DNA of 64,000 nt. It comes from Phenylobacterium sp. (lineage in GTDB: Bacteria; Pseudomonadota; Alphaproteobacteria; Caulobacterales; Caulobacteraceae). The notes under the pieces were generated by a model, which worked only from the letters and a program-made list of their open reading frames with translations, was not told the DNA's origin and ran no database searches. Within the stretch, counting starts at the first letter, position 1; each line of letters starts with the position of its first letter. Positions 1 through 64,000 of this stretch are shown in pieces. The stretch lies in assembly GCF_030681155.1 (NCBI RefSeq), contig NZ_JAUXXE010000053.1:62001-126000 (forward strand), read 5' to 3'. Made by a program: the position numbers and the translations under genes.

Positions 1-1022
1 TTCCCGACGGTCTGGCGACCCACGTCGTTGAAGGTGTCGCTGGCGCCGCGCCGAAAGGCGCGGATCACCGCGTGGTCGTCGTCATCGGCGCCAAGCTCCG
101 CGCCAACCCCGAGCACGGTGGAGAGGGCCGCCATAGCGAAGAGGTGGGACCAGTGCCTGTCCACCCTGTCCTCCAGGCCCGAGTAGCCCGCCGGATCGGC
201 GCCTGGGAGATCGTCGAGCTGGAGGGAGCGGCCATTGGGGAGGATCAGGCGCGTCCAGGCGAGCAAGACCCGCCGCTGGCCATTGGCGATCCGGCTGTCA
301 TAGCGTCCTACGACCTTTGCGCCCTGCGGGATCAGCAGGTGGCGGCCGCTCGGCGTGTCATAGACGTTCTGAGTGATCTGACCGATCACTTGCCCGGGCA
401 AGTCGGACCGGACGCCGGTGACCAGCGCCGCGGGGATCACTGCGCCCGTCTGCACGACGAACGGGGACGCCGGGGAGCGAAGGCGCTCGGGGCTGGTGCT
501 GCGATCTTCGCTCCGCTGGGGCGTCCCCGGCGGAGGCGCCTCGGCCGCCCTCGAGCTTGGCGCCATCGCCGCCACAGTCGCGTGGCGAACCTGTGCGCCG
601 GCCACAAAGAGGCCGCTGCCTCGCGCGGCGGCTTGATCGGACGTTGACCTTGGCCCGGCCGCCGGCGGGGGCGGCAGCGCCTCCGGGAGCGTCGAGACCG
701 CCCCTTCGCCGATGGGCGGCGGCGAAACGCCGGCGGCGAGCAGCGGCCGTCCAAGATCGCCGGGCAGAGGCGGCCCCAACCGCGTGCGATAGTCGACCGG
801 TAGGGCGCGAACCTTCTCAGGCGGTTGGCCACCGACATTGTAGACCGGCGCCACCTCGCGGGGGGCGCGTGAGGTCGTCAGGGCGTAGGCGAGCGCCCCG
901 ACGACGGCGATGGCCCCTGCCGCGATCATGACAATCACAGCACGGCGCGACAGTCGCATAACCGTCGGACGCCGGGCGCGAAGTCGCAGGGGTTCGGGCG
1001 CCTTGGTCTCCCGCGGGGTCAT
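1..1022 (-). CDS. trbI: TrbI/VirB10-like mating-pore protein (partial, C-terminus off window)
   Basis: This is the scaffold protein of the conjugative type IV secretion system, spanning inner membrane to outer membrane. I read it directly from an ATG at 1022 that overlaps the upstream trbG stop (ATGA). The N-terminus starts MTPRETKAPEPLRLRARR, has one membrane segment (about residues 26-46, VIVMIAAGAIAVVGALAYAL), then a stretch with LPVDYRTR that resembles the LP-x-DY linker of TrbI proteins. A proline-rich linker follows, and the C-terminal beta domain is cut by the window edge. It is the last gene seen in the trbBCDEJKLFGI order, which makes the call safe although the diagnostic C-terminal domain is only partly present. 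Confidence 0.85.
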   Translation of the reverse strand, partial: MTPRETKAPEPLRLRARRPTVMRLSRRAVIVMIAAGAIAVVGALAYALTTSRAPREVAPVYNVGGQPPEKVRALPVDYRTRLGPPLPGDLGRPLLAAGVSPPPIGEGAVSTLPEALPPPPAAGPRSTSDQAAARGSGLFVAGAQVRHATVAAMAPSSRAAEAPPPGTPQRSEDRSTSPERLRSPASPFVVQTGAVIPAALVTGVRSDLPGQVIGQITQNVYDTPSGRHLLIPQGAKVVGRYDSRIANGQRRVLLAWTRLILPNGRSLQLDDLPGADPAGYSGLEDRVDRHWSHLFAMAALSTVLGVGAELGADDDDHAVIRAFRRGASDTFNDVGRQTVG

Positions 1023-1909
1023 CGCCGCCCTCCCCCGTCTCGGACAATGCGGACGCGTTGGGGGCGACGGCTATCGCCTAGGCGGAGTTCGGCGGCCTCG
1101 AACAGCCGTTCGACGATGATCCGGCGTCCTTGCACGCGGTAGTTCACCAGTTCGTCCGACTTTCCGGGACCGATCACGAACAGCGGCGGCATCTCGCCCT
1201 GGGTCACGCTGGGCGGAAACTCGATGAAGGTCCGACGACCATCGTCGAAGACCCTCAAGGGCTTCCACGGCGCGCGCCCGGTCAGGCGATACCCGAAGAA
1301 ATACTCTGGAGCCGGCGCGGGCGGCGTAATGGCAGGCTGGCGGACCTGGACAACGGCGGCGGCGGCCTTGGCCTCGTCGGCGGGATACCGCCAGGCGACG
1401 GCGGGCATGTAAACCTTGGTCGCGGACTGGAGCTCAAGGTGGTAGGTTCGCCGATTGGTATTGATGACCAGGTTGGTTCTCAGTCCTGCCCGCAGCGGCT
1501 TCACCAGGATATGCACCTTCCGGTCCGCACCCGAGCCGCTCTCGCTATCGCCGATGATCCAACGCACGGTGTCGCCCGCCGCCACCGGCCCGGTGGGCGC
1601 CAGATCTTCTCCCGGCTGAAGCACGATGTCGGTGATCTGCCCGGGCGCTGTGTAGACCTGATAGAGCGCGCCGTCCGAGTAGAGGTAGACCTGGGCGGCG
1701 TTCACATAGCTCGTGGGGCGCGGTTCGATCCGGGCCTTCGCATTGGCGCGCGAAACGGCGCCGAGCGGCCCGGATCCTGCCGGTATATTGTTAGCCGGCG
1801 GCCGCGCAGCCGGCTCTGCGGGCATCTCCCCGCCCGCCTTCAAGGGCTCCGGCGCGGCCGACGCGGCCGCAAGAACCAGGGAGACAACCGCCGCGATGAG
1901 AGGGCCCAT
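1019..1909 (-). CDS. trbG: TrbG/VirB9-like outer-membrane channel component
   Basis: This is a periplasmic/outer-membrane subunit of the mating pore that pairs with TrbI and a TrbK/VirB7-type lipoprotein. It has an N-terminal signal peptide (MGPLIAAVVSLVLAAASAAPEP), then the VirB9/TrbG fold: residues around 45-110 include YVNAAQVYLYSDGALYQVYTAPGQITDIVLQPGE, typical of the N-terminal domain, and the C-terminal half carries a VFDDGRRTFIEFPPS segment typical of the family. GTG at 1912 and ATG at 1909 are both possible starts. ATG 1909 overlaps the trbF stop (TGATG), indicating translational coupling. About 296 residues, normal for TrbG. Confidence 0.93.
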   Translation of the reverse strand: MGPLIAAVVSLVLAAASAAPEPLKAGGEMPAEPAARPPANNIPAGSGPLGAVSRANAKARIEPRPTSYVNAAQVYLYSDGALYQVYTAPGQITDIVLQPGEDLAPTGPVAAGDTVRWIIGDSESGSGADRKVHILVKPLRAGLRTNLVINTNRRTYHLELQSATKVYMPAVAWRYPADEAKAAAAVVQVRQPAITPPAPAPEYFFGYRLTGRAPWKPLRVFDDGRRTFIEFPPSVTQGEMPPLFVIGPGKSDELVNYRVQGRRIIVERLFEAAELRLGDSRRPQRVRIVRDGGGRR

Positions 1910-2595
1910 CACGCGATCTCCTTCGACCAGTCGAGCGCATGTACAAACAGCCCGAGCGGGTTCTTGCGCAGTTGTTCGAGGCTGCGCGGAGGCTGCACGA
2001 CCAAGGTCGCGATCGCCGACCAGCGCTCCGTGCGTGCGAGCGCGCCGTCCTCGTAGGTTCGCTCACTCCAGGTGATGCGGAAGCTCGTCGGCGAGGCGCG
2101 GATCACACTGGAGACGTCGACCGCGACCTGCACTCTGCCGACCTTCGCGAACGGATCATCGGCGCGCGCATAGTCGCTGAGCGCCAAGGCCCCGCGATCG
2201 GTCGTGTAGTCATAGGCCCGCAGCCAGTTCTGGCGGACGACGACAGGGTCGGCCGGGATGGAGCGGACCTCCTCGATGAACCGGGCCAAGTGCCAGGCGA
2301 TCTGCGGGTCGGTGGGGCGATAGTCCGCCACGGCGGGCGACACGGCCTCGGCCGCGCCGTGCCGGTCGACCTCCACGACCCACGGGACGACGGCGCCGCG
2401 AGCACCTTGCCAGACGAGGGCCGCGGCCAAGCCGACTGAAAGCGCCCAGCTGGCGAAGGCCATGAGCCGCCAGTTGCGGGCCTGGACACGCGAAGAGCCA
2501 ATACGATCGTCCCAGACCTGCTGAGCCCGTTGATAGGGGGTCTCCGCGACAGGGGTTTGGCCGTAGCGACCGCTCGCGCGACGGAAATGACTCAC
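1909..2595 (-). CDS. trbF: TrbF/VirB8-like inner-membrane assembly protein
   Basis: This is a bitopic inner-membrane protein that nucleates the mating-pore complex. I chose the GTG at 2595, which overlaps the trbL stop (GTGA) and has a GGAGG seven bases upstream, giving 228 residues. The N-terminal motif TPYQRAQQVWDDRIGSSRVQARNWR is characteristic of TrbF. One membrane helix follows (about residues 45-65), then the periplasmic VirB8-like domain (VVEVDRHGAA to the end, including WLRAYDYTTDRGALALSDYA and FRITWSERTY). It lies between trbL and trbG as in other Trb operons. Confidence 0.93.
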   Translation of the reverse strand: MSHFRRASGRYGQTPVAETPYQRAQQVWDDRIGSSRVQARNWRLMAFASWALSVGLAAALVWQGARGAVVPWVVEVDRHGAAEAVSPAVADYRPTDPQIAWHLARFIEEVRSIPADPVVVRQNWLRAYDYTTDRGALALSDYARADDPFAKVGRVQVAVDVSSVIRASPTSFRITWSERTYEDGALARTERWSAIATLVVQPPRSLEQLRKNPLGLFVHALDWSKEIA

Positions 2596-3716
2596 GATCG
2601 ATCCTCCCCAAGGCTGACGGATGCGCCGCCACCGCCGTGGTCCCCGCCACGGACGGCATGGAGCGCGCTGGATGCCGCGTGGGCCGCCGCTTGACGGTGC
2701 TGGAGGCGCGTGGCCCACGCCGGCGCCTCCCCTTCGCCCTTGGGCGTCGAGCCGGACGTCCCCTGCGAACCTGACGGTCCGGCGTTCGGGGGGCCGCTGG
2801 ACCGCCGTGCGCCGAGCGCGGCGACCGATCCCAGGATCGCCCGACCACCCATGGCGCCGGCGATCGCCAGACCACTCGCGGCAAGGCCGGCGCCGACTGC
2901 GGAGCCGGCCCCGAGCTGCGGTCCGCCCGAGACCAGGCCGCCGGCGATCGACGGGCCGAAGATGCCGAGGCCAAGCAGGCAGAGCGCGGCGAGCGCCAGC
3001 GAAAGAACCTCTTCCAAGGATGGCGCGACCCCGCCGAACTCCTGGATGAACTCATCGAAGAGAGTCGAGCCGATACCGACGATCACAGCCAGGACCAGCA
3101 CCTTCACGCCGGACGCCATCACGTTGCCAAGCACGCGCTCCGCAAGGAAGGCCGTGCGCCCGAACAGGCCGAAGGGCACCAGAACGAAACCCGCCAGGGT
3201 GGTGAGTTTGAATTCGATGAGGGTCACGAAGAGTTGGACCGCCAAGACGAAGAAGGCGACGATGACCACCAGCCAGGCGAGCATCAGAACCACGATGTGC
3301 GGCAGGTTTTCGAACACCTCGGGAAAGCCGGACATCTGCTGCGCCGCCTCGAGTATGGGGTTGCCGGCGTCGATGCCGGCCTGTCCCAGGCGGCCCGGCC
3401 GCAGGAATTCGGCTGGCGACATGGCGCCCCCCGCCGCCTTCAGGCCCAGGCCGGAGAACGATTCAAAGACGATCCGCGCGAGGCCGTTGAAGTTCGAGAG
3501 CAAGAAGGCGAAGAACCCCACATAGAGGGTCTTCTTGATCAGCCGGGCGAGTACCTCTTCGCCGCTCGACCAGGTCCAGAAGAGCGCCGCGAGGGTGACG
3601 TCGATCACCACCAGGGTCGAGGCGAGATAAGCCACCTCCCCGGCCAGCAAGCCGAAGCCGGAATCGATGTAGCGGCTGAAGACATTGAGGAAGCGATCGG
3701 CGACCCCCGGGTTCAT
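2592..3716 (-). CDS. trbL: TrbL/VirB6-like polytopic membrane protein
   Basis: This is the multi-pass inner-membrane component of the conjugative pore. I chose the ATG at 3716 because it overlaps the upstream lipoprotein stop (ATGA). The reading frame stays open farther upstream, but that part is not TrbL-like. The protein starts MNPGVADRFLNVFSRYIDSGFGLL, typical of TrbL, and has several hydrophobic helices (about residues 30-75, 130-175, 180-250). The tail is Gly/Ser/Pro-rich and hydrophilic, as is common in TrbL. 374 residues, slightly short for the family but intact. Confidence 0.92.
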   Translation of the reverse strand: MNPGVADRFLNVFSRYIDSGFGLLAGEVAYLASTLVVIDVTLAALFWTWSSGEEVLARLIKKTLYVGFFAFLLSNFNGLARIVFESFSGLGLKAAGGAMSPAEFLRPGRLGQAGIDAGNPILEAAQQMSGFPEVFENLPHIVVLMLAWLVVIVAFFVLAVQLFVTLIEFKLTTLAGFVLVPFGLFGRTAFLAERVLGNVMASGVKVLVLAVIVGIGSTLFDEFIQEFGGVAPSLEEVLSLALAALCLLGLGIFGPSIAGGLVSGGPQLGAGSAVGAGLAASGLAIAGAMGGRAILGSVAALGARRSSGPPNAGPSGSQGTSGSTPKGEGEAPAWATRLQHRQAAAHAASSALHAVRGGDHGGGGASVSLGEDRS

Positions 3717-3937
3717 GGCCGCACGCTCGGCGCGCCGGTCAGGAGCCGCTGGTTGCGCTCGTCCTGGGCCAGGCGACACCGCCGATCCTCGTAGACCTTC
3801 GGGCCTAAATCCCTGCACCGGCGCAGCTCTTGGGCCAAGTCCAGCTGGGACATGTCGCGAACGCCATCGGCTGCGGGTTGGCAGCCGAGGAGACCGGCGA
3901 TGGCGAGGGCCGTGAGGACAAACCTGACGGATCTCAC
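3713..3937 (-). CDS. Small TrbK/VirB7-like lipoprotein
   Basis: A 74-residue lipoprotein: basic N-terminus, hydrophobic stretch and a lipobox ending LLGC at Cys19. It starts with GTG at 3937 overlapping the trbJ stop (GTGA) and ends overlapping trbL (ATGA). The position between trbJ and trbL is that of trbK, the entry-exclusion or VirB7-like lipoprotein. The sequence has a conserved-looking Cys pair (CRDLGPKVYEDRRC) found in TrbK-like proteins of these elements. Function is inferred mainly from position and the lipobox, so entry exclusion is likely but not shown. Confidence 0.75.
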   Translation of the reverse strand: MRSVRFVLTALAIAGLLGCQPAADGVRDMSQLDLAQELRRCRDLGPKVYEDRRCRLAQDERNQRLLTGAPSVRP

Positions 3938-4662
3938 CGGAACATCTCCACAGCCTGCGGCTGGTACCCCGCGCCTCGATCCATGAAGCGGCGGAACTGC
4001 TCCTGGGCTTGGGCGCGAGCGGCGGATCGTTCGGCCTGCTCAAGGGCGGCGGCGCGCCCCTGAGCGGCGATCAGCGCCGTGAGGTCGGTCAACTGCTGCG
4101 ACTGCAGGGCAAGCAACTGGTTGCCGGCCTGCGCGGCCTGCACCACACCGCTCGCGCCCTGGCTGGCGCTGAGCAGCGCCTCGGTTTCCGCCTGGACCGC
4201 CGGCATGCCGGAGACGACCCCGGCCTGCACCTTGAGCGCGTCGCGGAACGCCGCCGCCGAATTCGCCCAGCGCTGCCGCGCGGCGCCGACGAGGGCTACG
4301 TCCGACGCCAGCCGATCCAGGGCGTAGTCTCGCGACAACGCCTGCTCGATGGCGCGCACATCGTAGGCGATCTGCTGAGCTTCTCGCATCAAACCGCTGA
4401 TCCGAGATAGATTTTCCCGGATCGTCTGCAGTGAGGAATATGGCAGCTGAGCCAGATTGCGAGCCTGGTTCGCCAGGCTGAGCGCCTGGTTCTGCAGGCT
4501 ACGAATCTGGTTGTTGATCTGCTCCAGCGCACGGGCCGCCTGCAGGACATTGGAGGCGTAGTTGGTCGGGTCGTACACGGCCAGTTGGGCGCGCGCTGGC
4601 GCGGCGATCCAGGCACCGAGCATCGCGCATGCAATGGCGCGCCGTGTCAGGGGGACTGTCAT
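3934..4662 (-). CDS. trbJ: TrbJ/VirB5-like pilus-associated protein
   Basis: This is a periplasmic, VirB5-like component of the mating pore, probably pilus-tip or assembly related. I chose ATG 4662 (242 residues): it has GGAG upstream and overlaps the trbE stop (ATGA). The signal peptide is MTVPLTRRAIACAMLGAWIAAPARA. The mature start is VYDPTNYASNVLQAARALEQI, a hallmark of TrbJ, followed by long alpha-helical, Gln-rich heptad stretches (IRSLQNQALSLANQARNL). Length and position are normal. Confidence 0.93.
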   Translation of the reverse strand: MTVPLTRRAIACAMLGAWIAAPARAQLAVYDPTNYASNVLQAARALEQINNQIRSLQNQALSLANQARNLAQLPYSSLQTIRENLSRISGLMREAQQIAYDVRAIEQALSRDYALDRLASDVALVGAARQRWANSAAAFRDALKVQAGVVSGMPAVQAETEALLSASQGASGVVQAAQAGNQLLALQSQQLTDLTALIAAQGRAAALEQAERSAARAQAQEQFRRFMDRGAGYQPQAVEMFR

Positions 4663-7106
4663 GGGATTTGCTCCGGATGTGACGCAGAGGACGGGGTTCT
4701 CACGAGGTCGGCGGCCCAGCCTAGATTGCGGTGGGACAGCCACGCCGCCGCGAAGCCGGCCGGACCGTGACGGTCGAGGAGGTCATTGATCGCCCCCTGG
4801 TCCGCCTTGGCTGATGTGGCGCAGAACGCCAGGGCGACCTCGCCGAGATCGAGGTCGAAGAGCCGGTTGCCCCTTCGCGACTGGCAGTAGTAGTCGCGCC
4901 GTGGCGTCGCCTCGCTGAGGATCTCGATCTGTCGATCGTTCAGTCCGAACCGGGCGTAGGCCGCGGCGATCTGCGGTTCCAGCGCCCGATCGTTGGGCAG
5001 GAAGATTCGGGTCGGGCAGCTCTCGACGATCGCCGGGGCGATGGGGCTGCGCTCGATGTCCGCCAGGGACTGGGTGGCGAAAACCACGGCGGCGTTCTTC
5101 TTGCGCAAGGTCTTGAGCCACTCGCGCAGCTGGGCGCCGAAGACCACATCGTCGAGGGCGAGCCAGCCTTCATCGACCATGACCAGGGTCGGCCGGCCAT
5201 CGAGGCGCGAGGCGATCCGGTGGAAGAGGTAGCTCAAGGTGGCGGGCGCCGCGGCGCTGCCCACGAGTCCCTCGGTCTCGAACACCGCCACGGCGGCGTC
5301 GCTCAGCCCCTCCCCCTCGCCATCGAGCAGTCGCCCCCAGGGACCGGCGAGGGTGTAGGGGGCGAGCGCCTGCTTGAGCGCGGTGGACTGCAGCAAGGCC
5401 GAGAGGCCGCTGAGCGTGCGTTCACACACCGGTGCGGAAGCAAGATTGGCCAAGGCCGACCAGACGAGCGCCTTGGCCTCGGGCCCAAGCGCCACCCCTT
5501 CCCGGGCGAGCAACCCCGCCAGCCAATCGACCGCCCATGCCCGTTCGCCAGGATCGTCGACACGGGCCAGAGGCTGAAGGCTCAAGGCGCCCGTCGTGGC
5601 GCCGCCAATCGCGGCGCCCAGATCGTGGGCTTCGCCGCCCATGCCCAGGGCGGCGGCGCGGATCGAGGCCCCGAAGTCGAAGGCGACGATCTGAGCGTCA
5701 GGGTAGCGACGGAACTGCAGGGCGGTGAGCGCCAGGAAGACGCTTTTCCCCGCCCCCGTCGGGCCGATCAGCAGGGTGTGGCCGACGTCGTCGACATGGG
5801 GCGAGAAGCGAAAAGGGGTGGCCCCCTCGGTGCGCGCCAACAGGAGTGGCGGACCATCTAGGTGAGTGTTGCGCGACGGACCCGACCAGAGGGCCGAGAT
5901 CGGGATCATGTGGGCGAGGTTGAGGGTGGAGATCGGGGGCTGGCGGACATTGGCGTAGGCATGTCCGGGCAGGCTCCCCAGCCATGCCTCCACCGCGTTG
6001 ACGCTTTCGAGCGCGCAGGTGAAGTCGCGGGCCTGCAGCACCTTCTCCACCTGGCGCAGGCGCGCGTCGGCCACGGCGGGGTCATGATCCCAGACGCAGA
6101 CGCTGGCGGTGACATAGGCATGGCCGACGTGGTCGGCGCCCAGGTCCTGGAGGGCGGCGTCGGCGTCCTGCGCCTTGTTCTCGGCGTCGCTGTCCACGAG
6201 GCTCGACGCTTCGTTGGTGAGCACCTCCTTGAGGATCGCCACTACCGATTTGCGCTTGGCGAACCACTGCCGGCGAATGCGGCCAAGGACGCGGGCCGCG
6301 TCGGTCTTGTCCAGGCAGATGGCACGGGTCGACCAGCGGTAGGAGAACGCCAGTCGGTTGAGATCGTCGAGAAGGCCGGGCCAGGTGGCGGTCGGAAAGC
6401 CGCTGATGGTGAGCATGCGCAGGTGAGCTTCACCCAGCCGGGGCGCCATGCCGCCGACCAGCGGCTGGTCGGCCAGCAGCACATCAAGGTGCATGGGCGT
6501 GTCCGGAGGCGCGACGGCGTGGCGGTTTGTGGAGATCGTGGCGTGAAGATAGGTCAGGGTCTCGCGATCGGAGAGCCAGACCGCCTCGGGCATGAAGCCT
6601 TCGAGCTGCGCCAGGATGCGATCGGTGACGTCGCAGAAGTCCCGCAAGGCGCCCGCCCAGTCCGCCCCACCTTGGCTACGGCCCTCATAGAGCCAGTTCG
6701 CCACGCGCGCGGACTGCTCGGCAGGGGGAATGAAGGCGAAGGTCAAGAAATAGGCGCTCTCGAAGTGGGCGCCGTGCGCCTCGAACTGGGCGCGACGTTC
6801 CTCGTCCACCAGAGCCGAAACCGCGTCCGGGAAGCTGCTGGGCGGATAGTCGTCAGCGGGGTTTCGCTGGGCCTCCACGAACAGCGCCCAACCCGACCCG
6901 AGGCGTCGCAGCGCTGCGTTCACCCGGCTAGCGGCGGCCATGAGTTCGGCCCCCGTCGCAGAGTCCAGATCAGGACCGCGGAACCGCGCTGTGCGCTGGA
7001 AGGCGCCGTCCTTATTGAGGACGATCCCCGGCGCAATGAGGCCCGCCCAGGGCAGGAAGTCCGCAAGCATGGCCCCGCGGCGGCGGTATTCTCGAAGGTC
7101 GATCAT
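4659..7106 (-). CDS. trbE: TrbE/VirB4-like conjugation ATPase
   Basis: This is the cytoplasmic ATPase that powers pore and pilus assembly. About 815 residues, the normal family length. The N-terminal CagE/TrbE domain covers roughly residues 1-400. The Walker A motif is GPTGAGKS with Lys at about residue 454, and the Walker B region includes TLVMVDEGWLALDD. The N-terminus MIDLREYRRRGAMLADFLPW is typical of TrbE. GTG at 7109 is an alternative start; ATG 7106 overlaps the trbD stop by one base (TGATG) and is preferred. The 3' end overlaps trbJ. Confidence 0.96.
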   Translation of the reverse strand: MIDLREYRRRGAMLADFLPWAGLIAPGIVLNKDGAFQRTARFRGPDLDSATGAELMAAASRVNAALRRLGSGWALFVEAQRNPADDYPPSSFPDAVSALVDEERRAQFEAHGAHFESAYFLTFAFIPPAEQSARVANWLYEGRSQGGADWAGALRDFCDVTDRILAQLEGFMPEAVWLSDRETLTYLHATISTNRHAVAPPDTPMHLDVLLADQPLVGGMAPRLGEAHLRMLTISGFPTATWPGLLDDLNRLAFSYRWSTRAICLDKTDAARVLGRIRRQWFAKRKSVVAILKEVLTNEASSLVDSDAENKAQDADAALQDLGADHVGHAYVTASVCVWDHDPAVADARLRQVEKVLQARDFTCALESVNAVEAWLGSLPGHAYANVRQPPISTLNLAHMIPISALWSGPSRNTHLDGPPLLLARTEGATPFRFSPHVDDVGHTLLIGPTGAGKSVFLALTALQFRRYPDAQIVAFDFGASIRAAALGMGGEAHDLGAAIGGATTGALSLQPLARVDDPGERAWAVDWLAGLLAREGVALGPEAKALVWSALANLASAPVCERTLSGLSALLQSTALKQALAPYTLAGPWGRLLDGEGEGLSDAAVAVFETEGLVGSAAAPATLSYLFHRIASRLDGRPTLVMVDEGWLALDDVVFGAQLREWLKTLRKKNAAVVFATQSLADIERSPIAPAIVESCPTRIFLPNDRALEPQIAAAYARFGLNDRQIEILSEATPRRDYYCQSRRGNRLFDLDLGEVALAFCATSAKADQGAINDLLDRHGPAGFAAAWLSHRNLGWAADLVRTPSSASHPEQIP

Positions 7107-7372
7107 CACAGCCCCATGTGCGCGGGCAGGCGCAGGTGTCTGCGTCCCACCTCGACGAAGTGCGGATCACGCCGCCCTGCCCAGACCGCCAGACCATGCC
7201 CGACCACCCAGACCAGCAGACCAACCGCCCAAAGGCGCAGGCCCAGTCCAAGCGCCGCGGCCAGGGTGCCGTTGGCGATGGCGAGGGTTCGTGGCGCGCC
7301 CGCCAGCAGGATCGGCTCGATGAGCGCGCGCCGCACCGGTGCAGCGAAGCCTTGGGGGGTGTCGCTCATCAT
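7106..7372 (-). CDS. trbD: TrbD/VirB3-like membrane protein
   Basis: A small (88-residue) inner-membrane component that usually works next to TrbE. The N-terminal signature is FAAPVRRALIEPILLAGAPRTLAI, followed by one long hydrophobic hairpin (NGTLAAALGLGLRLWAVGLLVWVVGHGLAVW), the usual TrbD/VirB3 layout. Both 7372 and 7369 are ATG codons; the first overlaps the trbC stop (TGATG). Coupled on both sides in the operon. Confidence 0.92.
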   Translation of the reverse strand: MMSDTPQGFAAPVRRALIEPILLAGAPRTLAIANGTLAAALGLGLRLWAVGLLVWVVGHGLAVWAGRRDPHFVEVGRRHLRLPAHMGL

Positions 7373-7716
7373 CAGATCAGCAGCCCGCCGCCGAAGGCGA
7401 AGAAGGACAGGAAGAAGCTGGAGGCCGCGAAGGCGATCGAGAGGCCGAACACGATCTGGATCAGCCGCCGAAAGCCTCCGGAGGTGTCGCCGAAGGCCAG
7501 GGTCAGGCCAGTGACGATGATGATGATCACCGCGATGATCTTGGCCACCGGCCCTTCGATCGATTGCAGGATCTTCTCCAGAGGCGCTTCCCAGGGCATG
7601 GAAGACCCTGCGGCCCAGGCCGGGGCGGCATACAGGAGGCCCGCGGCGGTCAGGCCAGCGTGGCCAAGGCGGTCAAGCATCGTGCCGCAGAGCAGGTTGG
7701 TGCGCGTTGCAGTCAT
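7372..7716 (-). CDS. trbC: TrbC/VirB2-like pilin
   Basis: This is the major conjugative pilin precursor. ATG 7716 has a strong AGGAGA ribosome site and overlaps the trbB stop (ATGA), giving 114 residues. The layout is the pilin one: a signal region ending AAPAWA, a short amphipathic part (MPWEAPLEKILQSIEGPVAKI), a first hydrophobic helix (IIAVIIIIVTGLTLAFG), a basic loop (RRLIQIVFG) and a second hydrophobic helix to the C-terminus. The frame stays open upstream of 7716 but that part overlaps trbB and is not translated pilin. Confidence 0.94.
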   Translation of the reverse strand: MTATRTNLLCGTMLDRLGHAGLTAAGLLYAAPAWAAGSSMPWEAPLEKILQSIEGPVAKIIAVIIIIVTGLTLAFGDTSGGFRRLIQIVFGLSIAFAASSFFLSFFAFGGGLLI

Positions 7717-8681
7717 GGAAGATCTCCTGAAGGGGTGAGGAGGTATTCGCCGTGGCCATCGAGGCCGCGGACTTCGGCGAGTTCGATCAATCGGCGCGCC
7801 GCACCGCGACCGCTCAGCACGGCGATAACCTCGATGGTCTCGGCGATCAGCGCTCGGGGGGCGACGGCCACGGCTTCCTGGCACAGCTGTTCCAGCCGCC
7901 TCAGGGCGCCAAGGGCCGAGCCCGCGTGAATGGTGCCGATGCCGCCGGGGTGGCCTGTGCCCCAGGCCTTGAGAAGGTCCAGGGCTTCGGCGCCGCGCAC
8001 CTCCCCGACGGGAATCCGATCGGGGCGGAGACGCAAAGCGGACCGGACAAGGTCGGTCAGGGAGGCGACGCCGTCCTTGGTGCGCAAGGCGACCAAGTTC
8101 TCTGCGGCGCACTGCAGCTCGCGGGTGTCCTCGATCAGCACGACGCGGTCGCCGGTTCTGGCGACTTCGGCGAGCAAGGCGTTGGCGAGCGTGGTCTTTC
8201 CCGTCGATGTGCCGCCGGCGATCAGGATGTTGCGACGCTCGCGCACGGCCGCGGCGAGCTTGCCGGCGGAGGTCTGCGACATCACGCCGGCGGCGGCGTA
8301 GGCGTCTAGGGTGAACACAGCCACGGCCGGCTTGCGGATCGAGAAGGCCGGCCCGGCCACGACCGGCGGCAGGAGGCCTTCGAAGCGTTCACCGGTCTCA
8401 GGGAGCTCGGCCGAGAGCCGAGGCGTCGCAGCATGGACCTCGGCGCCCACATGGTGGGCGACGAGGCGAATGATCCGCTCGCCGTCGGCGGGGGCGAGCG
8501 CCTGTCCCGTATCGCTGAGCCCTCGGCCAAGATGGTCGAGCCAGAGCCGGCCGTCGGGATTGAGCATGATCTCGGCGACCGCGGGATCTTCGAGCCAGCC
8601 CGCGATCTGCGATCCAAGCGCGGTCCGCAGCATCTGAGTGCTGCGGAGGAAGGCCAGATTGGATTGGGGGTGCTGAACCAC
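7713..8681 (-). CDS. trbB: TrbB/VirB11-like hexameric ATPase
   Basis: This is the VirB11-type traffic ATPase of the mating pore. 322 residues from a GTG at 8681 with GGAG about nine bases upstream. The Walker A motif is [11 protein letters not shown] (Lys162); the Asp box [13 protein letters not shown] and the [13 protein letters not shown] segment are characteristic of the VirB11 family. It is the first gene of the trb run, but here it is separated from copG/traG by about 5 kb of cargo, so it probably needs its own promoter in the 8682-8820 gap. Confidence 0.95.
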
Positions 8682-8820
8682 CGACGCCTCCGAGGCCCAC
8701 CGGAGCGGCGAGCGACGGATGAGCCTTGAGAGCTGATCGGCAGGGCTTCAATGCGCGGTTGGGCATCGTAGCGCGTTGTCGCACAATCACTTGCGACCGA
8801 CGTTTCAGCCCCTTCGGCGG

Positions 8821-9507
8821 CTAGTCTCCAGCCAAGCCGCAAGGCTCCCAACCAGCTGGCGCCGCGGCAGGCTGCGAGATCAGCACGCCCCCCAGAAACG
8901 CCTCCACGCCTTGAGCGAGCACGGCCTCGACATCGTGTTCCGGGGCGCCGGCCGGGACGAAGGTCTCGCGCCAGATCAGCAGGGTGATCAGCGGGGCGAT
9001 GGCCTGCAGGGCGAAGGCGTGCGGATCGCCCTGGCGCACCTCCCCTTCGGCCTGCGCCCTGATAATCGCGGCCGTGATCACCTCAAGGATTGGGCCAAGC
9101 AGCTCCCGATACCAGATGCGGCTGAGTTCAGGAAAATTATGCGCCTCGGCGATGACCATCTTCAGCACGCCGCCCAAGGCGCTGTTGACGGCGATCTCCG
9201 CCATCGGACGGACCACGCCTCTCAGCAGCACGGCGAGCGAAGATGTCGGCGCGATGCTGCGGGCCCGCAGCGCCTCCACGTGCGGCGCCATTGTCTTGAC
9301 GACCACCGCCTGGAACATCGCTTCCTTGCTGTCGAAATGCCGATAGACCGAACCGCGTGATCGGAGGCCAACCCTCTGTGCGACGTCGGCGATTCGGGTC
9401 GCGGCGAAGCCCTTAGCCGCGAATTCCGCCGCGGCCGCCGCGAAGAGCTCGTTGGGCCGGTGTGGCTTTGTGCGTCTCGGCCGTCGGACGGCGCGCACCT
9501 CGTTCAA
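8821..9507 (-). CDS. TetR/AcrR-family transcriptional regulator
   Basis: A 228-residue TetR-type repressor. The N-terminal helix-turn-helix is clear (residues about 20-65: LFAAAAAEFAAKGFAATRIADVAQRVGLRSRGSVYRHFDSKEAMFQAVV), followed by an all-helical ligand domain. It lies on the same strand and 171 bp downstream of the CYP153 gene, and nothing between them looks like a gene. A plausible job is sensing the P450 substrate or product and controlling the cargo block. The palindromes upstream of the P450 gene (11076-11113) are candidate operators, but that link is inference. Confidence 0.92.
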   Translation of the reverse strand: MNEVRAVRRPRRTKPHRPNELFAAAAAEFAAKGFAATRIADVAQRVGLRSRGSVYRHFDSKEAMFQAVVVKTMAPHVEALRARSIAPTSSLAVLLRGVVRPMAEIAVNSALGGVLKMVIAEAHNFPELSRIWYRELLGPILEVITAAIIRAQAEGEVRQGDPHAFALQAIAPLITLLIWRETFVPAGAPEHDVEAVLAQGVEAFLGGVLISQPAAAPAGWEPCGLAGD

Positions 9508-9678
9508 GCTGGAACTCCAAAATCGCGGAAGGACTCGCCAGATGTCGAAGGCGCAGGAGGCGTTGGCTTCCCGCGCCCCGTCGCAAGGCGAAACGATCCG
9601 ATGACCGCCGCGGCGAGGCAGATCCTCAGCCGCGGCTCGAGCGCGATCTAGCGTCGAGGAACGCTAGGGGCTCGCAGA

Positions 9679-10956
9679 CTAGGCGCGGGCCGGAATGATG
9701 ACCTGCATCGACTCATACCCCTTCACGAACGACGAGTAGGTTCGCACGGGCTCGGACACGACCTTGATCTCTGGGAAGCGCTTGAGAATCTCTTCCCAGA
9801 TCACCCGCAGCTGCAGTTCAGCCAACCGATTGCCGACGCAACGGTGGATCCCGAAGCCGAAGGAGAGGTGGTTCCGAGGCCGCTCACGATCGATGATGTA
9901 GGCGTTCGGGTTCTCGATGACCTCTTCGTCACGGTTGCCCGAGACGTACCACATGACCACCTTATCGCCCTTCTTAATGGTTTTGCCGCCGAGCTCGAAG
10001 TCCTCGAGCGCCGTCCGGCGCATGTGGGCCAAGGGTGTCTGCCAGCGGATGGTCTCCGACACCATCGAGGGGATCAGGGACGGGTTGTCGCGCAGCTTCT
10101 GGTACTGGTCGGGGTTTTGGTTCAAGGCCAGGACCGACCCGCTGATGGTGTTGCGCGTGGTGTCGTTGCCGCCAACAGTAAGCAGGACGATGTTCCCGAA
10201 ATACTCCCGCGGCTCCATGTCCCGCGTGTCGGGGCCATGGGCGAGCATGGAGATCAGGTCGCCGGCCGGCGGGGCGTTGACCCGCTGGTTCCACAGCTCG
10301 GTGAAGTACGCGTGGTACTCCATGAAGATCTGCGCCTTCTGCTCGATGGTGTCGATCAGGGGGCTCTTTCCCGGGATCGCGGTCGCGACGTCCGACCAAT
10401 AGGTCAGCTTGCGACGGTCCTCCTGGGGCATGTCGAACAGGGTGGCGAGGGTCATCGCCGTCAGTTCCATCGAGACCTTGTCGACCCAGTCGAACTCCAC
10501 GCCGATCGGCAGTTCGTCCAGGATCTTGGCGGCGCGTTTGCGGATCAGCGGCTCGAGAATCTGCAGGTTCATGGGCGAGACGGCCGGACTGACCGTCTTG
10601 CGCTGCACGTCGTGCTTGGGCGGGTCCATGGCGATGAACATCGGCAGCGGACCGAGCGCGTTGCTGTCTTGGCTGGCGATGCCGATGCCGCCCTCCGAGG
10701 AAAACACCTGATGGTTCGTGTCGACCGTCATGATGTCGTTATACTTGGTGATCGACCAGTACGGGCCGTACTCGCTGTCGGGCGTATAATGCACGGGGTC
10801 CTCCTTGCGGAGGCGCTCAAGAACCGGCCAGTGAGAGTCGGTCCGAAAGAGCGTCGGATCTCCCGGATGCAGCGCCTCGAGAGGCGTGGAATAGGCGTGA
10901 TCACGCGCCTCCTTGGCCCGCGCCGCTTGGCTCAGATCAACATTACCGTCGCTCAT
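9679..10956 (-). CDS. Cytochrome P450, CYP153 family (alkane/fatty-acid omega-hydroxylase type)
   Basis: A soluble bacterial P450 of 425 residues. ATG 10956 has GGGAG upstream; an in-frame extension to 11076 is not family-like. Diagnostic motifs: heme-binding loop FGFGIHRCVG with Cys373, I-helix GGNDTT, the ExxR pair in SETIRWQTPLAHMRR, and long stretches such as FIAMDPPKHDVQRKTVSPAVSP and CVGNRLAELQLRVIWEEILKRF that are typical of CYP153. Members hydroxylate medium-chain alkanes and similar substrates at the terminal carbon using ferredoxin and ferredoxin reductase. Neither partner is encoded nearby, so electrons must come from elsewhere. Part of a cargo block inserted between copG and trbB. 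Confidence 0.92.
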   Translation of the reverse strand: MSDGNVDLSQAARAKEARDHAYSTPLEALHPGDPTLFRTDSHWPVLERLRKEDPVHYTPDSEYGPYWSITKYNDIMTVDTNHQVFSSEGGIGIASQDSNALGPLPMFIAMDPPKHDVQRKTVSPAVSPMNLQILEPLIRKRAAKILDELPIGVEFDWVDKVSMELTAMTLATLFDMPQEDRRKLTYWSDVATAIPGKSPLIDTIEQKAQIFMEYHAYFTELWNQRVNAPPAGDLISMLAHGPDTRDMEPREYFGNIVLLTVGGNDTTRNTISGSVLALNQNPDQYQKLRDNPSLIPSMVSETIRWQTPLAHMRRTALEDFELGGKTIKKGDKVVMWYVSGNRDEEVIENPNAYIIDRERPRNHLSFGFGIHRCVGNRLAELQLRVIWEEILKRFPEIKVVSEPVRTYSSFVKGYESMQVIIPARA

Positions 10957-11075
10957 CTTTGTCTCCCTTCCCGGTTGGCCCGGCCCCCAAGGATGCTCGC
11001 GCGCGCGAGCGCGTCTTTCAGCGCCCTCACGGGTCGCGTCAAGGAACACCATGCGCAGGATGAATATACGGGTCA

Positions 11076-11113
11076 ATATTCGAATCGTGTTCGAACTTCG
11101 AACATTGTTCGAA
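11076..11113. promoter_or_regulatory. Cluster of TTCGAA repeats upstream of the P450 gene (candidate operator)
   Basis: A perfect 7-3-7 palindrome, TTCGAAC-ATT-GTTCGAA, occupies 11097-11113. A further half-site TTCGAAC directly precedes it (11090-11096) and an ATTCGAAT palindrome lies at 11078-11085. The cluster is in the 351-bp gap between the globin and P450 genes, about 120-160 bp upstream of the P450 start. It looks like a repressor or activator site for the neighbouring TetR or LysR protein. No biochemical link can be made from sequence alone. The rest of the gap (10957-11307) shows no gene. Confidence 0.6.
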
Positions 11114-11307
11114 GCGTCGCCACATTAAGACAAGCGCCGGACCTGAGCATGAATAATCGAGATCGACGCACTCCAGGGTGAGCACGGTTGCTTCTGCAGC
11201 ATCGACGATGAGCGCGCAAGTACACGCGAGCGCAGCTTGATGAGCTGCGCGAGAACCATCTTTTCAAGACCGCCGCCGCAACTGCGACCAGGCGGACCGG
11301 TGGCCGA

Positions 11308-11796
11308 TCAGCTGATCGGCTCTCCCCGGCGGAAGGCTTCCATCCGCGGTTGATGGAAGGCGTTCGTCACGTCACTGCGTGGCGTCAGATTCGCGAAGCG
11401 GTAGATCTCAGCGATCAGCTCCTGCCAGGCGCTCTCCAGATCCGACGTCCAGTCGGACCCGAGGCCGACCCGAACCGCGTCGCGCACCACGTCGAAGAAG
11501 GTGACGAACACTTCCCGGGGCACGTCGTACCCCTCATGGGTCACCATTTCCGTGCCGATCATATGGTCGGCGTAGCGTCGCTCGCCGACGAAATCCAAAA
11601 TGGCGCCGAAGGTCCGCGAGAGCATCTCGCCCTTGATGGCGTCGTTGGTGTCGCGCCAGAAGTAGGGTTTCATCTCCGGTTGCAGCTCGAACAAGCGCTC
11701 ATAGACCAGCGCCGTCGGGTCCTCGCAAAGTTCCGCGAGGCGTTCGAGACTGTGTTCGATCTCCGCTGCACGCGGAAAGGCCGGACCGGTGGACAT
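11308..11796 (-). CDS. Single-domain globin-like heme protein
   Basis: A 162-residue protein that fits the globin fold: helices with PTALVYERLFELQPEMKPYFWRD (B/C region, typical of bacterial globins) and THEGYDVPREVFVTFFDVVRDAVRVGLG, where His of THEGYDV lines up with the proximal heme ligand of flavohemoglobin-type globins. There is no FAD/NAD reductase domain, so it is a stand-alone globin, likely in oxygen or NO handling. ATG 11796 has GAGGGG upstream. It precedes the P450 gene on the same strand and lies divergent from the LysR gene. The role next to a CYP153 is inferred, not shown. Confidence 0.8.
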   Translation of the reverse strand: MSTGPAFPRAAEIEHSLERLAELCEDPTALVYERLFELQPEMKPYFWRDTNDAIKGEMLSRTFGAILDFVGERRYADHMIGTEMVTHEGYDVPREVFVTFFDVVRDAVRVGLGSDWTSDLESAWQELIAEIYRFANLTPRSDVTNAFHQPRMEAFRRGEPIS

Positions 11797-11992
11797 CAGA
11801 AAATCCCCTCGCGAAGCTGCGTCGCTATAGATGTGTTCGATCGGCGGAAAGCGGCCATCGCCGAACTCGAGCGGGCGCGAACGATAAGGTTGAAGGTCAC
11901 GGCGAGGGCGCCCTGACGATGGGCGGCGTCACCCCGCCTCGCCCCTCGGCGATCCCTGTCGCCTGCAACTGCAGCGTCATTCGGACCTCCCA

Positions 11993-12004
11993 ATGTCCGG
12001 ACAT
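11993..12004. promoter_or_regulatory. 12-bp palindrome in globin-lysR intergenic region
   Basis: ATGTCCGGACAT is a perfect 12-bp palindrome in the 309-bp divergent gap between the globin (minus) and LysR (plus) genes. The region near the LysR start is AT-rich relative to its surroundings and could hold the divergent promoters and a LysR box. Assignment to a particular regulator is not possible from the sequence. No gene is seen in 11797-12105. Confidence 0.4.
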
Positions 12005-12105
12005 GGCTAGCCTCACCGGGCCTTGTCGAAAGCCTATGCAGGATTTGAACATCTCGAAATCCACGATATGGGAAATCACAATATAGCTGCAGGTTATGGT
12101 TCGAG

Positions 12106-13095
12106 ATGACACGCGCCCCCCCCTCGGCCGCCAGCGGCGAGCCCACCCCAGACCTGCAACCGGCGATGGCGCAGCGCCTTCGGCGCATAAATCTCGACCT
12201 GCTGCCCGTCCTCCACACCCTGCTCCATACCCGAAGCGTCACCGCGAGCGCCCGGGCGCTGGGGGTCACCCAGCCTGCGGTGAGCAAAGCCTTGCGTCAG
12301 TTGCGCGAGGTTTTTGACGACGATCTGATCCTCTCGCGTGGAAGCGAGGCTCGGCTCTCGGAACGGGGGCGGTCCCTCGTGAGGCCGCTCGCCGCGCTGC
12401 TCGGCGACCTGGACCTGCTCCTGGAGCCGCCTCGGCCGTTCGATCCGCAAACCGAGCACCTGCGGATCGTCTTCAAGACCGCGGACTATGTCAGCGTGCT
12501 CCTGGCGCCGAAGCTGGCCAAGATCTGCGCAGCCGAGGCGCCGCACGTGGAGTTGTTGTTCCTCGAACCCGCGGGCGCAGGGTTCGACAACCCCGATCAG
12601 GTAGACTTTTCCATCGTGCCGCGCCCGGTCGGTCAAACCTTCGGCAAGCGCATCGAGCACATGGCGCTCTGGAGCGACGACATGGCGTGCATCGCGTCAA
12701 GCCGTGACACCCGGTGGGGCGACGTCATCACCCCTGCGGAATTCCGTCTGGCGCGGCAGGTGGTCTACCAGGTCGGCGAACGGAGCGCCTTGGCGCGAGC
12801 CGGGCTCATCCAGCCCACCTCGGTGCTCGAAGTGGCCCCCGTCTGCGAGGTGCCGAACTTCCTGGTGATCGGCGCGATCGTCGAGGAGGCCGAATGCCTG
12901 GCCCTGGTGCCGCGGAAGCTCGCACAAGAACTCAAGCGCTCACGCGATATCCGCATTCTTGAGATCGACTTCCCGAACCGGCGACTGGACATCGACGCCT
13001 TCTGGACGACGCAGGCCGGCGCCAAACGCGGGCATGCCTGGTTCCGCACCCTGCTCGCGCGGGTTGCCCAGCAGATGGCCGGGGTCGCCGACTAG
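12106..13095 (+). CDS. LysR-family transcriptional regulator
   Basis: A 329-residue LysR regulator. The winged helix-turn-helix lies at about residues 27-85 (LDLLPVLHTLLHTRSVTASARALGVTQPAVSKALRQLREVFDDDLILSR), followed by the periplasmic-binding-like co-inducer domain (LRIVFKTADYVSVLLAPKLAKI onward). The style (INLDLLPVLHTLL, with LILSRG after the HTH) resembles NodD/aromatic-sensing LysR groups. The start could also be Met21, which sits just before the HTH. It is divergent from the globin gene, the usual LysR arrangement, suggesting control of the globin-P450 genes. Confidence 0.93.
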   Translation: MTRAPPSAASGEPTPDLQPAMAQRLRRINLDLLPVLHTLLHTRSVTASARALGVTQPAVSKALRQLREVFDDDLILSRGSEARLSERGRSLVRPLAALLGDLDLLLEPPRPFDPQTEHLRIVFKTADYVSVLLAPKLAKICAAEAPHVELLFLEPAGAGFDNPDQVDFSIVPRPVGQTFGKRIEHMALWSDDMACIASSRDTRWGDVITPAEFRLARQVVYQVGERSALARAGLIQPTSVLEVAPVCEVPNFLVIGAIVEEAECLALVPRKLAQELKRSRDIRILEIDFPNRRLDIDAFWTTQAGAKRGHAWFRTLLARVAQQMAGVAD

Positions 13096-13215
13096 CGGCC
13101 AGCGAGCATTTCGAATGTGAACAGCAAGAAGGCTATGGCCGAACAGGATTCGAAGCGCCCAAACTCTCGCTTCGCAGCGTCGGCGGCGATCGCGATGCGC
13201 TGGTGGAGAAGAGCC

Positions 13216-13707
13216 ATGAGTGAGCCGCGTGGGGGGTGGGTTTCGACCCTGGACTGGGGTGTGAAACAGACCTTCCGCAGCTATGTGCACGGCGTTGGCG
13301 GCGCCATTCTGGCGCGCGGCGGCGCGACCCGAAGCGGCGACGGCGGCTTCACCTTCCTGGCGGAGGAAGACTCGAGCCTGCGGCGCGACGCGGATGGGAC
13401 GCTGGTGGGGCTCGGCCGCTTCCGAGGCGAAGTCACTTTCGAAGGACATGGCGGCATACTCGCCGTTCGGCTCGCCGATCCGATCATCGAGATCACCCCG
13501 GACGCCGCGGTGATGTCCGTCGCCGAAGACCTGGAACGTCGCCGCCGGATCGTGATCGCGCACCTCGACATTGGCGCGGCGGGCTGGGACGACGAGGGCC
13601 TGGTCAGCGTCCCCGCGATCCTGACTCTCGAAGGCAGCCAGCTGCTCGGCGACCATTATCCGATCCGCACCCCGCTCGATCCCCTGCGCCTGAGGGTCGA
13701 GGCCTAG
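13216..13707 (+). CDS. HtaA-domain-like protein (possible heme binding)
   Basis: A 163-residue protein starting at ATG 13216 (GGAGAAGAG upstream); the longer in-frame start at 13117 adds a region with no family-like sequence. LDWGVKQTFRSYVHGVGGAI, then a Gly-rich strand and GGFTFLAEEDSS, match the pattern of HtaA domains, known from actinobacterial heme uptake proteins. No signal peptide or membrane anchor is visible, so this copy would be cytoplasmic, unlike the classical HtaA. With a globin and a P450 in the same block, a heme-related job is attractive but inferred. Its stop codon is shared with the convergent copG-like gene in the tetramer CTAG. Confidence 0.65.
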   Translation: MSEPRGGWVSTLDWGVKQTFRSYVHGVGGAILARGGATRSGDGGFTFLAEEDSSLRRDADGTLVGLGRFRGEVTFEGHGGILAVRLADPIIEITPDAAVMSVAEDLERRRRIVIAHLDIGAAGWDDEGLVSVPAILTLEGSQLLGDHYPIRTPLDPLRLRVEA

Positions 13708-14147
13708 GCTCCTTCGTCGCGATCGCGGGGAGCCGCTGAAGACGGCGCGTCCGGCGACAGACCGTCGACGAACCGCCCCCCCTTGGCCAAGCGGCGACCC
13801 AGGGCGACGACAAAGCCATCGTATCGCGATTGTCCCTTGGCGCGGGCCGCGGCCTGGGCCGATTCCGGCAGGGTCGGCGTGGTGGTCAGCCAGAAGCGGA
13901 TGAAGAGGGCGAGCATCTCGATCACGATGGCGAGGTTCCGGTCGGCGCGCTCGGCCGTGCGGTTCTGGTGATCGAGACGGCGGATCAGGGCCGCGTCCGG
14001 TCGCTCGACGGCATCGGGCGCCAGGAAGGCCGAGATCGCCGCCTCGGCCACCAGCGACTTCGATTTCCGGTGCTCAAGGGCGAACCGTTCAAGGGCGCGC
14101 AGCAGGGTCGGCTCGAGATAGACCGAAAGGCGGGACTTGGCGCTCAC
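13704..14147 (-). CDS. CopG/ribbon-helix-helix-type conjugation accessory protein
   Basis: A 147-residue protein. Residues 1-45 (AKSRLSVYLEPTLLRALERFALEHRKSKSLVAEAAI) form a ribbon-helix-helix DNA-binding motif; the C-terminal half is helical with one hydrophobic stretch (NLAIVIEMLALFIRFWLTTTP). It overlaps the traG start (ATGA). In Tn4371-like and related ICEs the same gene lies between traG and trbB. Here its stop overlaps the convergent HtaA-like gene by four bases, marking one edge of the cargo insertion. Confidence 0.82.
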   Translation of the reverse strand: MSAKSRLSVYLEPTLLRALERFALEHRKSKSLVAEAAISAFLAPDAVERPDAALIRRLDHQNRTAERADRNLAIVIEMLALFIRFWLTTTPTLPESAQAAARAKGQSRYDGFVVALGRRLAKGGRFVDGLSPDAPSSAAPRDRDEGA

Positions 14148-16096
14148 AGGTCCACCCCGTCGTCGGGGTCCAGCGCGGCCTGCCGGGCGATTTGCCCGAA
14201 CCCGGCCTGGAACGTACCGGCTCCGCCAAGGTCGTCCTCCTGATCGAGGTCGATGAACTCGAACTCGCCTTCGACCTGGGTCTCGGGAGCCTCCTGCGGA
14301 AGGTCAGGTTCGCGCCGCAAGCCGCCGTCATCGGCGAGCGGGCGCCGGGGTGGGCCGACGGGCGGGACCGCGCCGATTGGGGCGCGGCCCGACCAGTCGT
14401 CGGACCGTGGCGGCCCGGGCGTCGAGCCCGCTGCGGCGGCGATACGCGCCTGGAGCTCGCGGTCCCGGTAGTAGAGGATCTTGCGCGCCCGGATCGGCGG
14501 CGTCCCGGCCACCAGCACCAGTTCCTCCTCTGGCGGGAGTTGCATCACCTCGCCAGGCGTCAGCAGCGCTCGCGCGGTTTCCTGGCGCGAGACCATCAGG
14601 TGCCCCAGCCAAGGCGAGAGCCGGTGGCCGGCATAGTTCTTCATGGCGCGCAATTCGGTGGCGGTGCCGAGCGCGTCTGAGACGCGGCGCGCGGTCCGCT
14701 CGTCATTGGTGGCGAAGCATATGCGCACATGACAGTTGTCGAGGATGGCGTTGTTGGCGCCGTAGGCCTTCTCGATCTGATTGAGGGACTGGGCGATGAG
14801 CACGGCCTTGAGGCCATAGCCGGCCATGAAGGCCAAGGCGCTTTCGAAGAAGTCCAGACGCCCGAGGGCCGGAAACTCGTCGAGCATCAATAACAGCCGC
14901 TGACGATGGGCGCCGGCCTTGAGGTCTTCGGTCAGCCGCCGCCCGATCTGGTTGAGGATCAAGCGCATGAGCGGCTTGGTCCGACTGATGTCGGAGGGCG
15001 GCACAACCAGATAGAGGCTGACGGGCCTTTCCCCGTCGACCAGATCGGCGATCCGCCAGTCGCATCGCGCCGTGACCTTGGCCACCACCGGGTCGCGATA
15101 GAGCCCCAGGAAGGACATTGCAGTCGACAGCACGCCTGAGCGCTCGTTCTCGCTCTTGTTCAGCAACTCCCGCGCCGCCGAGGCCACGACCGGATGGGGT
15201 CGATCACCGAGGTGCGGTGTGGCGAGCATCGCGTGCAGGGTCGTCTCGATCGGTCGCTTGGGATCTGACAGGAACGCCGCGACGCCGGAGAGGGTCTTGT
15301 TCTCCTCGGCGTAGAGCACGTGCAGGATGGCGCCCACCAGCAGACTGTGGCTGGTCTTCTCCCAATGCGATCTCCGCTCCAGGGCGCCTTCTGGGTCCAC
15401 CAGCACGTCGGCGACGTTCTGGACGTCACGCACCTCGCTGTCGCCGCGCCGCACTTCCAGCAACGGATTGTAGGCGGCGCTCTCGGCGTTGGTCGGATCA
15501 AACTTCAGCACCCGCCCGACCGAGGCGCGGCATCCCGATGTCAAGGTCCAGTTCTCGCCCTTGATATCGTGGACGATCACCGAGCCTGGCCAGGTGAGCA
15601 GCGTCGGGATCACCAGACCGACGCCCTTGCCGCTTCGGGTCGGTGCGAAACATAGGACATGTTCGGGTCCATCGTGGCGCAGGTATCGTCCGGCCAGTTC
15701 GCCCAGCATCACGCCGCGGCCGGTCAGCAAACCCGCCTTCCTGACGTCTCGCTGCAGCGCCCACCTGGCCGAGCCGTAGGTGGTGACGTCGTGCGCCTCC
15801 CGGGCGCGCCACACGGACAGCAGCAATGAGACGATGACAGACGCCACCCCGCCGCTGACGGCGATGCCGGCGCCTTCGACAAAGACCTGGGGGGCGTAGG
15901 CCTCGAACGCGAACCACCACCAGAAGAAGGCCGGGGGCGGATAGACCGGCCAACCCTCGACCCTAAACCAGGGCGCCCCCAGTCCAGGGTCGAACCCCAG
16001 GCGCCAAGCCGTCCATTCCGTCGCCGCCCAAGTGGTCGCCAACACGATCAGTCCCACCAGCGCGAGCTGGCCCCACATCACCTTGGTTCCCGACAT
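14144..16096 (-). CDS. traG: TraG/VirD4-like type IV coupling protein
   Basis: This is the membrane-anchored ATPase that brings the relaxase-DNA complex to the mating pore. 650 residues: two N-terminal membrane segments (about 8-28 and 76-104), Walker A FAPTRSGKGVG (about 150-160), Walker B RLLLMLDEFPALG, and the family stretch GYGLKAVLIAQSLNQIEKAYG. The acidic C-terminal tail (EGEFEFIDLDQEDDLGG) may contact substrate. It lies 10 bp downstream of the relaxase gene and overlaps copG, so the three are one unit. Confidence 0.96.
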   Translation of the reverse strand: MSGTKVMWGQLALVGLIVLATTWAATEWTAWRLGFDPGLGAPWFRVEGWPVYPPPAFFWWWFAFEAYAPQVFVEGAGIAVSGGVASVIVSLLLSVWRAREAHDVTTYGSARWALQRDVRKAGLLTGRGVMLGELAGRYLRHDGPEHVLCFAPTRSGKGVGLVIPTLLTWPGSVIVHDIKGENWTLTSGCRASVGRVLKFDPTNAESAAYNPLLEVRRGDSEVRDVQNVADVLVDPEGALERRSHWEKTSHSLLVGAILHVLYAEENKTLSGVAAFLSDPKRPIETTLHAMLATPHLGDRPHPVVASAARELLNKSENERSGVLSTAMSFLGLYRDPVVAKVTARCDWRIADLVDGERPVSLYLVVPPSDISRTKPLMRLILNQIGRRLTEDLKAGAHRQRLLLMLDEFPALGRLDFFESALAFMAGYGLKAVLIAQSLNQIEKAYGANNAILDNCHVRICFATNDERTARRVSDALGTATELRAMKNYAGHRLSPWLGHLMVSRQETARALLTPGEVMQLPPEEELVLVAGTPPIRARKILYYRDRELQARIAAAAGSTPGPPRSDDWSGRAPIGAVPPVGPPRRPLADDGGLRREPDLPQEAPETQVEGEFEFIDLDQEDDLGGAGTFQAGFGQIARQAALDPDDGVDL

Positions 16097-16106
16097 CTCA
16101 ACCTCC

Positions 16107-17813
16107 TCATCTGGCGGGTCCGCGGAGGCGCCCGATCCGCCATTCGACCTCGCCCCCGTGGCCTGCGACGCCGTCGACCGTCTGATTGCGTCGCGTCTCG
16201 AACGCCTCGCGCCAGGGCGTCAGCGAGAAGCCCATTGCGCCTTCGATCACCGCAAAGCGGCCGGAGGCGAGATCGAGCCGGCGCCGATAGACGCCCGACA
16301 CGGATTCACCCGGTTCAAGGGTCGGTGCGGGCGCGCCGAACTGGGCGGCCAGGCGCGCCTGCGCCGCCGCCAACTCCCGGGCCCGCAGAGTAGCCAACAG
16401 GTTCGGTGCGAAGGCGGTCGACCCGCCGCCTGGACTAAGGCCCTGCTGCGCGAGCCGTGCCGCCCGCGCCTCCAGGGCCTCGCGCACCTCCGCGCCAAAG
16501 CCATGCTCGGCGATGTCGGATCGGCCTCCGGCCAGCAGTCGTCTATCGAGCCAGGTCGCCCCGTCGGCCTGGATCTGTTCGGAGATCGAAAGGTCGGACC
16601 GCACCGCCAGCACGGATCTTCCCCGCGACCCAACGGCGCGCAGTTCGACGACGCCGCCGATCGGGGCGTCGGAGGTGTCGGCCAGCTCTCGAAACACCAC
16701 ATGGTGCGAGCGCCCGTCGATCCCATCGATGACCGCAAAGCCTGAACCGGACAGCTCATCGTCCAGGCCCCGTGCGGCGAGGCGACCCACAAGGCCGACT
16801 GGCGGCGCGTCCTCGACGAGGTAGGTCGCCGGGTCGCGCTCACCTCCCGGTCCGCCCAAGGCGTTGTGCAGCCGCGCGATGATGTCGCCCCGACGGCCCA
16901 AGGCTCGCAGGGTTGCTTCCGCATCCGGTGCGATACGCCACCGGCCAGGCCGCTCGGCCTCGGCCAAGCCCAAGGCCTGCAGCTTGCGCAGTCGCGTCAC
17001 GCGGATCTGATGGTCCGCATCGGGCTTGCCCAGCCGAGGCGGCCGCAGGTCCAGTTCCCCCGCGGCGCCGGCGTCGCGGACCAGTCGCCGATCCAGCGCG
17101 GTCCACCGCTCGGCGCTCGCCTCGCGCTCGAGCTGACGGCGCACTTCGAGGTCGCTGCGCGGCCCGAGTTCGAGTGTGACCAACTCCGCGGCCCGGGCGC
17201 GCAGGCCGTGGGAGATGTAGTCGCGGCTGATTACCAGGTCGCTTCCGTCATCGGCCTTGCCGCGGACCAGGACGTGGATGTGCGGATGACCTGTGTTCCA
17301 GTGAGCGACAGCCACCCAGTCGAGCTCGCTCGCGAGGTCGCGCGCCGCCTGCCCCATGAGGTCTCGGGTGAAGGCCTGGAGATCCTCCAGGCGCTCGGCG
17401 TCGTCCGGGGACACGATGAAGCGGAAATGGTGCCGGTCGTCAGCGCAGCGCGCGACAAAGGCCTTGGCGTCGGCATCCTGCCCCTGGGCGCCGAACAGGT
17501 CGCCCCGTGCCCCGTCCTGTGTGACGCCGTCGCGCTGGAGATAGGCCAGGTGGAGCGCCATCGGCGCCCCGCCGCGGGTGTGACGCACCACACGGGCCTT
17601 GATGACGGCGCTGCGGGTGCGCGCGCCCAACCGACTTGCCGCCAAGCTGGAGGCCCGCCCTCGGCCGAAGGCGCCCTTGAGGCTTGAGCGGCCGGGATGC
17701 AGACCGCCGGCGCGCGCTGCGGCGGCCAGGGCCTCGCCGACGAAGGTGCGATGACCGCCGGCGCCACGGGACCGCGAGCGACCGGGGCGAAGGATGAAGT
17801 CATCGTCGTTCAT
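16107..17813 (-). CDS. Conjugative relaxase (DUF3363/RlxS-like, HUH type)
   Basis: This enzyme nicks the transfer origin and pilots the DNA strand. I chose ATG 17813 (568 residues) with AGGGCGG upstream; the longer frame start is not family-like. The metal-binding triad is H176-P-H178-I-H180 within WNTGHPHIHVLVRG, preceded by DRHHFRFIVSPDDAERLEDL. The N-terminus (FILRPGRSRSRG) and the DUF3363-like C-terminal domain match relaxases of Tn4371-like ICEs. A likely catalytic Tyr lies in the central region (DYISHGLRARAAEL). The gene sits directly upstream of traG. Confidence 0.9.
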   Translation of the reverse strand: MNDDDFILRPGRSRSRGAGGHRTFVGEALAAAARAGGLHPGRSSLKGAFGRGRASSLAASRLGARTRSAVIKARVVRHTRGGAPMALHLAYLQRDGVTQDGARGDLFGAQGQDADAKAFVARCADDRHHFRFIVSPDDAERLEDLQAFTRDLMGQAARDLASELDWVAVAHWNTGHPHIHVLVRGKADDGSDLVISRDYISHGLRARAAELVTLELGPRSDLEVRRQLEREASAERWTALDRRLVRDAGAAGELDLRPPRLGKPDADHQIRVTRLRKLQALGLAEAERPGRWRIAPDAEATLRALGRRGDIIARLHNALGGPGGERDPATYLVEDAPPVGLVGRLAARGLDDELSGSGFAVIDGIDGRSHHVVFRELADTSDAPIGGVVELRAVGSRGRSVLAVRSDLSISEQIQADGATWLDRRLLAGGRSDIAEHGFGAEVREALEARAARLAQQGLSPGGGSTAFAPNLLATLRARELAAAQARLAAQFGAPAPTLEPGESVSGVYRRRLDLASGRFAVIEGAMGFSLTPWREAFETRRNQTVDGVAGHGGEVEWRIGRLRGPAR

Positions 17814-18056
17814 GGCGCCGCCCTGCGGAGCGAGGTGTCTGAAAGCCTTGGGGGCCAAGGGACGGGCGCAGATGGCAGCCTGCCAACGCCCCACGCACAT
17901 CGCCGTAGCCAACTGTTTTTACGGTCCTTTTTCTTGCCTCAAACCCAACCCGCCTCGCGCCTTTTATCCTGTCCTCCCCCCTCACCTTCCCTGCACCCCG
18001 CTTAAAGACCGCCAAACCTGCGAGGCCGTACGACGCGCCGGGAATCACGAGACCGG
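17814..18056. other. Gap upstream of the relaxase gene; candidate oriT/promoter region
   Basis: A 243-bp non-coding stretch between the transglycosylase and relaxase genes. It contains the only notably A/T-rich run of the neighbourhood (around 17910-17945, with runs of T on the plus strand). Transfer origins usually lie next to the relaxase gene, so this is the best local candidate, but no nic motif or convincing inverted repeat was identified. Confidence 0.3.
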
Positions 18057-18731
18057 TCATGGCGCGTTCGCCCCGTTGGACACGGCGACAAACAAGGATG
18101 AGCCCGCTGGCGCCCCGTCCGCCGCGGGGCCGTCCAGGTTTGCAAAAAGCGACCGAGGGGCGAGGTCGAGACGAAGCTCGTGGGGTGGAACTGCGGCCTG
18201 AACTTGCGGCGCAAGGATCGCCACATAGTCCCGCGTTTCCTGGGGCAACGGGCGGGTCCCGGCCAGGTACTGAAGATATCGCCCCGGCCCGGCGTTGTAG
18301 GCGGCGAGGAAGCCTGGCGCGCCAAACTGCGCGTGGAGCTCCCGCAGATAGGCGGCGCCGGCCATGATGTTGTCGCGGGGATGATAGGGATCTGCGCCCA
18401 GGCCGTAGCGCGTGCGCAGTTCGGCATAGGTATCGGGCATGATCTGCATCAGGCCGAGCGCGCCAGCTAATGACCGTGCCCGCGGGTCGTTGGCGCTTTC
18501 GGCGCGCATCACAGCGACGATCCAGGGCGCTGGAATTGCAAAACGCTCGGCGGCTTCGGCGACCAGCGCGGCGCGAATCTCGGGCGCCAGATGCTCACCG
18601 GCCGCGTAGGCCGGTGGAGGTCCCAGCGTCCCCATCGCGAGTGCGCCGCTCAACAGCCATCGCATGGGGCGCCTGCGCCGACCTTCGCGCCGAACGCCGA
18701 GGACTGTAGCGATCCTAGCCGCCACGGCCAC
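18057..18731 (-). CDS. Lytic transglycosylase (conjugation-associated)
   Basis: A SLT-fold peptidoglycan hydrolase that opens the cell wall for pore assembly. 224 residues from 18731; an internal Met23 (MRWLLSGALAMG) just before the signal peptide could be the real start. Catalytic Glu78 sits in VAVMRAESANDPRA, followed by the family motifs GALGLMQIMPDTY and FLAAYNAGPGRYLQYLAG. It overlaps the traF-like gene by 17 bp and precedes the relaxase gene, the usual order in these ICEs. Confidence 0.92.
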   Translation of the reverse strand: MAVAARIATVLGVRREGRRRRPMRWLLSGALAMGTLGPPPAYAAGEHLAPEIRAALVAEAAERFAIPAPWIVAVMRAESANDPRARSLAGALGLMQIMPDTYAELRTRYGLGADPYHPRDNIMAGAAYLRELHAQFGAPGFLAAYNAGPGRYLQYLAGTRPLPQETRDYVAILAPQVQAAVPPHELRLDLAPRSLFANLDGPAADGAPAGSSLFVAVSNGANAP

Positions 18732-19269
18732 GCTCCCGAACCGTCCACAACGGCCTCACCCGGCCCACAATCTGGGACGAGGCCAGGGGGCCGAAGTAGC
18801 GACCGTCCAGGGAGCCGACCGCCTCGTTCAGCAGAAGCACCTGCCCAGGCTGCAGACGTTGACACCCCCCTAACACCGGCAGGGAGCGGCCCATCCTGTC
18901 GTGCGACGCCGCCACCGCGACCTGGCGGCCGTCGACGCTCACCTGGCCGTGCGTCCAGCACAGGCGCGAGGGCGGCAGGGCCGCCACCCGCTTCACAAGC
19001 AGGACACCATGGGGCGCTGCGCCGCGGGTTGAGAGCCAGTCGGCGAGCGGCTTGGGCGGCGTCACCGCCACCAGATCGCCGACAGCGATGCTCCCCGGGT
19101 GCGAGCAGAGATAGAGCCCCACAGGCGCGCTGGCCGTCGCATTCCAGACGAGAGCCGGCGGCCAGGCGGCGAGCGCGGGCGCGAGCCCCAGGGCGAGGCC
19201 AGCCAGTCCCATCAACAGAATGATCGGACGAGGCCGGCGCCTGGCTTGCGCCGTAACGACAGGTGGCAC
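18715..19269 (-). CDS. traF: TraF-type S26 signal-peptidase-like protease
   Basis: This is an inner-membrane serine protease used to mature or cyclise the conjugative pilin. 184 residues with one N-terminal membrane helix (PIILLMGLAGLALGLAPALA), catalytic Ser47 in TASAPVGLY and catalytic Lys93 in GVLLVKRVAALP, plus the C-terminal SLDGRYFGPL motif of S26C peptidases. The gene starts 3 bp after the upstream HTH gene and overlaps the transglycosylase. Confidence 0.93.
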   Translation of the reverse strand: MPPVVTAQARRRPRPIILLMGLAGLALGLAPALAAWPPALVWNATASAPVGLYLCSHPGSIAVGDLVAVTPPKPLADWLSTRGAAPHGVLLVKRVAALPPSRLCWTHGQVSVDGRQVAVAASHDRMGRSLPVLGGCQRLQPGQVLLLNEAVGSLDGRYFGPLASSQIVGRVRPLWTVRERGRGG

Positions 19270-19272
19270 GGC

Positions 19273-19548
19273 CTATCCTCCGACGCTCCAGGCCGCCGGC
19301 GGCCGCGGCCGGCGCGCGGGGTGGACGACACTCGCGGCGGGGTCGGTGGTGGAGGTGCGCGCACCCCGGTCAGCCCAGGCTTGCAGGTCGCCGACGGCGT
19401 AGATCACGCGGCCGCCGATCTTCTTGTAGGTCGGGCCGGTGCCAAAGGTGCGGTGCTTCTCCAAGGTCCGCCCCGAGAGGCCCAGGAACCGAGCCGCCTC
19501 GGCGGTGCGCAGCATTCGCGGCGGGATGGGTGTGGATGTGTCTGTCAT
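19273..19548 (-). CDS. AlpA/excisionase-like helix-turn-helix protein
   Basis: A 91-residue MerR/AlpA-type DNA-binding protein: residues 12-57 (MLRTAEAARFLGLSGRTLEKHRTFGTGPTYKKIGGRVIYAVGDLQAWAD) are the winged HTH of the DUF/helix_turn_helix_17 type, and a low-complexity Arg/Pro tail follows. Proteins like this often control excision or the tra operon of ICEs. It starts the traF-slt-relaxase-traG run. The 125-bp gap upstream (19549-19673) shows no gene. Confidence 0.85.
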   Translation of the reverse strand: MTDTSTPIPPRMLRTAEAARFLGLSGRTLEKHRTFGTGPTYKKIGGRVIYAVGDLQAWADRGARTSTTDPAASVVHPARRPRPPAAWSVGG

Positions 19549-19673
19549 CTTCTGTCTCCGCGTATTTCCGAGCCGCGACCGGGAGCGGCAGCGCGGCCTC
19601 GAAAACCTGGCGGAGAGCGAGTCGGGGGGTTGATGGCGAAATCGCAGGGTCGCGACTCCGCCATCGCTCGGGA

Positions 19674-20342
19674 TCAGCGGATCGGCTGCAATCCCTGGAG
19701 ATAGTCGCAGGCGCGGGCCGCATGGGCGGCGGCGGTGAAGATGAAGCGGCGATCGCCCTTCAGGACCCGCAGCCAGCTGGCCAGGTAGGCGGCATGGTCC
19801 TCGCGTGGCGTGAGGTCCAGCCCGAGGTCGGCGCAGAGGAACGCAGCGCCCAGTTCGGCGACAAGCTCTTCCCGCGCATAGTCCTCATCGCCCCAGCGCC
19901 CGCGACCGAAGTCCCGGTCGAGGCGGCTGGGATGCGCGGTCCAATGGACGCATTCGTGAGCCAGGGTCGCGTAGTAGCTCTCCGGGTCCCGGAAGGCCTC
20001 GAAGGGTGGCGATTGCACGTGGTCGGCGTGAATCGCGTAGTAGGCGCGCGCACCGCCATGGCGGATGTCTGCGCCCGTGGCGGCGAAGAAGGTTTCGGCG
20101 CGGGCGATCCTCGCGTGGGGATCTAACGTCGGCCGGGCGCACGCCTGGCCGCGGTCCGGCAGCCCATCGATCTGTTCGACATTGAACACCGTGTAGGCCT
20201 TCAGAAAGGAGATGTGGCGCTCGACGTCCACGCCTTCGGCGTCCGGCTCGGTCCGCGCCAAGCGGTTGGCGTAGACCACGATCGAACCAGTCTCTCCCTT
20301 GCGGACATGTCCTCCGAGCGCCAGCGCCTGGCGGAAGGTCAT
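19674..20342 (-). pseudogene. ArdC-like antirestriction protein, C-terminal fragment (gene split by IS)
   Basis: This is the C-terminal two-thirds of an ArdC-type protein (ssDNA-binding N-terminal domain plus zincin metallopeptidase). It begins in the middle of the family motif at MTFRQALALGGHVRKGETGS and keeps the metalloprotease signature LAHECVHWT (HExxH) and the RDFGRGRWGDEDYAREELVAELGAAFLC segment. The missing first 82 residues lie at 21691-21936 on the same strand, beyond the inserted IS1111-type element. The intact counterpart at 50899-51861 reads through the same point as SWLTFRQALSLGG. Without its start the fragment is probably not expressed as a working protein. Confidence 0.92.
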
Positions 20343-20592
20343 GTGTGGACGGCCCCTGCGTTGCAAGGGGCGTCAGCTGAGATTTCGCTCCGGTCAGGCA
20401 GCAGTCATGTGTCCGGCCTGTTTGCGCGGCGCACGTGGCCGCTGGCCCTGATGAAGTCCGCGGACCGGGTCCCAATCATCCAGACGCGCTCGAGGCGCCT
20501 AACCTACCGTGGGCTCTCCCGATCCCCGGGTTGACCGGGTCGTCATCACACCATCAGCACTCCTGCAACTTGAGCCGTAATCGCTGACGCGC
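20343..20592 (-). ncRNA. Candidate bridge RNA region of the IS1111-type element
   Basis: This 250-bp non-coding stretch follows the transposase gene on its own strand, where IS1111-group elements are expected to encode their bridge RNA (known for the IS110 family from IS621 work). Two internal segments copy the insertion junctions. GTCATGTGT at 20404-20412 is identical to the left junction 20338-20346, and CCCAATCATCCAG at 20471-20483 matches the right junction 21685-21697 at 12 of 13 positions. Both include host bases. This is what guide loops would look like. RNA ends and folding were not determined. Confidence 0.65.
20345..20360. repeat. Left sub-terminal inverted repeat of the IS1111-type element
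   Basis: GTGGACGGCCCCTGCG, two bases inside the left junction with ardC; identical in inverted orientation to 21670-21685. Confidence 0.9.
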
Positions 20593-21618
20593 TCAAAGCG
20601 CCCCGGCGACACCCGGCCGATAGACCTCGCCACGCGTGAGGATGGCCCAGGCGATTCGCGCTGCCTTGTTGGCCAGCGCGACGGACACCAGCCGGGCGGG
20701 ACGTCGCTCGAGCAGCGCCATCGCCCAAGCCTGGCGCGGCCCGCCGCGGGTGCGGGCGTAGCGGATGATCGAAGTGGCGCCGACGACCAGCAGTCGGCGA
20801 AGATATCGGTCGCCCATCTTCGAAATCGACCCGAGCCGATCTTTCCCGCCGCTGGAGTTTTGTCTCGGCACGAGTCCGATCCAGGCGGCGAACTGGCGAC
20901 CCGATTTGAAGTGGCTGGGGTCGGTCACCGTGGCGGCGATCGCTGCGGCTGTGACGGGGCCGACGCCAGGAATCGTGGCCAGGCGCCGTGCCGCGTCATT
21001 GGTCTTGGCCCATCCAAAGATGTGCTGCTCCACCTCGCGGATCCGGTCTTTGACCTCCTGAAGCTGCCGCAGCAAAACCTCCAAGGCGCAGAGCATCAGA
21101 GCGGGCAGCCGGTCTCGCTCGGCCTCGACGACTTGCAGCAGCTCCGGCACACGCTTCACGCCGGGTGGCGCGATAATGCCAACCTCGGAGAGGTGAGCAC
21201 GCAGCGCGTTGTAGAGGCTGGTGCGTTGGCGGACGAGTTGATCGCGGATGCGATGGAGCATCAGAACCGACTGCTGTTCAGCACTCTTGAGCGGCACGTA
21301 GCGCATCGTCGGTCGACTGACCGCCTCGCAGATCGCTTCGGCGTCGACCGCGTCGTTCTTCCCCCGCTTGACGTAAGGCTTCACATAGCTGGGCGGCATC
21401 AGCTTGACCTGGTGGCCCAGGGCCGCGAGTTCGCGCCCCCAGTGGTGCGCTGAGAAGCAAGCCTCCATCCCAACGAGGCATGGATCCAGGCTGCGGAAGA
21501 ACGGCAGCACTTCGGCGCGGCCCAACTTCTTGCGCACGATCACCTGGCCGTCGGCAGTGACGCCGTGGACCTGGAAGACGTTCTTGCCGAGATCGAAGCC
21601 GATGGTCGTGAGCTGCAT
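20593..21618 (-). CDS. IS110-family (IS1111 group) transposase
   Basis: A 341-residue DEDD recombinase. ATG 21618 has AGGAGG upstream; the frame is by chance open into the ardC fragment upstream, which makes a longer fused reading that is not biologically meaningful. N-terminal RuvC-like domain: TTIGFDLGKNVFQVHG (first Asp), VGMEACFSAHHWGREL, KNDAVDAEAICEA. C-terminal transposase_20 domain: LATIPGVGPVTAAAIAATV and GGKDRLGSISKMGDRYLRRLLVVGA, with the Ser-containing region. It appears intact. Confidence 0.96.
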   Translation of the reverse strand: MQLTTIGFDLGKNVFQVHGVTADGQVIVRKKLGRAEVLPFFRSLDPCLVGMEACFSAHHWGRELAALGHQVKLMPPSYVKPYVKRGKNDAVDAEAICEAVSRPTMRYVPLKSAEQQSVLMLHRIRDQLVRQRTSLYNALRAHLSEVGIIAPPGVKRVPELLQVVEAERDRLPALMLCALEVLLRQLQEVKDRIREVEQHIFGWAKTNDAARRLATIPGVGPVTAAAIAATVTDPSHFKSGRQFAAWIGLVPRQNSSGGKDRLGSISKMGDRYLRRLLVVGATSIIRYARTRGGPRQAWAMALLERRPARLVSVALANKAARIAWAILTRGEVYRPGVAGAL

Positions 21619-21669
21619 GGTGGGTCCTCCTGCTCTGTGGCTAGCCCCCTCCGAATTCACATCTGCAGT

Positions 21670-21685
21670 CGCAGGGGCCGTCCAC
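21670..21685. repeat. Right sub-terminal inverted repeat of the IS1111-type element
   Basis: CGCAGGGGCCGTCCAC, the exact reverse complement of 20345-20360, five bases inside the right junction. Confidence 0.9.
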
Positions 21686-21690
21686 CCCAT

Positions 21691-21936
21691 CATCCAGGTC
21701 GGTTCGATGAAGCCGCGCGCCGCAGCTTCCGACCAGAGCAGGACGACATTGATCCCGTTGTAGGGCTGGCCGTTGTGCCGCAGTGGCCGGCTGACGCTCG
21801 AGGTCGCTGTCTTGTTCGACCAGGGTTGGGTCCAGGGGCGAACGCCGCGGTCGAGGTCGGCGACGATGGCGTTGGTGACGCGGGTGTAGAGGTCGGGCCG
21901 GGCGTCTGGGCGCACGGCGGAGGTTGGACGGGCCAT
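21691..21936 (-). pseudogene. ArdC-like antirestriction protein, N-terminal fragment
   Basis: The first 82 codons of the split ardC gene, from ATG 21936 to the PTWM codons at the IS junction. It contains the ssDNA-binding domain start (DLYTRVTNAIVADLDRGVRPWTQPW and NGQPYNGINVVLLWSEAAARGF). Joining it in frame to 19674-20342 would give about 304 residues, the normal ArdC length, so the IS insertion appears to be the only lesion. Confidence 0.9.
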
Positions 21937-22008
21937 GACGGCCTCCGATCTTGTGCTGGTTGGGGGAGATGGGCGCCGCCCGCGCGCAGGCGCGGGCGGC
22001 GCCAGGGC

Positions 22009-22320
22009 TCAGTCGGCGGCGCGGCTGCGCGACCAGATCAGGGCGTAGCCGTCCTCGGCGTCGACCAGAGAGGCGTAGATCGGGGCGGCGAAGCTGGGGT
22101 CGTCCAGCTTGACGGAGAGGTAGTCCCGGTTCTCACGGCTGGTCTTCTTCCAGGCCGCCCCAAACTCGGTGGCGCCGGCGAAGATGCGGTAGTCCGGGGC
22201 CTTGTCGTTCTCCTTCTCGGCGGTCCGGAATTGCGCGGACTTGACGTTGAGGGTGAGGGTCTTGATGGCGCCGCTGATGGAGCCGTCTTCGTGCTTGGTG
22301 AAGGTGCCGATGGTGGCCAT
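22009..22320 (-). CDS. DUF736 family protein
   Basis: A 103-residue protein starting at ATG 22320 with AGGAGAT upstream. It carries the whole DUF736 pattern: [22 protein letters not shown], then [48 protein letters not shown]736 genes are a steady companion of ardC and conjugation genes in alphaproteobacterial ICEs and plasmids; the biochemical function is unknown. A second, more distant copy begins at 63876. Confidence 0.93.
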
Positions 22321-22797
22321 GGTGGATCTCCTGTTGCTCGGACCGCGCCTGTCGCGGCCTCGATGGCGATCCCCAGGCCGGGGGGCGACCGGCGCCGCAG
22401 CCATCTGGCCCGAAGCGTCAGCGCAGGACGCCGACGGGCGGCTTCTTTGCCTCGCGAGGAATGACGTGGCCCAAGGCGCGGCAGGGGAAAGAAGGCGCGC
22501 GGCGGCGTTGCGGCGACGGCCGGGGCGCAACGCGCCCGCACCCGCCGGACCGATCACGCCCAGAGAGGCCGCCCTGGCCGGTCCCTCAGCGGACATGGAG
22601 GCCTTACGGCGCCCCTCGGCTCTCCCAAGCCTTGTCGGCGCGGACCTGGGCGCCCGGGCCTTGTTCACCTCGCCTCAGTCGCTGCTCGGGGCCGCGCGGG
22701 CGGTGGGTGAAGGCGCTCGGATCACGGGATTGGAGGTGATCGATCGGTGGCGAGGCAAGCAGCTCTCGGACAAGCTCGCGGACCGGAGGCGATTCTC
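22321..22797. other. Non-coding gap between divergent DUF736 and hypothetical genes
   Basis: 477 bp with open frames on both strands but none with family-like sequence or a good start. It probably holds the divergent promoters for the DUF736 gene and the plus-strand pair at 22798. Nothing else is recognised. Confidence 0.4.
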
Positions 22798-23130
22798 ATG
22801 ACGGACACGATCTTCATCGACGGCGCCGCCGACTTCGCCGTCTCGCACCACGACGGTCGCTTCCTGCGTAGCCCTGGCTTGGCCGCCCTCGCCCGCCGCG
22901 ACGCCGATGGCGGCTATACGGTCCTGCATCGCGAGCGCTGCGAGGCCATCAACCGTCAGATCGGGCCGGGTCATCCGCGCTGGAGTTGGGCCTTGGCCCA
23001 GGGCCTGGACACCCTCCGGGTCCATCCGCTGGATCGGCCGCGTCCTAAGCTTGGGACGACCTCGCGCGCCCCGGTTCGCTGGCACGTGGACGCCCTAGGA
23101 TACGACGATGAAAGTCCGCTTTTGCAATGA
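22798..23130 (+). CDS. Hypothetical protein, 110 residues
   Basis: ATG 22798 has GGAGG eight bases upstream. The protein is hydrophilic, with no membrane segment and no motif I recognise; the N-terminus TDTIFIDGAADFAVSHHDGRFL looks like a compact beta-rich fold. It overlaps the start of the next gene by 23 bp, so the two are probably co-translated. Confidence 0.6.
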   Translation: MTDTIFIDGAADFAVSHHDGRFLRSPGLAALARRDADGGYTVLHRERCEAINRQIGPGHPRWSWALAQGLDTLRVHPLDRPRPKLGTTSRAPVRWHVDALGYDDESPLLQ

Positions 23131-23473
23131 CGGCTCGTCCCGAATGGTGAGCGCGGACGACTTTCGCCAGATGGCGCTGAGCCTGCCGCGCGCGGTCGAA
23201 AAGCAGGTGCTCGGATCCCAGGAGTTTCGCATCCGGGACAAGGCCTCCGCGACGGTCGGCTGGCCCGAGCCTGGCTGGGCGGTGGTGCGCCTGACGCCAA
23301 AGGACCAGGCCGCATTCATGGGGAAATCGCCGGCGCTGTCGCCAGAGCCGGGCGGCCGGGGGCGACGCGGCGTGACGCGCGTGCGCCTTGCGGGGTTGGA
23401 CGCGGGCCTGATGGCGCCTCTCGTCCAGGCGGCGTGGCGGCTGGTCCACGACGCGAGCCAGGCGCGCGCATGA
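23108..23473 (+). CDS. MmcQ/YjbR family protein
   Basis: A 121-residue protein (or 109 from Met13 at 23144, where the family-like part MVSADDFRQMALSLPRAVEK begins). Residues 13-115 follow the YjbR (CyaY-like fold) pattern: the opening helix, then FRIRDKASATVGWPEPGWAVVRLTPKDQAAFM and a C-terminal helix (LMAPLVQAAWRLVHD). The family is found in DNA-binding and metal-fold proteins without a firm function. Overlaps the preceding gene. Confidence 0.75.
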   Translation: MKVRFCNDGSSRMVSADDFRQMALSLPRAVEKQVLGSQEFRIRDKASATVGWPEPGWAVVRLTPKDQAAFMGKSPALSPEPGGRGRRGVTRVRLAGLDAGLMAPLVQAAWRLVHDASQARA

Positions 23474-23526
23474 CGAGGCCGCCGCCCAACCGGGGTTGGG
23501 CGGCGGCTCGCCCTTGGCGCGCCCGT

Positions 23527-25515
23527 CTATTCCGCCGCCATCACCTCGGCCGCGCTCCCCTCGCCTTCGAGCACGTCCACCGAACCGGCGTCGGCGTCCC
23601 GCGATGGCGTGCGCAGAACGCGGGGCAACCACCCCGTCTCCGCCGCCAGAGTCTCGGCCGCAGCCGCCATCTCCGGTTTCTTGAGGCCGACGATGCGTTC
23701 GGCCGCCTCGGCGCCCGAGGCTTCACCGACCGCTTCAAGAATGCGGGCCTTGGTCACGCGGGTGAAGTAGGTCGCGCCGGTCGCGCGCCAATCGAGCGAC
23801 ATGTCGAGCCCCAGGCGGACGGCTAGGGCGTCGGCCTGCGCCAGGGCATGGGGCCGGCGTTGCCAGCCCTGCACTGCGTCGAGCGAGAGCCCGACGCAGT
23901 GGGCGAAGATCGCCAGCCGGCTGTCGGTGTCCAGGTCGACCACGAACGCCCAGAGGTCTTCGGCCGCTTCGGGCATCTGACGCGCCCAAGTCTCGTGCCG
24001 GGAGTTGATCCGCTGGCACGCCGGGCCGTTCTCGATGCCCGCCGCCTCTGCCGAAAGGCCGCGCGAGGCCATCCGGATATCGGCGCAGCTTGCATTGCCG
24101 GCGGGGAAGAACACCCGCAGCGCCAGGGCGTGGACCACGGTGAGGAACGCCACCTCCGGCTGCTCGGCCATGGCATCGCGAAGCGATGCGGTGCGGAAGG
24201 CGGTGAGTTCGGCCACGAGGCGGTCGGAGAGCGGCGAAAGGCCGTCGTCGTCCTCCTCGGCCTCGGTCTCGCGCTCCGGCGCTGCGACGCCGTCGCCCGC
24301 GTCGTCCTCGCCACCTTCGGCCTCGGGTTCCGGCTCGGGCGCGAGGTCTTCGGGCCGGATGAAGCCCCGCTCGATCCGAGCTTGGCCGTCATAGGCGAGG
24401 CAGACGAAGAGGCCGCCACGGGCCACCTCGTCGGGGCGATATGCATAGTCCTCGCCCAACGCCTCCAACTCCGCTTCGATCTCCTTCAACCGCGCCTCGA
24501 CCTCAGGAGGCAGGTCCTCGATGTCGGCGAAGGCTTCGACCTGGGCGTCGTACTCCGCCGAGATCGCCTCGATCCGCGCGATCTCGTCCTCGGTGCGCTC
24601 CACCCTGCGCGGATAGGTGCGGGTTAAACCGTGGGCCGACGGGAAGTCCACAGCGGCCTGCGCCCACTTCCAGCCTTCGCGGGCGCGCACGTCGTCGGCC
24701 AGCGCGGCCAGCTTCTCGGTGGTCAGCCGTTCCACCAGAACCACGTCGTCCAGCCAGCCGCCGCGATCCTCGGTGAAAAGGTCGCGGGTCAGCGCGCCGC
24801 CCGCCTCAAGATAGGCCTCGACGCCGATGAACACCGCCCGGCGGTCGTCTGCGGCAATCTTGCTCTCGGTCAGGGCTTGGCGGATGAAACCCGCCGAGCG
24901 GTTGTAGGCGAGGCTCGCATAGACCTGCTCCTGGCGCGCGTGATCCTCCGTGATCGCAAAGGCCATCAGTTGGTCGAGCGTCAGGCCGTCCTCGCGATAG
25001 ACCCCGATCAACTGCGGCGACACCGCGCCCAGCCGAAGGCGCTGGCGCACCACCTGGGCCGAGACGCCGAACCGGGCGCCGATCTCTTCGGCGCCCCAAC
25101 CCAGACGGTCGTTGAGGTCGCGGAAGGCCTCGAACTGGTCGGCGGGATGCATGGCCGACCGCGTGACGTTTTCATCGAGGCTGATCTCCTGCGGATCGAA
25201 TTCGGTGTCGATGACGCAGGCGACGGGGTGAGACGTCTTGATCGACTTGCGCTTTGCCAGCAGGTTGAGGGCGAGGCGGCGCCCTTCTCCGATGGTCACC
25301 AGCCAGGAGCCCGTCAGACCGCCGTCCCCGTCGCGTTCGGGCTCGACCACGGGCTTCTGCAGCATCTTCTTGGCGCTGATGCTGGCGGCCAGCGCCTCGA
25401 TGGCGGCGGCCGTATGCGGAACCTTGCGCACGTTGCGCGGCGATTTCTTCAGCTTGTTGAGGGGGATGTCGATCTCTGTTCCCGAGACGATCTCGATGGG
25501 GCTGTCGTTGGTCAT
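23527..25515 (-). CDS. ParB/RepB/Spo0J-family partition-like protein
   Basis: A 662-residue ParB-type protein, start ATG 25515 with AGGAGG upstream. The ParB nuclease-like N-domain holds IPLNKLKKSPRNVRK, then the CTP-binding ENVTRSAMHPADQFEAF and the HTH IGARFGVSAQVVRQRLRLGAVSPQLI. The long C-terminal part, with an acidic stretch around residues 430-470, is typical of the large ICE/plasmid ParB proteins. Likely role: stable inheritance or regulation of the element. A relative with the same layout lies at 52393. No ParA gene is next to it. Confidence 0.9.
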   Translation of the reverse strand: MTNDSPIEIVSGTEIDIPLNKLKKSPRNVRKVPHTAAAIEALAASISAKKMLQKPVVEPERDGDGGLTGSWLVTIGEGRRLALNLLAKRKSIKTSHPVACVIDTEFDPQEISLDENVTRSAMHPADQFEAFRDLNDRLGWGAEEIGARFGVSAQVVRQRLRLGAVSPQLIGVYREDGLTLDQLMAFAITEDHARQEQVYASLAYNRSAGFIRQALTESKIAADDRRAVFIGVEAYLEAGGALTRDLFTEDRGGWLDDVVLVERLTTEKLAALADDVRAREGWKWAQAAVDFPSAHGLTRTYPRRVERTEDEIARIEAISAEYDAQVEAFADIEDLPPEVEARLKEIEAELEALGEDYAYRPDEVARGGLFVCLAYDGQARIERGFIRPEDLAPEPEPEAEGGEDDAGDGVAAPERETEAEEDDDGLSPLSDRLVAELTAFRTASLRDAMAEQPEVAFLTVVHALALRVFFPAGNASCADIRMASRGLSAEAAGIENGPACQRINSRHETWARQMPEAAEDLWAFVVDLDTDSRLAIFAHCVGLSLDAVQGWQRRPHALAQADALAVRLGLDMSLDWRATGATYFTRVTKARILEAVGEASGAEAAERIVGLKKPEMAAAAETLAAETGWLPRVLRTPSRDADAGSVDVLEGEGSAAEVMAAE

Positions 25516-26032
25516 GGCGACCTCCTTTGGGTCAGGCTGCATGCGCAAGGCGCGCATGCAGCCCTGCCCGTCGGCGAGACCGGGGGTAGCAGAGGCCAGG
25601 GCGGGCGGCCGGAGGGGGATCACCCGACCTGCACAAGCCTGACGGACCTGATCGGCGCCGGCCGTGCCCGGCGCGGAAGGTCGGGGACACCGGCCGCACG
25701 GCGGCGCGCCCGCGCCGCCTCACCCTGGCCGCCGCGAGGGGCGGCGCCCCTTCCATGTCCTTTTTCAGTGCTGGGGCGTGAGAACACCCGCTCCGCGCCG
25801 AAGGCGCGGAGATTCCGACTGTCGTGGTCCTGCTGTTGGGTCGAGGGCGGGACGGCGAAGGCGACGGTCGATCAGACTTCCATGCGCGGGTTGGGTACCG
25901 CATGAACGCTTGTCGTCGCGGGCTGCCTCTCACTAAGCACGGGCGTCAGCCAAGGGCTGGCCCAAGGGGCTCTCGAGGATCACCCTGACCTCCATCCCGC
26001 CCCCGGCCCAACAGGCCGGCGGGCGCAGCGCC
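25516..26032. other. Non-coding region between ParB and the IS110-type transposase
   Basis: About 0.5 kb without a supportable gene. It contains GC-rich inverted sequence near 25545-25560 (GCATGCGC...GCGCATGC) just upstream of the parB ribosome site, and presumably one end of the IS110-type element, whose exact boundary I could not place. Confidence 0.4.
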
Positions 26033-27139
26033 TCAGGGCGCCGCCGGCTTGACCTGCTGCCCGATCGCCCAGACGAAGCCCGCCAACTCCCGGGCGATCG
26101 CCGTCACCACCACAGTCGGCTTCTTCCCCGAATGGGTCAGCTTGCGAAACCGATCGCAAAGACGCACCTGAGCCTTCCAGGCGATGTCGCGCACGGGCTT
26201 CGGCAGGCGCACCAGCACTTCCACCTTCTCCTGAGCGACCCGCGGCGGGTAGCGATAACTCCACGCCGCCTCCACCAGCATCCGTCGCGCCTCGCCATTG
26301 CCGGTCTTGGTGATGCCGCCGCGGCGGACGTGGTCGCCGCTCGAGTGCTCGGAGGGCACCAGGCCGAGGTAGGCCATCAGCTGGCTGGGGGTCTCGAAGC
26401 GGCTGAGGTCGCCAATGCCGGCGATGAAGGTGACGGCCGATATCGTCTCCAGGCCACGAAGCCCCCGCAACGCCTCCACCACCGGCCCCATCGACCAGGA
26501 CGGGATAAGGCCCGTAATCCGAGCGACCAACTGATCGCGCCGATCCTGGGCGGTGAAGATCGCTTCGACATAGTCCTGGAAGACGATCTGGTGCACTGGC
26601 TGCTCGAAGACCTGGGCCGCCAGCCAGACGCGGTGGCGCTGGGTCCAAGGCTTGCCCTTCTCGTAGATCCGGCCGTGCCGCAGCAGGAACGACAGCAACT
26701 GCTGGCGCGCCCGCATCAGCGCGCCGACAGCGGCGAGCCGGGCGCGCACCAGGTCGCGCATCGCTTCGTGGACGGGATCTGGCACCCAGACCTGCGTCAG
26801 GTCGCCTGAGCGGTGCAGGACCGCCAGCTTCTGGGAGTCCCGTCGATCGGTCTTCACCCGGTCGCCCGGCTTCCTGGGGATCAGCGACGGCGCCACGACC
26901 ATGCAGCCGTGGCCGAGCTCGGTGAGCTGACGATAGACGCCGTAGCCGCAGCAGCCGGCCTCATAGCAGAACTCCAGCTGGCTGCCGTCCCTCGCCAGCC
27001 GCTTCGCTAGCTTGGCGACGTCCGTCGGAGTGTTGCGGATCTCGCCGAGAAACCGGACCGCTCCGTCGCGTCCGTCCTCGGCGGTGCTGACCGCAATGCT
27101 GAGCTTGTGAACGTCCAATCCGATGTAGAGCGTGCCCAT
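26033..27139 (-). CDS. IS110-family transposase (IS110 group)
   Basis: A 368-residue DEDD recombinase starting MGTLYIGLDVHKLSIAVST. Other landmarks are EFCYEAGCCGYGVYRQL, KTDRRDSQKLAVLHRSGDLTQVWVP, and the C-terminal YLGLVPSEHSSGDHVRRGGITKTGNGEARRMLVEAAWSYRYPP. It is only distantly related to the IS1111-type enzyme at 20593. It appears complete. The long structured region lies upstream of the gene, as expected for the IS110 group proper. The element ends could not be fixed, so only the gene is given. Confidence 0.95.
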   Translation of the reverse strand: MGTLYIGLDVHKLSIAVSTAEDGRDGAVRFLGEIRNTPTDVAKLAKRLARDGSQLEFCYEAGCCGYGVYRQLTELGHGCMVVAPSLIPRKPGDRVKTDRRDSQKLAVLHRSGDLTQVWVPDPVHEAMRDLVRARLAAVGALMRARQQLLSFLLRHGRIYEKGKPWTQRHRVWLAAQVFEQPVHQIVFQDYVEAIFTAQDRRDQLVARITGLIPSWSMGPVVEALRGLRGLETISAVTFIAGIGDLSRFETPSQLMAYLGLVPSEHSSGDHVRRGGITKTGNGEARRMLVEAAWSYRYPPRVAQEKVEVLVRLPKPVRDIAWKAQVRLCDRFRKLTHSGKKPTVVVTAIARELAGFVWAIGQQVKPAAP

Positions 27140-27311
27140 GTCTCTCCTCCGATGGCGGCATCGGAGGAGGATGCGGCGCTTCGGCTCCGCTATCTCGATA
27201 GCAAAAGGACATGCGGACTAAGCTCTGGGTCGGGACGACACCTGCCGGCGGATATGTCAGGTCTGGCGTTTGGCGCGGGTCTCGCAGCGTCGTCAGATCA
27301 GGATCAAGGCC
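27140..27311 (-). ncRNA. Structured leader / candidate bridge RNA upstream of the IS110 transposase
   Basis: Directly upstream of the transposase ATG lies a perfect 11-bp stem with a 4-base loop (27144-27154 with 27159-27169). On the coding strand it contains the GGAGGAG ribosome site, so it could mask translation. A second hairpin, GCTATC-TC-GATAGC, occupies 27189-27202. IS110-group elements are known to transcribe their bridge RNA from this side. The assignment is positional; no guide matches were identified here. Confidence 0.4.
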
Positions 27312-27986
27312 GTGGACGTCGCCTACTTCTTGCGGGTCCGGACCGCGTTCATCCGCAGCTACTATGACACCGCCCAGGCCCCTTTCGCAGAGCGCAAGCG
27401 TCTGATCGAGAACGACCTGCCGCCGTTCGACGACCCGCCCTACAGCGAAGACGGCGAGCCGCCCTACCTCGTCGAATGGATGGACGCCGACCTGGCGATC
27501 CAGATCCTCGGCCGGTCCTGCGTCTCCATCCTGTCGGAGACCCTGAAACTTTACTTCGAGACCTTGATGGCCCGGGTCATCGGCGCACGCCTGACCCGGG
27601 AGAGTCAAACCACCCTGAAGTCCCGAGGCTTCGTTCCGGTCTACAAGGACGTGCTCGGCGAAATCCTCAAGACCGATTGGTCGGACACGCCCGTCGACTT
27701 CGAGATCATCGAACAGGTCGTTCTGGCCCGCAACCGCAGCCAGCATGGCGAGCACCTGCCGTCCTTGAACGTCACTCACGACGCCCGGACGCTGGCGAAA
27801 TATCCTCGCCCCTTCTTCGCCACCTCCGAGGAATCCGAGGACGGGCGCCGCGGATTCCTCTCGCCGGAGGTGACCGTCACCCGCGAGACCCTGTTCGCCG
27901 CGCTCGACCAGGTGGAGGCCCTGGCCGATTGGGTGGATGGGCGCGGCGAACAGATCTTTCGCTGGCGACGCCAAAATCGGGAGTGA
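27312..27986 (+). CDS. Uncharacterised protein with a possible HEPN-type RxxxxH motif
   Basis: About 224 residues from GTG 27312 (VDVAYFLRVRTAFIRSYYDTA); an upstream in-frame ATG at 27270 adds 14 residues of doubtful origin next to the IS. The protein looks mostly helical and soluble. Near residue 150 it has LARNRSQHGEH, which fits the Rx4H motif of HEPN ribonucleases and resembles the RN-x-x-x-H-G form of that family. It is next to an IS110 element and may have lost its own promoter. Function is not established; a defence or toxin role would be a guess. Confidence 0.55.
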   Translation: MDVAYFLRVRTAFIRSYYDTAQAPFAERKRLIENDLPPFDDPPYSEDGEPPYLVEWMDADLAIQILGRSCVSILSETLKLYFETLMARVIGARLTRESQTTLKSRGFVPVYKDVLGEILKTDWSDTPVDFEIIEQVVLARNRSQHGEHLPSLNVTHDARTLAKYPRPFFATSEESEDGRRGFLSPEVTVTRETLFAALDQVEALADWVDGRGEQIFRWRRQNRE

Positions 27987-28643
27987 AGGCTGCAAGGAGC
28001 GGCCGCCTCGGCCGCGGGACGCGCCGCCGGAGGCGCGGCGGCGGCCTTGGGCCGCCCGCAAGGGTCGGTCCCGTAGGAGCCGCCAGAGGCGGCGGGACCG
28101 AGCCCGACCGCCGCGCCTCCCCCAAAAGCCGGAGCCAGGCGCGAGGCGACGCCGTCCATCGCCCGCGTCGCGGCGCTGATCCTGGTCAGGCCCACCTTGC
28201 GCCGGTCGCCATGCGGAGGTCCGCGAGGCCGAGTGCGCCTTGCCGGGCATGTCGGACAATCCTAGAACCTGCGGCTCGGGCGCCGGCCATAGGCGCCGAC
28301 CTGGAGCCGGGGGGCGATGGCACGCCATCGCACGGCAGCGGTCGGTGCTGAAATCACGGGCTCCGCGCTGCGGAGATTCCAACGCCCGACCCCATCTGGA
28401 CCCGCCGCTTGCATGGTCCATGCATTTGATTCAGTCTTCCCCTGCTGGTGCGAGAGCGCCGGTAGGGGCTTGGAATCCCCTGTGCAGCGTTCACGTCGAT
28501 AGCCGGCCCTGGCGCCGGAGAGCCTCTACGTCCGCCATCGTCCGGCGGCGCCGATGGGCGCGTGGGTGCGGGCCTTGGCCTGCAGGACATTCCAAGAGCG
28601 CGAGGATCAGCGCCTGCCCCGTCTGAGCAAGAGGGAGCGGTCG
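27987..28643. other. Long intergenic region upstream of the fecI-like gene, with a 15-bp palindrome
   Basis: 657 bp with no supportable gene. It holds a perfect palindrome TGCATGG-T-CCATGCA at 28410-28424, about 220 bp upstream of the sigma factor start, which could be an operator for the lasso-peptide uptake operon. The remainder is very GC-rich with local inverted repeats; no RNA gene was recognised. Confidence 0.45.
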
Positions 28644-29162
28644 ATGACCCAGGGAAGCGACGTGGACGCGCAGGACAGGGACAGCGAGGGTCCAAGCCTG
28701 GACCTGCTCTATCGTCGCCACGCGGCCTGGCTCAAGGCGGTGTTGCGCCGACGCTTCGATCCGCAGCAGGCCGAAGATCTGGTGCAGGAAGCCTATATCC
28801 GGCTCTCGCCCTATCAGGCCGAAGGCCGCGTCGAGCGCCCGCAAAGTCTCTTGCTTCGGATCGCCGAAAATCTAGCCTACAATCAGTCAAGAAGCGCCCG
28901 GCGAGATCGACGGAAGACGGGACGCCTGGCCGAGGTGACGCGCTGTCATGAGCCTTACACGGACGCAGAGCAGCATGAGGCGCTCCTGTTCAAGCAGGTG
29001 GTGGACGGTCTGCCCCAGACGCTGCGAGACACCTTCGTGCTGAGCCGCCACGCCGGAATGACCTATGCGGAAATCAGCGCCCACACGGGAACGCCGATCA
29101 AGACGGTCGAGTCCCGGATGGCCAAGGCTCTGGAACTGATCGCCCAGCGGATGCGAGCCTGA
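28644..29162 (+). CDS. FecI-like ECF sigma factor
   Basis: A 172-residue ECF sigma factor; ATG 28644 has GGGAG upstream, and the longer upstream frame is not family-like. Region 2 is LLYRRHAAWLKAVLRRRFDPQQAEDLVQEAYIRL; region 4 is LPQTLRDTFVLSRHAGMTYAEISAHTGTPIKTVESRMAKALELI. The FecI type is shown by the following fecR and TonB-receptor genes. It probably responds to a signal passed from the receptor through FecR and drives transcription of the receptor-isopeptidase operon. Confidence 0.93.
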   Translation: MTQGSDVDAQDRDSEGPSLDLLYRRHAAWLKAVLRRRFDPQQAEDLVQEAYIRLSPYQAEGRVERPQSLLLRIAENLAYNQSRSARRDRRKTGRLAEVTRCHEPYTDAEQHEALLFKQVVDGLPQTLRDTFVLSRHAGMTYAEISAHTGTPIKTVESRMAKALELIAQRMRA

Positions 29163-29167
29163 CGGCG

Positions 29168-30145
29168 ATGAGGACCGTGCCGCTAGATGACCAGCGCGCC
29201 GACCGGGAAGCGGCCGAATGGTTCGCGAAGCTGAACACCTTGTCGATCTCGACCCGCGCGCTGGAAGACTTCCAGTCCTGGCGCCGGGTGCCGGGCAACG
29301 ACGCCGCCTACGAACGCATGGAGGCGCTCTGGCAGGTTGGCGCACGCCTGACAAACACCCCCCAGACCCAGGCGGCGGTCCGCGCCGCACTGGCGCGCGG
29401 CGCGCGGCGCAGGCGCCTGTCCCTGCTCTGGAGCCCGAAGACGCGGACCGGCTACGGCATCGCCGCCCTGGCGGCGGGCGCCCTGCTGGCCCTGACGTTC
29501 GTGATCGGCCAGGGCGAGGCCTACAGCACCGGCGTCGGCGAGCAGCGACTGGTCACTCTCGACGACGGGACGCGTCTGCGCCTGGATACGGACACGCGCC
29601 TGCGGGTGCGCTTCACCGGCGAGGGCCGCGAGATCGAGTTGCGGCGGGGTCAGGCGTTCTTCGACGTGGCGCACGACCCCGCGCGGCCGTTCATCGTCGA
29701 GGCTGCGGACACGTCTGTCCGGGCCATCGGGACCCGGTTCGACGTGCGCAAGTCCGGCGAGGCGGTGAAGGTGACCCTGGTTGAGGGTGTTGTTGAGGTC
29801 GCCGATCGCCGCGGTGACCGGGCTTGGCGCCTTTCGCCAGGGGAAGGCATCGAGGCCACGTCGCACCCCGCGGCCAAGCCCGCGCCGGTCGATGTGGCGG
29901 CGGCCACCAGTTGGACCAGCGGGCGGCTCACCTTCCGCGCGACGCCGCTCGACGAGGCCGTGGCGGAGGTCAACCGCTACAGCCGCGACAAGGTGGTGGT
30001 CGACGCCGCCCGTTTCGAGCGCGTGCCGGTGAGCGGGGTCTTCGACGTCGGCGACACCGAGGCCTTCGTCGCCGCGGTCAGCGACCTGTTCGAACTACAG
30101 GCGGACCGAGAGCGCAACCAGATCATGCTAAGGCCGCGCCCCTAG
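29168..30145 (+). CDS. FecR-like anti-sigma/signal-transfer protein
   Basis: A 325-residue inner-membrane regulator starting 5 bp after fecI. Layout: cytoplasmic DUF4880-like domain (EAAEWFAKLNTLSISTRALEDFQSWRRVPGNDAAYERME), one membrane helix (GYGIAALAAGALLALTFVIG), then the periplasmic FecR domain (TLDDGTRLRLDTDTRLRVRF, RGQAFFDVAHDPARPFIVEA) and a C-terminal STN-like part. It would contact the STN domain of the next gene product and hold or release the sigma factor. Confidence 0.94.
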   Translation: MRTVPLDDQRADREAAEWFAKLNTLSISTRALEDFQSWRRVPGNDAAYERMEALWQVGARLTNTPQTQAAVRAALARGARRRRLSLLWSPKTRTGYGIAALAAGALLALTFVIGQGEAYSTGVGEQRLVTLDDGTRLRLDTDTRLRVRFTGEGREIELRRGQAFFDVAHDPARPFIVEAADTSVRAIGTRFDVRKSGEAVKVTLVEGVVEVADRRGDRAWRLSPGEGIEATSHPAAKPAPVDVAAATSWTSGRLTFRATPLDEAVAEVNRYSRDKVVVDAARFERVPVSGVFDVGDTEAFVAAVSDLFELQADRERNQIMLRPRP

Positions 30146-30305
30146 ACTTCACACGCTTTGCGTGCACGCCGATTCCTGCGACATCGGACGAATGTTTTTT
30201 TCGGCGCCCTTCAGGGTAAGCCCTCACGAGTGGTGCTTCTTCCTCAACAGCGGTTTCTCGCGCGCCTCCAACGCGCGGCCGCACGATTGAGGGGGAAGTC
30301 TCAAA

Positions 30306-33281
30306 GTGCCGTCTACGTCTTCATGTCCGTCAGGTCTGTTCGCCGGCGCCAGCCTGCTGGCCCTGCTCGCCGCGCCGCCGGCTTTCGCCGCCCCGGCGGA
30401 ACCGGTGCTCAGTTTCGCGATCCCGGCCGGCAGCCTCGAGAGTGCGCTGACCGCCTACGCCACAAGGGCTGACCTGCAGTTGCTCTACACGCCCGATGTC
30501 GTGCGCGACCACAGGACGCCGGGTCTGGTTGGCGACTTCACCGCCAAGGAAGCCCTGGCTCGTCTCCTGGCCGGCACGGGCGTCATCGCCCAGGAGAGCC
30601 GACCAGGGGTCATCGTGCTTCGGATCGGCATGGTCACAGCCCCACTGGAGACCGTCCAATCCGAGGTCGCCACCACCTCGTCCATGTTGGACGAGGTGGT
30701 GGTGACCGGAACTCACATTCGCGGCGCGGCCCCTGGGGCTTCGCCGGTGCTGATGGTGGACCGCGACGAGATCGACCGACAGGGCTACGCCACGGTGGCC
30801 GACAGCCTGTCGGCGCTGCCGCAGAACTTCTCCGGCTCGGCGACCTCTGACGTGGCCTCCGCTGGCCTGGACGCCACCAGCCTCAACTTCGGCCGGGCGA
30901 CGGCGATCAACCTCCGCGGCCTGGGCCCTGACGCCACCCTGGTGCTGGTCAATGGACGGCGGATGGCCGGCACGGGCGGCAAGGGCGACTTCGCCGACGT
31001 TTCGGCCATCCCCACGGCGGCGGTGGAGCGGATCGACATCCTGCTCGACGGGGCTTCGGCCCTCTATGGGGCGGACGCCGTCGGCGGGGTGGTCAACATC
31101 ATCCTGAAGCGCAATTTCGAGGGGGCCGAGACGCGGGCGCGGTATGGCTGGGCGAAGGGCGGAGCTCAGGAGATGCTGGCCGCCCAGACCCTCGGTCACG
31201 TCTGGAGCACCGGCCGGGCGCTGATTTCCTATGAATATTATGAGCGCGAGGCCCTGCCCTTCTCGGCCCGCGCCTATACCCGCAGCGCCGACTTCAGGCC
31301 GTTCGGCGGCGCCGACCGACGCACCAACATCGCCAGCCCCGGGAACATCGTCCTCGTCGATCCGGCGACCAACGCCGCTGTGCCGACCTGGGGTGTTCCG
31401 GCGGGCCGCTCGCCCCTGCGCCCCAGCGACTTCGTGCGCGGCGTCATCAATTTGCAGGAGCCCCGCGCCGACCAGGACCTGTTGCCCGATCAGGACCGCC
31501 ACAGCGTCTACGCCGCCTTCGGCCAGGAGCTCACCGCCCATCTCGAGGTCACCGCGGACCTGCGCTACAGCCATCGCACCTTCGACAGCCGCTCGGTGAT
31601 CCCCACCGCCGCGATCACCGTCAGCGACAACAATCCCTATTTCGTCTCGCCCAACGGCTCGCGGAGCCACCAGATCTACTATTCGTTCGCCCGGGACCTT
31701 GGCCCGACCCGCCTGTTTGGCAGCTCCGAGAGCCTCGGCGTCTCGGCTGGGGTCGAGGCCCGTCTGGGGGACGACTGGCGAGGTGAGGCCTATGGCGCCT
31801 ATGGACGCGAGCTGGTGCGGTCGGGCACCGACGGCAATCTCAACAGCCTCTTCCTGCGCGAGGCCGTCGGCACGGTCGCCGACAATCCGGCGACAGCCTT
31901 TCGCACCTCGGTGGACGGCTTCTTCAACCCGTTTGGCGATGGCGACGACAACGCCCAGGCGATCCTCGACTTCGTCGGCAGCGGCTATGGACGCCAGCGC
32001 TATCAAAGCAAGGTCGCCTCGCTCAACGCCCAGGCCGATGGCCGTGTCTGGCGGCTCCCGGGGGGTGACCTGAGGTTGGCGCTAGGCGTGCACGGCCGAC
32101 GCGAGCATTTCTCGCAGCGGGTCGAGAGCTTCACCGGTACGGCGGCGCCCACGGTGACCACCAGCCCGACCTACGCGCGCGAAATCCTCGCTGGCTTCGC
32201 CGAACTGCGGGCGCCGCTGGTGGGACCAGACAATGCGCGGCCCGGCGTTCGGGCCCTGGAACTCTCCCTGGCCCTGCGCACCGAGCGCTACAGCGACTTC
32301 GGAACCACCACCAATCCGAAGGTCGGCCTTGTCTGGGCGCCCGTCGAGACCCTTCGCCTAAGGGGCACCTATGGCCGCTCGTTCCGCGCCCCGACCCTGA
32401 CCGAGATCTACGCCACCCAGGTGATCAGCGCGACCAACTACCAGAAGGGGGCGGCGCGCATCCTCTCGCTCAACCTGACCGGCGGCAATCGGGATCTCGA
32501 GCCGGAGCGGGCCAGGTCGTGGACCCTGGGCGCCGACTGGTCGCCAAGCCTCGTCGCCGGCCTCAAGCTGTCGGCGACGGTGTTCGACACGCGGTTCTCC
32601 AACCAGATCGACCGTCCCGTGGCGCAGAATACCGCCGCCGCCCTCACCGATCCTGCCCTCGCGCCGTTCGTGCGGATGATCGACCCATCCCAAGCGGGCG
32701 ATCTGGCGGCCGTCCAACGCCTGCTAGACGATCCCACCTATGCGACGCCGGGCCTCTACCCCGCCAACGCCATCGGCGCGATCGTCGACACCCGCTACGT
32801 CAACACCAGCGTCCTGCGGGTTCGGGGCCTCGATCTCACGGCCGCCTACGCCTTCGCCTGGAACGAGGACCGGTTCGTCGCCGGCCTGAATGCGACCTAC
32901 CTGATGGACTACCAGCAGCAGCTGACCCCGACAGCGCCGACCTATCAGCGGGTCGATCTCGCCGGCCTGCCGGTGGATTGGCGCGCACGGGCCTGGCTCA
33001 GTTGGACCCGGGGCGAGTTCGGCGCCACTGGCGCGGTGAACTATGTCGACAACTCCCGGAGCCACCAAGGCAAACGGATCGACGCCTGGGCCACGGCCGA
33101 CCTGCAGGTGACCTGGTCGCCGTCCCGGTGGGACGGCTTGACCCTGGCGGTTTCGGCCCAGAACCTCCTCGACACCGACCCGCCCTTCTACGAGACCGAG
33201 AATGGGACGGTGGGCTACGACCCTGCCAACGCCGAGCCGCTCGGGCGCTATCTGGCGGTCCAGCTGACCAAGCGCTGGTAG
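30306..33281 (+). CDS. TonB-dependent receptor with STN signalling domain (lasso-peptide locus)
   Basis: A 991-residue outer-membrane receptor from a GTG at 30306 (GGGGGAAG upstream). Signal peptide through PPAFAAPAEP; STN domain about residues 38-108 (LSFAIPAGSLESALTAYATRADLQLLYTPDVV); TonB box/plug with VVVTGTHIRG and YGADAVGGVVNIILKRNF; then the 22-strand barrel ending AVQLTKRW. In lasso-peptide loci the receptor is thought to import the peptide or its siderophore-like form so that the isopeptidase can act on it. It lies 9 bp upstream of the isopeptidase gene. Confidence 0.94.
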   Translation: MPSTSSCPSGLFAGASLLALLAAPPAFAAPAEPVLSFAIPAGSLESALTAYATRADLQLLYTPDVVRDHRTPGLVGDFTAKEALARLLAGTGVIAQESRPGVIVLRIGMVTAPLETVQSEVATTSSMLDEVVVTGTHIRGAAPGASPVLMVDRDEIDRQGYATVADSLSALPQNFSGSATSDVASAGLDATSLNFGRATAINLRGLGPDATLVLVNGRRMAGTGGKGDFADVSAIPTAAVERIDILLDGASALYGADAVGGVVNIILKRNFEGAETRARYGWAKGGAQEMLAAQTLGHVWSTGRALISYEYYEREALPFSARAYTRSADFRPFGGADRRTNIASPGNIVLVDPATNAAVPTWGVPAGRSPLRPSDFVRGVINLQEPRADQDLLPDQDRHSVYAAFGQELTAHLEVTADLRYSHRTFDSRSVIPTAAITVSDNNPYFVSPNGSRSHQIYYSFARDLGPTRLFGSSESLGVSAGVEARLGDDWRGEAYGAYGRELVRSGTDGNLNSLFLREAVGTVADNPATAFRTSVDGFFNPFGDGDDNAQAILDFVGSGYGRQRYQSKVASLNAQADGRVWRLPGGDLRLALGVHGRREHFSQRVESFTGTAAPTVTTSPTYAREILAGFAELRAPLVGPDNARPGVRALELSLALRTERYSDFGTTTNPKVGLVWAPVETLRLRGTYGRSFRAPTLTEIYATQVISATNYQKGAARILSLNLTGGNRDLEPERARSWTLGADWSPSLVAGLKLSATVFDTRFSNQIDRPVAQNTAAALTDPALAPFVRMIDPSQAGDLAAVQRLLDDPTYATPGLYPANAIGAIVDTRYVNTSVLRVRGLDLTAAYAFAWNEDRFVAGLNATYLMDYQQQLTPTAPTYQRVDLAGLPVDWRARAWLSWTRGEFGATGAVNYVDNSRSHQGKRIDAWATADLQVTWSPSRWDGLTLAVSAQNLLDTDPPFYETENGTVGYDPANAEPLGRYLAVQLTKRW

Positions 33282-33290
33282 GGCGCTGTC

Positions 33291-35717
33291 ATGCGACGTC
33301 TGGCCTTTGCAGCGGCGGCCCTGGCCGCCGCCCTCCTCTGCGCGCCTGCGACCGCCGCGCGGCCGTACGGGGTGGCGGACTTGCTGGCCACGGAGGGGGT
33401 TGGTCGGATCGTGTTCGATCCGACCGGCCGCTGGATGGTGATCGAGCGGCGTCGGCCTTATCGGACGGCGGCGCGGTTCGACTACAACCAGCAGACCGGG
33501 ATGTTGCTCACCGAGTTGCTCAAGGTGGACCTCAGCGACGCCGCAGGCCGAGGGACGCCGCTCATGCCGCAGGACCTGGCGGCCGGCGTCCTGGCCGGTC
33601 CGATCTCCCCGGACGGCCGGCGCATGTTGGTGCAGCGCCTGCACGACCACAGCTTCGATCTCGGGATCGTCGAGATCGCCACTGGCGCGGTGCGCTGGCT
33701 GCCGCTGACGCCGGAGCTCGCCAACCATGGCGCGACAGCGGTGTGGCGCGGTCCGCACGAGGTGTTGGCCATCGTCCGCGCCCCTGGCGACCTGCCTCGA
33801 CAACTGGCCCTCGGATGGGAAGCTCAGGCGCGACTGCAGTTGCTTTGGGCGAAGACCCGGGAGGGCCAAGACCCCTCGGTCACCGCCATCGGCAGCGGCC
33901 GGTTTCTGGATGTCCGGCCACGGGAGGCGCCGGCACGGTTGGTGCGGATCGACGTCCGGTCGGGGGCTGTCGCCGAGCTGGCGCGCGGTGAATTCCAGGA
34001 CATAGCCCTGTCCGCCTCCGGGCGCTGGGCCGCCCTCATCGAGAACGGCGCAGATCTACAGCCGCAGGCGCAGGAGGCGATCTACACCGCTTTCCCAGCG
34101 CGGCGACGCCACTTGCGGCTCGTCGACGTCACCTCCGGCGAGACGTGGGAGCCCTGCCCCGACTGCGATGTCACGTTTGGGCTGCTCGATTGGGCCAAGG
34201 CCTCGGCCCGCTTGGTCATCACCGCCCGCGCCGCGGGTCCCGATGGCGATGGCAAGGCCCTGGTGGTGATCGACGCCCCGCGGCGCAGCGTCACCCGGCC
34301 GCCGCTTGGCGACCTGGTGCTTGACCTGCAAACGACGCGCAATGAACAGGCGCGACGAGCCCGCGCGACCTGGTTGGGCGAGGATCTGCTGGTCTTCGCG
34401 CACGATCGGACGGGGCGCAGCGATTGGTATCGCCTGCGGGCCGGAGGCGCCCAGGCGCTGACGCGGTCCATGCCGCAGACGCCGCGGCAGGTGGCCGCCG
34501 CGCGCGCAGGTCGGATCGACCTGGTGGCGGGCGGCGCGCTCTGGGAGATCTCGACCAGCGGCGCCGTCCGGCGGCGCGTCCGGCGCGATGGCGACCGCCC
34601 CCTCCCCCTGTCGCAGGACCCCCATGCCCGCGCGGCGGCGAACCCCGTCGCGCCGACCGATCTCGTCCTGAGCGGCCCGCGGGGTCTGGTGCGTGAGCGT
34701 CCTGGCCATGACGCCGCCCTGCCGCTCCCGCCCGGTTGTGCGAACCCGATCCGGGGTCCGGAACATGTGGCGGCGGTCTGCGCCGGCCCCGGCGGGCGCC
34801 GGGAGGTCCTGGTCGGCGATTGGACGCGCGGGTGGCGCAGCGTGCTGACGCTCAACGCCGGCCTCGCCGAGATCGAGCCCGCGGTGCTGCGCCGGGTCGC
34901 GCCGAAGGGCGCCCGCGCCCCCAGCTGGCTCTACCTGCCGCGGACGCCGCCGCCGGCCCGAGGCTATCCGCTGGTGGTCATCCCCTATCGTGGCGCGGTC
35001 TATCCCGAGCCTGATCCTCGGTTCGAGGTCGGCGCCTTCACCGCCTATCTCAATCCGCAGATTCTGGCGGCCCAGGGCTATGCGGTGCTGACCCCCAGCC
35101 TGACCTATGACGAGACGCAAGGCGAGCCGGCCGCGGGCCTGGCCGCCGACATCCTGCAGGTCGTGGACGCCGCCTTGGCGGCGCAGCCGCTCGACGGCCA
35201 GCGCATCGCGCTCTGGGGCCAAAGCCTGGGGGGCATGAACGCGGTGGCCGCCGCTGCTCAAAGCCCGCGGTTCCGCAGCGTGATCGCGGTCGCGGGCATG
35301 CACGACATCGTCTCGCGCTGGGGCATGATCCCGGTCCATCGCTGGGTGGTTCCAGACGACACCGCCTCGATCGGCCCCTCGGGGGCTGTGGAGGGCGCGC
35401 AGGCGCGGATGGGCGCGCCGCCCTGGGCCGACCCCGAGCGCTATCTGCGAAACAGCAATCTCTTCTCCGCCGGCGCGATCACAGCGCCCGTGCTGCTCGT
35501 GCATGGGGAGACCGACGAACTGCGTCCCGAGCAGTCCCAAGAGATGTTCACCGCCCTCTATCGCCAAGGGAAGGACGCTCAGTTCGTGACCTATTGGGGC
35601 GAAGGGCACGCCCTGGCGAGCCCAGCCAACATCGCCGACTACCTGGCCCGGGTGCTCGCCTGGCTGGACGCCACCCTGCCGGAGGCGCCGGCGGCCGCCA
35701 GCCGGTCCGCCCAATGA
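33291..35717 (+). CDS. Lasso-peptide isopeptidase (S9 prolyl-oligopeptidase family, AtxE-like)
   Basis: An 808-residue secreted serine hydrolase with a signal peptide (MRRLAFAAAALAAALLCAPATA), an N-terminal beta-propeller and a C-terminal alpha/beta-hydrolase domain. The predicted triad is Ser645 in GQSLGGM, Asp742 in HGETDELRP and His773 in WGEGHAL. In proteobacterial lasso clusters such an enzyme opens the isopeptide ring of the cognate peptide. Identity as the isopeptidase rests on the neighbouring precursor, peptidase and cyclase genes; as a lone protein it would be called an S9 peptidase. Its 3' end overlaps the convergent cyclase gene by 79 bp. Confidence 0.88.
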   Translation: MRRLAFAAAALAAALLCAPATAARPYGVADLLATEGVGRIVFDPTGRWMVIERRRPYRTAARFDYNQQTGMLLTELLKVDLSDAAGRGTPLMPQDLAAGVLAGPISPDGRRMLVQRLHDHSFDLGIVEIATGAVRWLPLTPELANHGATAVWRGPHEVLAIVRAPGDLPRQLALGWEAQARLQLLWAKTREGQDPSVTAIGSGRFLDVRPREAPARLVRIDVRSGAVAELARGEFQDIALSASGRWAALIENGADLQPQAQEAIYTAFPARRRHLRLVDVTSGETWEPCPDCDVTFGLLDWAKASARLVITARAAGPDGDGKALVVIDAPRRSVTRPPLGDLVLDLQTTRNEQARRARATWLGEDLLVFAHDRTGRSDWYRLRAGGAQALTRSMPQTPRQVAAARAGRIDLVAGGALWEISTSGAVRRRVRRDGDRPLPLSQDPHARAAANPVAPTDLVLSGPRGLVRERPGHDAALPLPPGCANPIRGPEHVAAVCAGPGGRREVLVGDWTRGWRSVLTLNAGLAEIEPAVLRRVAPKGARAPSWLYLPRTPPPARGYPLVVIPYRGAVYPEPDPRFEVGAFTAYLNPQILAAQGYAVLTPSLTYDETQGEPAAGLAADILQVVDAALAAQPLDGQRIALWGQSLGGMNAVAAAAQSPRFRSVIAVAGMHDIVSRWGMIPVHRWVVPDDTASIGPSGAVEGAQARMGAPPWADPERYLRNSNLFSAGAITAPVLLVHGETDELRPEQSQEMFTALYRQGKDAQFVTYWGEGHALASPANIADYLARVLAWLDATLPEAPAAASRSAQ

Positions 35718-37396
35718 CGCACCCAGGCCTCGACCACGGCGAAGCTCATCAGGGCTGAATAGTCGCCGCGCCAGATCAGGTGGTCGCGCACCAGCATCGG
35801 TTCCAGCCGCGCCCGATCCAGGAGCCCTGCGCGCACCAACTCCCCGTCCAGCAGATAGTCGCGCAGCATCGGCAGGCTGGCGGCCGCGACCTGGCCGTAA
35901 TAGGCGCCGAGTTCGCCCTTGGACTGCCGCAGCCGCACGCTGTCTGGCAGCCGCCCGGCGAAGGCCTGCCGCGCCAGGCCGCGGTCACGGCCGCCGGCGG
36001 TCAGACGCGATGTAGGTAGGCTGAGGCAGAGTTCCATCACCGGCTGGGCGAGCAAGGGGTGGACGACCTCGGCGGCCCGTCCGCGCAGGCCCTCGATCTG
36101 GATGGTCAGCTTGTGGGCCAAGGTGGCGATCTGGACCTGCTTGGCCGGTGGCAGGTCTTCGATGCCCTCCGCCCAGGGATGCCCGGCGACCGGGCGCAGC
36201 TGCCGGGCCAGGTCGAGCTTCCAATCCAGCCCGGGTGTCGTCCAGATACTGCGACGGCACCAGCGCGCGACGTTCAAGGCGTAGTCGGATGTCCAGACAG
36301 CTGGCCCTCGATCGCGCAAGGCGTCGATCAGCAGCAATGGGGTCGGCGTCGCGAAGAACGCCATGTCGCCGCCCTGGCCGGTGACGATGCGGCCAGCCCC
36401 GAGGGTGCGCGCACGGTCGGCGGCGTCGGCGTCCCGCGCCGCGTCCTTCGCCGAAAACCCCGGCCGCAAACCGTCGGCGCACAGGGCCAACATCATTTCG
36501 GTGACGGCAAAGTCGGGCTTGAGCACTTCGGTGAGCGGGATGTCGAGATGGCGCGCGACATCGCGGGCATAGGCGCGCTCGTCGCCGCGCCGGCCGGGCA
36601 CATAATAGTTTGTCCACTCAAGGACCTGGTCACGGACCTGGCCTGCTAGGCTGGCGGCCAGGATCGCAGAGTCCAGGCCTCCGGAGATCTCGGCGAGCAC
36701 AGGGGCGTCACCCACCAGCCGCCGGACGCAGGCGTCCACGGTGTCGCGCAAGGCGGTGTGCGCATCGCGTGGCGTCGCCGCTCGGGCCGCCCCTGCCGGC
36801 GACCAGACTTGCCGAACGCCGCCGTCGCTCCGCAGCAGGGCGCCAGGGGTCACGGCCTCAAGGCCGCTCAAGGCGGCCTGGGCGCCAATGGCGGCCGAGG
36901 AGCGCACCCAGGCAGCGACCGCGCGCCAATCGATCGCCAGGTCCAAAGGCCAGAGTTCAGGCGCCAACCAGGTCGGCAGGTGGCTGGCGACGATCTGCGT
37001 CTCCTCCCGCGACCAGGTCATGGCCTCGAGGCCGCCGCCGGGATCACGCAGGATCGACCAAGCGCCGCCGGGCTCGGTGATCAAGGCCACGTACCGCCCC
37101 CAGAAGCGGGTGAGGAGGTCGGCCGCGATGGCTTCCACGGGCGCCGCGCGAGAGATCACCAGGCTCTCCACCTCCTCGCCGACCGCGCCTTGAAAGCTAG
37201 CGCGGTAGAGATCGCCGAGCACCAGGCCGCGGTCGCCCGGTAATCTGCGCACCGGAGCACCGGATGGATCGCGCACCAGCACGAGGCTGTCGGGCGCCTC
37301 CCAGGCGATGCGCCAATCGGACGGCGCGGCCGCCCGCAGGGCCATGACCGCGTCTGGAGTCGCCCCCGTCCAGCGCAGCGCGACATAGGCGGCCAC
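35639..37396 (-). CDS. Lasso-peptide cyclase (asparagine-synthetase-like, C protein)
   Basis: This enzyme activates the Asp/Glu side chain with ATP and joins it to Gly1 of the core peptide. About 585 residues from a GTG at 37396, three bases after the peptidase stop. It has an N-terminal glutaminase-like domain without an N-terminal Cys, as is usual for cyclases, and the PP-loop SGGLDS at 238-243 in the C-terminal synthetase domain. WTNYYVPGRRGDERAYARDVA and the ATP-site stretch VTGQGGDMAFF further support it. The 79-bp convergent overlap with the isopeptidase gene is unusual. Confidence 0.93.
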   Translation of the reverse strand: MAAYVALRWTGATPDAVMALRAAAPSDWRIAWEAPDSLVLVRDPSGAPVRRLPGDRGLVLGDLYRASFQGAVGEEVESLVISRAAPVEAIAADLLTRFWGRYVALITEPGGAWSILRDPGGGLEAMTWSREETQIVASHLPTWLAPELWPLDLAIDWRAVAAWVRSSAAIGAQAALSGLEAVTPGALLRSDGGVRQVWSPAGAARAATPRDAHTALRDTVDACVRRLVGDAPVLAEISGGLDSAILAASLAGQVRDQVLEWTNYYVPGRRGDERAYARDVARHLDIPLTEVLKPDFAVTEMMLALCADGLRPGFSAKDAARDADAADRARTLGAGRIVTGQGGDMAFFATPTPLLLIDALRDRGPAVWTSDYALNVARWCRRSIWTTPGLDWKLDLARQLRPVAGHPWAEGIEDLPPAKQVQIATLAHKLTIQIEGLRGRAAEVVHPLLAQPVMELCLSLPTSRLTAGGRDRGLARQAFAGRLPDSVRLRQSKGELGAYYGQVAAASLPMLRDYLLDGELVRAGLLDRARLEPMLVRDHLIWRGDYSALMSFAVVEAWVRHWADRLAAAGASGRVASSQASTRAR

Positions 37397-37398
37397 GG

Positions 37399-38052
37399 TT
37401 AGACCACCATGATCGGTTCGAAGCTGGAGACATAGTCGACGGTGTCGTTGAGAACGACGTCGCCGGCCTGGACCCAACAGTGGGCGGCGAAGGGCCAGGT
37501 CCGCACCGCGAAGACCCAGTCGGCCCGCAGGTCATGGCAGGCGAGGATGTCTAGCAGCAGGAAGGATTGGTAGAGGCACGCGCCCTGGACCGGCAGCCAC
37601 GGGAGGCTGGTCTGGAAGCCTGCGCCGAGTCTGGCGGCCGCGGCGATATCCAGCCGGCCGCCGCGCTGAGCGCGCCGCCGGCCGACCAGATCGGCGAACG
37701 GGCGCCGATGATACCGCGAGAGCATGGCCAGGCTGCCGACCACTAGGTCTGGCCAGGACGGCGCACGTCCCCGCGGCGCCGGCACGACGTCGAAAGCCTC
37801 CTGGGTCGGCGGCGGTCCCCAGCGACGGGGCTGGAGAACCTCGCGGTCGGTGAGGAAGTTCGCCTCTTGCAGTTCCGCGGCAAGATCGTCGGCGAGGCCG
37901 CGCAGCACGCCCAGCGCCGGATCGAGCAACAGGTTTGCCCCGGCCTGAGGCAGGCAGAAATACTGGTCCCTCGACACATCGAGCAGCACCAGATCCTCGC
38001 CGCAGAGGGCGGCGTGAACGTCCTGAGCCAATCGCCAGATCCGTTGAGCCAT
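37399..38052 (-). CDS. Lasso-peptide leader peptidase with RRE domain (B protein)
   Basis: A 217-residue protein joining an N-terminal PqqD-like leader-recognition domain (residues about 1-75: LVLLDVSRDQYFCLPQAGANLL) to a C-terminal transglutaminase-like cysteine peptidase. The predicted triad is Cys159 in LPVQGACLYQSFLLLDIL, His191 in FAAHCWVQAGDVVLNDT and Asp203. It removes the leader so the core can be cyclised. The gene lies 56 bp downstream of the precursor gene on the same strand. Confidence 0.93.
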   Translation of the reverse strand: MAQRIWRLAQDVHAALCGEDLVLLDVSRDQYFCLPQAGANLLLDPALGVLRGLADDLAAELQEANFLTDREVLQPRRWGPPPTQEAFDVVPAPRGRAPSWPDLVVGSLAMLSRYHRRPFADLVGRRRAQRGGRLDIAAAARLGAGFQTSLPWLPVQGACLYQSFLLLDILACHDLRADWVFAVRTWPFAAHCWVQAGDVVLNDTVDYVSSFEPIMVV

Positions 38053-38108
38053 GGGTGCGCATCCGAAAGAGGCGGCCGACGCCGGACGACCGGCGCCGGC
38101 CAGCCCCC

Positions 38109-38219
38109 TTACGGATAGACCTCGTCGAACTCTTCCGGGTTCAGGCCCTGGATGCCGCCGAGGGTGAGGCGGCGGGCGTCGCCCAGGCAGATCAGACGGG
38201 TGTTGCGCGTCTTAAGCAT
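38109..38219 (-). CDS. Lasso-peptide precursor (A peptide), 36 residues
   Basis: This small gene is found by reading the gap upstream of the peptidase gene. ATG 38219 has GGAGG six bases upstream; TAA at 38109-38111. The 20-residue leader includes TRLICLGDARRLT, close to other proteobacterial lasso leaders, with Thr at position -2. The predicted core is GGIQGLNPEEFDEVYP (16 residues). A ring between Gly1 and Glu9 would make a nine-residue macrolactam with a seven-residue tail. It resembles short cores reported from Caulobacteraceae. Glu9 as ring acceptor is a rule-based inference; Glu10 is next to it. Confidence 0.9.
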   Translation of the reverse strand: MLKTRNTRLICLGDARRLTLGGIQGLNPEEFDEVYP

Positions 38220-38238
38220 GGTAGCCTCCATTCACATG

Positions 38239-38258
38239 AGGTCGCTTCAGTGCGACCT
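38239..38258. promoter_or_regulatory. Inverted repeat in the leader of the lasso precursor gene
   Basis: AGGTCGC-TTCAGT-GCGACCT, a perfect 7-bp stem with a 6-base loop, 20 bp upstream of the precursor ATG and close to its ribosome site. It could be a regulator site or an RNA hairpin that affects translation of the precursor. Confidence 0.5.
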
Positions 38259-38293
38259 GGCCAGGAGGCGCCCAGCCCATAGTGTATTCAATC

Positions 38294-38308
38294 TATAGGT
38301 GTTCTATA
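38294..38308. promoter_or_regulatory. TATAG palindrome at the 3' end of the gntR gene
   Basis: TATAG-GTGTT-CTATA, a 5-5-5 palindrome within an AT-rich patch (38281-38312) that is distinct from the GC-rich surroundings, about 75 bp upstream of the precursor start. A likely place for the precursor promoter and for binding of the neighbouring GntR protein; both are inferred. Confidence 0.4.
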
Positions 38309-38942
38309 TTTCGCCCTCGCCGGACCTGGCGCTGACGGCGCGCGCCAGCCGATCGGCCTCCGTCACCCGGCGGCGGTGATAGGCGCGAAGGGCATGGCTG
38401 AGGCGCGTTCCGTCCGCCTGCGCGGCGGCCAGAGCCTGCAGCTCCATCGCGGCCTCCGTGAGCACCCCGCTCTCGGCGAGCCGCACCGGATGCAGCCGAT
38501 CGGCCAGCACCCCGTGAAACCTCGCGAGGGTGCGATTGCCGCCGGCGCGCACCAGGGCGGCGAACAGCTGCGCGCTCGCCGCCGCCAAGGCCGCCCCGGA
38601 GTTCGGCATCTCGATGGCGAGCGGAGCAAGGTCCGCGGAGACCCCGCGGCGGCCCGCGTCTGCAGCGGCGTGCAGGGTGAGCGCGCCGTGCAGGCTGTAG
38701 AGGTCGGCGATCTCGGCCGACCCCAGGCGCCCGGCCAGATAGCCCCTCGCCGCGCCCCGTCGGCCTTCGATCAGGCCCTCGCCGGCCAGGAACGCCAAGG
38801 CCTCGCGAACCGGTGTCGCACTCAGCCCCAGGGACTGGGCGAGATCCATCACCACCAGGGGCGCGCCTGGGCGCAGCTCGCCCTGGCGCAGTCGCATGCG
38901 CAGTTCGCTCAGCGCCTCGCCGAAGGGGTCGCGGGTTCGCAT
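38304..38942 (-). CDS. GntR-family regulator of the lasso-peptide locus
   Basis: A 212-residue GntR/FCD-type regulator. The N-terminal winged helix holds LRQGELRPGAPLVVMDLAQSLGLSATPVREALAFLAGEGLIEG; the C-terminal helical part is short and lacks an obvious metal site. It lies immediately upstream of the precursor, peptidase and cyclase genes on the same strand, as in several lasso clusters, so it probably controls them. Confidence 0.9.
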   Translation of the reverse strand: MRTRDPFGEALSELRMRLRQGELRPGAPLVVMDLAQSLGLSATPVREALAFLAGEGLIEGRRGAARGYLAGRLGSAEIADLYSLHGALTLHAAADAGRRGVSADLAPLAIEMPNSGAALAAASAQLFAALVRAGGNRTLARFHGVLADRLHPVRLAESGVLTEAAMELQALAAAQADGTRLSHALRAYHRRRVTEADRLARAVSARSGEGEI

Positions 38943-39279
38943 GGTCGCTCCCTCGCCATCAAGTACAGGCGAGCACTTTGCGACCGTAGATTCATGGGAG
39001 TCCAGAAAAACTCACGCCACACGGCAGATATGAGACCGAAACACAGTCATTCGCCTACGATTCGCCATCTTATTGCGAACATATCGCAAGATCATGGCAC
39101 TATCATGCAAGGGATTTGCGCAGCCTCGTCTGATATCTTGATTTCTAAACAGAAGCGGCGACGAATGCTCCTGCGAGCAAACGACCTTTTCTTTGCCAAT
39201 TGCACGACGGAGCATTGAACGCCCCCTCGGTCGCGCTCTATCTGAGGCTGTTCAGCCAGCCGGACCCGAGCCCGCATCG
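38943..39279. promoter_or_regulatory. Divergent intergenic region with a 6-5-6 palindrome
   Basis: 337 bp between the gntR and XRE genes, much more AT-rich than its neighbours. It contains the palindrome TTGCGA-ACATA-TCGCAA at 39073-39089 and, just after it, a direct repeat ATCATG spaced by five bases. It probably carries the divergent promoters and a binding site for one of the two flanking regulators. No gene is seen. Confidence 0.5.
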
Positions 39280-39771
39280 ATGACCGCCGCTTCCCACCTG
39301 CCGGCTGAAGAGGCCGCGACGCTGTCGCTCGTCCTGCGCACCATCCGTCGGCGCCGGGGGCTGAAGGCGGGTGAGATCGCGCGCGAGATGGGGCTCGGCG
39401 TGCGCACCTATCAGTATCTGGAGGCCGGCCAGAGTCCCTGGGACCCGGAGCGGATTCGGAGGTTCGCGCAGGCGACCGACAGCGACCCCCACGCCATCGT
39501 CGCGGCCGTGATGCTGGGCTCGCCCAACCTCGCCATCTCGGCGATGGACAACAAGCTGGTCAGCGTCCTGATGGCTGGACTGAAGCGCTTCGACGAACGG
39601 ATGGGCGAGGACATGGCGCGGATCGAGGTCGGCCGCTCGATCGCCGCCATCCGGCGGGTGTTCGGCTTCCTGGAGAGCGATCTGGCCGAGCGCGACGCCC
39701 AAGCCAAGGCCTGGCTAGACGTCGCCGCGGAGTCCGCCGCCGGCCCCGATGACCGGGAAGCTGACGATTGA
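39280..39771 (+). CDS. XRE-type helix-turn-helix regulator
   Basis: A 163-residue protein from ATG 39280. Residues 17-70 hold an XRE helix-turn-helix (LRTIRRRRGLKAGEIAREMGLGVRTYQYLEAGQSPWDPERIRRFA); the C-terminal helical part (MDNKLVSVLMAGLKRFDERMGEDMARIEVG) likely dimerises. It lies between the lasso locus and the defence genes and is followed closely by the nucleotidyltransferase gene, which it may control. The ribosome site is weak, so the start is uncertain. Confidence 0.85.
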   Translation: MTAASHLPAEEAATLSLVLRTIRRRRGLKAGEIAREMGLGVRTYQYLEAGQSPWDPERIRRFAQATDSDPHAIVAAVMLGSPNLAISAMDNKLVSVLMAGLKRFDERMGEDMARIEVGRSIAAIRRVFGFLESDLAERDAQAKAWLDVAAESAAGPDDREADD

Positions 39772-39820
39772 GCGCCCAGGCGCTTTGCAACCTGAGGCCA
39801 ATCCCCCAATGTGGGGGTTC

Positions 39821-40486
39821 ATGCGAAACGATCTGAAGCATCTGCCACGGGGCAAGCAACGGGAACTGGCCGTGGTGGTCGAGATCCTGCTGGAGGAATT
39901 CAGCAAGATCATCGCCACGCGCAAGGCGCCGCGCCTGCGCGACGGCCAGGTGCTGAAGATCATCCTGTTCGGGTCCTACGCCCGCACCGACTGGGTCGAG
40001 GACCCGATCGGCCGGTACTTCTCCGACTACGACATCCTGCTGGTGGTCGATCACGACGACCTGGCCGACACCGTGGAGTTCTGGGACACTGCCGAGGCCC
40101 GCATCCTCAAGGAGCTCTCGGCCGGCGAGAAGCTCCGCACCCCGGTCAACTTCATCGTCCACAGCCTGCAGGACGTGAACCACCAGCTCGAACGCGGCCG
40201 CTACTTCTTCGTCGACATCGTCCGCGACGGGATCCTGTTGCACGACACCCCAGCCTCCGATCTCGTCACGCCCGCCGAACTGTCGCCCAAGACGGCGCTC
40301 GAAGAAGCTGAAGGCTATTTCGAGCAATGGTTCGAAAGCGCAGACCTGTTTCTCGAAACAGGCGTGGATCACATGGGAAAGGGCTCCCGCTGGTCCAAGA
40401 AGGCCGCCTTCGAACTCCATCAGGCGGCCGAACACCTCTACAACTGCGTCCTGCTCGTCCTCACGCTCTACACGCCGAAGTCCCAC
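39821..40486 (+). pseudogene. Nucleotidyltransferase-HEPN protein, truncated by an IS3 element
   Basis: The gene starts at ATG 39821 (MRNDLKHLPRGKQRELAVVVEILLEEF) and has the polymerase-beta-type nucleotidyltransferase motif GSYARTDW...SDYDILL (GS and D-x-D), followed by the HEPN half (KAAFELHQAAEHLYNCVLLVLTLYTPKSH). The host sequence stops at His codon 40484-40486; the next codon is the first base of the IS. The rest of the HEPN domain, including the expected RxxxxH part, is missing. Intact relatives are toxin or defence proteins. An in-frame ATG at 39749 is an alternative start overlapping the XRE gene. Confidence 0.85.
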
Positions 40487-40541
40487 TGGTCTGCGCCCCA
40501 GGAAGTGATCCATCCCTTATGTTGGTCCGAGGACCATTTGG

Positions 40542-40832
40542 ATGGAACGAGAGATGGCAAGGAAGCGTCACAAGCCGGAAGAGATCGTCGCGAAGCTGCG
40601 GCAAGTTGATGTGCTGACGGCGCAGGGTCAGTCGATCGCCGAGGCGGTGAGAACGATCGCGGTGACGGAGACGACGTACTTCCGCTGGCGCGCGGAGTAC
40701 GGCGGGCTGAAGACCGACCAGGTGAAGCGGCTGAAGGATCTGGAGCTGGAGAACGCCCGGTTGCGGCGTGCGGTGTCGGACCTAACGTTAGACAAGCTGA
40801 TCCTGACCGAGGCCGCCCGGGGAAACTTCTAA
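40542..40832 (+). CDS. IS3-family OrfA (HTH transposase subunit)
   Basis: 96 residues (or 92 from the second Met). The HTH_8/transposase_8 pattern KRHKPEEIVAKLRQVDVLTAQGQSIAEAVRTIAVTETTYFRWRAEYGG is followed by a leucine-zipper-like LKDLELENARLRRAVSDLTLDKLIL. Provides DNA binding; a programmed frameshift near its 3' end would make the OrfAB transposase. Confidence 0.95.
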   Translation: MEREMARKRHKPEEIVAKLRQVDVLTAQGQSIAEAVRTIAVTETTYFRWRAEYGGLKTDQVKRLKDLELENARLRRAVSDLTLDKLILTEAARGNF

Positions 40833-40864
40833 GCCCCGCCCGTCGCCGGGCCTGCATCGACAAG

Positions 40865-41749
40865 GTGCAGGCGCAGTTGAAGGTGTCTGAGCGCCGCGCC
40901 TGCGCGGTGCTCAGACAACACCGATCCACCCAACGCAAACCGCCCAGGGGCCGCGACGACGAGGCGGCTCTAACCGCCGACATCATCGCGTTGGCCAAGA
41001 CCTACGGCCGCTACGGCTACCGGCGGATCACGGCCTTGTTGCACCACGCGGGTTGGTCGGTGAACGCCAAGCGCGTGCAGCGGATCTGGCGACGGGAGGG
41101 GCTGAAGGTCCCACAGAAACACCCAAAGCGCGGCCGGCTCTGGCTGAACGACGGCTCGTGCGTTCGCCTGCGCGCTGAACGGCCCAACCACGTCTGGTCC
41201 TACGACTTCGTCGAGGACCGCACCCACGATGGACGCAAATTCCGTATGCTCTGCGTGATCGACGAGTTCACCCGTGAGGCCCTGGCCATCCGGGTCAAGC
41301 GACGGCTCAACTCCACCGATGTACTGGAGACCCTGGCGGATCTGATGATCCTGCGCGGACCACCGGCCTATGTTCGGTCAGACAATGGCCCGGAGTTCAT
41401 CGCCAGGACCCTGCGTGAATGGATCGCCGCCGTCGGCGCCCAGACCGCCTACATCGAGCCAGGAAGCCCCTGGGAAAACGGCTACTGCGAGAGCTTTAAC
41501 AGCAAGCTTCGCGACGAACTGCTCAACGGCGAGATCTTCTACAGCCTGACGGAGGCCCAGGTGTTGATCGAGGCCTGGCGGCGGCACTTCAACGCCGTCC
41601 GGCCCCACAGCGCGCTCAACTACCGACCACCAGCGCCCGAAGCGATCATCCTTCGCGGTGGAACCATCGTGCCATGGGCGAGCGCGCCAGCTGTTGAGGG
41701 CGCGCGCTCGCCCACCCCAACCATGGCCTCAGAGCCAGCCATGCACTAA
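40865..41749 (+). CDS. IS3-family OrfB (DDE transposase)
   Basis: 294 residues as an independent reading from GTG 40865, but the frame is open further upstream (SPARRRACIDK), so it is probably made as an OrfAB fusion by -1 frameshifting. The rve integrase core is present: HVWSYDFVEDRTHDGRKFRMLCVIDEF (first D), VRSDNGPEF (second D) and SPWENGYCESFNSKLRDE (E). Appears intact. Confidence 0.95.
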   Translation: MQAQLKVSERRACAVLRQHRSTQRKPPRGRDDEAALTADIIALAKTYGRYGYRRITALLHHAGWSVNAKRVQRIWRREGLKVPQKHPKRGRLWLNDGSCVRLRAERPNHVWSYDFVEDRTHDGRKFRMLCVIDEFTREALAIRVKRRLNSTDVLETLADLMILRGPPAYVRSDNGPEFIARTLREWIAAVGAQTAYIEPGSPWENGYCESFNSKLRDELLNGEIFYSLTEAQVLIEAWRRHFNAVRPHSALNYRPPAPEAIILRGGTIVPWASAPAVEGARSPTPTMASEPAMH

Positions 41750-41762
41750 CATTGAACCCGGA

Positions 41763-42392
41763 TCACCCAATCGGGTCAGGCCAACCCTCCGACTCGATAC
41801 CGCCCGCGACATGGAGGTGTCCCGTAAGGACAAACGGCAAACCATCCATCTGCCCCCGTAACGTGTCGAGCAATTCCGCGTAGAGACTGCGCACCCCTGC
41901 GACGACGGGCGAACCCGATTCGCCATCCAACCGCGTCAAATTCGGAAGGCATGCGGCCGTCGGGTAAGAGACCGCCAAGACGTTAGCGGCCACAGCTCCG
42001 CTGGCGCCGGCGATCGGCACGAGGTGGCGTGCCGCCTCAACCCGCCCGTCATGCCGCCGCACATTTCCGACGACGCGGATATTGAATGCCTCCAAGAGGG
42101 GCCGCGGCGCTTCCAACCGACCTGCGGCATCATGATTGCCGGCGACGATCACGATTGTCATTCTTGGCTGCGCGCGGCTCAGCCGCACAAGCGCATTGTA
42201 GAAAAGCTGTTGCGCTTCTCCGGACGGGTTCTGACTGTCGAATACATCGCCGGCGATTATGAGCGCATCGACATTCCGCTCAACGACGATCTCTTCGAGG
42301 CGATCAAAGACTTTACGGTGCTCGTGCTCGCGCGAGAACCCGCGCAGCGTTTGACCGACGTGCCAATCAGCCGTGTGCAGAATGCGAATCAT
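41763..42392 (-). pseudogene. SbcD/Mre11-like nuclease, C-terminus removed by the IS3 element
   Basis: ATG 42392 overlaps the herA-like stop (ATGA). The metallophosphoesterase motifs are present in order: D-x-H (TADWHVGQ), GDxxD (AGDVFDSQNP), GNHD (VAGNHDAAG) and the LTGHLHVAGGIESEG stretch, which by position matches the penultimate His motif of SbcD/Mre11. The last motif (the usual ALGHxH) and the capping domain are missing; the final residues and stop codon come from the IS. It would have been the third gene of the SIR2-HerA operon. A fourth gene (for example an SbcC partner) may have been lost. Confidence 0.85.
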
Positions 42393-44506
42393 TGCCCTTG
42401 GTCCTCCGGCTCTTGCACCGGAGGAGTGCCCGACCATGCTTTCGAGATTACGCCCCAATCGACGCCTCGCTCTTCGGCCAGCGTCCACACCTTCCAGAAA
42501 TCCGGGTCCGCCGACTGCGGCCGCTGCGCATCGGGCAATTCATCCACCTCTACCAGAACCGGGATCGGTGCTGCCCAGCCGAGGAGGACAGCCTGTCGGG
42601 ACGGTAAACTTGGCAACTCGCGGAGCAGCCCGCCTACATTATCGGGAACCAGGCGCGCGACGAGATTCTGGTCTGCGTCATTGACTATGCGGTGCAATAG
42701 AAACGTGTTGCATTGAGCGAGCACCGTCGGAGAAAGCTCCGACGGACGCTGTGACGAAAGCACTAGCCCAAGCCCGAACTTGCGTCCCTCACGGGCTATA
42801 CGCTCGAACACCTCGCGGCAGAGTTGGGTTGGAGATGAGGCAGGGCCGTCATCGTCCTTACCACGCCGAACGAATGTGTGCGCTTCCTCAAGGACGAGGA
42901 CGGTCGGCAAGGTCTGGCCCTTCGGATGGCCGCGGCGATACCGCTGAAGAGATTCGAAAATCAGCCGTGCTAGAACAGAAACAACGATGTGAACGATCTC
43001 GGACGGGACGAGAGATAGGTCGACAACTGCGATCTGTCCGTTGCTTGCACCATCGTCGCCCACGTAATCCTTCAGCCAGGTTTCGAATGAGGTCGGCGGA
43101 TCGCGCCCAATTACCGCGCCAAGTCGCTGGTCAGCGAGCATTCCGCGAATGCGCAGTCCAAGCGTTGAGATAAACCCCGCAAGGTTCCCCCCTTGCTCGG
43201 TTGCCACCCGGTCGAGGTGTTCGGCAAGAATGTTAACGTCAAAGAACTGCGGGGCGTCCTCGCTGATGGGCGCCGCGTGGCCGACATCCGGCAGTGTCTG
43301 CGCCAAGGTGTCCAATGCGCCACGGACCGTCTCCAGGTCAGCGATCGCGAAGTCATTGAAGAAATTGCCTGAGCGCCGCTGATCGACGACTCCCGTGGTC
43401 GTGGTTGCAATTGCAGCCAGGGCCCCACTCACCGGCTCCTGAACCTCACCGGCAAACTGGGAACAATCTGAAGCGATCGTTTCAAGGAGCCGCGCGCATT
43501 CGAATCTCGGTCTCGGGGCACCCGCGAAGGCCTGGGTGCCGGTGTTCAGCATCGCCAAAATACGGATTGAATAGGAACCGAGGTAGCGGCGGATCATCGC
43601 CTCTCTCGGCACACCCTCCGTCTGGCCGGCCTTCAATTCTCGGAGCCCCTGCATCAGCAGCGGCCGTTGCGCACCGGGCTGGGCGTGCGCGACCGCGGTC
43701 CATTCGTGCCCGCTCCAGAGCCACGCGGGGACGTCGAGCGGTCGCTCTCCTTCTGCCACGGGTGGAACGCGAAACAATCGCAGTTCGTCTCCCCGATCAG
43801 CAAAGGCCCTGGCGTATTCGCCATTTGGATCAAGGACGATAAACCGCGCATTGGGCGCTCCGGTCTTGCCGGCGTCCTGGATGGCCTTCTCGGCCGCCGC
43901 CATAGACCATCGAATTAGCCCCGCCACGGTGCATGATTTGCCGCTGCCGGTGTTTCCCAACACGGCCAAGTGCCGGCCGAAGAGCTTGTCAGGATCGACC
44001 ATGATGGCGGCATTTGACGCCATCGGAGAGGATCCAATTCTGACTCTCTTGTCGTCGTCCCTCGCTCCTACGATGGCTTCGACCTGTGAGGGCGTCGGAA
44101 TGAGAACCTGGTCTCCCACTGACGGAAATGCGACAACGCCACGGGAGAGTTCGTATACGGTTGTTCCCGAAGCGCGATCGCGTCGGGATGTCAGCGTTCC
44201 GACCGGGGACAGCGACATTTTCCGCAGCGGAAATGGCAGATCGATCAGGCCGAAATCTTTAAGGCCGGCACGCTTTGGATAGGGAGAGCGCTCGATCCCA
44301 ATCCAGGTGATGTAGGCAACCGTCGCACCGGCTTCATTGGGGATGAGCAGATATCCATTGAGCCGCGGAAAGCCAGCCGGCACACCGGTATTTAGCGCCG
44401 TGGAGTGCGGAGCATCGAGCTCGAGAAGGACCCGAACTTCGTCAGGCGCGACCGACTCGACCACACCGACCACAAGACCGGACAAACGTTCGACTGGAGT
44501 TGTCAT
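42389..44506 (-). CDS. HerA-type DNA translocase ATPase (defence operon)
   Basis: A 705-residue HerA/FtsK-like hexameric ATPase from ATG 44506. The N-terminal HAS-barrel (LSGLVVGVVESVAPDEVRVLLELDAP) is followed by Walker A LGNTGSGKS (Lys190), Walker B TVLVLEEAHTFV and the arginine-rich stretch FERIAREGRKFGLGLVLSSQRPSELSPTVLAQCNTF. HerA proteins paired with SIR2, DUF4297 or NurA-type effectors form large antiphage complexes. The start is 8 bp after the SIR2 stop, so the two are one operon. Confidence 0.93.
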   Translation of the reverse strand: MTTPVERLSGLVVGVVESVAPDEVRVLLELDAPHSTALNTGVPAGFPRLNGYLLIPNEAGATVAYITWIGIERSPYPKRAGLKDFGLIDLPFPLRKMSLSPVGTLTSRRDRASGTTVYELSRGVVAFPSVGDQVLIPTPSQVEAIVGARDDDKRVRIGSSPMASNAAIMVDPDKLFGRHLAVLGNTGSGKSCTVAGLIRWSMAAAEKAIQDAGKTGAPNARFIVLDPNGEYARAFADRGDELRLFRVPPVAEGERPLDVPAWLWSGHEWTAVAHAQPGAQRPLLMQGLRELKAGQTEGVPREAMIRRYLGSYSIRILAMLNTGTQAFAGAPRPRFECARLLETIASDCSQFAGEVQEPVSGALAAIATTTTGVVDQRRSGNFFNDFAIADLETVRGALDTLAQTLPDVGHAAPISEDAPQFFDVNILAEHLDRVATEQGGNLAGFISTLGLRIRGMLADQRLGAVIGRDPPTSFETWLKDYVGDDGASNGQIAVVDLSLVPSEIVHIVVSVLARLIFESLQRYRRGHPKGQTLPTVLVLEEAHTFVRRGKDDDGPASSPTQLCREVFERIAREGRKFGLGLVLSSQRPSELSPTVLAQCNTFLLHRIVNDADQNLVARLVPDNVGGLLRELPSLPSRQAVLLGWAAPIPVLVEVDELPDAQRPQSADPDFWKVWTLAEERGVDWGVISKAWSGTPPVQEPEDQGQ

Positions 44507-44513
44507 GGTCGCC

Positions 44514-45818
44514 TCATACCGCACCGATTGAGGGTGCTGGAGACGATGCCGCCGGCGGATCGTTTGCTTTTGGATCGCCCGGTCGATGCTTCAACAGCTC
44601 GGTCATTCGGCCGGATATATAGTCGAGCGCCGGCTTTGGCAGATAGTTTGCGACTAGCGTTTGAAGGTCTGAGAAATGCGGGCCGATCAACAGCGAGACC
44701 TGCGCATCCCGCGTCTTTTCAATGAAGGCTTTGAGGCGGTCATCAGCCTCATAGGCCATGATCACCAAATGGGTCGACGGGATCGTCAGCATATCGAGCA
44801 GCACTCGATTCACATGGTCGTCACCGAAGCCATAGCCGTAGGTCACGACAACAGCGTTGGGTCGGCAGGCTGCGGCTGCGAAGTCGCGAAAGAGTTCCGC
44901 ATAAGGGTATTGGGTTGTTTCGACATCCTTCGCGGGATTGGGATAGATCATCACCGTATCGACGGGCTTTTTGGGAATGTCGGTATGATCCGCAGGCGCT
45001 CCGAATGGGATGCCCTTGCGATAAATTCGCCGCTCGTTCTTATCGAAAAACCAGTCCAGTGAGCCGTGGAGCTTGGTCAGGCGAATGACGCCCTCCATGA
45101 ACCGAGGTTCTCCCCGAATGCCGGGTGGATTGTAGTGGACGTCAACTTCAACACGCGACGCTCGGAAGACCGGATTCAGAGCGCCGACGAATCTATCGAT
45201 GATCCGAAGACCCGCAAAATCGCAACCATGTTCGATCAGGCGGTCGTAGTTGGTTGTGAAGACGTGCAAACGTTCACGTGACGCAGCGCGGCTCGCAAAA
45301 CTCAACAGGAATGATTGCAGAGTTCCTTGGGCAGCATCCTTCGATGCCGGATCCTTTCCAACGACAATCCCGCTTTCCGTCTTCAACAATGAAGTGAGGA
45401 AGCCGGACATCTGGGTGTCAATGCCGTCCTTGAGGCTCTTCTCTGCCGCCTTGTCGATGACTCCAAGGCCCTCAAGCAGCGCAAGCGCACTTCGAAACTG
45501 ATCTTCGATGTTTGCTGCGCCTCTTTTCATGGCCGTCGCTCCGGCCTGGGCGTGGGCATCGATGGCGACGTCATACGTCGTGCCAAATGTAACCTTGGCC
45601 ATTCCGGTCGCCCCTACACCCGCGAGGTAACCGACCGCAGTGGTGAACCCGCTGCCGAGCAGCAGATTGAGGTGCTCTGCCTGGAAAACAGCGGAAAGCC
45701 ATGGCTCGATGTGCTTTCGAGCACTGTTGGTCAGGGAGTCCAGTTCATCGAGGTCGGTGGGTAGATCGTCCCAGGAGCCTGAATGGCTGCCCACGCGATA
45801 AAAGTGCTTCTTATCCAT
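44514..45818 (-). CDS. SIR2-domain protein (putative NAD-consuming defence effector)
   Basis: A 434-residue protein from ATG 45818 (GGGGGGAAG upstream); a GTG at 45869 would add 17 residues. The NAD-binding loop LLLGSGFTTAVG is at 52-63, followed by VFTTNYDRLIE (TTNYD at 188-192) and KLHGSLDWF with the likely catalytic His251. TYGYGFGDDHVNR near the C-terminal half is typical of the SIR2_2 group. With HerA it matches the known SIR2-HerA (Nezha) antiphage system, in which NAD+ is degraded on infection. Confidence 0.9.
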   Translation of the reverse strand: MDKKHFYRVGSHSGSWDDLPTDLDELDSLTNSARKHIEPWLSAVFQAEHLNLLLGSGFTTAVGYLAGVGATGMAKVTFGTTYDVAIDAHAQAGATAMKRGAANIEDQFRSALALLEGLGVIDKAAEKSLKDGIDTQMSGFLTSLLKTESGIVVGKDPASKDAAQGTLQSFLLSFASRAASRERLHVFTTNYDRLIEHGCDFAGLRIIDRFVGALNPVFRASRVEVDVHYNPPGIRGEPRFMEGVIRLTKLHGSLDWFFDKNERRIYRKGIPFGAPADHTDIPKKPVDTVMIYPNPAKDVETTQYPYAELFRDFAAAACRPNAVVVTYGYGFGDDHVNRVLLDMLTIPSTHLVIMAYEADDRLKAFIEKTRDAQVSLLIGPHFSDLQTLVANYLPKPALDYISGRMTELLKHRPGDPKANDPPAASSPAPSIGAV

Positions 45819-45895
45819 ACTTCCCCCCGAGACCGCGATCACGGCCCTTTTCTTCATCAATTGCGCCACTCGGGACGAAATAATTTGTCATCCCG

Positions 45896-46816
45896 CTATG
45901 CCTCATCGATTGCTGCTCCTGGCGACCACGGCCCGCTCGGCGGCCAGACTCGTTGTTCATTCAGTCCGACGACCAGCGGCATCAAGAAGACGCGAAGATC
46001 GGCGATGGTAACGGCGAAAGCGTCAGGTGCGGCTGCCATCCGATCGCGGCCGAGGAAGGCGCGCCATTGAGCAGCCCATGCCTCCGCGAATTCATCGGTC
46101 AGGCCAACCGGAATATCGGACGGAAGAACCGTTCCGCGTCGTTCGAAGGTTCGCTGGACGGCCTCGACAAGGGCGGCCTGGCGAAGCTCGAATGTTCGGG
46201 AAATCACCCAGAGATCATAGAAGTCCTTGAGCCTGCTATTGGCCACACCGAGGGTCACAAGAGCCTCGAATTTCTCGGCCACCACCGTTTCGACGGGATA
46301 GGCTCGAAGATGCGGCGCCGGTGCGTCAAGCAAGGCGGGGTAGTCGATCTCTATAGCCGCGGGCGTAATGGCATCGCCAAAACCAATGTCGACCTGGATC
46401 GATATGCGCGCGCCGGCGATCGTTGCCGTCGTGCGAACACGCACGCCACCATATTCCACCTCCTCGCGGATCGGCGCCGCCATCAACGCGGCGACGTCAA
46501 ACGTCACACCGTCGTCGGCAACAGGCTGCGCACAAATGGCCCGGAAGGTCTCGGCGATGGCCTCGGCGTCGTTGTCGCCGTGGCCAAGCAGATCCAGATC
46601 GCGAGTGGGCCGGAACGGGTCGGCGACCCAGGTCACGAAGAGCATCGCACCTTTGAGGATGAAGCGATCGCGATGTGGTGAGACGCTCAGCCGGTAGAGC
46701 AGACGCTCGAGCGCATAGCGCGTCAGGAGAATCTGGAAATCCGACCGTTCGGCACGTGCCCGGTCGAGGAGCCGCGCCCGCACTGATGCGCCGATGTTGC
46801 GGGGCTCACGCGGCAT
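45896..46816 (-). CDS. AbiEii-type nucleotidyltransferase toxin
   Basis: A 306-residue DUF1814/AbiEii protein. The nucleotidyltransferase signature is FILKGAMLFVTWVADPFRPTRDLDLLG (KG...RxTxDxD), followed by VVAEKFEALVTLGVANSRLKDFYDLWVISR. It overlaps the antitoxin gene by 11 bp, the usual arrangement. AbiEii toxins act by nucleotide transfer and stop growth on phage infection. It is on the same strand as and 77 bp upstream of the SIR2 gene. Confidence 0.92.
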   Translation of the reverse strand: MPREPRNIGASVRARLLDRARAERSDFQILLTRYALERLLYRLSVSPHRDRFILKGAMLFVTWVADPFRPTRDLDLLGHGDNDAEAIAETFRAICAQPVADDGVTFDVAALMAAPIREEVEYGGVRVRTTATIAGARISIQVDIGFGDAITPAAIEIDYPALLDAPAPHLRAYPVETVVAEKFEALVTLGVANSRLKDFYDLWVISRTFELRQAALVEAVQRTFERRGTVLPSDIPVGLTDEFAEAWAAQWRAFLGRDRMAAAPDAFAVTIADLRVFLMPLVVGLNEQRVWPPSGPWSPGAAIDEA

Positions 46817-47426
46817 CGGACACCATTGCTTCGACGTAAGGGCGCATGATTGACCAGACCCGCGCCTTGCGCGCGTAACGCCAGAGCTGATCCGGCTTGC
46901 ATCGGCGGCGGCGGAGGCCCTCGCGCAGTCCCTCCATCGCTACATCGAGACCGACCTTGGTCCGATAGCGAAAGCAGTCGACGATTGTTCTCGCCGGATC
47001 CGTGATGGGAACATCGACACTCTCGATGCGGTGACGCTCCACCCCTTCGGTCAGCGCAGACCCCGTAAAGCGCACGAACCGGATAGGTGGATAATCGATC
47101 TTGGGACGCCAGGCGGCGCGGTCGATCGCCATCCACACAGCCGAGGGCATCTGCAGCGTCAGTTCGTGGTATTGGAGCGCTGAGGTCAGGCAGACCACGC
47201 CCTTTGGGACCAGAACAGCGGCTTCGGCAAGCGCATGGGCAGCCTCAACCTGGGTATCCGGGAGCTGATAGAGGCCGCGCGCCGGTCGGACGACCGCTTT
47301 CTCCCGAACGAGACGGGCGAGCGTCTCCGGTCCAATGCCTTCGGCAACGAATTCCTTCAGCCGGAGCATTCCCCGGGCCTTCAGGAGGTCGAGCGCACGA
47401 AGTCGCTGGGCGGTGGCGGATGTCAT
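46806..47426 (-). CDS. AbiEi-type antitoxin / transcriptional repressor
   Basis: A 206-residue protein from ATG 47426 (AGAGGAAA upstream). The N-terminal winged-helix (RALDLLKARGMLRLKEFVAEGIGPETLARLVREKAVVRPARGLYQLPD) is followed by the AbiEi C-terminal domain with VPITDPARTIVDCFRYRTKVGLDVAMEGLREGL. It would repress the operon and neutralise AbiEii. The frame open upstream of 47426 contains no family-like sequence. Confidence 0.9.
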   Translation of the reverse strand: MTSATAQRLRALDLLKARGMLRLKEFVAEGIGPETLARLVREKAVVRPARGLYQLPDTQVEAAHALAEAAVLVPKGVVCLTSALQYHELTLQMPSAVWMAIDRAAWRPKIDYPPIRFVRFTGSALTEGVERHRIESVDVPITDPARTIVDCFRYRTKVGLDVAMEGLREGLRRRRCKPDQLWRYARKARVWSIMRPYVEAMVSDAA

Positions 47427-47455
47427 GGTCGGTGACGTTTCCTCTGTTCTGGCAA

Positions 47456-47485
47456 AATATAGCAGAGGTTTTATCACAACTCTGC
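47456..47485 (-). promoter_or_regulatory. Likely promoter/operator of the AbiE operon
   Basis: On the minus strand a TATATT (-10-like, 47456-47461) lies 30 bases upstream of the antitoxin start. An inverted repeat GCAGAG...CTCTGC occupies 47462-47485, overlapping the promoter. AbiEi proteins are known to bind inverted repeats at their own promoter, so this is a fitting autoregulation site. A -35 element is not clear. Confidence 0.45.
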
Positions 47486-47651
47486 GTGCTCGGAAATCCT
47501 GATTTTTGTGCCTTTTCGTCTAGCCAACCCTTTGGTGGGGAAAGCCTTCCCCCTGGCCGGCGCCGTGGTCGCCGGCGCACCCCCTTCTGCGGGGGGACCC
47601 CCAGGCTGTGCAAAAACCGATGGCGAGCGGCGCCGGCCGCGTCGCCGTCGC

Positions 47652-48053
47652 TTACGCGGCGTACAGCGCGTGGATCAGCGGGCAGCCTGGGTCCTGACCG
47701 GCCTCGCAGGCCCGTACCGAGCCGGCGAGGACCCGCTCCATTCGCTTGAGGTCGGCGATGCGCGCACGCACGTCCTGCAGGTGCGAGGCCGCGAGATCCC
47801 TGACCTCCGCGCAGGACGCCTGGCCGCCGGCGGCGAGCGCCAGCAACGCGCGAACCTCGTCCAGCGTGAAGCCCAGCTCCCGCGCCCGACGCACGAAGCC
47901 CAGGCGGCCCACGTCGTCGCCACCGTAGCTGCGATAGCGGCCGCGCCGGGGCGGGGCCGGCATCAGGCCGATCCGCTCGTAGTAGCGGATCGTCTCGATG
48001 TTGCAGCCCGTGCGGCGTGAGAGCTCGCCGATCTGGATCGCCTGGTCGGCCAT
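47652..48053 (-). CDS. merR: MerR-family regulator with mercury-type cysteines
   Basis: A 133-residue MerR protein. The N-terminal helix-turn-helix is IQIGELSRRTGCNIETIRYYERIGLMP. Cys81, Cys116 and Cys124 (in ASCAEV, RACEAGQDPGCPLI) correspond closely to the three mercury-binding cysteines of MerR at about positions 82, 117 and 126. It is divergent from the merT-like gene. Mercury as inducer is therefore likely, though other soft metals are possible. Confidence 0.88.
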   Translation of the reverse strand: MADQAIQIGELSRRTGCNIETIRYYERIGLMPAPPRRGRYRSYGGDDVGRLGFVRRARELGFTLDEVRALLALAAGGQASCAEVRDLAASHLQDVRARIADLKRMERVLAGSVRACEAGQDPGCPLIHALYAA

Positions 48054-48078
48054 GGGGAGCGCGGCTTTCGATTAGGGC

Positions 48079-48109
48079 TTGAGTCTGTAGTCGCTACAGA
48101 TGGCATCCT
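48079..48109 (+). promoter_or_regulatory. MerR-type promoter and operator
   Basis: In the 84-bp divergent gap a perfect palindrome TCTGTAG-TCG-CTACAGA (48084-48100) is flanked by TTGAGT (-35-like, 48079-48084) and CATCCT (-10-like, 48104-48109). The spacing of 19 bp is the long spacer typical of MerR-activated promoters. It would drive the merT-like operon. Confidence 0.8.
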
Positions 48110-48137
48110 AGTCGTCATTGCACCAGGAGACGACGGC

Positions 48138-48551
48138 GTGACGGCAAGCAGCGGGCTTCGAGTCCGACGGGAAGGACAGGGCGGCAAGCCCGCCGAGACC
48201 GCCTTGAACTGGGCGGCGGTCGCCGCTGCGGCCGGAGCGGTCTTCGCCTGGGCCGCATGCTGCGTCCTACCGATGTCGTTGGCGCTGGCTGGCCTTGGGC
48301 TGGGCGGTCTGGGCTGGGTCGCCGGTCAGCGCACCTGGTTTACGCTCGGGGCGCTGGCCTTGATCAGCGTGGGCTGGGTCGTCACCTGGCGCCGGGCGCG
48401 GACGTGCCGGGTCGATAGCAGCTGCGCTGCGCCATCACGGCTGGGGATCGCCATGCTCGGTGCGGCCACCGTCCTCGTTCTGCTTGCTCTGATCTGGCAG
48501 CCTATCGTCGAGCCCTGGGCCCTGGCGCTGATCCGGAGCGCCCGCGGATGA
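48138..48551 (+). CDS. MerT-like mercuric/metal ion transporter
   Basis: A 137-residue inner-membrane protein from GTG 48138 (AGGAGA upstream) with three hydrophobic helices. The first ends in the adjacent cysteine pair Cys41-Cys42 (WAACCVLPMSLALAGLGLGG), the hallmark of MerT; a later Cys pair (TCRVDSSC) lies in the cytoplasmic loop. It overlaps the next gene by 4 bp. No merP or merA was seen nearby. Confidence 0.82.
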   Translation: MTASSGLRVRREGQGGKPAETALNWAAVAAAAGAVFAWAACCVLPMSLALAGLGLGGLGWVAGQRTWFTLGALALISVGWVVTWRRARTCRVDSSCAAPSRLGIAMLGAATVLVLLALIWQPIVEPWALALIRSARG

Positions 48552-48799
48552 GCGACGTGCAGATTGAGCTCCGCTCTACGCTCACCTGTCCGCACTGCGG
48601 CCACCAGGCGACCGAGACCATGCCGACCGACGCCTGCCAGTACTTCTACGACTGCCAGGGCTGCGGCGTCGTCCTCAAGCCCAAGCCGGGCGACTGCTGC
48701 GTCTTCTGCTCTTACGCGGACGTGCCCTGTCCGCCCATCCAAGAAGCAGGGGCCAGCGGTGGGGCCGCCGCCTGCTGCAGCGGCGGCCGCGATGGGTAA
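48548..48799 (+). CDS. GDCCVxC-motif small cysteine-rich protein
   Basis: An 83-residue protein with two N-terminal CxxC pairs (TCPHCG, DCQGCG) and the motif GDCCVFCSYADVPCPPIQ, which defines a small family found beside MerT-like genes. Thirteen cysteines suggest metal or thiol-metal handling. The gene overlaps its neighbours on both sides, so it is translated with them. No enzyme activity is proposed. Confidence 0.8.
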   Translation: MSDVQIELRSTLTCPHCGHQATETMPTDACQYFYDCQGCGVVLKPKPGDCCVFCSYADVPCPPIQEAGASGGAAACCSGGRDG

Positions 48800-49172
48800 G
48801 TGCGACGCGGTTGGCGGTGCCAAAGATTGGGCCAGCGACACGCGCGCCTTCATCGCGCTCTGGGCGCTCCCCGGCGCAGCGATGCTCGCAGCCCTCCTGC
48901 TGGAGCCCACGCTTCGCGCAGCCGTCTGGGCGGGCATGCTGGTCTGGATGGGCTTCGCCTGTCTGCTGAACGCCCGGCGGTGCGGCCGCATCCACTGCCG
49001 CGTGACGGGCCCCTACCTCCTGGCGATGGCAGGCTTGGTGGTCGCCTACGCCGCAGGCGCGGCACCGTTTGGCCCACACGGTTGGAGCTTCCTCGGGGGC
49101 GCAACCCTCATAGGCTTCGTGGTCCTCTGGTGGGGCAGCGAGCGTCTATGGGGCAAGTTCGGGCGGCCATAG
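48792..49172 (+). CDS. Small membrane protein of the mer-like operon
   Basis: A 126-residue protein with about four hydrophobic helices (AFIALWALPGAAMLAALLLE, AAVWAGMLVWMGFACLLNA, GPYLLAMAGLVVAYAAGAA, SFLGGATLIGFVVLWWGSE) and a Cys-rich turn CGRIHC. It starts inside the preceding gene (8-bp overlap). It may help export or deliver metal ions. The IS1182-type element begins soon afterwards and could have separated it from further mer genes. Confidence 0.65.
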   Translation: MGKCDAVGGAKDWASDTRAFIALWALPGAAMLAALLLEPTLRAAVWAGMLVWMGFACLLNARRCGRIHCRVTGPYLLAMAGLVVAYAAGAAPFGPHGWSFLGGATLIGFVVLWWGSERLWGKFGRP

Positions 49173-49247
49173 CGACCAATCGGCTGAATACCCGCTACGC
49201 TCCCGCCGTCGGCGCCCCGCGTCGAAACCTGCCGCCGAGTGGACCTC

Positions 49248-50798
49248 GGCCTTGCCAAGTGGAATTGGCGACCAAATCACAGTAGAATCAATGAGCTACG
49301 AAACTGCCGTGAGGGTTCTCGTGAGCTTCTTGGAAGGAACAGATCGGACACAGGTAAGCCTGCTGCCTCCCTGCATCGATGACTATGTCGCTCCCGAATC
49401 CCTGGTGCGAGTTGTCGACGCGTTCGTTGGTAGTCTCGACCTCGCAGAACTCGGCTTTGCTCGCACCGTCGCGGCGGCGACCGGCCGGCCCGGCTACCAT
49501 CCCGGGGACATGCTTCGGCTGTATGTCTGGGGCTATCTCAACCAGGTTCGCTCTTCCAGGCACCTCGAGCGGGCCTGCATCCGCGACCTTGAAGCGCTGT
49601 GGCTCATGAAGCAGCTCGCGCCGGACTATCGCACCATCGCCGCCTTCCGGCACGACAACCCCGAGGCCATCGTTGCGGCGAGCGCGGCATTCATCCAGTT
49701 CTGCCTCGACGGCGGGCTCATCACCGGCCGGATGGTGGCGCTGGACGGGACGAAGATGCGGGCCGTCGCCAGCCCGAAGAACATCGCCGGCGCCGAGCGG
49801 CTGGCTCGCGACGTCGCACATACCGAGAAGGAGATCGCCTACTACTTGGACCGGCTCGACGCCATGGACGAAGCCGTGACCCAGGGCTTCGACGACCAAC
49901 CGGTTCACCGGCAGGCCTTCACTGACGCGATCGCCGCGTTGAGCCGGCGGAAGGATCGGCTGGCGCGCCGGCAAGAAATCTTGGTGGAACGCGCCGAAAA
50001 GGTGCTGGTCTTCGGCGAGCCCGACGCGAGGCCGATGGGCTACGCCCACTCACCCAAGATGCCCTGCTACAACATGCAAAGCGTCGTGGACGTAGATAGC
50101 GGTCTGATCGTCCACCACGACGTCGCCAACGAAGCGAACGACAGCCAACTCCTGCACCCAATGTCGCTGGCGACGATGGAAGTGCTGCAGGTCGACCGCC
50201 TGACTGTTCTGGCGGACGGCGGCTACTCGAACGCCCAGGCGATAGCGGCGTGCGAGCACGATCGAATCGAGGTCGCGGCGCCGATCAAGCGCGGCGCGAT
50301 GAACACCGACTTCTTTCGGCCGACCCAGTTCGCATTTGATGAGGCGTCAGACACCATCCGCTGCCCGGCGGGTCAGACGATGAAGCCCTCCGGCAAACAC
50401 ACCCGCAATCGCGCCATCCGATATCGAACGACCGCCTGCAGGGACTGCCGCCTGAAGCCGAGATGCACAGCGGGCGCCCAACGGACGATCCATCGCCTGT
50501 TCGACCAGGCGGCGCTCGATCGCATGGAGGCGAGGATCTACGCCAATCCAAGCCTGATGGTGACGCGCCGATGCACGGTTGAGCACCCGTTCGGCACGAT
50601 CAAGCGAATGTCGGGAGGTGGTCGGTTCCTTACCCGCGGCCTCAGAGCAGTAAAGGCAGAGGCAGCGCTCTCCATCCTGGCCTTCAACATCATCCACGCG
50701 GTGAATGTCTTCGGTCCGGCGCGCCTGACACCGTCGGCCTAAACGGCCGGCTCGATGCGGCGTCCACGCCAGGGCGGCCGGCGAGTTTTGGCACAGCC
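49248..50798 (+). mobile_element. IS1182-family element (about 1.55 kb, ends approximate)
   Basis: A single complete transposase gene lies between weak terminal similarity: GGCCTTGCCAA at 49248-49258 and TTGGCACAGCC (its near complement) at 50788-50798. I did not find a target duplication, so the ends are tentative. The element separates the mer-like operon from the second backbone module. Confidence 0.55.
49291..50742 (+). CDS. IS1182-family transposase
   Basis: About 483 residues from ATG 49291 (or 496 from 49252). N-terminal DUF772-like part: SFLEGTDRTQVSLLPPCIDDYVAPESLVRVVDAFVGSLDLAELGF. DDE core: ITGRMVALDGTKMRAVAS, VLADGGYSNAQ and a C-terminal EHPFGTIKRMSGGGRFLTRGL. A small CxxC zinc-like stretch (CRDCRLKPRC) is normal for the group. 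Appears intact. Confidence 0.95.
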   Translation: MSYETAVRVLVSFLEGTDRTQVSLLPPCIDDYVAPESLVRVVDAFVGSLDLAELGFARTVAAATGRPGYHPGDMLRLYVWGYLNQVRSSRHLERACIRDLEALWLMKQLAPDYRTIAAFRHDNPEAIVAASAAFIQFCLDGGLITGRMVALDGTKMRAVASPKNIAGAERLARDVAHTEKEIAYYLDRLDAMDEAVTQGFDDQPVHRQAFTDAIAALSRRKDRLARRQEILVERAEKVLVFGEPDARPMGYAHSPKMPCYNMQSVVDVDSGLIVHHDVANEANDSQLLHPMSLATMEVLQVDRLTVLADGGYSNAQAIAACEHDRIEVAAPIKRGAMNTDFFRPTQFAFDEASDTIRCPAGQTMKPSGKHTRNRAIRYRTTACRDCRLKPRCTAGAQRTIHRLFDQAALDRMEARIYANPSLMVTRRCTVEHPFGTIKRMSGGGRFLTRGLRAVKAEAALSILAFNIIHAVNVFGPARLTPSA

Positions 50799-50843
50799 TG
50801 CCCCGCAACGCCCCCTTAGAGGGAGAGTGCGGACCGGATTGCC

Positions 50844-50898
50844 GTGACGGGTTGATGGTCGAGAGAGAGGCTCCCGGCGCCCGTCGCGGAGATCCGCG
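50844..50898 (+). promoter_or_regulatory. Conserved GAGAGAGAG leader, copy A (upstream of ardC)
   Basis: GTGACGGGTTG, then GTCGAGAGAGAGGCT, then CCCGTCGCGGAG, ending just before the ATG. GACGGG (50846-50851) pairs with CCCGTC (50880-50885), placing the GAGAGAGAG run in the loop. The arrangement is shared with 52335-52392 and, less closely, with 55229-55307. It may be an RNA leader or a regulator site. Confidence 0.7.
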
Positions 50899-51861
50899 AT
50901 GTCCAGACATGACCGCAGCGCTCGTTCCGGCTCCGACCGGGCGAACCTCTATGACGAAATCACTGGCAAGATCATCGCCGAGCTGGAGGCCGGCCGTGTG
51001 CCCTGGGTCCAGCCTTGGGGCACTGCGGCGGCGAAGGCGCCGCTCGCGATGCCGAGGAACGCGGCTACTGGCCGAGGCTATTCCGGCATCAATGTGCTGA
51101 TCCTCTGGGGCGCCGTGATCGAGCACGGCTTCCCCGGCCAGAGCTGGCTCACCTTCAGGCAGGCCCTCAGCCTTGGCGGTGACGTCCGCAAAGGCGAGCG
51201 CGGCACCACGGTCGTCTATGCCGACCGCTTCATTCCCGACGAGGAGAAGAAGCGCGCCCGCGAAACTGGTGAGGAAGCCCAGACCATCCCCTTCCTGAAG
51301 CGCTTCACGGTGTTCAACGCCGCGCAGTGTGACAGGCTGCCCGAAGAGGTCGCCGTCATCGCGCCGCCCCCGCCGCCTGGTCTGATCGAACCAAGGGTCG
51401 AAGCGCTGATCGAGGCCACCGGCATCGACTTCCGGATCGGCGGCAACCGGGCCTTCTACATGCCGGCTCTTGACTATGTGCAGGTGCCGCCGCCGCAGGC
51501 CTATTTCGAGCCGATCAACTGGCACCGAACCGCCCTGCACGAGCTGGGGCACGCCAGCGGGGCGCCGCACCGGCTGAACCGCGATCTCTCGGGCTCCTTC
51601 GGCACGAAGAAATATGCCTTCGAGGAATTGGTTGCCGAGATGAACGCCGCCTTCTGCTGCGCCTCGCTCGGCATCGTGCCGACGGTGCGCCACGCGGATT
51701 ACATCGCCGCCTGGCTGGAGGTGCTCCGCGACGACAATCGCGCCGTCGTGCGCGCTGCCTCTCAAGCAAGCAAAGCAGCCGACTACATTCTCGGCTTTCT
51801 GCCCGAGGACGAACGGCTCGTGCCGGCAGCCGCCGACATCGACGAGCGGGAGGCGGCCTGA
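50899..51861 (+). CDS. ArdC-like antirestriction protein (intact)
   Basis: A 320-residue protein: an ssDNA-binding N-domain (NLYDEITGKIIAELEAGRVPWVQPW, GYSGINVLILW, SWLTFRQALSLGGDVRKGERG) and a zincin metallopeptidase C-domain with His214-Glu215-Leu-Gly-His218 (LHELGHASG) and FEELVAEMNAAFCC. ArdC proteins protect incoming single-stranded DNA from host restriction during conjugation. This is the intact counterpart of the split gene at 19674/21691. It overlaps the next gene by one base. Confidence 0.94.
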   Translation: MSRHDRSARSGSDRANLYDEITGKIIAELEAGRVPWVQPWGTAAAKAPLAMPRNAATGRGYSGINVLILWGAVIEHGFPGQSWLTFRQALSLGGDVRKGERGTTVVYADRFIPDEEKKRARETGEEAQTIPFLKRFTVFNAAQCDRLPEEVAVIAPPPPPGLIEPRVEALIEATGIDFRIGGNRAFYMPALDYVQVPPPQAYFEPINWHRTALHELGHASGAPHRLNRDLSGSFGTKKYAFEELVAEMNAAFCCASLGIVPTVRHADYIAAWLEVLRDDNRAVVRAASQASKAADYILGFLPEDERLVPAAADIDEREAA

Positions 51862-52310
51862 TGACAACGCGCGCCCATGGCGAGCATCTGCTCAAGAACG
51901 CCGCCGGGTTTCTGGCCGGCGCCCAGCACCTATCCCGGGATGACCGCCACGCCCGTGAAATCCTGTTTCACCACATCGCCTGTGCGATCGAACTGTCGCT
52001 CAAATCCTTCCTGCAATTCCGAGGTTGGAGCGACGAACGGTGCCGGCTCGAAATCCGGCACGATCTGACCAAGGCGTTGGATGCCGCTGAAGGGCTCGGC
52101 TTTCATCCGAGCTACCCAGCCCTGCATCCGCTCCTCACAATCCTCTCGCCCTACTATTGCCGCCATCGCATTCGCGATCTCGCGGCGCACGAGCCCGCGC
52201 TCTTGTCGCCGCAACAGGCGCTCAAGGCGGCAGAGGAACTCTTGAGCGACGTCCGCGGCGCTTGTTCCAAGGGTTCCGGGCTCGGCGGGCCTTCGTCACG
52301 GAGCCCCTGA
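51861..52310 (+). CDS. HEPN-like small protein between ardC and parB
   Basis: A 149-residue helical protein. HAREILFHHIACAIELSLKSFLQFRG resembles the first HEPN helices, and RIRDLAAHEPALL offers an Rx4H motif (R-D-L-A-A-H). The gene starts on the ardC stop (overlap), so it is co-translated with the antirestriction gene. Function unknown; RNase or toxin activity is possible but not shown. Confidence 0.6.
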   Translation: MTTRAHGEHLLKNAAGFLAGAQHLSRDDRHAREILFHHIACAIELSLKSFLQFRGWSDERCRLEIRHDLTKALDAAEGLGFHPSYPALHPLLTILSPYYCRHRIRDLAAHEPALLSPQQALKAAEELLSDVRGACSKGSGLGGPSSRSP

Positions 52311-52334
52311 GAGGAAGAGGGTCGAGGGATTTTC

Positions 52335-52392
52335 GTGACGGGTTGGAGGCCGAGAGAGAGGCTTTCGGCCGCCCGTCGCGGAGTAAATCCCG
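52335..52392 (+). promoter_or_regulatory. Conserved GAGAGAGAG leader, copy B (upstream of parB)
   Basis: Nearly identical to copy A. GACGGG (52337-52342) pairs with CCCGTC (52372-52377), and a nested GGCCGA/TCGGCC stem (52348-52353 with 52365-52370) encloses GAGAGAGGCTT. Base changes between A and B fall mostly in the spacer and inner arms. It sits directly before the parB-like start. Confidence 0.75.
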
Positions 52393-54528
52393 ATGGCTAC
52401 TGCCGTTCAGAAGATCACCCTGTCGTCCTCGCGCGACATTCCCTTCAACAAGCTGGTGCTGAGCCAGTCGAACGTCCGGCGCGTGAAGGCTGGCGTCTCG
52501 ATCGATGACCTTGCGGCCTCGATCGCCCGGCGCGGCCTCATCCAGAGCCTCAACGTCCGCCCCGTCCTCGACGCCGAGGACCAGGAAACCGGCATGTTCG
52601 AAGTCCCAGCCGGCGGCCGCCGCTATCGGGCGCTGGAGCTTCTGGTGAAACAGAAGCGCCTGGGCAAGACGGCCACGGTGCCCTGCGTGGTACGCGATCC
52701 CTCGACCGCCATCCTCGCCGAGGAGGATTCGCTCGCCGAGAATATCGAGCGCGCGCCGCTCCATCCCCTCGACCAGTTCCGTGCGTTTCAGGACATGCGC
52801 CTGAAGGGCCAGTCCGAGGAGGACATCGCGGCGGCCTTCTTCATCCCCGTCAACGTCGTGAAACAGCGCCTGCGCCTAGCTGCGGTCGCGGAGTCGCTCC
52901 TCGATGTCTATGCCGAGGACGGCATGACGCTGGAACAGCTCATGGCCTTCACCGTCTCGGCCGACGAGGCGCGGCAGGTGCAGGTCTGGGAGTCGATCCG
53001 CAACTCCTGGTCCAAGGAGCCCTATCAGATCCGCCGGATGCTGACCGAAAGCACCGTGCGGGCGTCCGACAAGCGGGCGATCTTCGTCGGGCTCGACGCC
53101 TATGAGGCCGCCGGCGGCGGCATCATGCGCGATCTTTTCCAGGCCGACGACGGCGGATGGCTGCAGGACCCGGCGTTGCTCGATCGCCTGGTTTCCGAGA
53201 AGCTGAAGAACATCGCCGACGATGTCGCGGGCGAAGGCTGGAAATGGATCGAGGTCGATGTCAGCCATCCCTACGATGTCGCGCGCGGACTGCGCGAGAT
53301 CACCGGCACGCCGGTTGATCTAACCGACGACGAGCGCGCGACGATCGAGGCCCTCAACGCCGAATACGCCAAGCTGGAGGCGGAATATGAAGGGGCTGAC
53401 GAACTGCCCGATGATGTGGACGAGCGGCTTGGCGAAATCGAGACGGCGCTGAACGCCTTCAACCAACGGCCCACCATCTATGATCCGGCCGACATCGCCC
53501 GCGCCGGCATCTTCATCAGCATCGACGCCGATGGCTCGCTCTCGATCGATCGCGGCTATGTGCGTCCGGAGGACGAAGCGCCCGTGACCATCGAAACCGA
53601 TGGCGGTGACGCCGACCAGGGTGCCGAGAGCTCCGATCCGGTGGCGCCGTCGGTGCAGCGAGCCGTCATCACCATCGGCGGCCAGTCGGCCGAGACCGAG
53701 GATGACGAGGAGGAGACGATCAAGCCCTTGCCCGAACGGCTCGTGATGGAGCTGACCGCGCATCGCACGCTGGCACTGCGCGACGCATTGGCGAACAATC
53801 CGCATGTCGCGCTGACGGCACTGCTGCACAAGCTCGTCACCGACACCTTCCAGCGCAGCTCGACCACTGGCGGATGCCTGGAAGCCAGCGTCCAGCACGT
53901 CTTCTTCCCGGTGCAGACCGCCGACCTGAAGGACAGCGCGTCCGCCAAGGCTGTCAGCGAGCGGCAGGAGGCGTGGAAGACCGACGTCCCCCAGGAGGAT
54001 CAGGCGCTGTGGGATTGGCTCGACGGACTGGACGACGCCAGCCGTCTGGCGCTGCTCGCCCACTGCGTCAGTTACGGCGTCAATGCGCTGTTCGAGAAGG
54101 CCGACCGCTATGGCGGCCCCGGCGTCTCGCAGCACAGCCTCGAACGCCGCCTCGGTCAGGCTGATCGGCTGGCCCGCGCAGTCCGGCTCGACATGGTTGA
54201 AGTCGGCTGGACGCCTACCGTCGATAACTATCTCGGCCGCGTGACCAAACCGCGCATCCTCGAAGCCGTGCGCGAAGGGGTTGGCGAGCGGGCCGCGCAG
54301 CTCATCGACCATCTGAAGAAGGGCGACATGGCCAAGGAAGCGGAACGGTTGCTGGCCGACAGCGGCTGGCTGCCCGACCCGCTGCGCCTCGCCGAGATCG
54401 AACCGGCCACCGGGCCGGCGGCCGAGGCCGATGGGGAGACCGAGGCGCTGCCGGATTTCCTCGCGGGCGATGACGAGGCCTCGGCAGACAGCGAGGACGA
54501 ACCGGCTCACCTGGTCGCAGCCGAATGA
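52393..54528 (+). CDS. ParB-family partition-like protein (second copy)
   Basis: A 711-residue relative of the protein at 23527. N-domain: DIPFNKLVLSQSNVRRVKAG, PAGGRRYRALELLV, LAENIERAPLHPLDQFRAF; HTH: IAAAFFIPVNVVKQRLRLAAVAESLLDVYAEDGMTLEQLMAF. The shared stretch GLDAYEAAGGGIMRDLFQADDGGWLQDP matches VEAYLEAGGALTRDLFTEDRGGWLDD of the first copy. An acidic linker lies around residues 400-450. Probably an element-stability or regulatory protein. A clear terminator follows. Confidence 0.92.
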   Translation: MATAVQKITLSSSRDIPFNKLVLSQSNVRRVKAGVSIDDLAASIARRGLIQSLNVRPVLDAEDQETGMFEVPAGGRRYRALELLVKQKRLGKTATVPCVVRDPSTAILAEEDSLAENIERAPLHPLDQFRAFQDMRLKGQSEEDIAAAFFIPVNVVKQRLRLAAVAESLLDVYAEDGMTLEQLMAFTVSADEARQVQVWESIRNSWSKEPYQIRRMLTESTVRASDKRAIFVGLDAYEAAGGGIMRDLFQADDGGWLQDPALLDRLVSEKLKNIADDVAGEGWKWIEVDVSHPYDVARGLREITGTPVDLTDDERATIEALNAEYAKLEAEYEGADELPDDVDERLGEIETALNAFNQRPTIYDPADIARAGIFISIDADGSLSIDRGYVRPEDEAPVTIETDGGDADQGAESSDPVAPSVQRAVITIGGQSAETEDDEEETIKPLPERLVMELTAHRTLALRDALANNPHVALTALLHKLVTDTFQRSSTTGGCLEASVQHVFFPVQTADLKDSASAKAVSERQEAWKTDVPQEDQALWDWLDGLDDASRLALLAHCVSYGVNALFEKADRYGGPGVSQHSLERRLGQADRLARAVRLDMVEVGWTPTVDNYLGRVTKPRILEAVREGVGERAAQLIDHLKKGDMAKEAERLLADSGWLPDPLRLAEIEPATGPAAEADGETEALPDFLAGDDEASADSEDEPAHLVAAE

Positions 54529-54575
54529 TCCACACCGTCCGGCGGTGATCGCCGGCTCGCAAACGCCGATAAGCT

Positions 54576-54620
54576 AAAGCCCGGCCCCCTGCGCCACAGG
54601 GATCAGCCGGGCTTTTTCTT
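54576..54620 (+). terminator. Rho-independent terminator after parB
   Basis: AAAGCCCGGC (54576-54585) pairs with GCCGGGCTTT (54606-54615), followed by TTCTTTG. It ends the ardC-HEPN-parB transcript and may serve the convergent small gene as well. Confidence 0.85.
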
Positions 54621-54670
54621 TGTTGGCGATTGGCGCTGACGCCCCACCGACCAGCGGGCACGCCGTCCTT

Positions 54671-55027
54671 CTACCAGACAGCCACCTCCCACTGGCCGTT
54701 GACGCGCGCGAATCCGATCGGGCGGTTCTGGGACGCAGCATTGGGCCGCGTTGGGTCCATTGTAAGCTGCGTCATGCACGTGACGCCGGGGCCGACACCG
54801 CCCGGAGAGCAATCGCCAAGCTTCAACGTCGCGTTGGCCAGCGACGTGCCCGTGAAGAGCTTGTGACGCCGGACGGCGTCCGTCGCTTCCTCCTCGGTCG
54901 GCTGTGCGACGCCCGCGACCGCAGCGGCCGAGGTCGTGGGAATGAGGATCGGTCGCAAGCCGAACCCAGCACCAAATCCCACCGCCAAGGCGACCACGGC
55001 GACAATACCGACTGCGCTTGCTTTCAT
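54671..55027 (-). CDS. Hypothetical membrane-anchored or secreted protein, 118 residues
   Basis: ATG 55027 has GAGGAGG upstream. An N-terminal hydrophobic segment (GIVAVVALAVGFGAGFGLRPIL) is followed by a small extracytoplasmic domain with one Cys pair (GDCSPGGVGPGVTCMTQ) that could form a disulfide, and a C-terminal RVNGQWEVAVW. It is the only minus-strand gene in this stretch. Family unknown; similar short proteins occur on alphaproteobacterial elements. Confidence 0.7.
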   Translation of the reverse strand: MKASAVGIVAVVALAVGFGAGFGLRPILIPTTSAAAVAGVAQPTEEEATDAVRRHKLFTGTSLANATLKLGDCSPGGVGPGVTCMTQLTMDPTRPNAASQNRPIGFARVNGQWEVAVW

Positions 55028-55228
55028 CCTTTGCCTCCTCGACCGCGTTGCCCCGAAGACGCGGCAGCCTCGGAGGCCGAAGGGGATACGCGCCTTGAGA
55101 TTGTCGACGGAGTGTAGTCACCACGCCCGCCGATCGAAACCCCACCCGCATCTTGGTCGCGTCGTAACGAGCGGTTTGTGCGGCGGCGCTGCGCGTCAAG
55201 CCTTTGGAATCAGAGGGAGAGGACAGCC

Positions 55229-55307
55229 GGGACGGGTTTGAGCCGGTGCGGTCGAGAGAGAGAGCGCCGGGCGGCTCGGACTTTCCCGCTCTCCTGAAGG
55301 ACCCTCC
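55229..55307 (+). promoter_or_regulatory. Conserved GAGAGAGAG leader, copy C (upstream of the methylase/helicase gene)
   Basis: GGGACGGGTTTGAGCCGG then GGTCGAGAGAGAGAG. GAGCCG (55240-55245) pairs with CGGCTC (55272-55277), again placing the GAGAGAGAGAG run in a loop. The distance to the ATG (55308) is longer than in copies A and B and the 3' part diverges. Confidence 0.6.
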
Positions 55308-58300
55308 ATGACTCATCTTCCCGCATCAGGGGCCGCCCTGGCTTTAGCCCTTCCGCTCGTCCCCGCCGCCGACCCATCGCCGCGTATCGCCGAGGCGGCG
55401 CATCTCCTTCTGCCTCATCTCGCTCGCGGCACGCGGATCGACGCCGCCACACTGCGCGGCGCGATGGAGGCCGCCTTCGGCGCCTCCGACACATCCGGCG
55501 CCTGGGACTGGAAAACCGCTTATGACGCGTGCGAAGCGGCGACGGTCCTGTTCCTGCGCAAATTCGGCCCGGCAATCCGCGCCAAGGCCACATCGCCGGC
55601 CGCCATGCTGCCGATGCTGGCGAAGATCGCCGCACTTCTGCCGACCCACACCCGCCGCTCGGCGGAGAGCGAAGCCCTTCAGCAGTTCTCCACCCCCATT
55701 CCGCTGGGTCTGGCGGCCGCTACCGCCGCGGGGATCACCGCGACCGATCGCGTTCTGGAGCCATCCGCTGGCACGGGTCTGCTGGCCGTCCTCGCCGAAC
55801 TGGCCGGCGGATCGCTCATGCTGAACGAACTCGCCGCTTCCCGCGCTGGACTCCTCGACTGCCTCTTCCCCTCGGCATCGGTCACCCGGTTCGACGCGGC
55901 GCAGATCCATGATCATCTCGACGCCGGCCTCGTGCCGAGCGTGGTGCTGATGAACCCGCCGTTCTCGGCGATGGCAAGCGTCTCCGGCCGGATGGCCGAC
56001 GCCACGTACCGCCACATCGCCTCCGCGCTCGGGCGTCTTTGCGACGGTGGCCGACTGGTCGCGATCACGGGCGCCGGCTTCGCGCCCGACGCGCCGGCTT
56101 GGGCAGCAGCCTTCGTTCGGCTTCAGGAGCATGGCCGCGTCGTGTTCTCGGCCACCGTCGATGGCTCGGTCTACGCCAAGCATGGCACGACGATCGATAC
56201 GCGGCTGACTGTGATCGACAAGCGGCCGGCCGACGATCCCACAGTCGTCACCACCTCGGCCGGCAACGCCCCGGACGCCGCCACGCTGCTCGGCTGGGTG
56301 ATCCGCGACATCCCAGCACGGCTGCCGATCGCCGCATCCACGGCGGCCCAAACAGCGCCGCGTCCCGCAGTTCCCCGCACCGCGCGCGGCTACCTCGCCC
56401 GACCAAGTTCGTCGGCGCCCGAAGCCACCGTTCTGAGCGAACCAGAAGGCTTCGAACTCACCTATGAGACCGTCGACTGGCAGCCGGCCGAAGGTTCCCG
56501 GCTCACGGATGCGATTTCTGAAGAATACGGATTGAAGTCGATCCGTATTCCCGGCTCTCAGGCCCATCCGACGAAGCTGGTGCAGTCCGCTGCGATGGCC
56601 TCGGTCGCGCCGCCCAAGCCGAGCTACCGGCCACGCTTGCCGGCGCCTCTTCTCGCCGAAGGCCTGCTGTCCGACGCCCAGCTCGAGACGGTGATCTATG
56701 CCGGCGAGGCACACGGCGATTATCTCGCCGGATCGTGGACGGTGGACGAGACCTTCGACGTCGTCTCGGCCGCGCGCGAGGATGCCCCAAACGCGATCCG
56801 CTTCCGGCGTGGCTTCATGCTCGGCGACGGCACTGGCGCCGGCAAGGGCCGTCAGAGCGCCGGCATCATTCTGGACAATTGGATGCAGGGCCGCCGCAAG
56901 GCCGTCTGGATCTCGAAGTCCGACAAATTGATCGAAGACGCGCAGCGCGACTGGTCCGCGCTCGGCATGGAGCGCCTGCTGGTGACGCCGCTCTCGCGCT
57001 TCCGCCAGGGAACGCCGATCCGGCTGCCGGAAGGCGTCCTATTCACCACCTATGCCACGCTACGCTCCGACGAGCGTGGAGAGAAGGTTTCGCGCGTCCG
57101 TCAGATCGTCGAATGGTTGGGCTCCGACTTCGATGGAGTGATCATTTTCGACGAGAGCCACGCCATGCAGAATGCCGCCGGTGGCAAGGGTGAACGCGGT
57201 GACCAGGCCGCATCGCAGCAAGGACGCGCCGGGCTGCGCCTTCAGCATGCGCTGCCGGACGCACGCGTGGTCTACGTTTCCGCCACCGGCGCGACCACGG
57301 TCCACAATCTGGCCTATGCGCAGCGCCTCGGCCTCTGGGGCGGCAAGGACTTTCCGTTCTCGACCAGGTCCGAGTTCGTGGAGGCGATCGAGGCCGGCGG
57401 CGTGGCGGCCATGGAAGTGCTCGCGCGCGACCTGCGAGCGCTCGGGCTCTACACGGCCCGCTCGCTCTCCTACGACGGCGTCGAATACGAGTTGGTCGAG
57501 CACCAGCTCACGCCCGAGCAGACGCGCATCTATGACGCCTATGCCGGAGCGTTCTCCATCATCCACAACAACTTGTCGGCGGCGATGGAGGCCGCCAACA
57601 TCACGGGCGACCAGGGCACGCTCAATGCGCAGGCCAAATCCGCCGCCCGATCGGCCTTTGAATCCGCCAAGCAGCGTTTCTTCGGTCATCTCCTGACCAG
57701 CATGAAGACGCCGACTCTGATCCGCTCCATCGAGCGCGATCTGGCGGAGGGCCATGCCGCCGTCATCCAGATCGTTTCGACGGGCGAAGCGCTGATGGAA
57801 CGCCGCCTGGCTGATATTCCGACCGACGAGTGGAACGACGTCCGTGTCGACATCACCCCGCGGGAATATGTGCTCGACTATCTCGCCCATTCCTTCCCGG
57901 TGCAGCTCTACGAGCCGTTCACGGATTCCGAAGGCAACCTGTCGTCGCGCCCGGTCTATCGCGACGGCCAGCCCGTCGAGAGCCGCGAAGCCGTCGCTCG
58001 CCGCGACCGCTTGGTTGAGCATCTTGCATCGCTGGCGCCGGTTCCGGGCGCACTCGACCAGATCGTCCAGCGCTTCGGCACGGACATCGTCGCCGAAGTC
58101 ACCGGCCGTTCGCGTCGTATTGTGCGCAAGGGCGATCGCCTTGCCGTCGAAAGCCGCGCCGGATCGGCCAATCTCGCCGAGACCGCCGCCTTCATGGACG
58201 ACGTGAAGCGCATCCTCGTCTTCTCCGACGCTGGCGGGACCGGCCGCAGTTACCACGCCGAGTTGTCCGCCCGAAATCGCCGGCTGCGCGTCCACTATCT

Positions 58301-59645
58301 GTTGGAGCCGGGTTGGAAGGCCGACGCCGCCATTCAGGGCCTCGGCCGGACCAATCGCACCAACCAGGCGCAGCCCCCGCTCTTCCGCCCGATCGCGACC
58401 GACGTGAAGGCCGAGAAGCGCTTCCTCTCCACGATCGCCCGGCGTCTCGACACATTGGGCGCGATTACGCGGGGCCAGCGCCAGACCGGCGGCCAGGGCC
58501 TGTTTCGCCCCGAGGACAATCTGGAAAGCCACTATGCGCGCGATGCGCTGCGTCAGCTCTACCTGCTGCTGGTGCGCGGCAAGGTCGAAGGCTGCTCGCT
58601 TCAGATGTTCGAGGACGCGACCGGCCTCTCGCTGATGGACTCGAACGGCATCAAGGACGAGCTGCCGCCGATAACGACGTTCCTCAACCGCCTGCTCGCC
58701 CTGACGATCGAACTCCAAGGCATCCTCTTCACGGCGTTCGAGCAGCTCCTCAACGCCAAGATCGAGGGCGCCATCGCCAGCGGCACCTACGACGTCGGAT
58801 TGGAAACGCTGAGGGCGGAGAGCTTCGTCGTCACCGACCGGAACACGATCCACGTTCATCCGGGTACGGGTGCGGAAACCCGTCTGCTGACGATCACGCA
58901 GCGGGTGCGCAACCGGCCGGTCACGCTCGACGAGGCGATGGACCTGCTGTCGGATCGCCGGGCGATGCTGCTGGTCAACGACCGCTCCGGCCGTGCCGCC
59001 GTTCAGGTGCCGGCGCCCTCGCTGATGCTGGATGACGGCGAGATCGAGCGCCGCGTCCGGCTGATGCGGCCAATGGAGCAGCATCATGCCTCGCTGACCA
59101 TGATGGCGGAAAGCCACTGGGTCGAAGCCGACCGCGCGGCCTTCGCATCGGCGTGGACCGCTGAGGTCGCCGACGTGCCGGCCTTCTCCGAGAACACCAT
59201 TCATGTCGTCTCGGGCCTGTTGCTGCCGATCTGGAAGCGCCTGCCAAACGAGTCGACGCGGGTCTACCGGCTCCAGACCGACGACGGCGAGCGCATCATT
59301 GGCCGCAAGGTTTCGCCCGCCTGGGTCGCGGGCGCACTGGCAACGGGAACCAACACGCTGGCGCCGGATGACGCGCTCGCGGCCCTGATCGACGGCAAGA
59401 CTATCCTCGACCTCGCCGAGGGTCTCCAACTCCGCCGCGTCCGCGTCATGGGCGCCAACCGCATCGAACTCTCCGGCTTCACCGACATGATGCGCGAACG
59501 CCTCAGCGCTTACGGCCTCTTCCACGAGATCATTTCCTGGAAGCTCCGCATGTTCGTGCCAACGGACGCGAGCGGTTCGGCCGTGCTTTCGAAGGTCATG
59601 GAGCGCTATCCCGTCCAGCGGATCGCCGAGCGGGAGGCCGCGTAG
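55308..59645 (+). CDS. Strawberry-notch-like helicase with N6-methylase domain (1445 residues)
   Basis: A giant protein common on alphaproteobacterial plasmids and ICEs. The N-terminal part is a methyltransferase: VLEPSAGTGLLAVLAEL (SAM loop) and LMNPPFSAM (NPPF at 216). The centre is an SF2 strawberry-notch domain: GDGTGAGKGRQSAG (Lys513), IIFDESHAMQNAAGG (DESH at 615) and the C-terminal GRTNRTNQAQPPLFRPI. It may modify or remodel DNA to protect the element on entry or during stress; the exact role is not known. The 3' end is 1 bp before the Toprim gene. Confidence 0.93.
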   Translation: MTHLPASGAALALALPLVPAADPSPRIAEAAHLLLPHLARGTRIDAATLRGAMEAAFGASDTSGAWDWKTAYDACEAATVLFLRKFGPAIRAKATSPAAMLPMLAKIAALLPTHTRRSAESEALQQFSTPIPLGLAAATAAGITATDRVLEPSAGTGLLAVLAELAGGSLMLNELAASRAGLLDCLFPSASVTRFDAAQIHDHLDAGLVPSVVLMNPPFSAMASVSGRMADATYRHIASALGRLCDGGRLVAITGAGFAPDAPAWAAAFVRLQEHGRVVFSATVDGSVYAKHGTTIDTRLTVIDKRPADDPTVVTTSAGNAPDAATLLGWVIRDIPARLPIAASTAAQTAPRPAVPRTARGYLARPSSSAPEATVLSEPEGFELTYETVDWQPAEGSRLTDAISEEYGLKSIRIPGSQAHPTKLVQSAAMASVAPPKPSYRPRLPAPLLAEGLLSDAQLETVIYAGEAHGDYLAGSWTVDETFDVVSAAREDAPNAIRFRRGFMLGDGTGAGKGRQSAGIILDNWMQGRRKAVWISKSDKLIEDAQRDWSALGMERLLVTPLSRFRQGTPIRLPEGVLFTTYATLRSDERGEKVSRVRQIVEWLGSDFDGVIIFDESHAMQNAAGGKGERGDQAASQQGRAGLRLQHALPDARVVYVSATGATTVHNLAYAQRLGLWGGKDFPFSTRSEFVEAIEAGGVAAMEVLARDLRALGLYTARSLSYDGVEYELVEHQLTPEQTRIYDAYAGAFSIIHNNLSAAMEAANITGDQGTLNAQAKSAARSAFESAKQRFFGHLLTSMKTPTLIRSIERDLAEGHAAVIQIVSTGEALMERRLADIPTDEWNDVRVDITPREYVLDYLAHSFPVQLYEPFTDSEGNLSSRPVYRDGQPVESREAVARRDRLVEHLASLAPVPGALDQIVQRFGTDIVAEVTGRSRRIVRKGDRLAVESRAGSANLAETAAFMDDVKRILVFSDAGGTGRSYHAELSARNRRLRVHYLLEPGWKADAAIQGLGRTNRTNQAQPPLFRPIATDVKAEKRFLSTIARRLDTLGAITRGQRQTGGQGLFRPEDNLESHYARDALRQLYLLLVRGKVEGCSLQMFEDATGLSLMDSNGIKDELPPITTFLNRLLALTIELQGILFTAFEQLLNAKIEGAIASGTYDVGLETLRAESFVVTDRNTIHVHPGTGAETRLLTITQRVRNRPVTLDEAMDLLSDRRAMLLVNDRSGRAAVQVPAPSLMLDDGEIERRVRLMRPMEQHHASLTMMAESHWVEADRAAFASAWTAEVADVPAFSENTIHVVSGLLLPIWKRLPNESTRVYRLQTDDGERIIGRKVSPAWVAGALATGTNTLAPDDALAALIDGKTILDLAEGLQLRRVRVMGANRIELSGFTDMMRERLSAYGLFHEIISWKLRMFVPTDASGSAVLSKVMERYPVQRIAEREAA

Positions 59646-60689
59646 ATGGCCCGCCATGACGCATCCGAGCTGGCACAGCGTCTCGGCCGGCAGGCCGAGG
59701 CCGTGTGCCGGCACTATCTCTCGGCCGGATATCGCCAGGGCCGCTACTGGCTGGTCGGCGACGTCCGCAACACGCCGGGCCGCTCGATGTTCGTCCGCCT
59801 GAAGGGAGCCGATTCCGGCAAGGGTGCGGCGGGCAAATGGACCGACGCCGCCACAGGCGAACACGGCGATCTCCTCGATGTCATCCGCGAAAGCTGCGGG
59901 CTGATCGACTTCAAGGACGTCGCCGATGAGGCCCGGGCCTTCCTGAGCCTGCCACATCCCGAGCCGGACCCGGACCACCAACGACGCCCGACATCGGCGC
60001 CCGCCGGATCTCCGGAGGCCGCACGACGGCTCTTCGCAATGTCGCGGCCGATTACGGGCACAATCGTAGAATCGTATCTACGGAAACGCAGCATCACGGC
60101 TTTGCACGGAACCGCATCGCTCCGCTTCCATCCGCGGTGCTACTACCGACCGGACGAACATTCGCCGACCGAGACATGGCCGGCGATGATCGCGTCGGTC
60201 ACCGATCTCGACGGCCGGATCACGGGCGTACATCGCACATGGCTCAGCCCCGAGGGGAGCGGAAAGGCGCCAATCGACACACCGCGGCGGGCGATGGGCG
60301 ATCTCCTCGGTCATGCGGTCCGGTTCGGCACGGCAAACGATGTGATCGCGGCCGGCGAAGGCATCGAGACGATCCTGTCACTCCGCATGACCCTATCGAA
60401 CCTGCCAATGACGGCTGCACTCTCGGCCGCACACCTTGCCGCCATCCTGTTCCCGGCGACGCTTCGCCGACTCTACATCGCCCGCGACAACGATCCTGCT
60501 GGTGACGCCGCGCGCGATAGCCTGGTCGAACGGGCACAGGCGGCCGGCATCGAGGCGATCGTGCTTTCTCCGACGCTCGGGGATTTCAACGAGGATCTCC
60601 GCACTTGCGGCATGGGCCCGCTGCGGGCAGCGATCCGGCAGCAGCTCGCCCCCGAGGACGTCACCCGTTTTCTCGCCCTGACGGCATAG
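59646..60689 (+). CDS. Toprim-domain protein (primase-like, DUF7146)
   Basis: A 347-residue protein. The N-terminal part (GRYWLVGDVRNTPGRSMFVRLKG, GKWTDAATGEHGDLLDVIRESCGL) resembles P4/DnaG-type zinc-less primase leaders; the Toprim core has VIAAGEGIETILSLR (Glu) and RLYIARDNDPAGDAARDSLVERA (D-x-D). It follows the methylase-helicase gene with no gap, a standing pair on these elements, and may act in DNA processing or replication after transfer. Confidence 0.92.
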   Translation: MARHDASELAQRLGRQAEAVCRHYLSAGYRQGRYWLVGDVRNTPGRSMFVRLKGADSGKGAAGKWTDAATGEHGDLLDVIRESCGLIDFKDVADEARAFLSLPHPEPDPDHQRRPTSAPAGSPEAARRLFAMSRPITGTIVESYLRKRSITALHGTASLRFHPRCYYRPDEHSPTETWPAMIASVTDLDGRITGVHRTWLSPEGSGKAPIDTPRRAMGDLLGHAVRFGTANDVIAAGEGIETILSLRMTLSNLPMTAALSAAHLAAILFPATLRRLYIARDNDPAGDAARDSLVERAQAAGIEAIVLSPTLGDFNEDLRTCGMGPLRAAIRQQLAPEDVTRFLALTA

Positions 60690-61011
60690 CCGGAAGGGGC
60701 AAGCGCGGGGCACCGGCAGCCGCATCGGTCTCGCACGAGGCTGCATCCCGTTGCGCCGGAGAGGACCGCGACCCGGCCTTCGAGAGGGCGATCGGCCGTC
60801 AAACGTGCCGGACCGGCAATGGCTGCGCCCGGCTATTTTCCGGCGCGCTCCAGGGGAGCGCTTTCCATCGCGAAGCAAAATAGCCGGCCTTCGCCATCCG
60901 GCGCGATGCTTGGCCCTGCGCTGACGCTCCGGGTGCAGGTCCGGCCCGCCCGACGGCTTTCGTCGCCAGAAGGCCGCGAGGGTCGTGGTCAAACCGACGA
61001 AGGAGCATCCC
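60690..61011. other. Gap with a nested stem-loop between the Toprim and DUF2493 genes
   Basis: 322 bp without a gene. A perfect 11-bp inverted repeat CCGGCTATTTT (60829-60839) / AAAATAGCCGG (60877-60887) encloses a second perfect stem GCGCTCC-AGG-GGAGCGC (60845-60861). The structure is unlike an ordinary terminator because no T-run follows. It may be an RNA element or a protein-binding site such as a replication or partition site. Confidence 0.55.
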
Positions 61012-61947
61012 ATGGCGAGCGAACACGACGACGGCTTCGAACCGCACCACGCCTCATCCCCAACCGACCACGTCCTGACTGAACTCCAGCTCTACGGTTT
61101 TCGTCCCTTTCAGGACGAACCCGATCCGAGGCCGCTTCCCGAAGGCGATGCGGTCGCCGGGGCCATCGCCGACATCTTCGATGCCCTGATCGCCACCCTC
61201 GAGGACACCCGCCTCGAACCCGACCTCGATGGCCTCCTTTGGTCGACCGTCAACCTCTTCCATCGCGCCACCGACCGGATCGAACGCGAACTCGACGACA
61301 ATGAGCAGGCGCAGCGCCGCAGCCAGCGCGAACAGGATGGCTCGGAGGTGAAGTCGGTAGAACTCGAACGCCTCACCGCCGAAGGGCAGACTATGATCGA
61401 GCGCCGCAATGCCTTCGAGCTGATGCGCGATCAGGCCGCAGAACACTTCGAGCGCCACACCGGATCATCCTGGCGGCCACGCAGCGGATCGATGGTCAAT
61501 CACCGGGCCATGACCTCAGCGATGATCGACAGCCGCGACTTCCTCGCCGCCAAGCGCCGGGCCGAGAGCGAGGTGCTGATCCCGGCGGGTCCGAAGATCG
61601 CGGTTACCGGCGGGCTCGACTTCAACGATCACCGGCTGATCTGGGCCAAGCTCGATCAGGTCCACGCCAAGCATCCCGACATGGTGCTCATGCACGGCGG
61701 ATCGCCGAAGGGCGCTGAACGCATCGCTGGTCGCTGGGCCGATCATCGCAAGGTTCCGCAGATTGCATTCAAGCCCGACTGGACGAAGCACGCGAAAGCC
61801 GCGCCGTTCAAACGCAACGATCAGATGCTCGCGGTCCTGCCGATCGGCGTGATGGTGTTCCCCGGCACCGGCATCCAAGACAATCTCGCCGACAAGGCGC
61901 GCAAGCTCGGCATCCCGGTCTGGAAGTTCGGCAGTGGCGGCGCGTAA
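61012..61947 (+). CDS. DUF2493 family protein
   Basis: A 311-residue protein from ATG 61012 (AGGAG upstream). The N-terminal half is acidic and helical (VAGAIADIFDALIATLEDTRLEPD). The C-terminal half is the DUF2493/SLOG-like Rossmann domain: KIAVTGGLDFNDHRLIWAKLDQVHAKHPDMVLMHGGSPKGAERIAGRWAD and AVLPIGVMVFPGTGIQDNLADKARKLGIPVW. SLOG domains bind nucleotide-like ligands. It is a usual partner of the Toprim and methylase-helicase genes on these elements; function unknown. Confidence 0.92.
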   Translation: MASEHDDGFEPHHASSPTDHVLTELQLYGFRPFQDEPDPRPLPEGDAVAGAIADIFDALIATLEDTRLEPDLDGLLWSTVNLFHRATDRIERELDDNEQAQRRSQREQDGSEVKSVELERLTAEGQTMIERRNAFELMRDQAAEHFERHTGSSWRPRSGSMVNHRAMTSAMIDSRDFLAAKRRAESEVLIPAGPKIAVTGGLDFNDHRLIWAKLDQVHAKHPDMVLMHGGSPKGAERIAGRWADHRKVPQIAFKPDWTKHAKAAPFKRNDQMLAVLPIGVMVFPGTGIQDNLADKARKLGIPVWKFGSGGA

Positions 61948-62019
61948 GCGCCGCCTACCCCAGCGGTGAGAAACCGCAATTTTACGCTGCCGGAAGCCTG
62001 CACTTCCGCAAAACCACAT

Positions 62020-62229
62020 TCAGTCTGGCTTTCCCGTCACAGCGATCCTGGCCGCGCGGGCATAGTGCTCCAGTTCAACATCGCTCTCTATCAACCTATC
62101 GAGGAGCGCCTTCATGTCGGTTTGATCCGAGGACGACTGAAAAGGGCCTGGCTGACGCTCGATCGCCATGACGGCAATGGCCAGCGCCTTCTTCACCAGA
62201 TGCAGATCTCGGTCCCTGAATTCAGCCAC
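62020..62229 (-). CDS. Small hypothetical protein, 69 residues
   Basis: From a GTG at 62229: EFRDRDLHLVKKALAIAVMAIE, then a hydrophilic helical tail (DMKALLDRLIESDVELEHYARAARIAVTG). The coding style (regular helix with balanced charge) looks real while the upstream part of the same open frame does not. A GAGG sits a few bases upstream of the GTG. It is on the opposite strand to its neighbours. No known family. Confidence 0.5.
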   Translation of the reverse strand: MAEFRDRDLHLVKKALAIAVMAIERQPGPFQSSSDQTDMKALLDRLIESDVELEHYARAARIAVTGKPD

Positions 62230-62559
62230 GACCTCATCACTCCGTGGAACTGGCAACAATCGCTCACGTCGAAGGCGACGATTGCAGGATATAGACAATA
62301 GCCGCTGCAGGCAGCAGCCAAATCTCTCCGCATCTACTTGAGACGTCGGCTCCAATCCAGGCGGAGACATCTCCGCTTCCACTTGCGCTGATCCTTGGTC
62401 CAATCGATGGCCTGACGCCATCAACCCGTAAAGGGTCGGCTACGCGCGCGTGCCGCCGCTTCGGCTTCGCCTGCACGGTGATTGCGGCCATCGACCGGAC
62501 ACATCGGGCGCCTGTCGCGCGGGAGATGGTCTCCCGCCTCCAAGACAGGAGCCGGATCA
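62230..62559. other. Non-coding gap, one small hairpin
   Basis: 330 bp with no convincing gene. CGGGAG-ATGGT-CTCCCG (62520-62536) forms a perfect 6-bp stem just upstream of the small gene at 62560 and could affect its translation. Confidence 0.35.
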
Positions 62560-62727
62560 ATGTCTCTTAACGATGCTCACGCCTTCGCCTTCAGCCTCGC
62601 CACCACGCTCATGGTCGCGATCGTCATCTTCAAAGCCGGCGACGGCACGGCGAGCGTCATGCCCGCCAACGAATACGACGGGGACGCCTCGGCGATCATC
62701 CACGAAGTCGATCCCTTCGCCCCTTGA
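62560..62727 (+). CDS. Small hypothetical protein, 55 residues
   Basis: ATG 62560 has ACAGGAG upstream. An N-terminal hydrophobic stretch (FAFSLATTLMVAIVIFKAG) and an acidic C-terminus (NEYDGDASAIIHEVDPFAP) suggest a single-pass membrane peptide. Family unknown. Confidence 0.55.
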   Translation: MSLNDAHAFAFSLATTLMVAIVIFKAGDGTASVMPANEYDGDASAIIHEVDPFAP

Positions 62728-62868
62728 GGGCGACGGTCCGCTCGGCCGAGCGGGAATCCGGACGGATTTCCGCTGCCGTCATCGCTCAACTTCGGCTATA
62801 CTGACATCGGCGCCGTGGTGGTGGTGGAAGGCGCGACCGTAGACCTTCATCTCACGGAGCACACCACC

Positions 62869-63303
62869 ATGGTACTCGGCATTCTCTTGAGCATCACAGC
62901 CATCGGCGTTTTCTGCTGGCTGCTCTTCACCCTCGCCATCTACGCGCTGCCCTTCTTCGCGGGCGTCACCGTCGGCATGTGGGCCTATGGCACTGGCGCG
63001 GGCTGGCCCGGCAGCATCGTCGTCGGACTGCTCGCTGCCGGGCTGATGCTTGGCGTCGGCCAGTTTCTCTTCGCCTTCGTCCGCCCGGTCTGGCTCCGGC
63101 TGACCATCGGAATTGTCTTCGCAGCACCGGCAGCCGTCGCCGGCTATCATGCCGTTCACGGTATCGCGAAGCACGCCATGCCTTCGGAGACCTGGCAGTT
63201 CATTTTCTCCGCAGTCGGTGCCATCGCCATCGGCGCGACAGCCTGGATTCGGATCGCCGGCGCGGAGCCCGCCCGATCCGGGCAGAGCCTCGCTCGGGGC
63301 TGA
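62869..63303 (+). CDS. Small multi-pass membrane protein, 144 residues
   Basis: From ATG 62869 (ACGGAG upstream). Four hydrophobic helices: VLGILLSITAIGVFCWLLFTLAIYALPFFAGVTVGMWAYG (one or two), SIVVGLLAAGLMLGVGQFLFAFV, LTIGIVFAAPAAVAGYHAV and WQFIFSAVGAIAIGATAWIRI. No active-site motif. Genes like this sit near DUF736 genes on alphaproteobacterial elements. An in-frame ATG at 62815 is less likely. Confidence 0.7.
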   Translation: MVLGILLSITAIGVFCWLLFTLAIYALPFFAGVTVGMWAYGTGAGWPGSIVVGLLAAGLMLGVGQFLFAFVRPVWLRLTIGIVFAAPAAVAGYHAVHGIAKHAMPSETWQFIFSAVGAIAIGATAWIRIAGAEPARSGQSLARG

Positions 63304-63875
63304 CGTTCTCGCAGCAATGTCGCGGCGGACCAGCGGCGTATCGAAGCCGTCCACAACATCGTGGAGCAGGCAGGGATCGGGCGGCGATGGGCGAGCATAT
63401 CCGGGCCGGGAGGCGGCAGCCGGCTGAAGAGCCCTGACCAGCGAGCGTCGAAGACTCGGCACGATCATGGTGCGGAGGTTTGGCGTCTGCCCGAAAGCGT
63501 CGTGCGGAAACCGGTGCAGGCGTTTGATCAGTACCGGGAGACGGAACCGCCGGTGATAGCGCCGCGTCTCTATCGGTCACCGAGAAGTCGTCATCGTCTC
63601 CATTGATCGGTTCTGTCCGGCCGAGCGCTCCAAAACGGCCTCTTCGATGGGTGTATCTGGCCGAAGGGCGGCTTCGCCTCGATCGACTATGGCGCAACAG
63701 CGCCGTCAAAACTTTCTTCCCCTGCCGGCTGCGCCGTCATTCCTCGCGGGACAAGAAAGTCCCTCCTTTGCTGTCTGAAGCCCTGCGGGTGCGCCGTCGA
63801 TCGCCTCCGGCCGGTCGATCACCATCGAGGCCGCAATGGTGCGGGCTCGAAAGACAGTGATCAAGGAGACTTCCC
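63304..63875. other. 572-bp region without a recognised gene
   Basis: Open frames exist on both strands, but none has a good start with family-like sequence. The 3' end supplies the strong AAGGAGA ribosome site of the DUF736 gene. It may hold remnants of a decayed gene. Confidence 0.4.
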
Positions 63876-64000
63876 ATGGCGACCATCGGCACCTTCAAGA
63901 AGACCGGCTCGAACGAGTTCACCGGCGAAATCGTCACCCTCAGCGTCCAGACCAAGAACGTCCGCATTGTCCCCGACGTCCGCGCCAGCGGCGAGAACGC
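63876..64000 (+). CDS. DUF736 family protein (partial, runs off the window)
   Basis: Starts ATG 63876 with AAGGAGA upstream: MATIGTFKKTGSNEFTGEIV, then TLSVQTKNVRIVPDVRASGENA at the window end. The N-terminus is clearly DUF736-like and recalls the protein at 22009 ([20 protein letters not shown]). The missing C-terminal part should carry the FAG-x-x-x-G-A-W stretch. It marks the second backbone module. Confidence 0.85.
   Translation, partial: MATIGTFKKTGSNEFTGEIVTLSVQTKNVRIVPDVRASGEN

Follow-up and report, generated by a model that had tools for sequence, protein, structure and literature searches.

The 64,000-nucleotide stretch of DNA that we analyzed (hereafter, the window; positions 62001-126000 of contig C69 in genome G000, a 4.19-Mb draft of a Phenylobacterium) very probably contains a complete isopeptidase-type lasso-peptide locus of Caulobacteraceae. 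Its genes, their domains, the conserved catalytic residues and the conserved layout can all be read directly from the DNA. The system is one that is already known and well described, and it is the peptide that is probably new: one more predicted member of a rare sub-group having a 9-residue ring, a short tail and a leader that ends in LTL.

The locus consists of two convergent gene sets. On the minus strand are a 36-codon precursor gene, A (38109..38219), the gene for the B protein (37399..38052), which is expected to join an N-terminal leader-binding half to a cysteine protease, and that for the lasso cyclase, C (35639..37396, with a likely GTG start at 37396). Facing these on the plus strand are an ECF sigma factor of FecI type (28644..29162, in an open reading frame that extends from 28554; Sigma70_r2 and r4_2 above Pfam cut-offs, FecI-like NCBIfam models below theirs), a FecR anti-sigma factor (29168..30145; PF04773, 88.7 bits), a TonB-dependent receptor with an N-terminal STN signalling domain (30306..33281; TonB_dep_Rec 146.5, Plug 66.6 and STN 39.0 bits, each above cut-off) and an S9, i.e., prolyl-oligopeptidase-like, protein that is the putative lasso isopeptidase (33291..35717; Peptidase_S9, 84.6 bits). 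The coding ends of the peptidase and the cyclase overlap by 79 bases, and scanning ten genes of the locus revealed no ABC transporter. A sequence-only reading had described this arrangement of a GGAGG-preceded 36-codon gene, protease and cyclase opposite a FecI-FecR-TonB receptor-peptidase operon, and we find each element where it was placed. All of the genes named in that reading lie within the span it assigned, 28644..38942, but the locus continues past 38942 to a regulator of the XRE family (39193..39771, plus strand, likely ATG at 39280; HTH_31, 33.6 bits). Its assignment of the gene set to a known proteobacterial cluster type agrees with domain scores above cut-off and with the layout of named Caulobacteraceae loci and of those in a published review.

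The precursor reads as the leader MLKTRNTRLICLGDARRLTL followed by the predicted core GGIQGLNPEEFDEVYP (38112..38159, minus strand). The 36-codon start was chosen over a 40-codon start because a ribosome-binding site, GGAGG (38225..38229, minus strand), lies five bases 5' of the 36-codon ATG, and the starts of sibling precursors, each picked by its own ribosome-binding site, align with it. The occurrence of sibling precursors with the same leader at the equivalent place in other genomes argues that this short gene is not a chance reading frame. A profile built from five precursors (that of the window and four siblings) recovers six copies, the five used to build it among them, at 68.8-82.7 bits in four of 390 genomes of the family (two each in G372 and G000, one each in G358 and G299), and its next-best match scores 31.4 bits. 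When the five cores are aligned, i.e., GGIQGLNPEEFDEVYP from the window, GAPIVGEPEEESLFYQE from contig C13 of the same genome, GGLFNLPPEFDIEPRP and GGIFNLPPENDVELRP from G372 and GGEVGPPIEEHAFPYE from G299, the only invariant residues are Gly1 and Glu9.

The window precursor also fits the lasso pattern of Thr at -2, one of Gly, Ala, Ser or Cys (here Gly) at core position 1 and an acid within positions 7-9. We recovered 42 distinct precursors from related loci by a script that covered lengths of 28-50 codons, required an acid at 7-9 and yielded a precursor for 37 of the 68 locus entries; L018 lacks upstream sequence, leaders in other entries may not fit the motif, and the precursor of L005 was found by eye. 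Among those recovered, to which the ring-size tallies apply, 22 have the acid at position 8 alone and 17 at position 9 alone; two have acids at both 7 and 9, and one at both 8 and 9. Their lengths of 33-46 codons make the earlier description of this precursor as unannotatably short too strong. Since the core contains both Gly-Gly and Glu-Glu, adjacent registers can be drawn, with a start at the second Gly (and a Gly2-Glu10 or Gly2-Glu9 ring) or with closure at Glu10. Such alternatives are very improbable: a start at the second Gly would take Thr away from -2, and there are siblings that lack the second Gly (GAPIVGEPE) or an acid at position 10 (GGLFNLPPEF, GGIFNLPPEN), whereas Gly1 and Glu9 never vary. 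The core start and the Gly1-Glu9 ring, with its seven-residue tail, are thus well supported by the aligned precursors, as is the assignment of Thr at -2 of the leader.

The proposal that the peptide may be new has held up in each collection searched. A search with the precursor profile turned up no copy of the peptide in the remaining 389 of the 390 family genomes; a search of 72,556 plasmids returned 48 records, all of them short chance matches that cover less than 80% of the precursor; and the core sequence does not occur in the PMC full-text literature. A phmmer search of the precursor protein against the PDB gave nothing useful, and among the matches listed for lasso peptides in Phenylobacterium there was nothing on this locus.

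Both maturation enzymes retain their catalytic residues. The B protein matches NF033537 (lasso_biosyn_B2) at 60.6 bits (cut-off 33) and Transglut_core3 at 69.1 bits (cut-off 26); across 12 aligned B proteins Cys159 and His191 are invariant and Asp203 is nearly so. Neither Pfam nor NCBIfam has a model that matches the N-terminal half of the window protein, where the RRE is expected, and in a search of the 12 aligned proteins for the PqqD-like RRE a single one matched NF033530, weakly (E=0.068). The cyclase matches Asn_synthase (PF00733) at 100 bits and falls far below the cut-off of the lasso-cyclase model NF033535 (36.8 of 525 bits), these queries having spanned 35639-37402, two codons beyond the likely GTG start; its SGG.DS ATP loop is invariant in 12 aligned proteins. 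Searched singly against the PDB by phmmer, B and C gave nothing useful, and a profile of the 12 cyclases matched nine chains, including an amidotransferase and a beta-lactam synthetase, none of them named as a lasso cyclase. In the cyclase tree, the window groups first with the loci of G299 and G372 (SH-aLRT 96) and next with those of C13 and G358 (97); this is a quick-method tree with SH-aLRT support only, from which the truncated copies L031 and L026 and rows shorter than 300 residues were left out, except that of G372, which fills 25% of the columns. The window takes another, weakly supported position in the tree of B (83/79). In a family-wide search with B, identity to the best-scoring protein outside G000 is 44%, and no listed match exceeds 48%.

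The weakest point of our reading is the identification of the S9 enzyme as an isopeptidase, which we regard as putative. The protein begins with what by eye is a Sec-type signal peptide, and in an alignment of 19 proteins Ser645 and His773 are invariant and Asp740 nearly so, these being the Ser-His-acid triad as assigned by position rather than by structure superposition. Its score on the isopeptidase equivalog NF033523 (Atxe2) is 37.5 bits against a cut-off of 400, and it scores higher, 41.3 bits, on a lactonase model, also below cut-off. The alternative is a periplasmic peptidase of general function, which would digest peptides without being specific for the lasso. In its favour, the best matches of the protein in both structure and sequence are ordinary S9 peptidases: the window sequence alone finds 37 PDB matches without AtxE2 among them, the family profile matches general S9 peptidases better than it does AtxE2, and of the 19 aligned proteins, 18 hit a dipeptidyl-peptidase model as well. 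Yet all 19 have a match to the Atxe2 model with E<=0.001, the family profile finds AtxE2 (PDB 5txc) at E=4.1e-18 over its C-terminal part, and the gene lies convergent beside the cyclase, as it does in related loci, such that we consider a general peptidase unlikely. Structure comparison returned other S9 peptidases and did not list AtxE2, and the fold therefore cannot separate an isopeptidase from other S9 enzymes here.

The same genome has two further lasso loci, bringing its total of isopeptidase-type loci to three, of which that in the window sits in an island bearing conjugation genes. The locus on contig C13 (L004 7668-19602) is complete and resembles that of the window in layout, with cyclase, peptidase and B each 43% identical and a precursor that is half identical and retains Gly1 and Glu9; unlike that of the window, its predicted core, GAPIVGEPEEESLFYQE, has a tail of 8, and the locus is shared with G358 and lies on a contig other than that of the island. 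The locus on contig C34 (L005 8936-18150) has a precursor in which ...SEETY is followed by the predicted core GAPGQTLEFENEYQIVN, with Glu8. Its B2 score is 48.3 bits, and its isopeptidase, being of the classic Atxe2 type, reaches 481.7 bits, above the Atxe2 cut-off.

From its surroundings, the lasso locus in the window is cargo of a tRNA-Asn-linked island with two conjugation modules. By comparison of the edge gene, G358 and G351 are the two nearest of 100 genomes of the genus. Contig C69 is homologous to them (92.8% and 90.4%, respectively) over bases 1-2341, a stretch that breaks off at the 3' end of a tRNA-Asn gene (C69 2266-2341); a serine recombinase reading frame (C69 2300-3976) lies next to this gene, the two together spanning L079 2266-3976. 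This boundary strengthens the earlier view that the locus is in mobile DNA. A 20-kb piece further in (C69 40001-60000) has scattered matches only in G358 and G351. Coupling proteins and VirB4-like ATPases occur twice, within the window and, beyond it, at C69 134535-141196; the relaxase scores above the cut-off for DUF3363 and below it for the Relaxase model, and some of its plasmid matches are annotated as VirD2 family. Of the features by which an ICE is recognized, a recombinase at a tRNA gene, a relaxase, a coupling protein and a type IV secretion ATPase are present, and the island carrying the lasso locus looks transferable. Contig C69, whose far end lies in conjugation genes, contains no second copy of the last 14 bases of tRNA-Asn and no att repeat was found on it; the other end of the island is outside the contig. 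Relatives of the cyclase occur on 25 of the 72,556 plasmids (10 predicted to be conjugative; best identity 37.8%), and among the 20 matches listed, an Atxe2 isopeptidase is annotated under the match in two and a prolyl oligopeptidase in two, showing that replicon-borne loci of such sort are not unique.

Given transposase genes on either side (26033-27139 and 40865-41749), and given that the sole B relative in the nearest relative, G358, is the counterpart of the C13 locus, it might be argued that the island carries the window locus as a passenger that is silent or in decay. But every reading frame of the locus is open and the catalytic residues are intact, and we consider this reading very improbable. 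Elsewhere in this part of the window, HerA and SIR2 genes and an AbiEi/AbiEii pair (42389-47477) form a likely defence cluster adjoining the lasso locus, and a reading frame in which the N-terminal domain of ArdC is fused to an IS110 transposase (20593-21936) suggests insertion of an IS110 element into an antirestriction gene.

Two regulators lie upstream of the biosynthetic genes: a GntR-family protein (38304..38942, minus strand; PF00392, 51.3 bits) and, divergent from it, the XRE-family protein. We surveyed 33 named loci, 31 of which have sequence upstream of B; there, 30 have a GntR relative, at a distance of 2.6 kb in two of them, and 27 have a relative of XRE. By this comparison the XRE regulator belongs to the lasso locus. 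In 12 of the 16 Brevundimonas loci with upstream sequence (L046-L074), XRE is nearer to the precursor than GntR, and the order in the window is reversed, with GntR nearer.

A palindrome, TATAGAACACCTATA, of the form TATAG-N5-CTATA, occurs once in the window, at 38294..38308, where it overlaps the gntR stop codon 75-89 bases before the precursor start codon. Sites of this class (TATA[GCT]N5[CGA]TATA) recur upstream of lasso genes. The best site in an upstream stretch of fixed extent matches at least 8 of 10 positions in 37 of 56 locus entries, against 4.2 expected from shuffles, after leaving out duplicate loci and L068 and L076, whose contigs start within B (46 of 67, against 4.7, with duplicates included). 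Exact-class palindromes number 30 across 35 non-redundant long loci totalling 714,363 bases; 29 of these palindromes fall 150-900 bases before B, a zone amounting to 3.7% of the bases, and five shuffled sets of these loci contain none. The nominal p of 5e-41 is not a test, since the class was defined after inspecting some of the loci and many of them are kin. An exact site is present in 24 of the 35 loci. Where GntR occurs and no XRE was found, two loci have an exact site (L059, L078) and two a site matching 8 of 10 (L075, L077); L061, with XRE only, has no site. We consider the palindrome a candidate for a shared operator or promoter element of lasso loci, and it was not found as a lasso operator among the literature matches listed on operators or in passages of the lasso-peptide review PMC9266682.

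There is a fair chance, if somewhat short of even, that the palindrome is merely a conserved core-promoter element and no regulator site: it is TATA-rich, it lies close before the start codon, and its exact form is missing from 11 of the 35 non-redundant loci. Its symmetry and 5-base spacer, however, are kept across genera, and L084 has separate copies for two precursors (a pair for each, 11 bases apart), although a tandem duplication may account for these. That the palindrome, GntR and XRE form a cluster-specific switch common to isopeptidase-type lasso loci of Caulobacteraceae, and with FecI-FecR-TonB close a loop by which the cell senses the return of its own lasso or of the cargo that this carries, is a tentative idea that we think unlikely. 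If it is true, the job of isopeptidase lasso peptides could be tested through the ligands of these regulators. The shared palindrome and regulator pair offer a concrete handle for finding the targets of these regulators and whatever releases them.

By analogy with the protein families, B would bind the leader and its Cys-His-Asp protease would cut after Leu20, whereupon C would activate Glu9 with ATP and join it to Gly1 around the tail, producing a 16-residue lasso with a computed [M+H]+ of 1745.80. Once released, the peptide may bind to the TonB receptor; the STN domain of this receptor would signal through FecR and FecI to increase expression of receptor and peptidase, and the imported lasso would be opened by the periplasmic S9 enzyme; we infer this loop from the STN domain, the FecI-FecR pair and an S9 enzyme that looks secreted. 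Control of the A-B-C operon may lie with GntR, perhaps together with XRE, and probably acts at 38294-38308. Among the roles suggested for isopeptidase-type lassos in passages of PMC9266682 are control of peptide level and siderophore-like release of cargo, none of them settled, and transposon mutagenesis in Sphingomonas (PMC11006600) has connected a lasso B2 gene with the use of phenanthrene.

The layout described here is already known, being stated in passages of the review PMC9266682, according to which isopeptidase clusters have in common a GntR-like regulator ahead of the precursor and, next to the isopeptidase, a TonB-dependent transporter and a sigma/anti-sigma pair; the XRE partner was not found in the passages of that review that recount cluster layout. 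As portrayed in parts of PMC9266682 and PMC5067487, the astexin, caulosegnin, sphingopyxin I and benenodin-1 clusters have, like the window, A-B-C, an S9-type isopeptidase, a TonB receptor, a FecI/FecR-type pair, GntR before A and no ABC transporter, and rings of both 8 and 9 residues are ascribed to caulosegnins in a portion of PMC13352647. A literature search on lasso peptides and conjugation returned nothing relevant among the matches listed. The window protein resembles AtxE2 (PDB 5txc, 5txe) in the profile match over the C-terminal part but differs in length, 808 aa against a 638-position model, and in scoring below the curated cut-off. In contrast to the known alphaproteobacterial clusters, the locus has a core that did not turn up in the searches described above and an S9 enzyme far from the AtxE2 model, and it resides in a tRNA-Asn island with conjugation genes.
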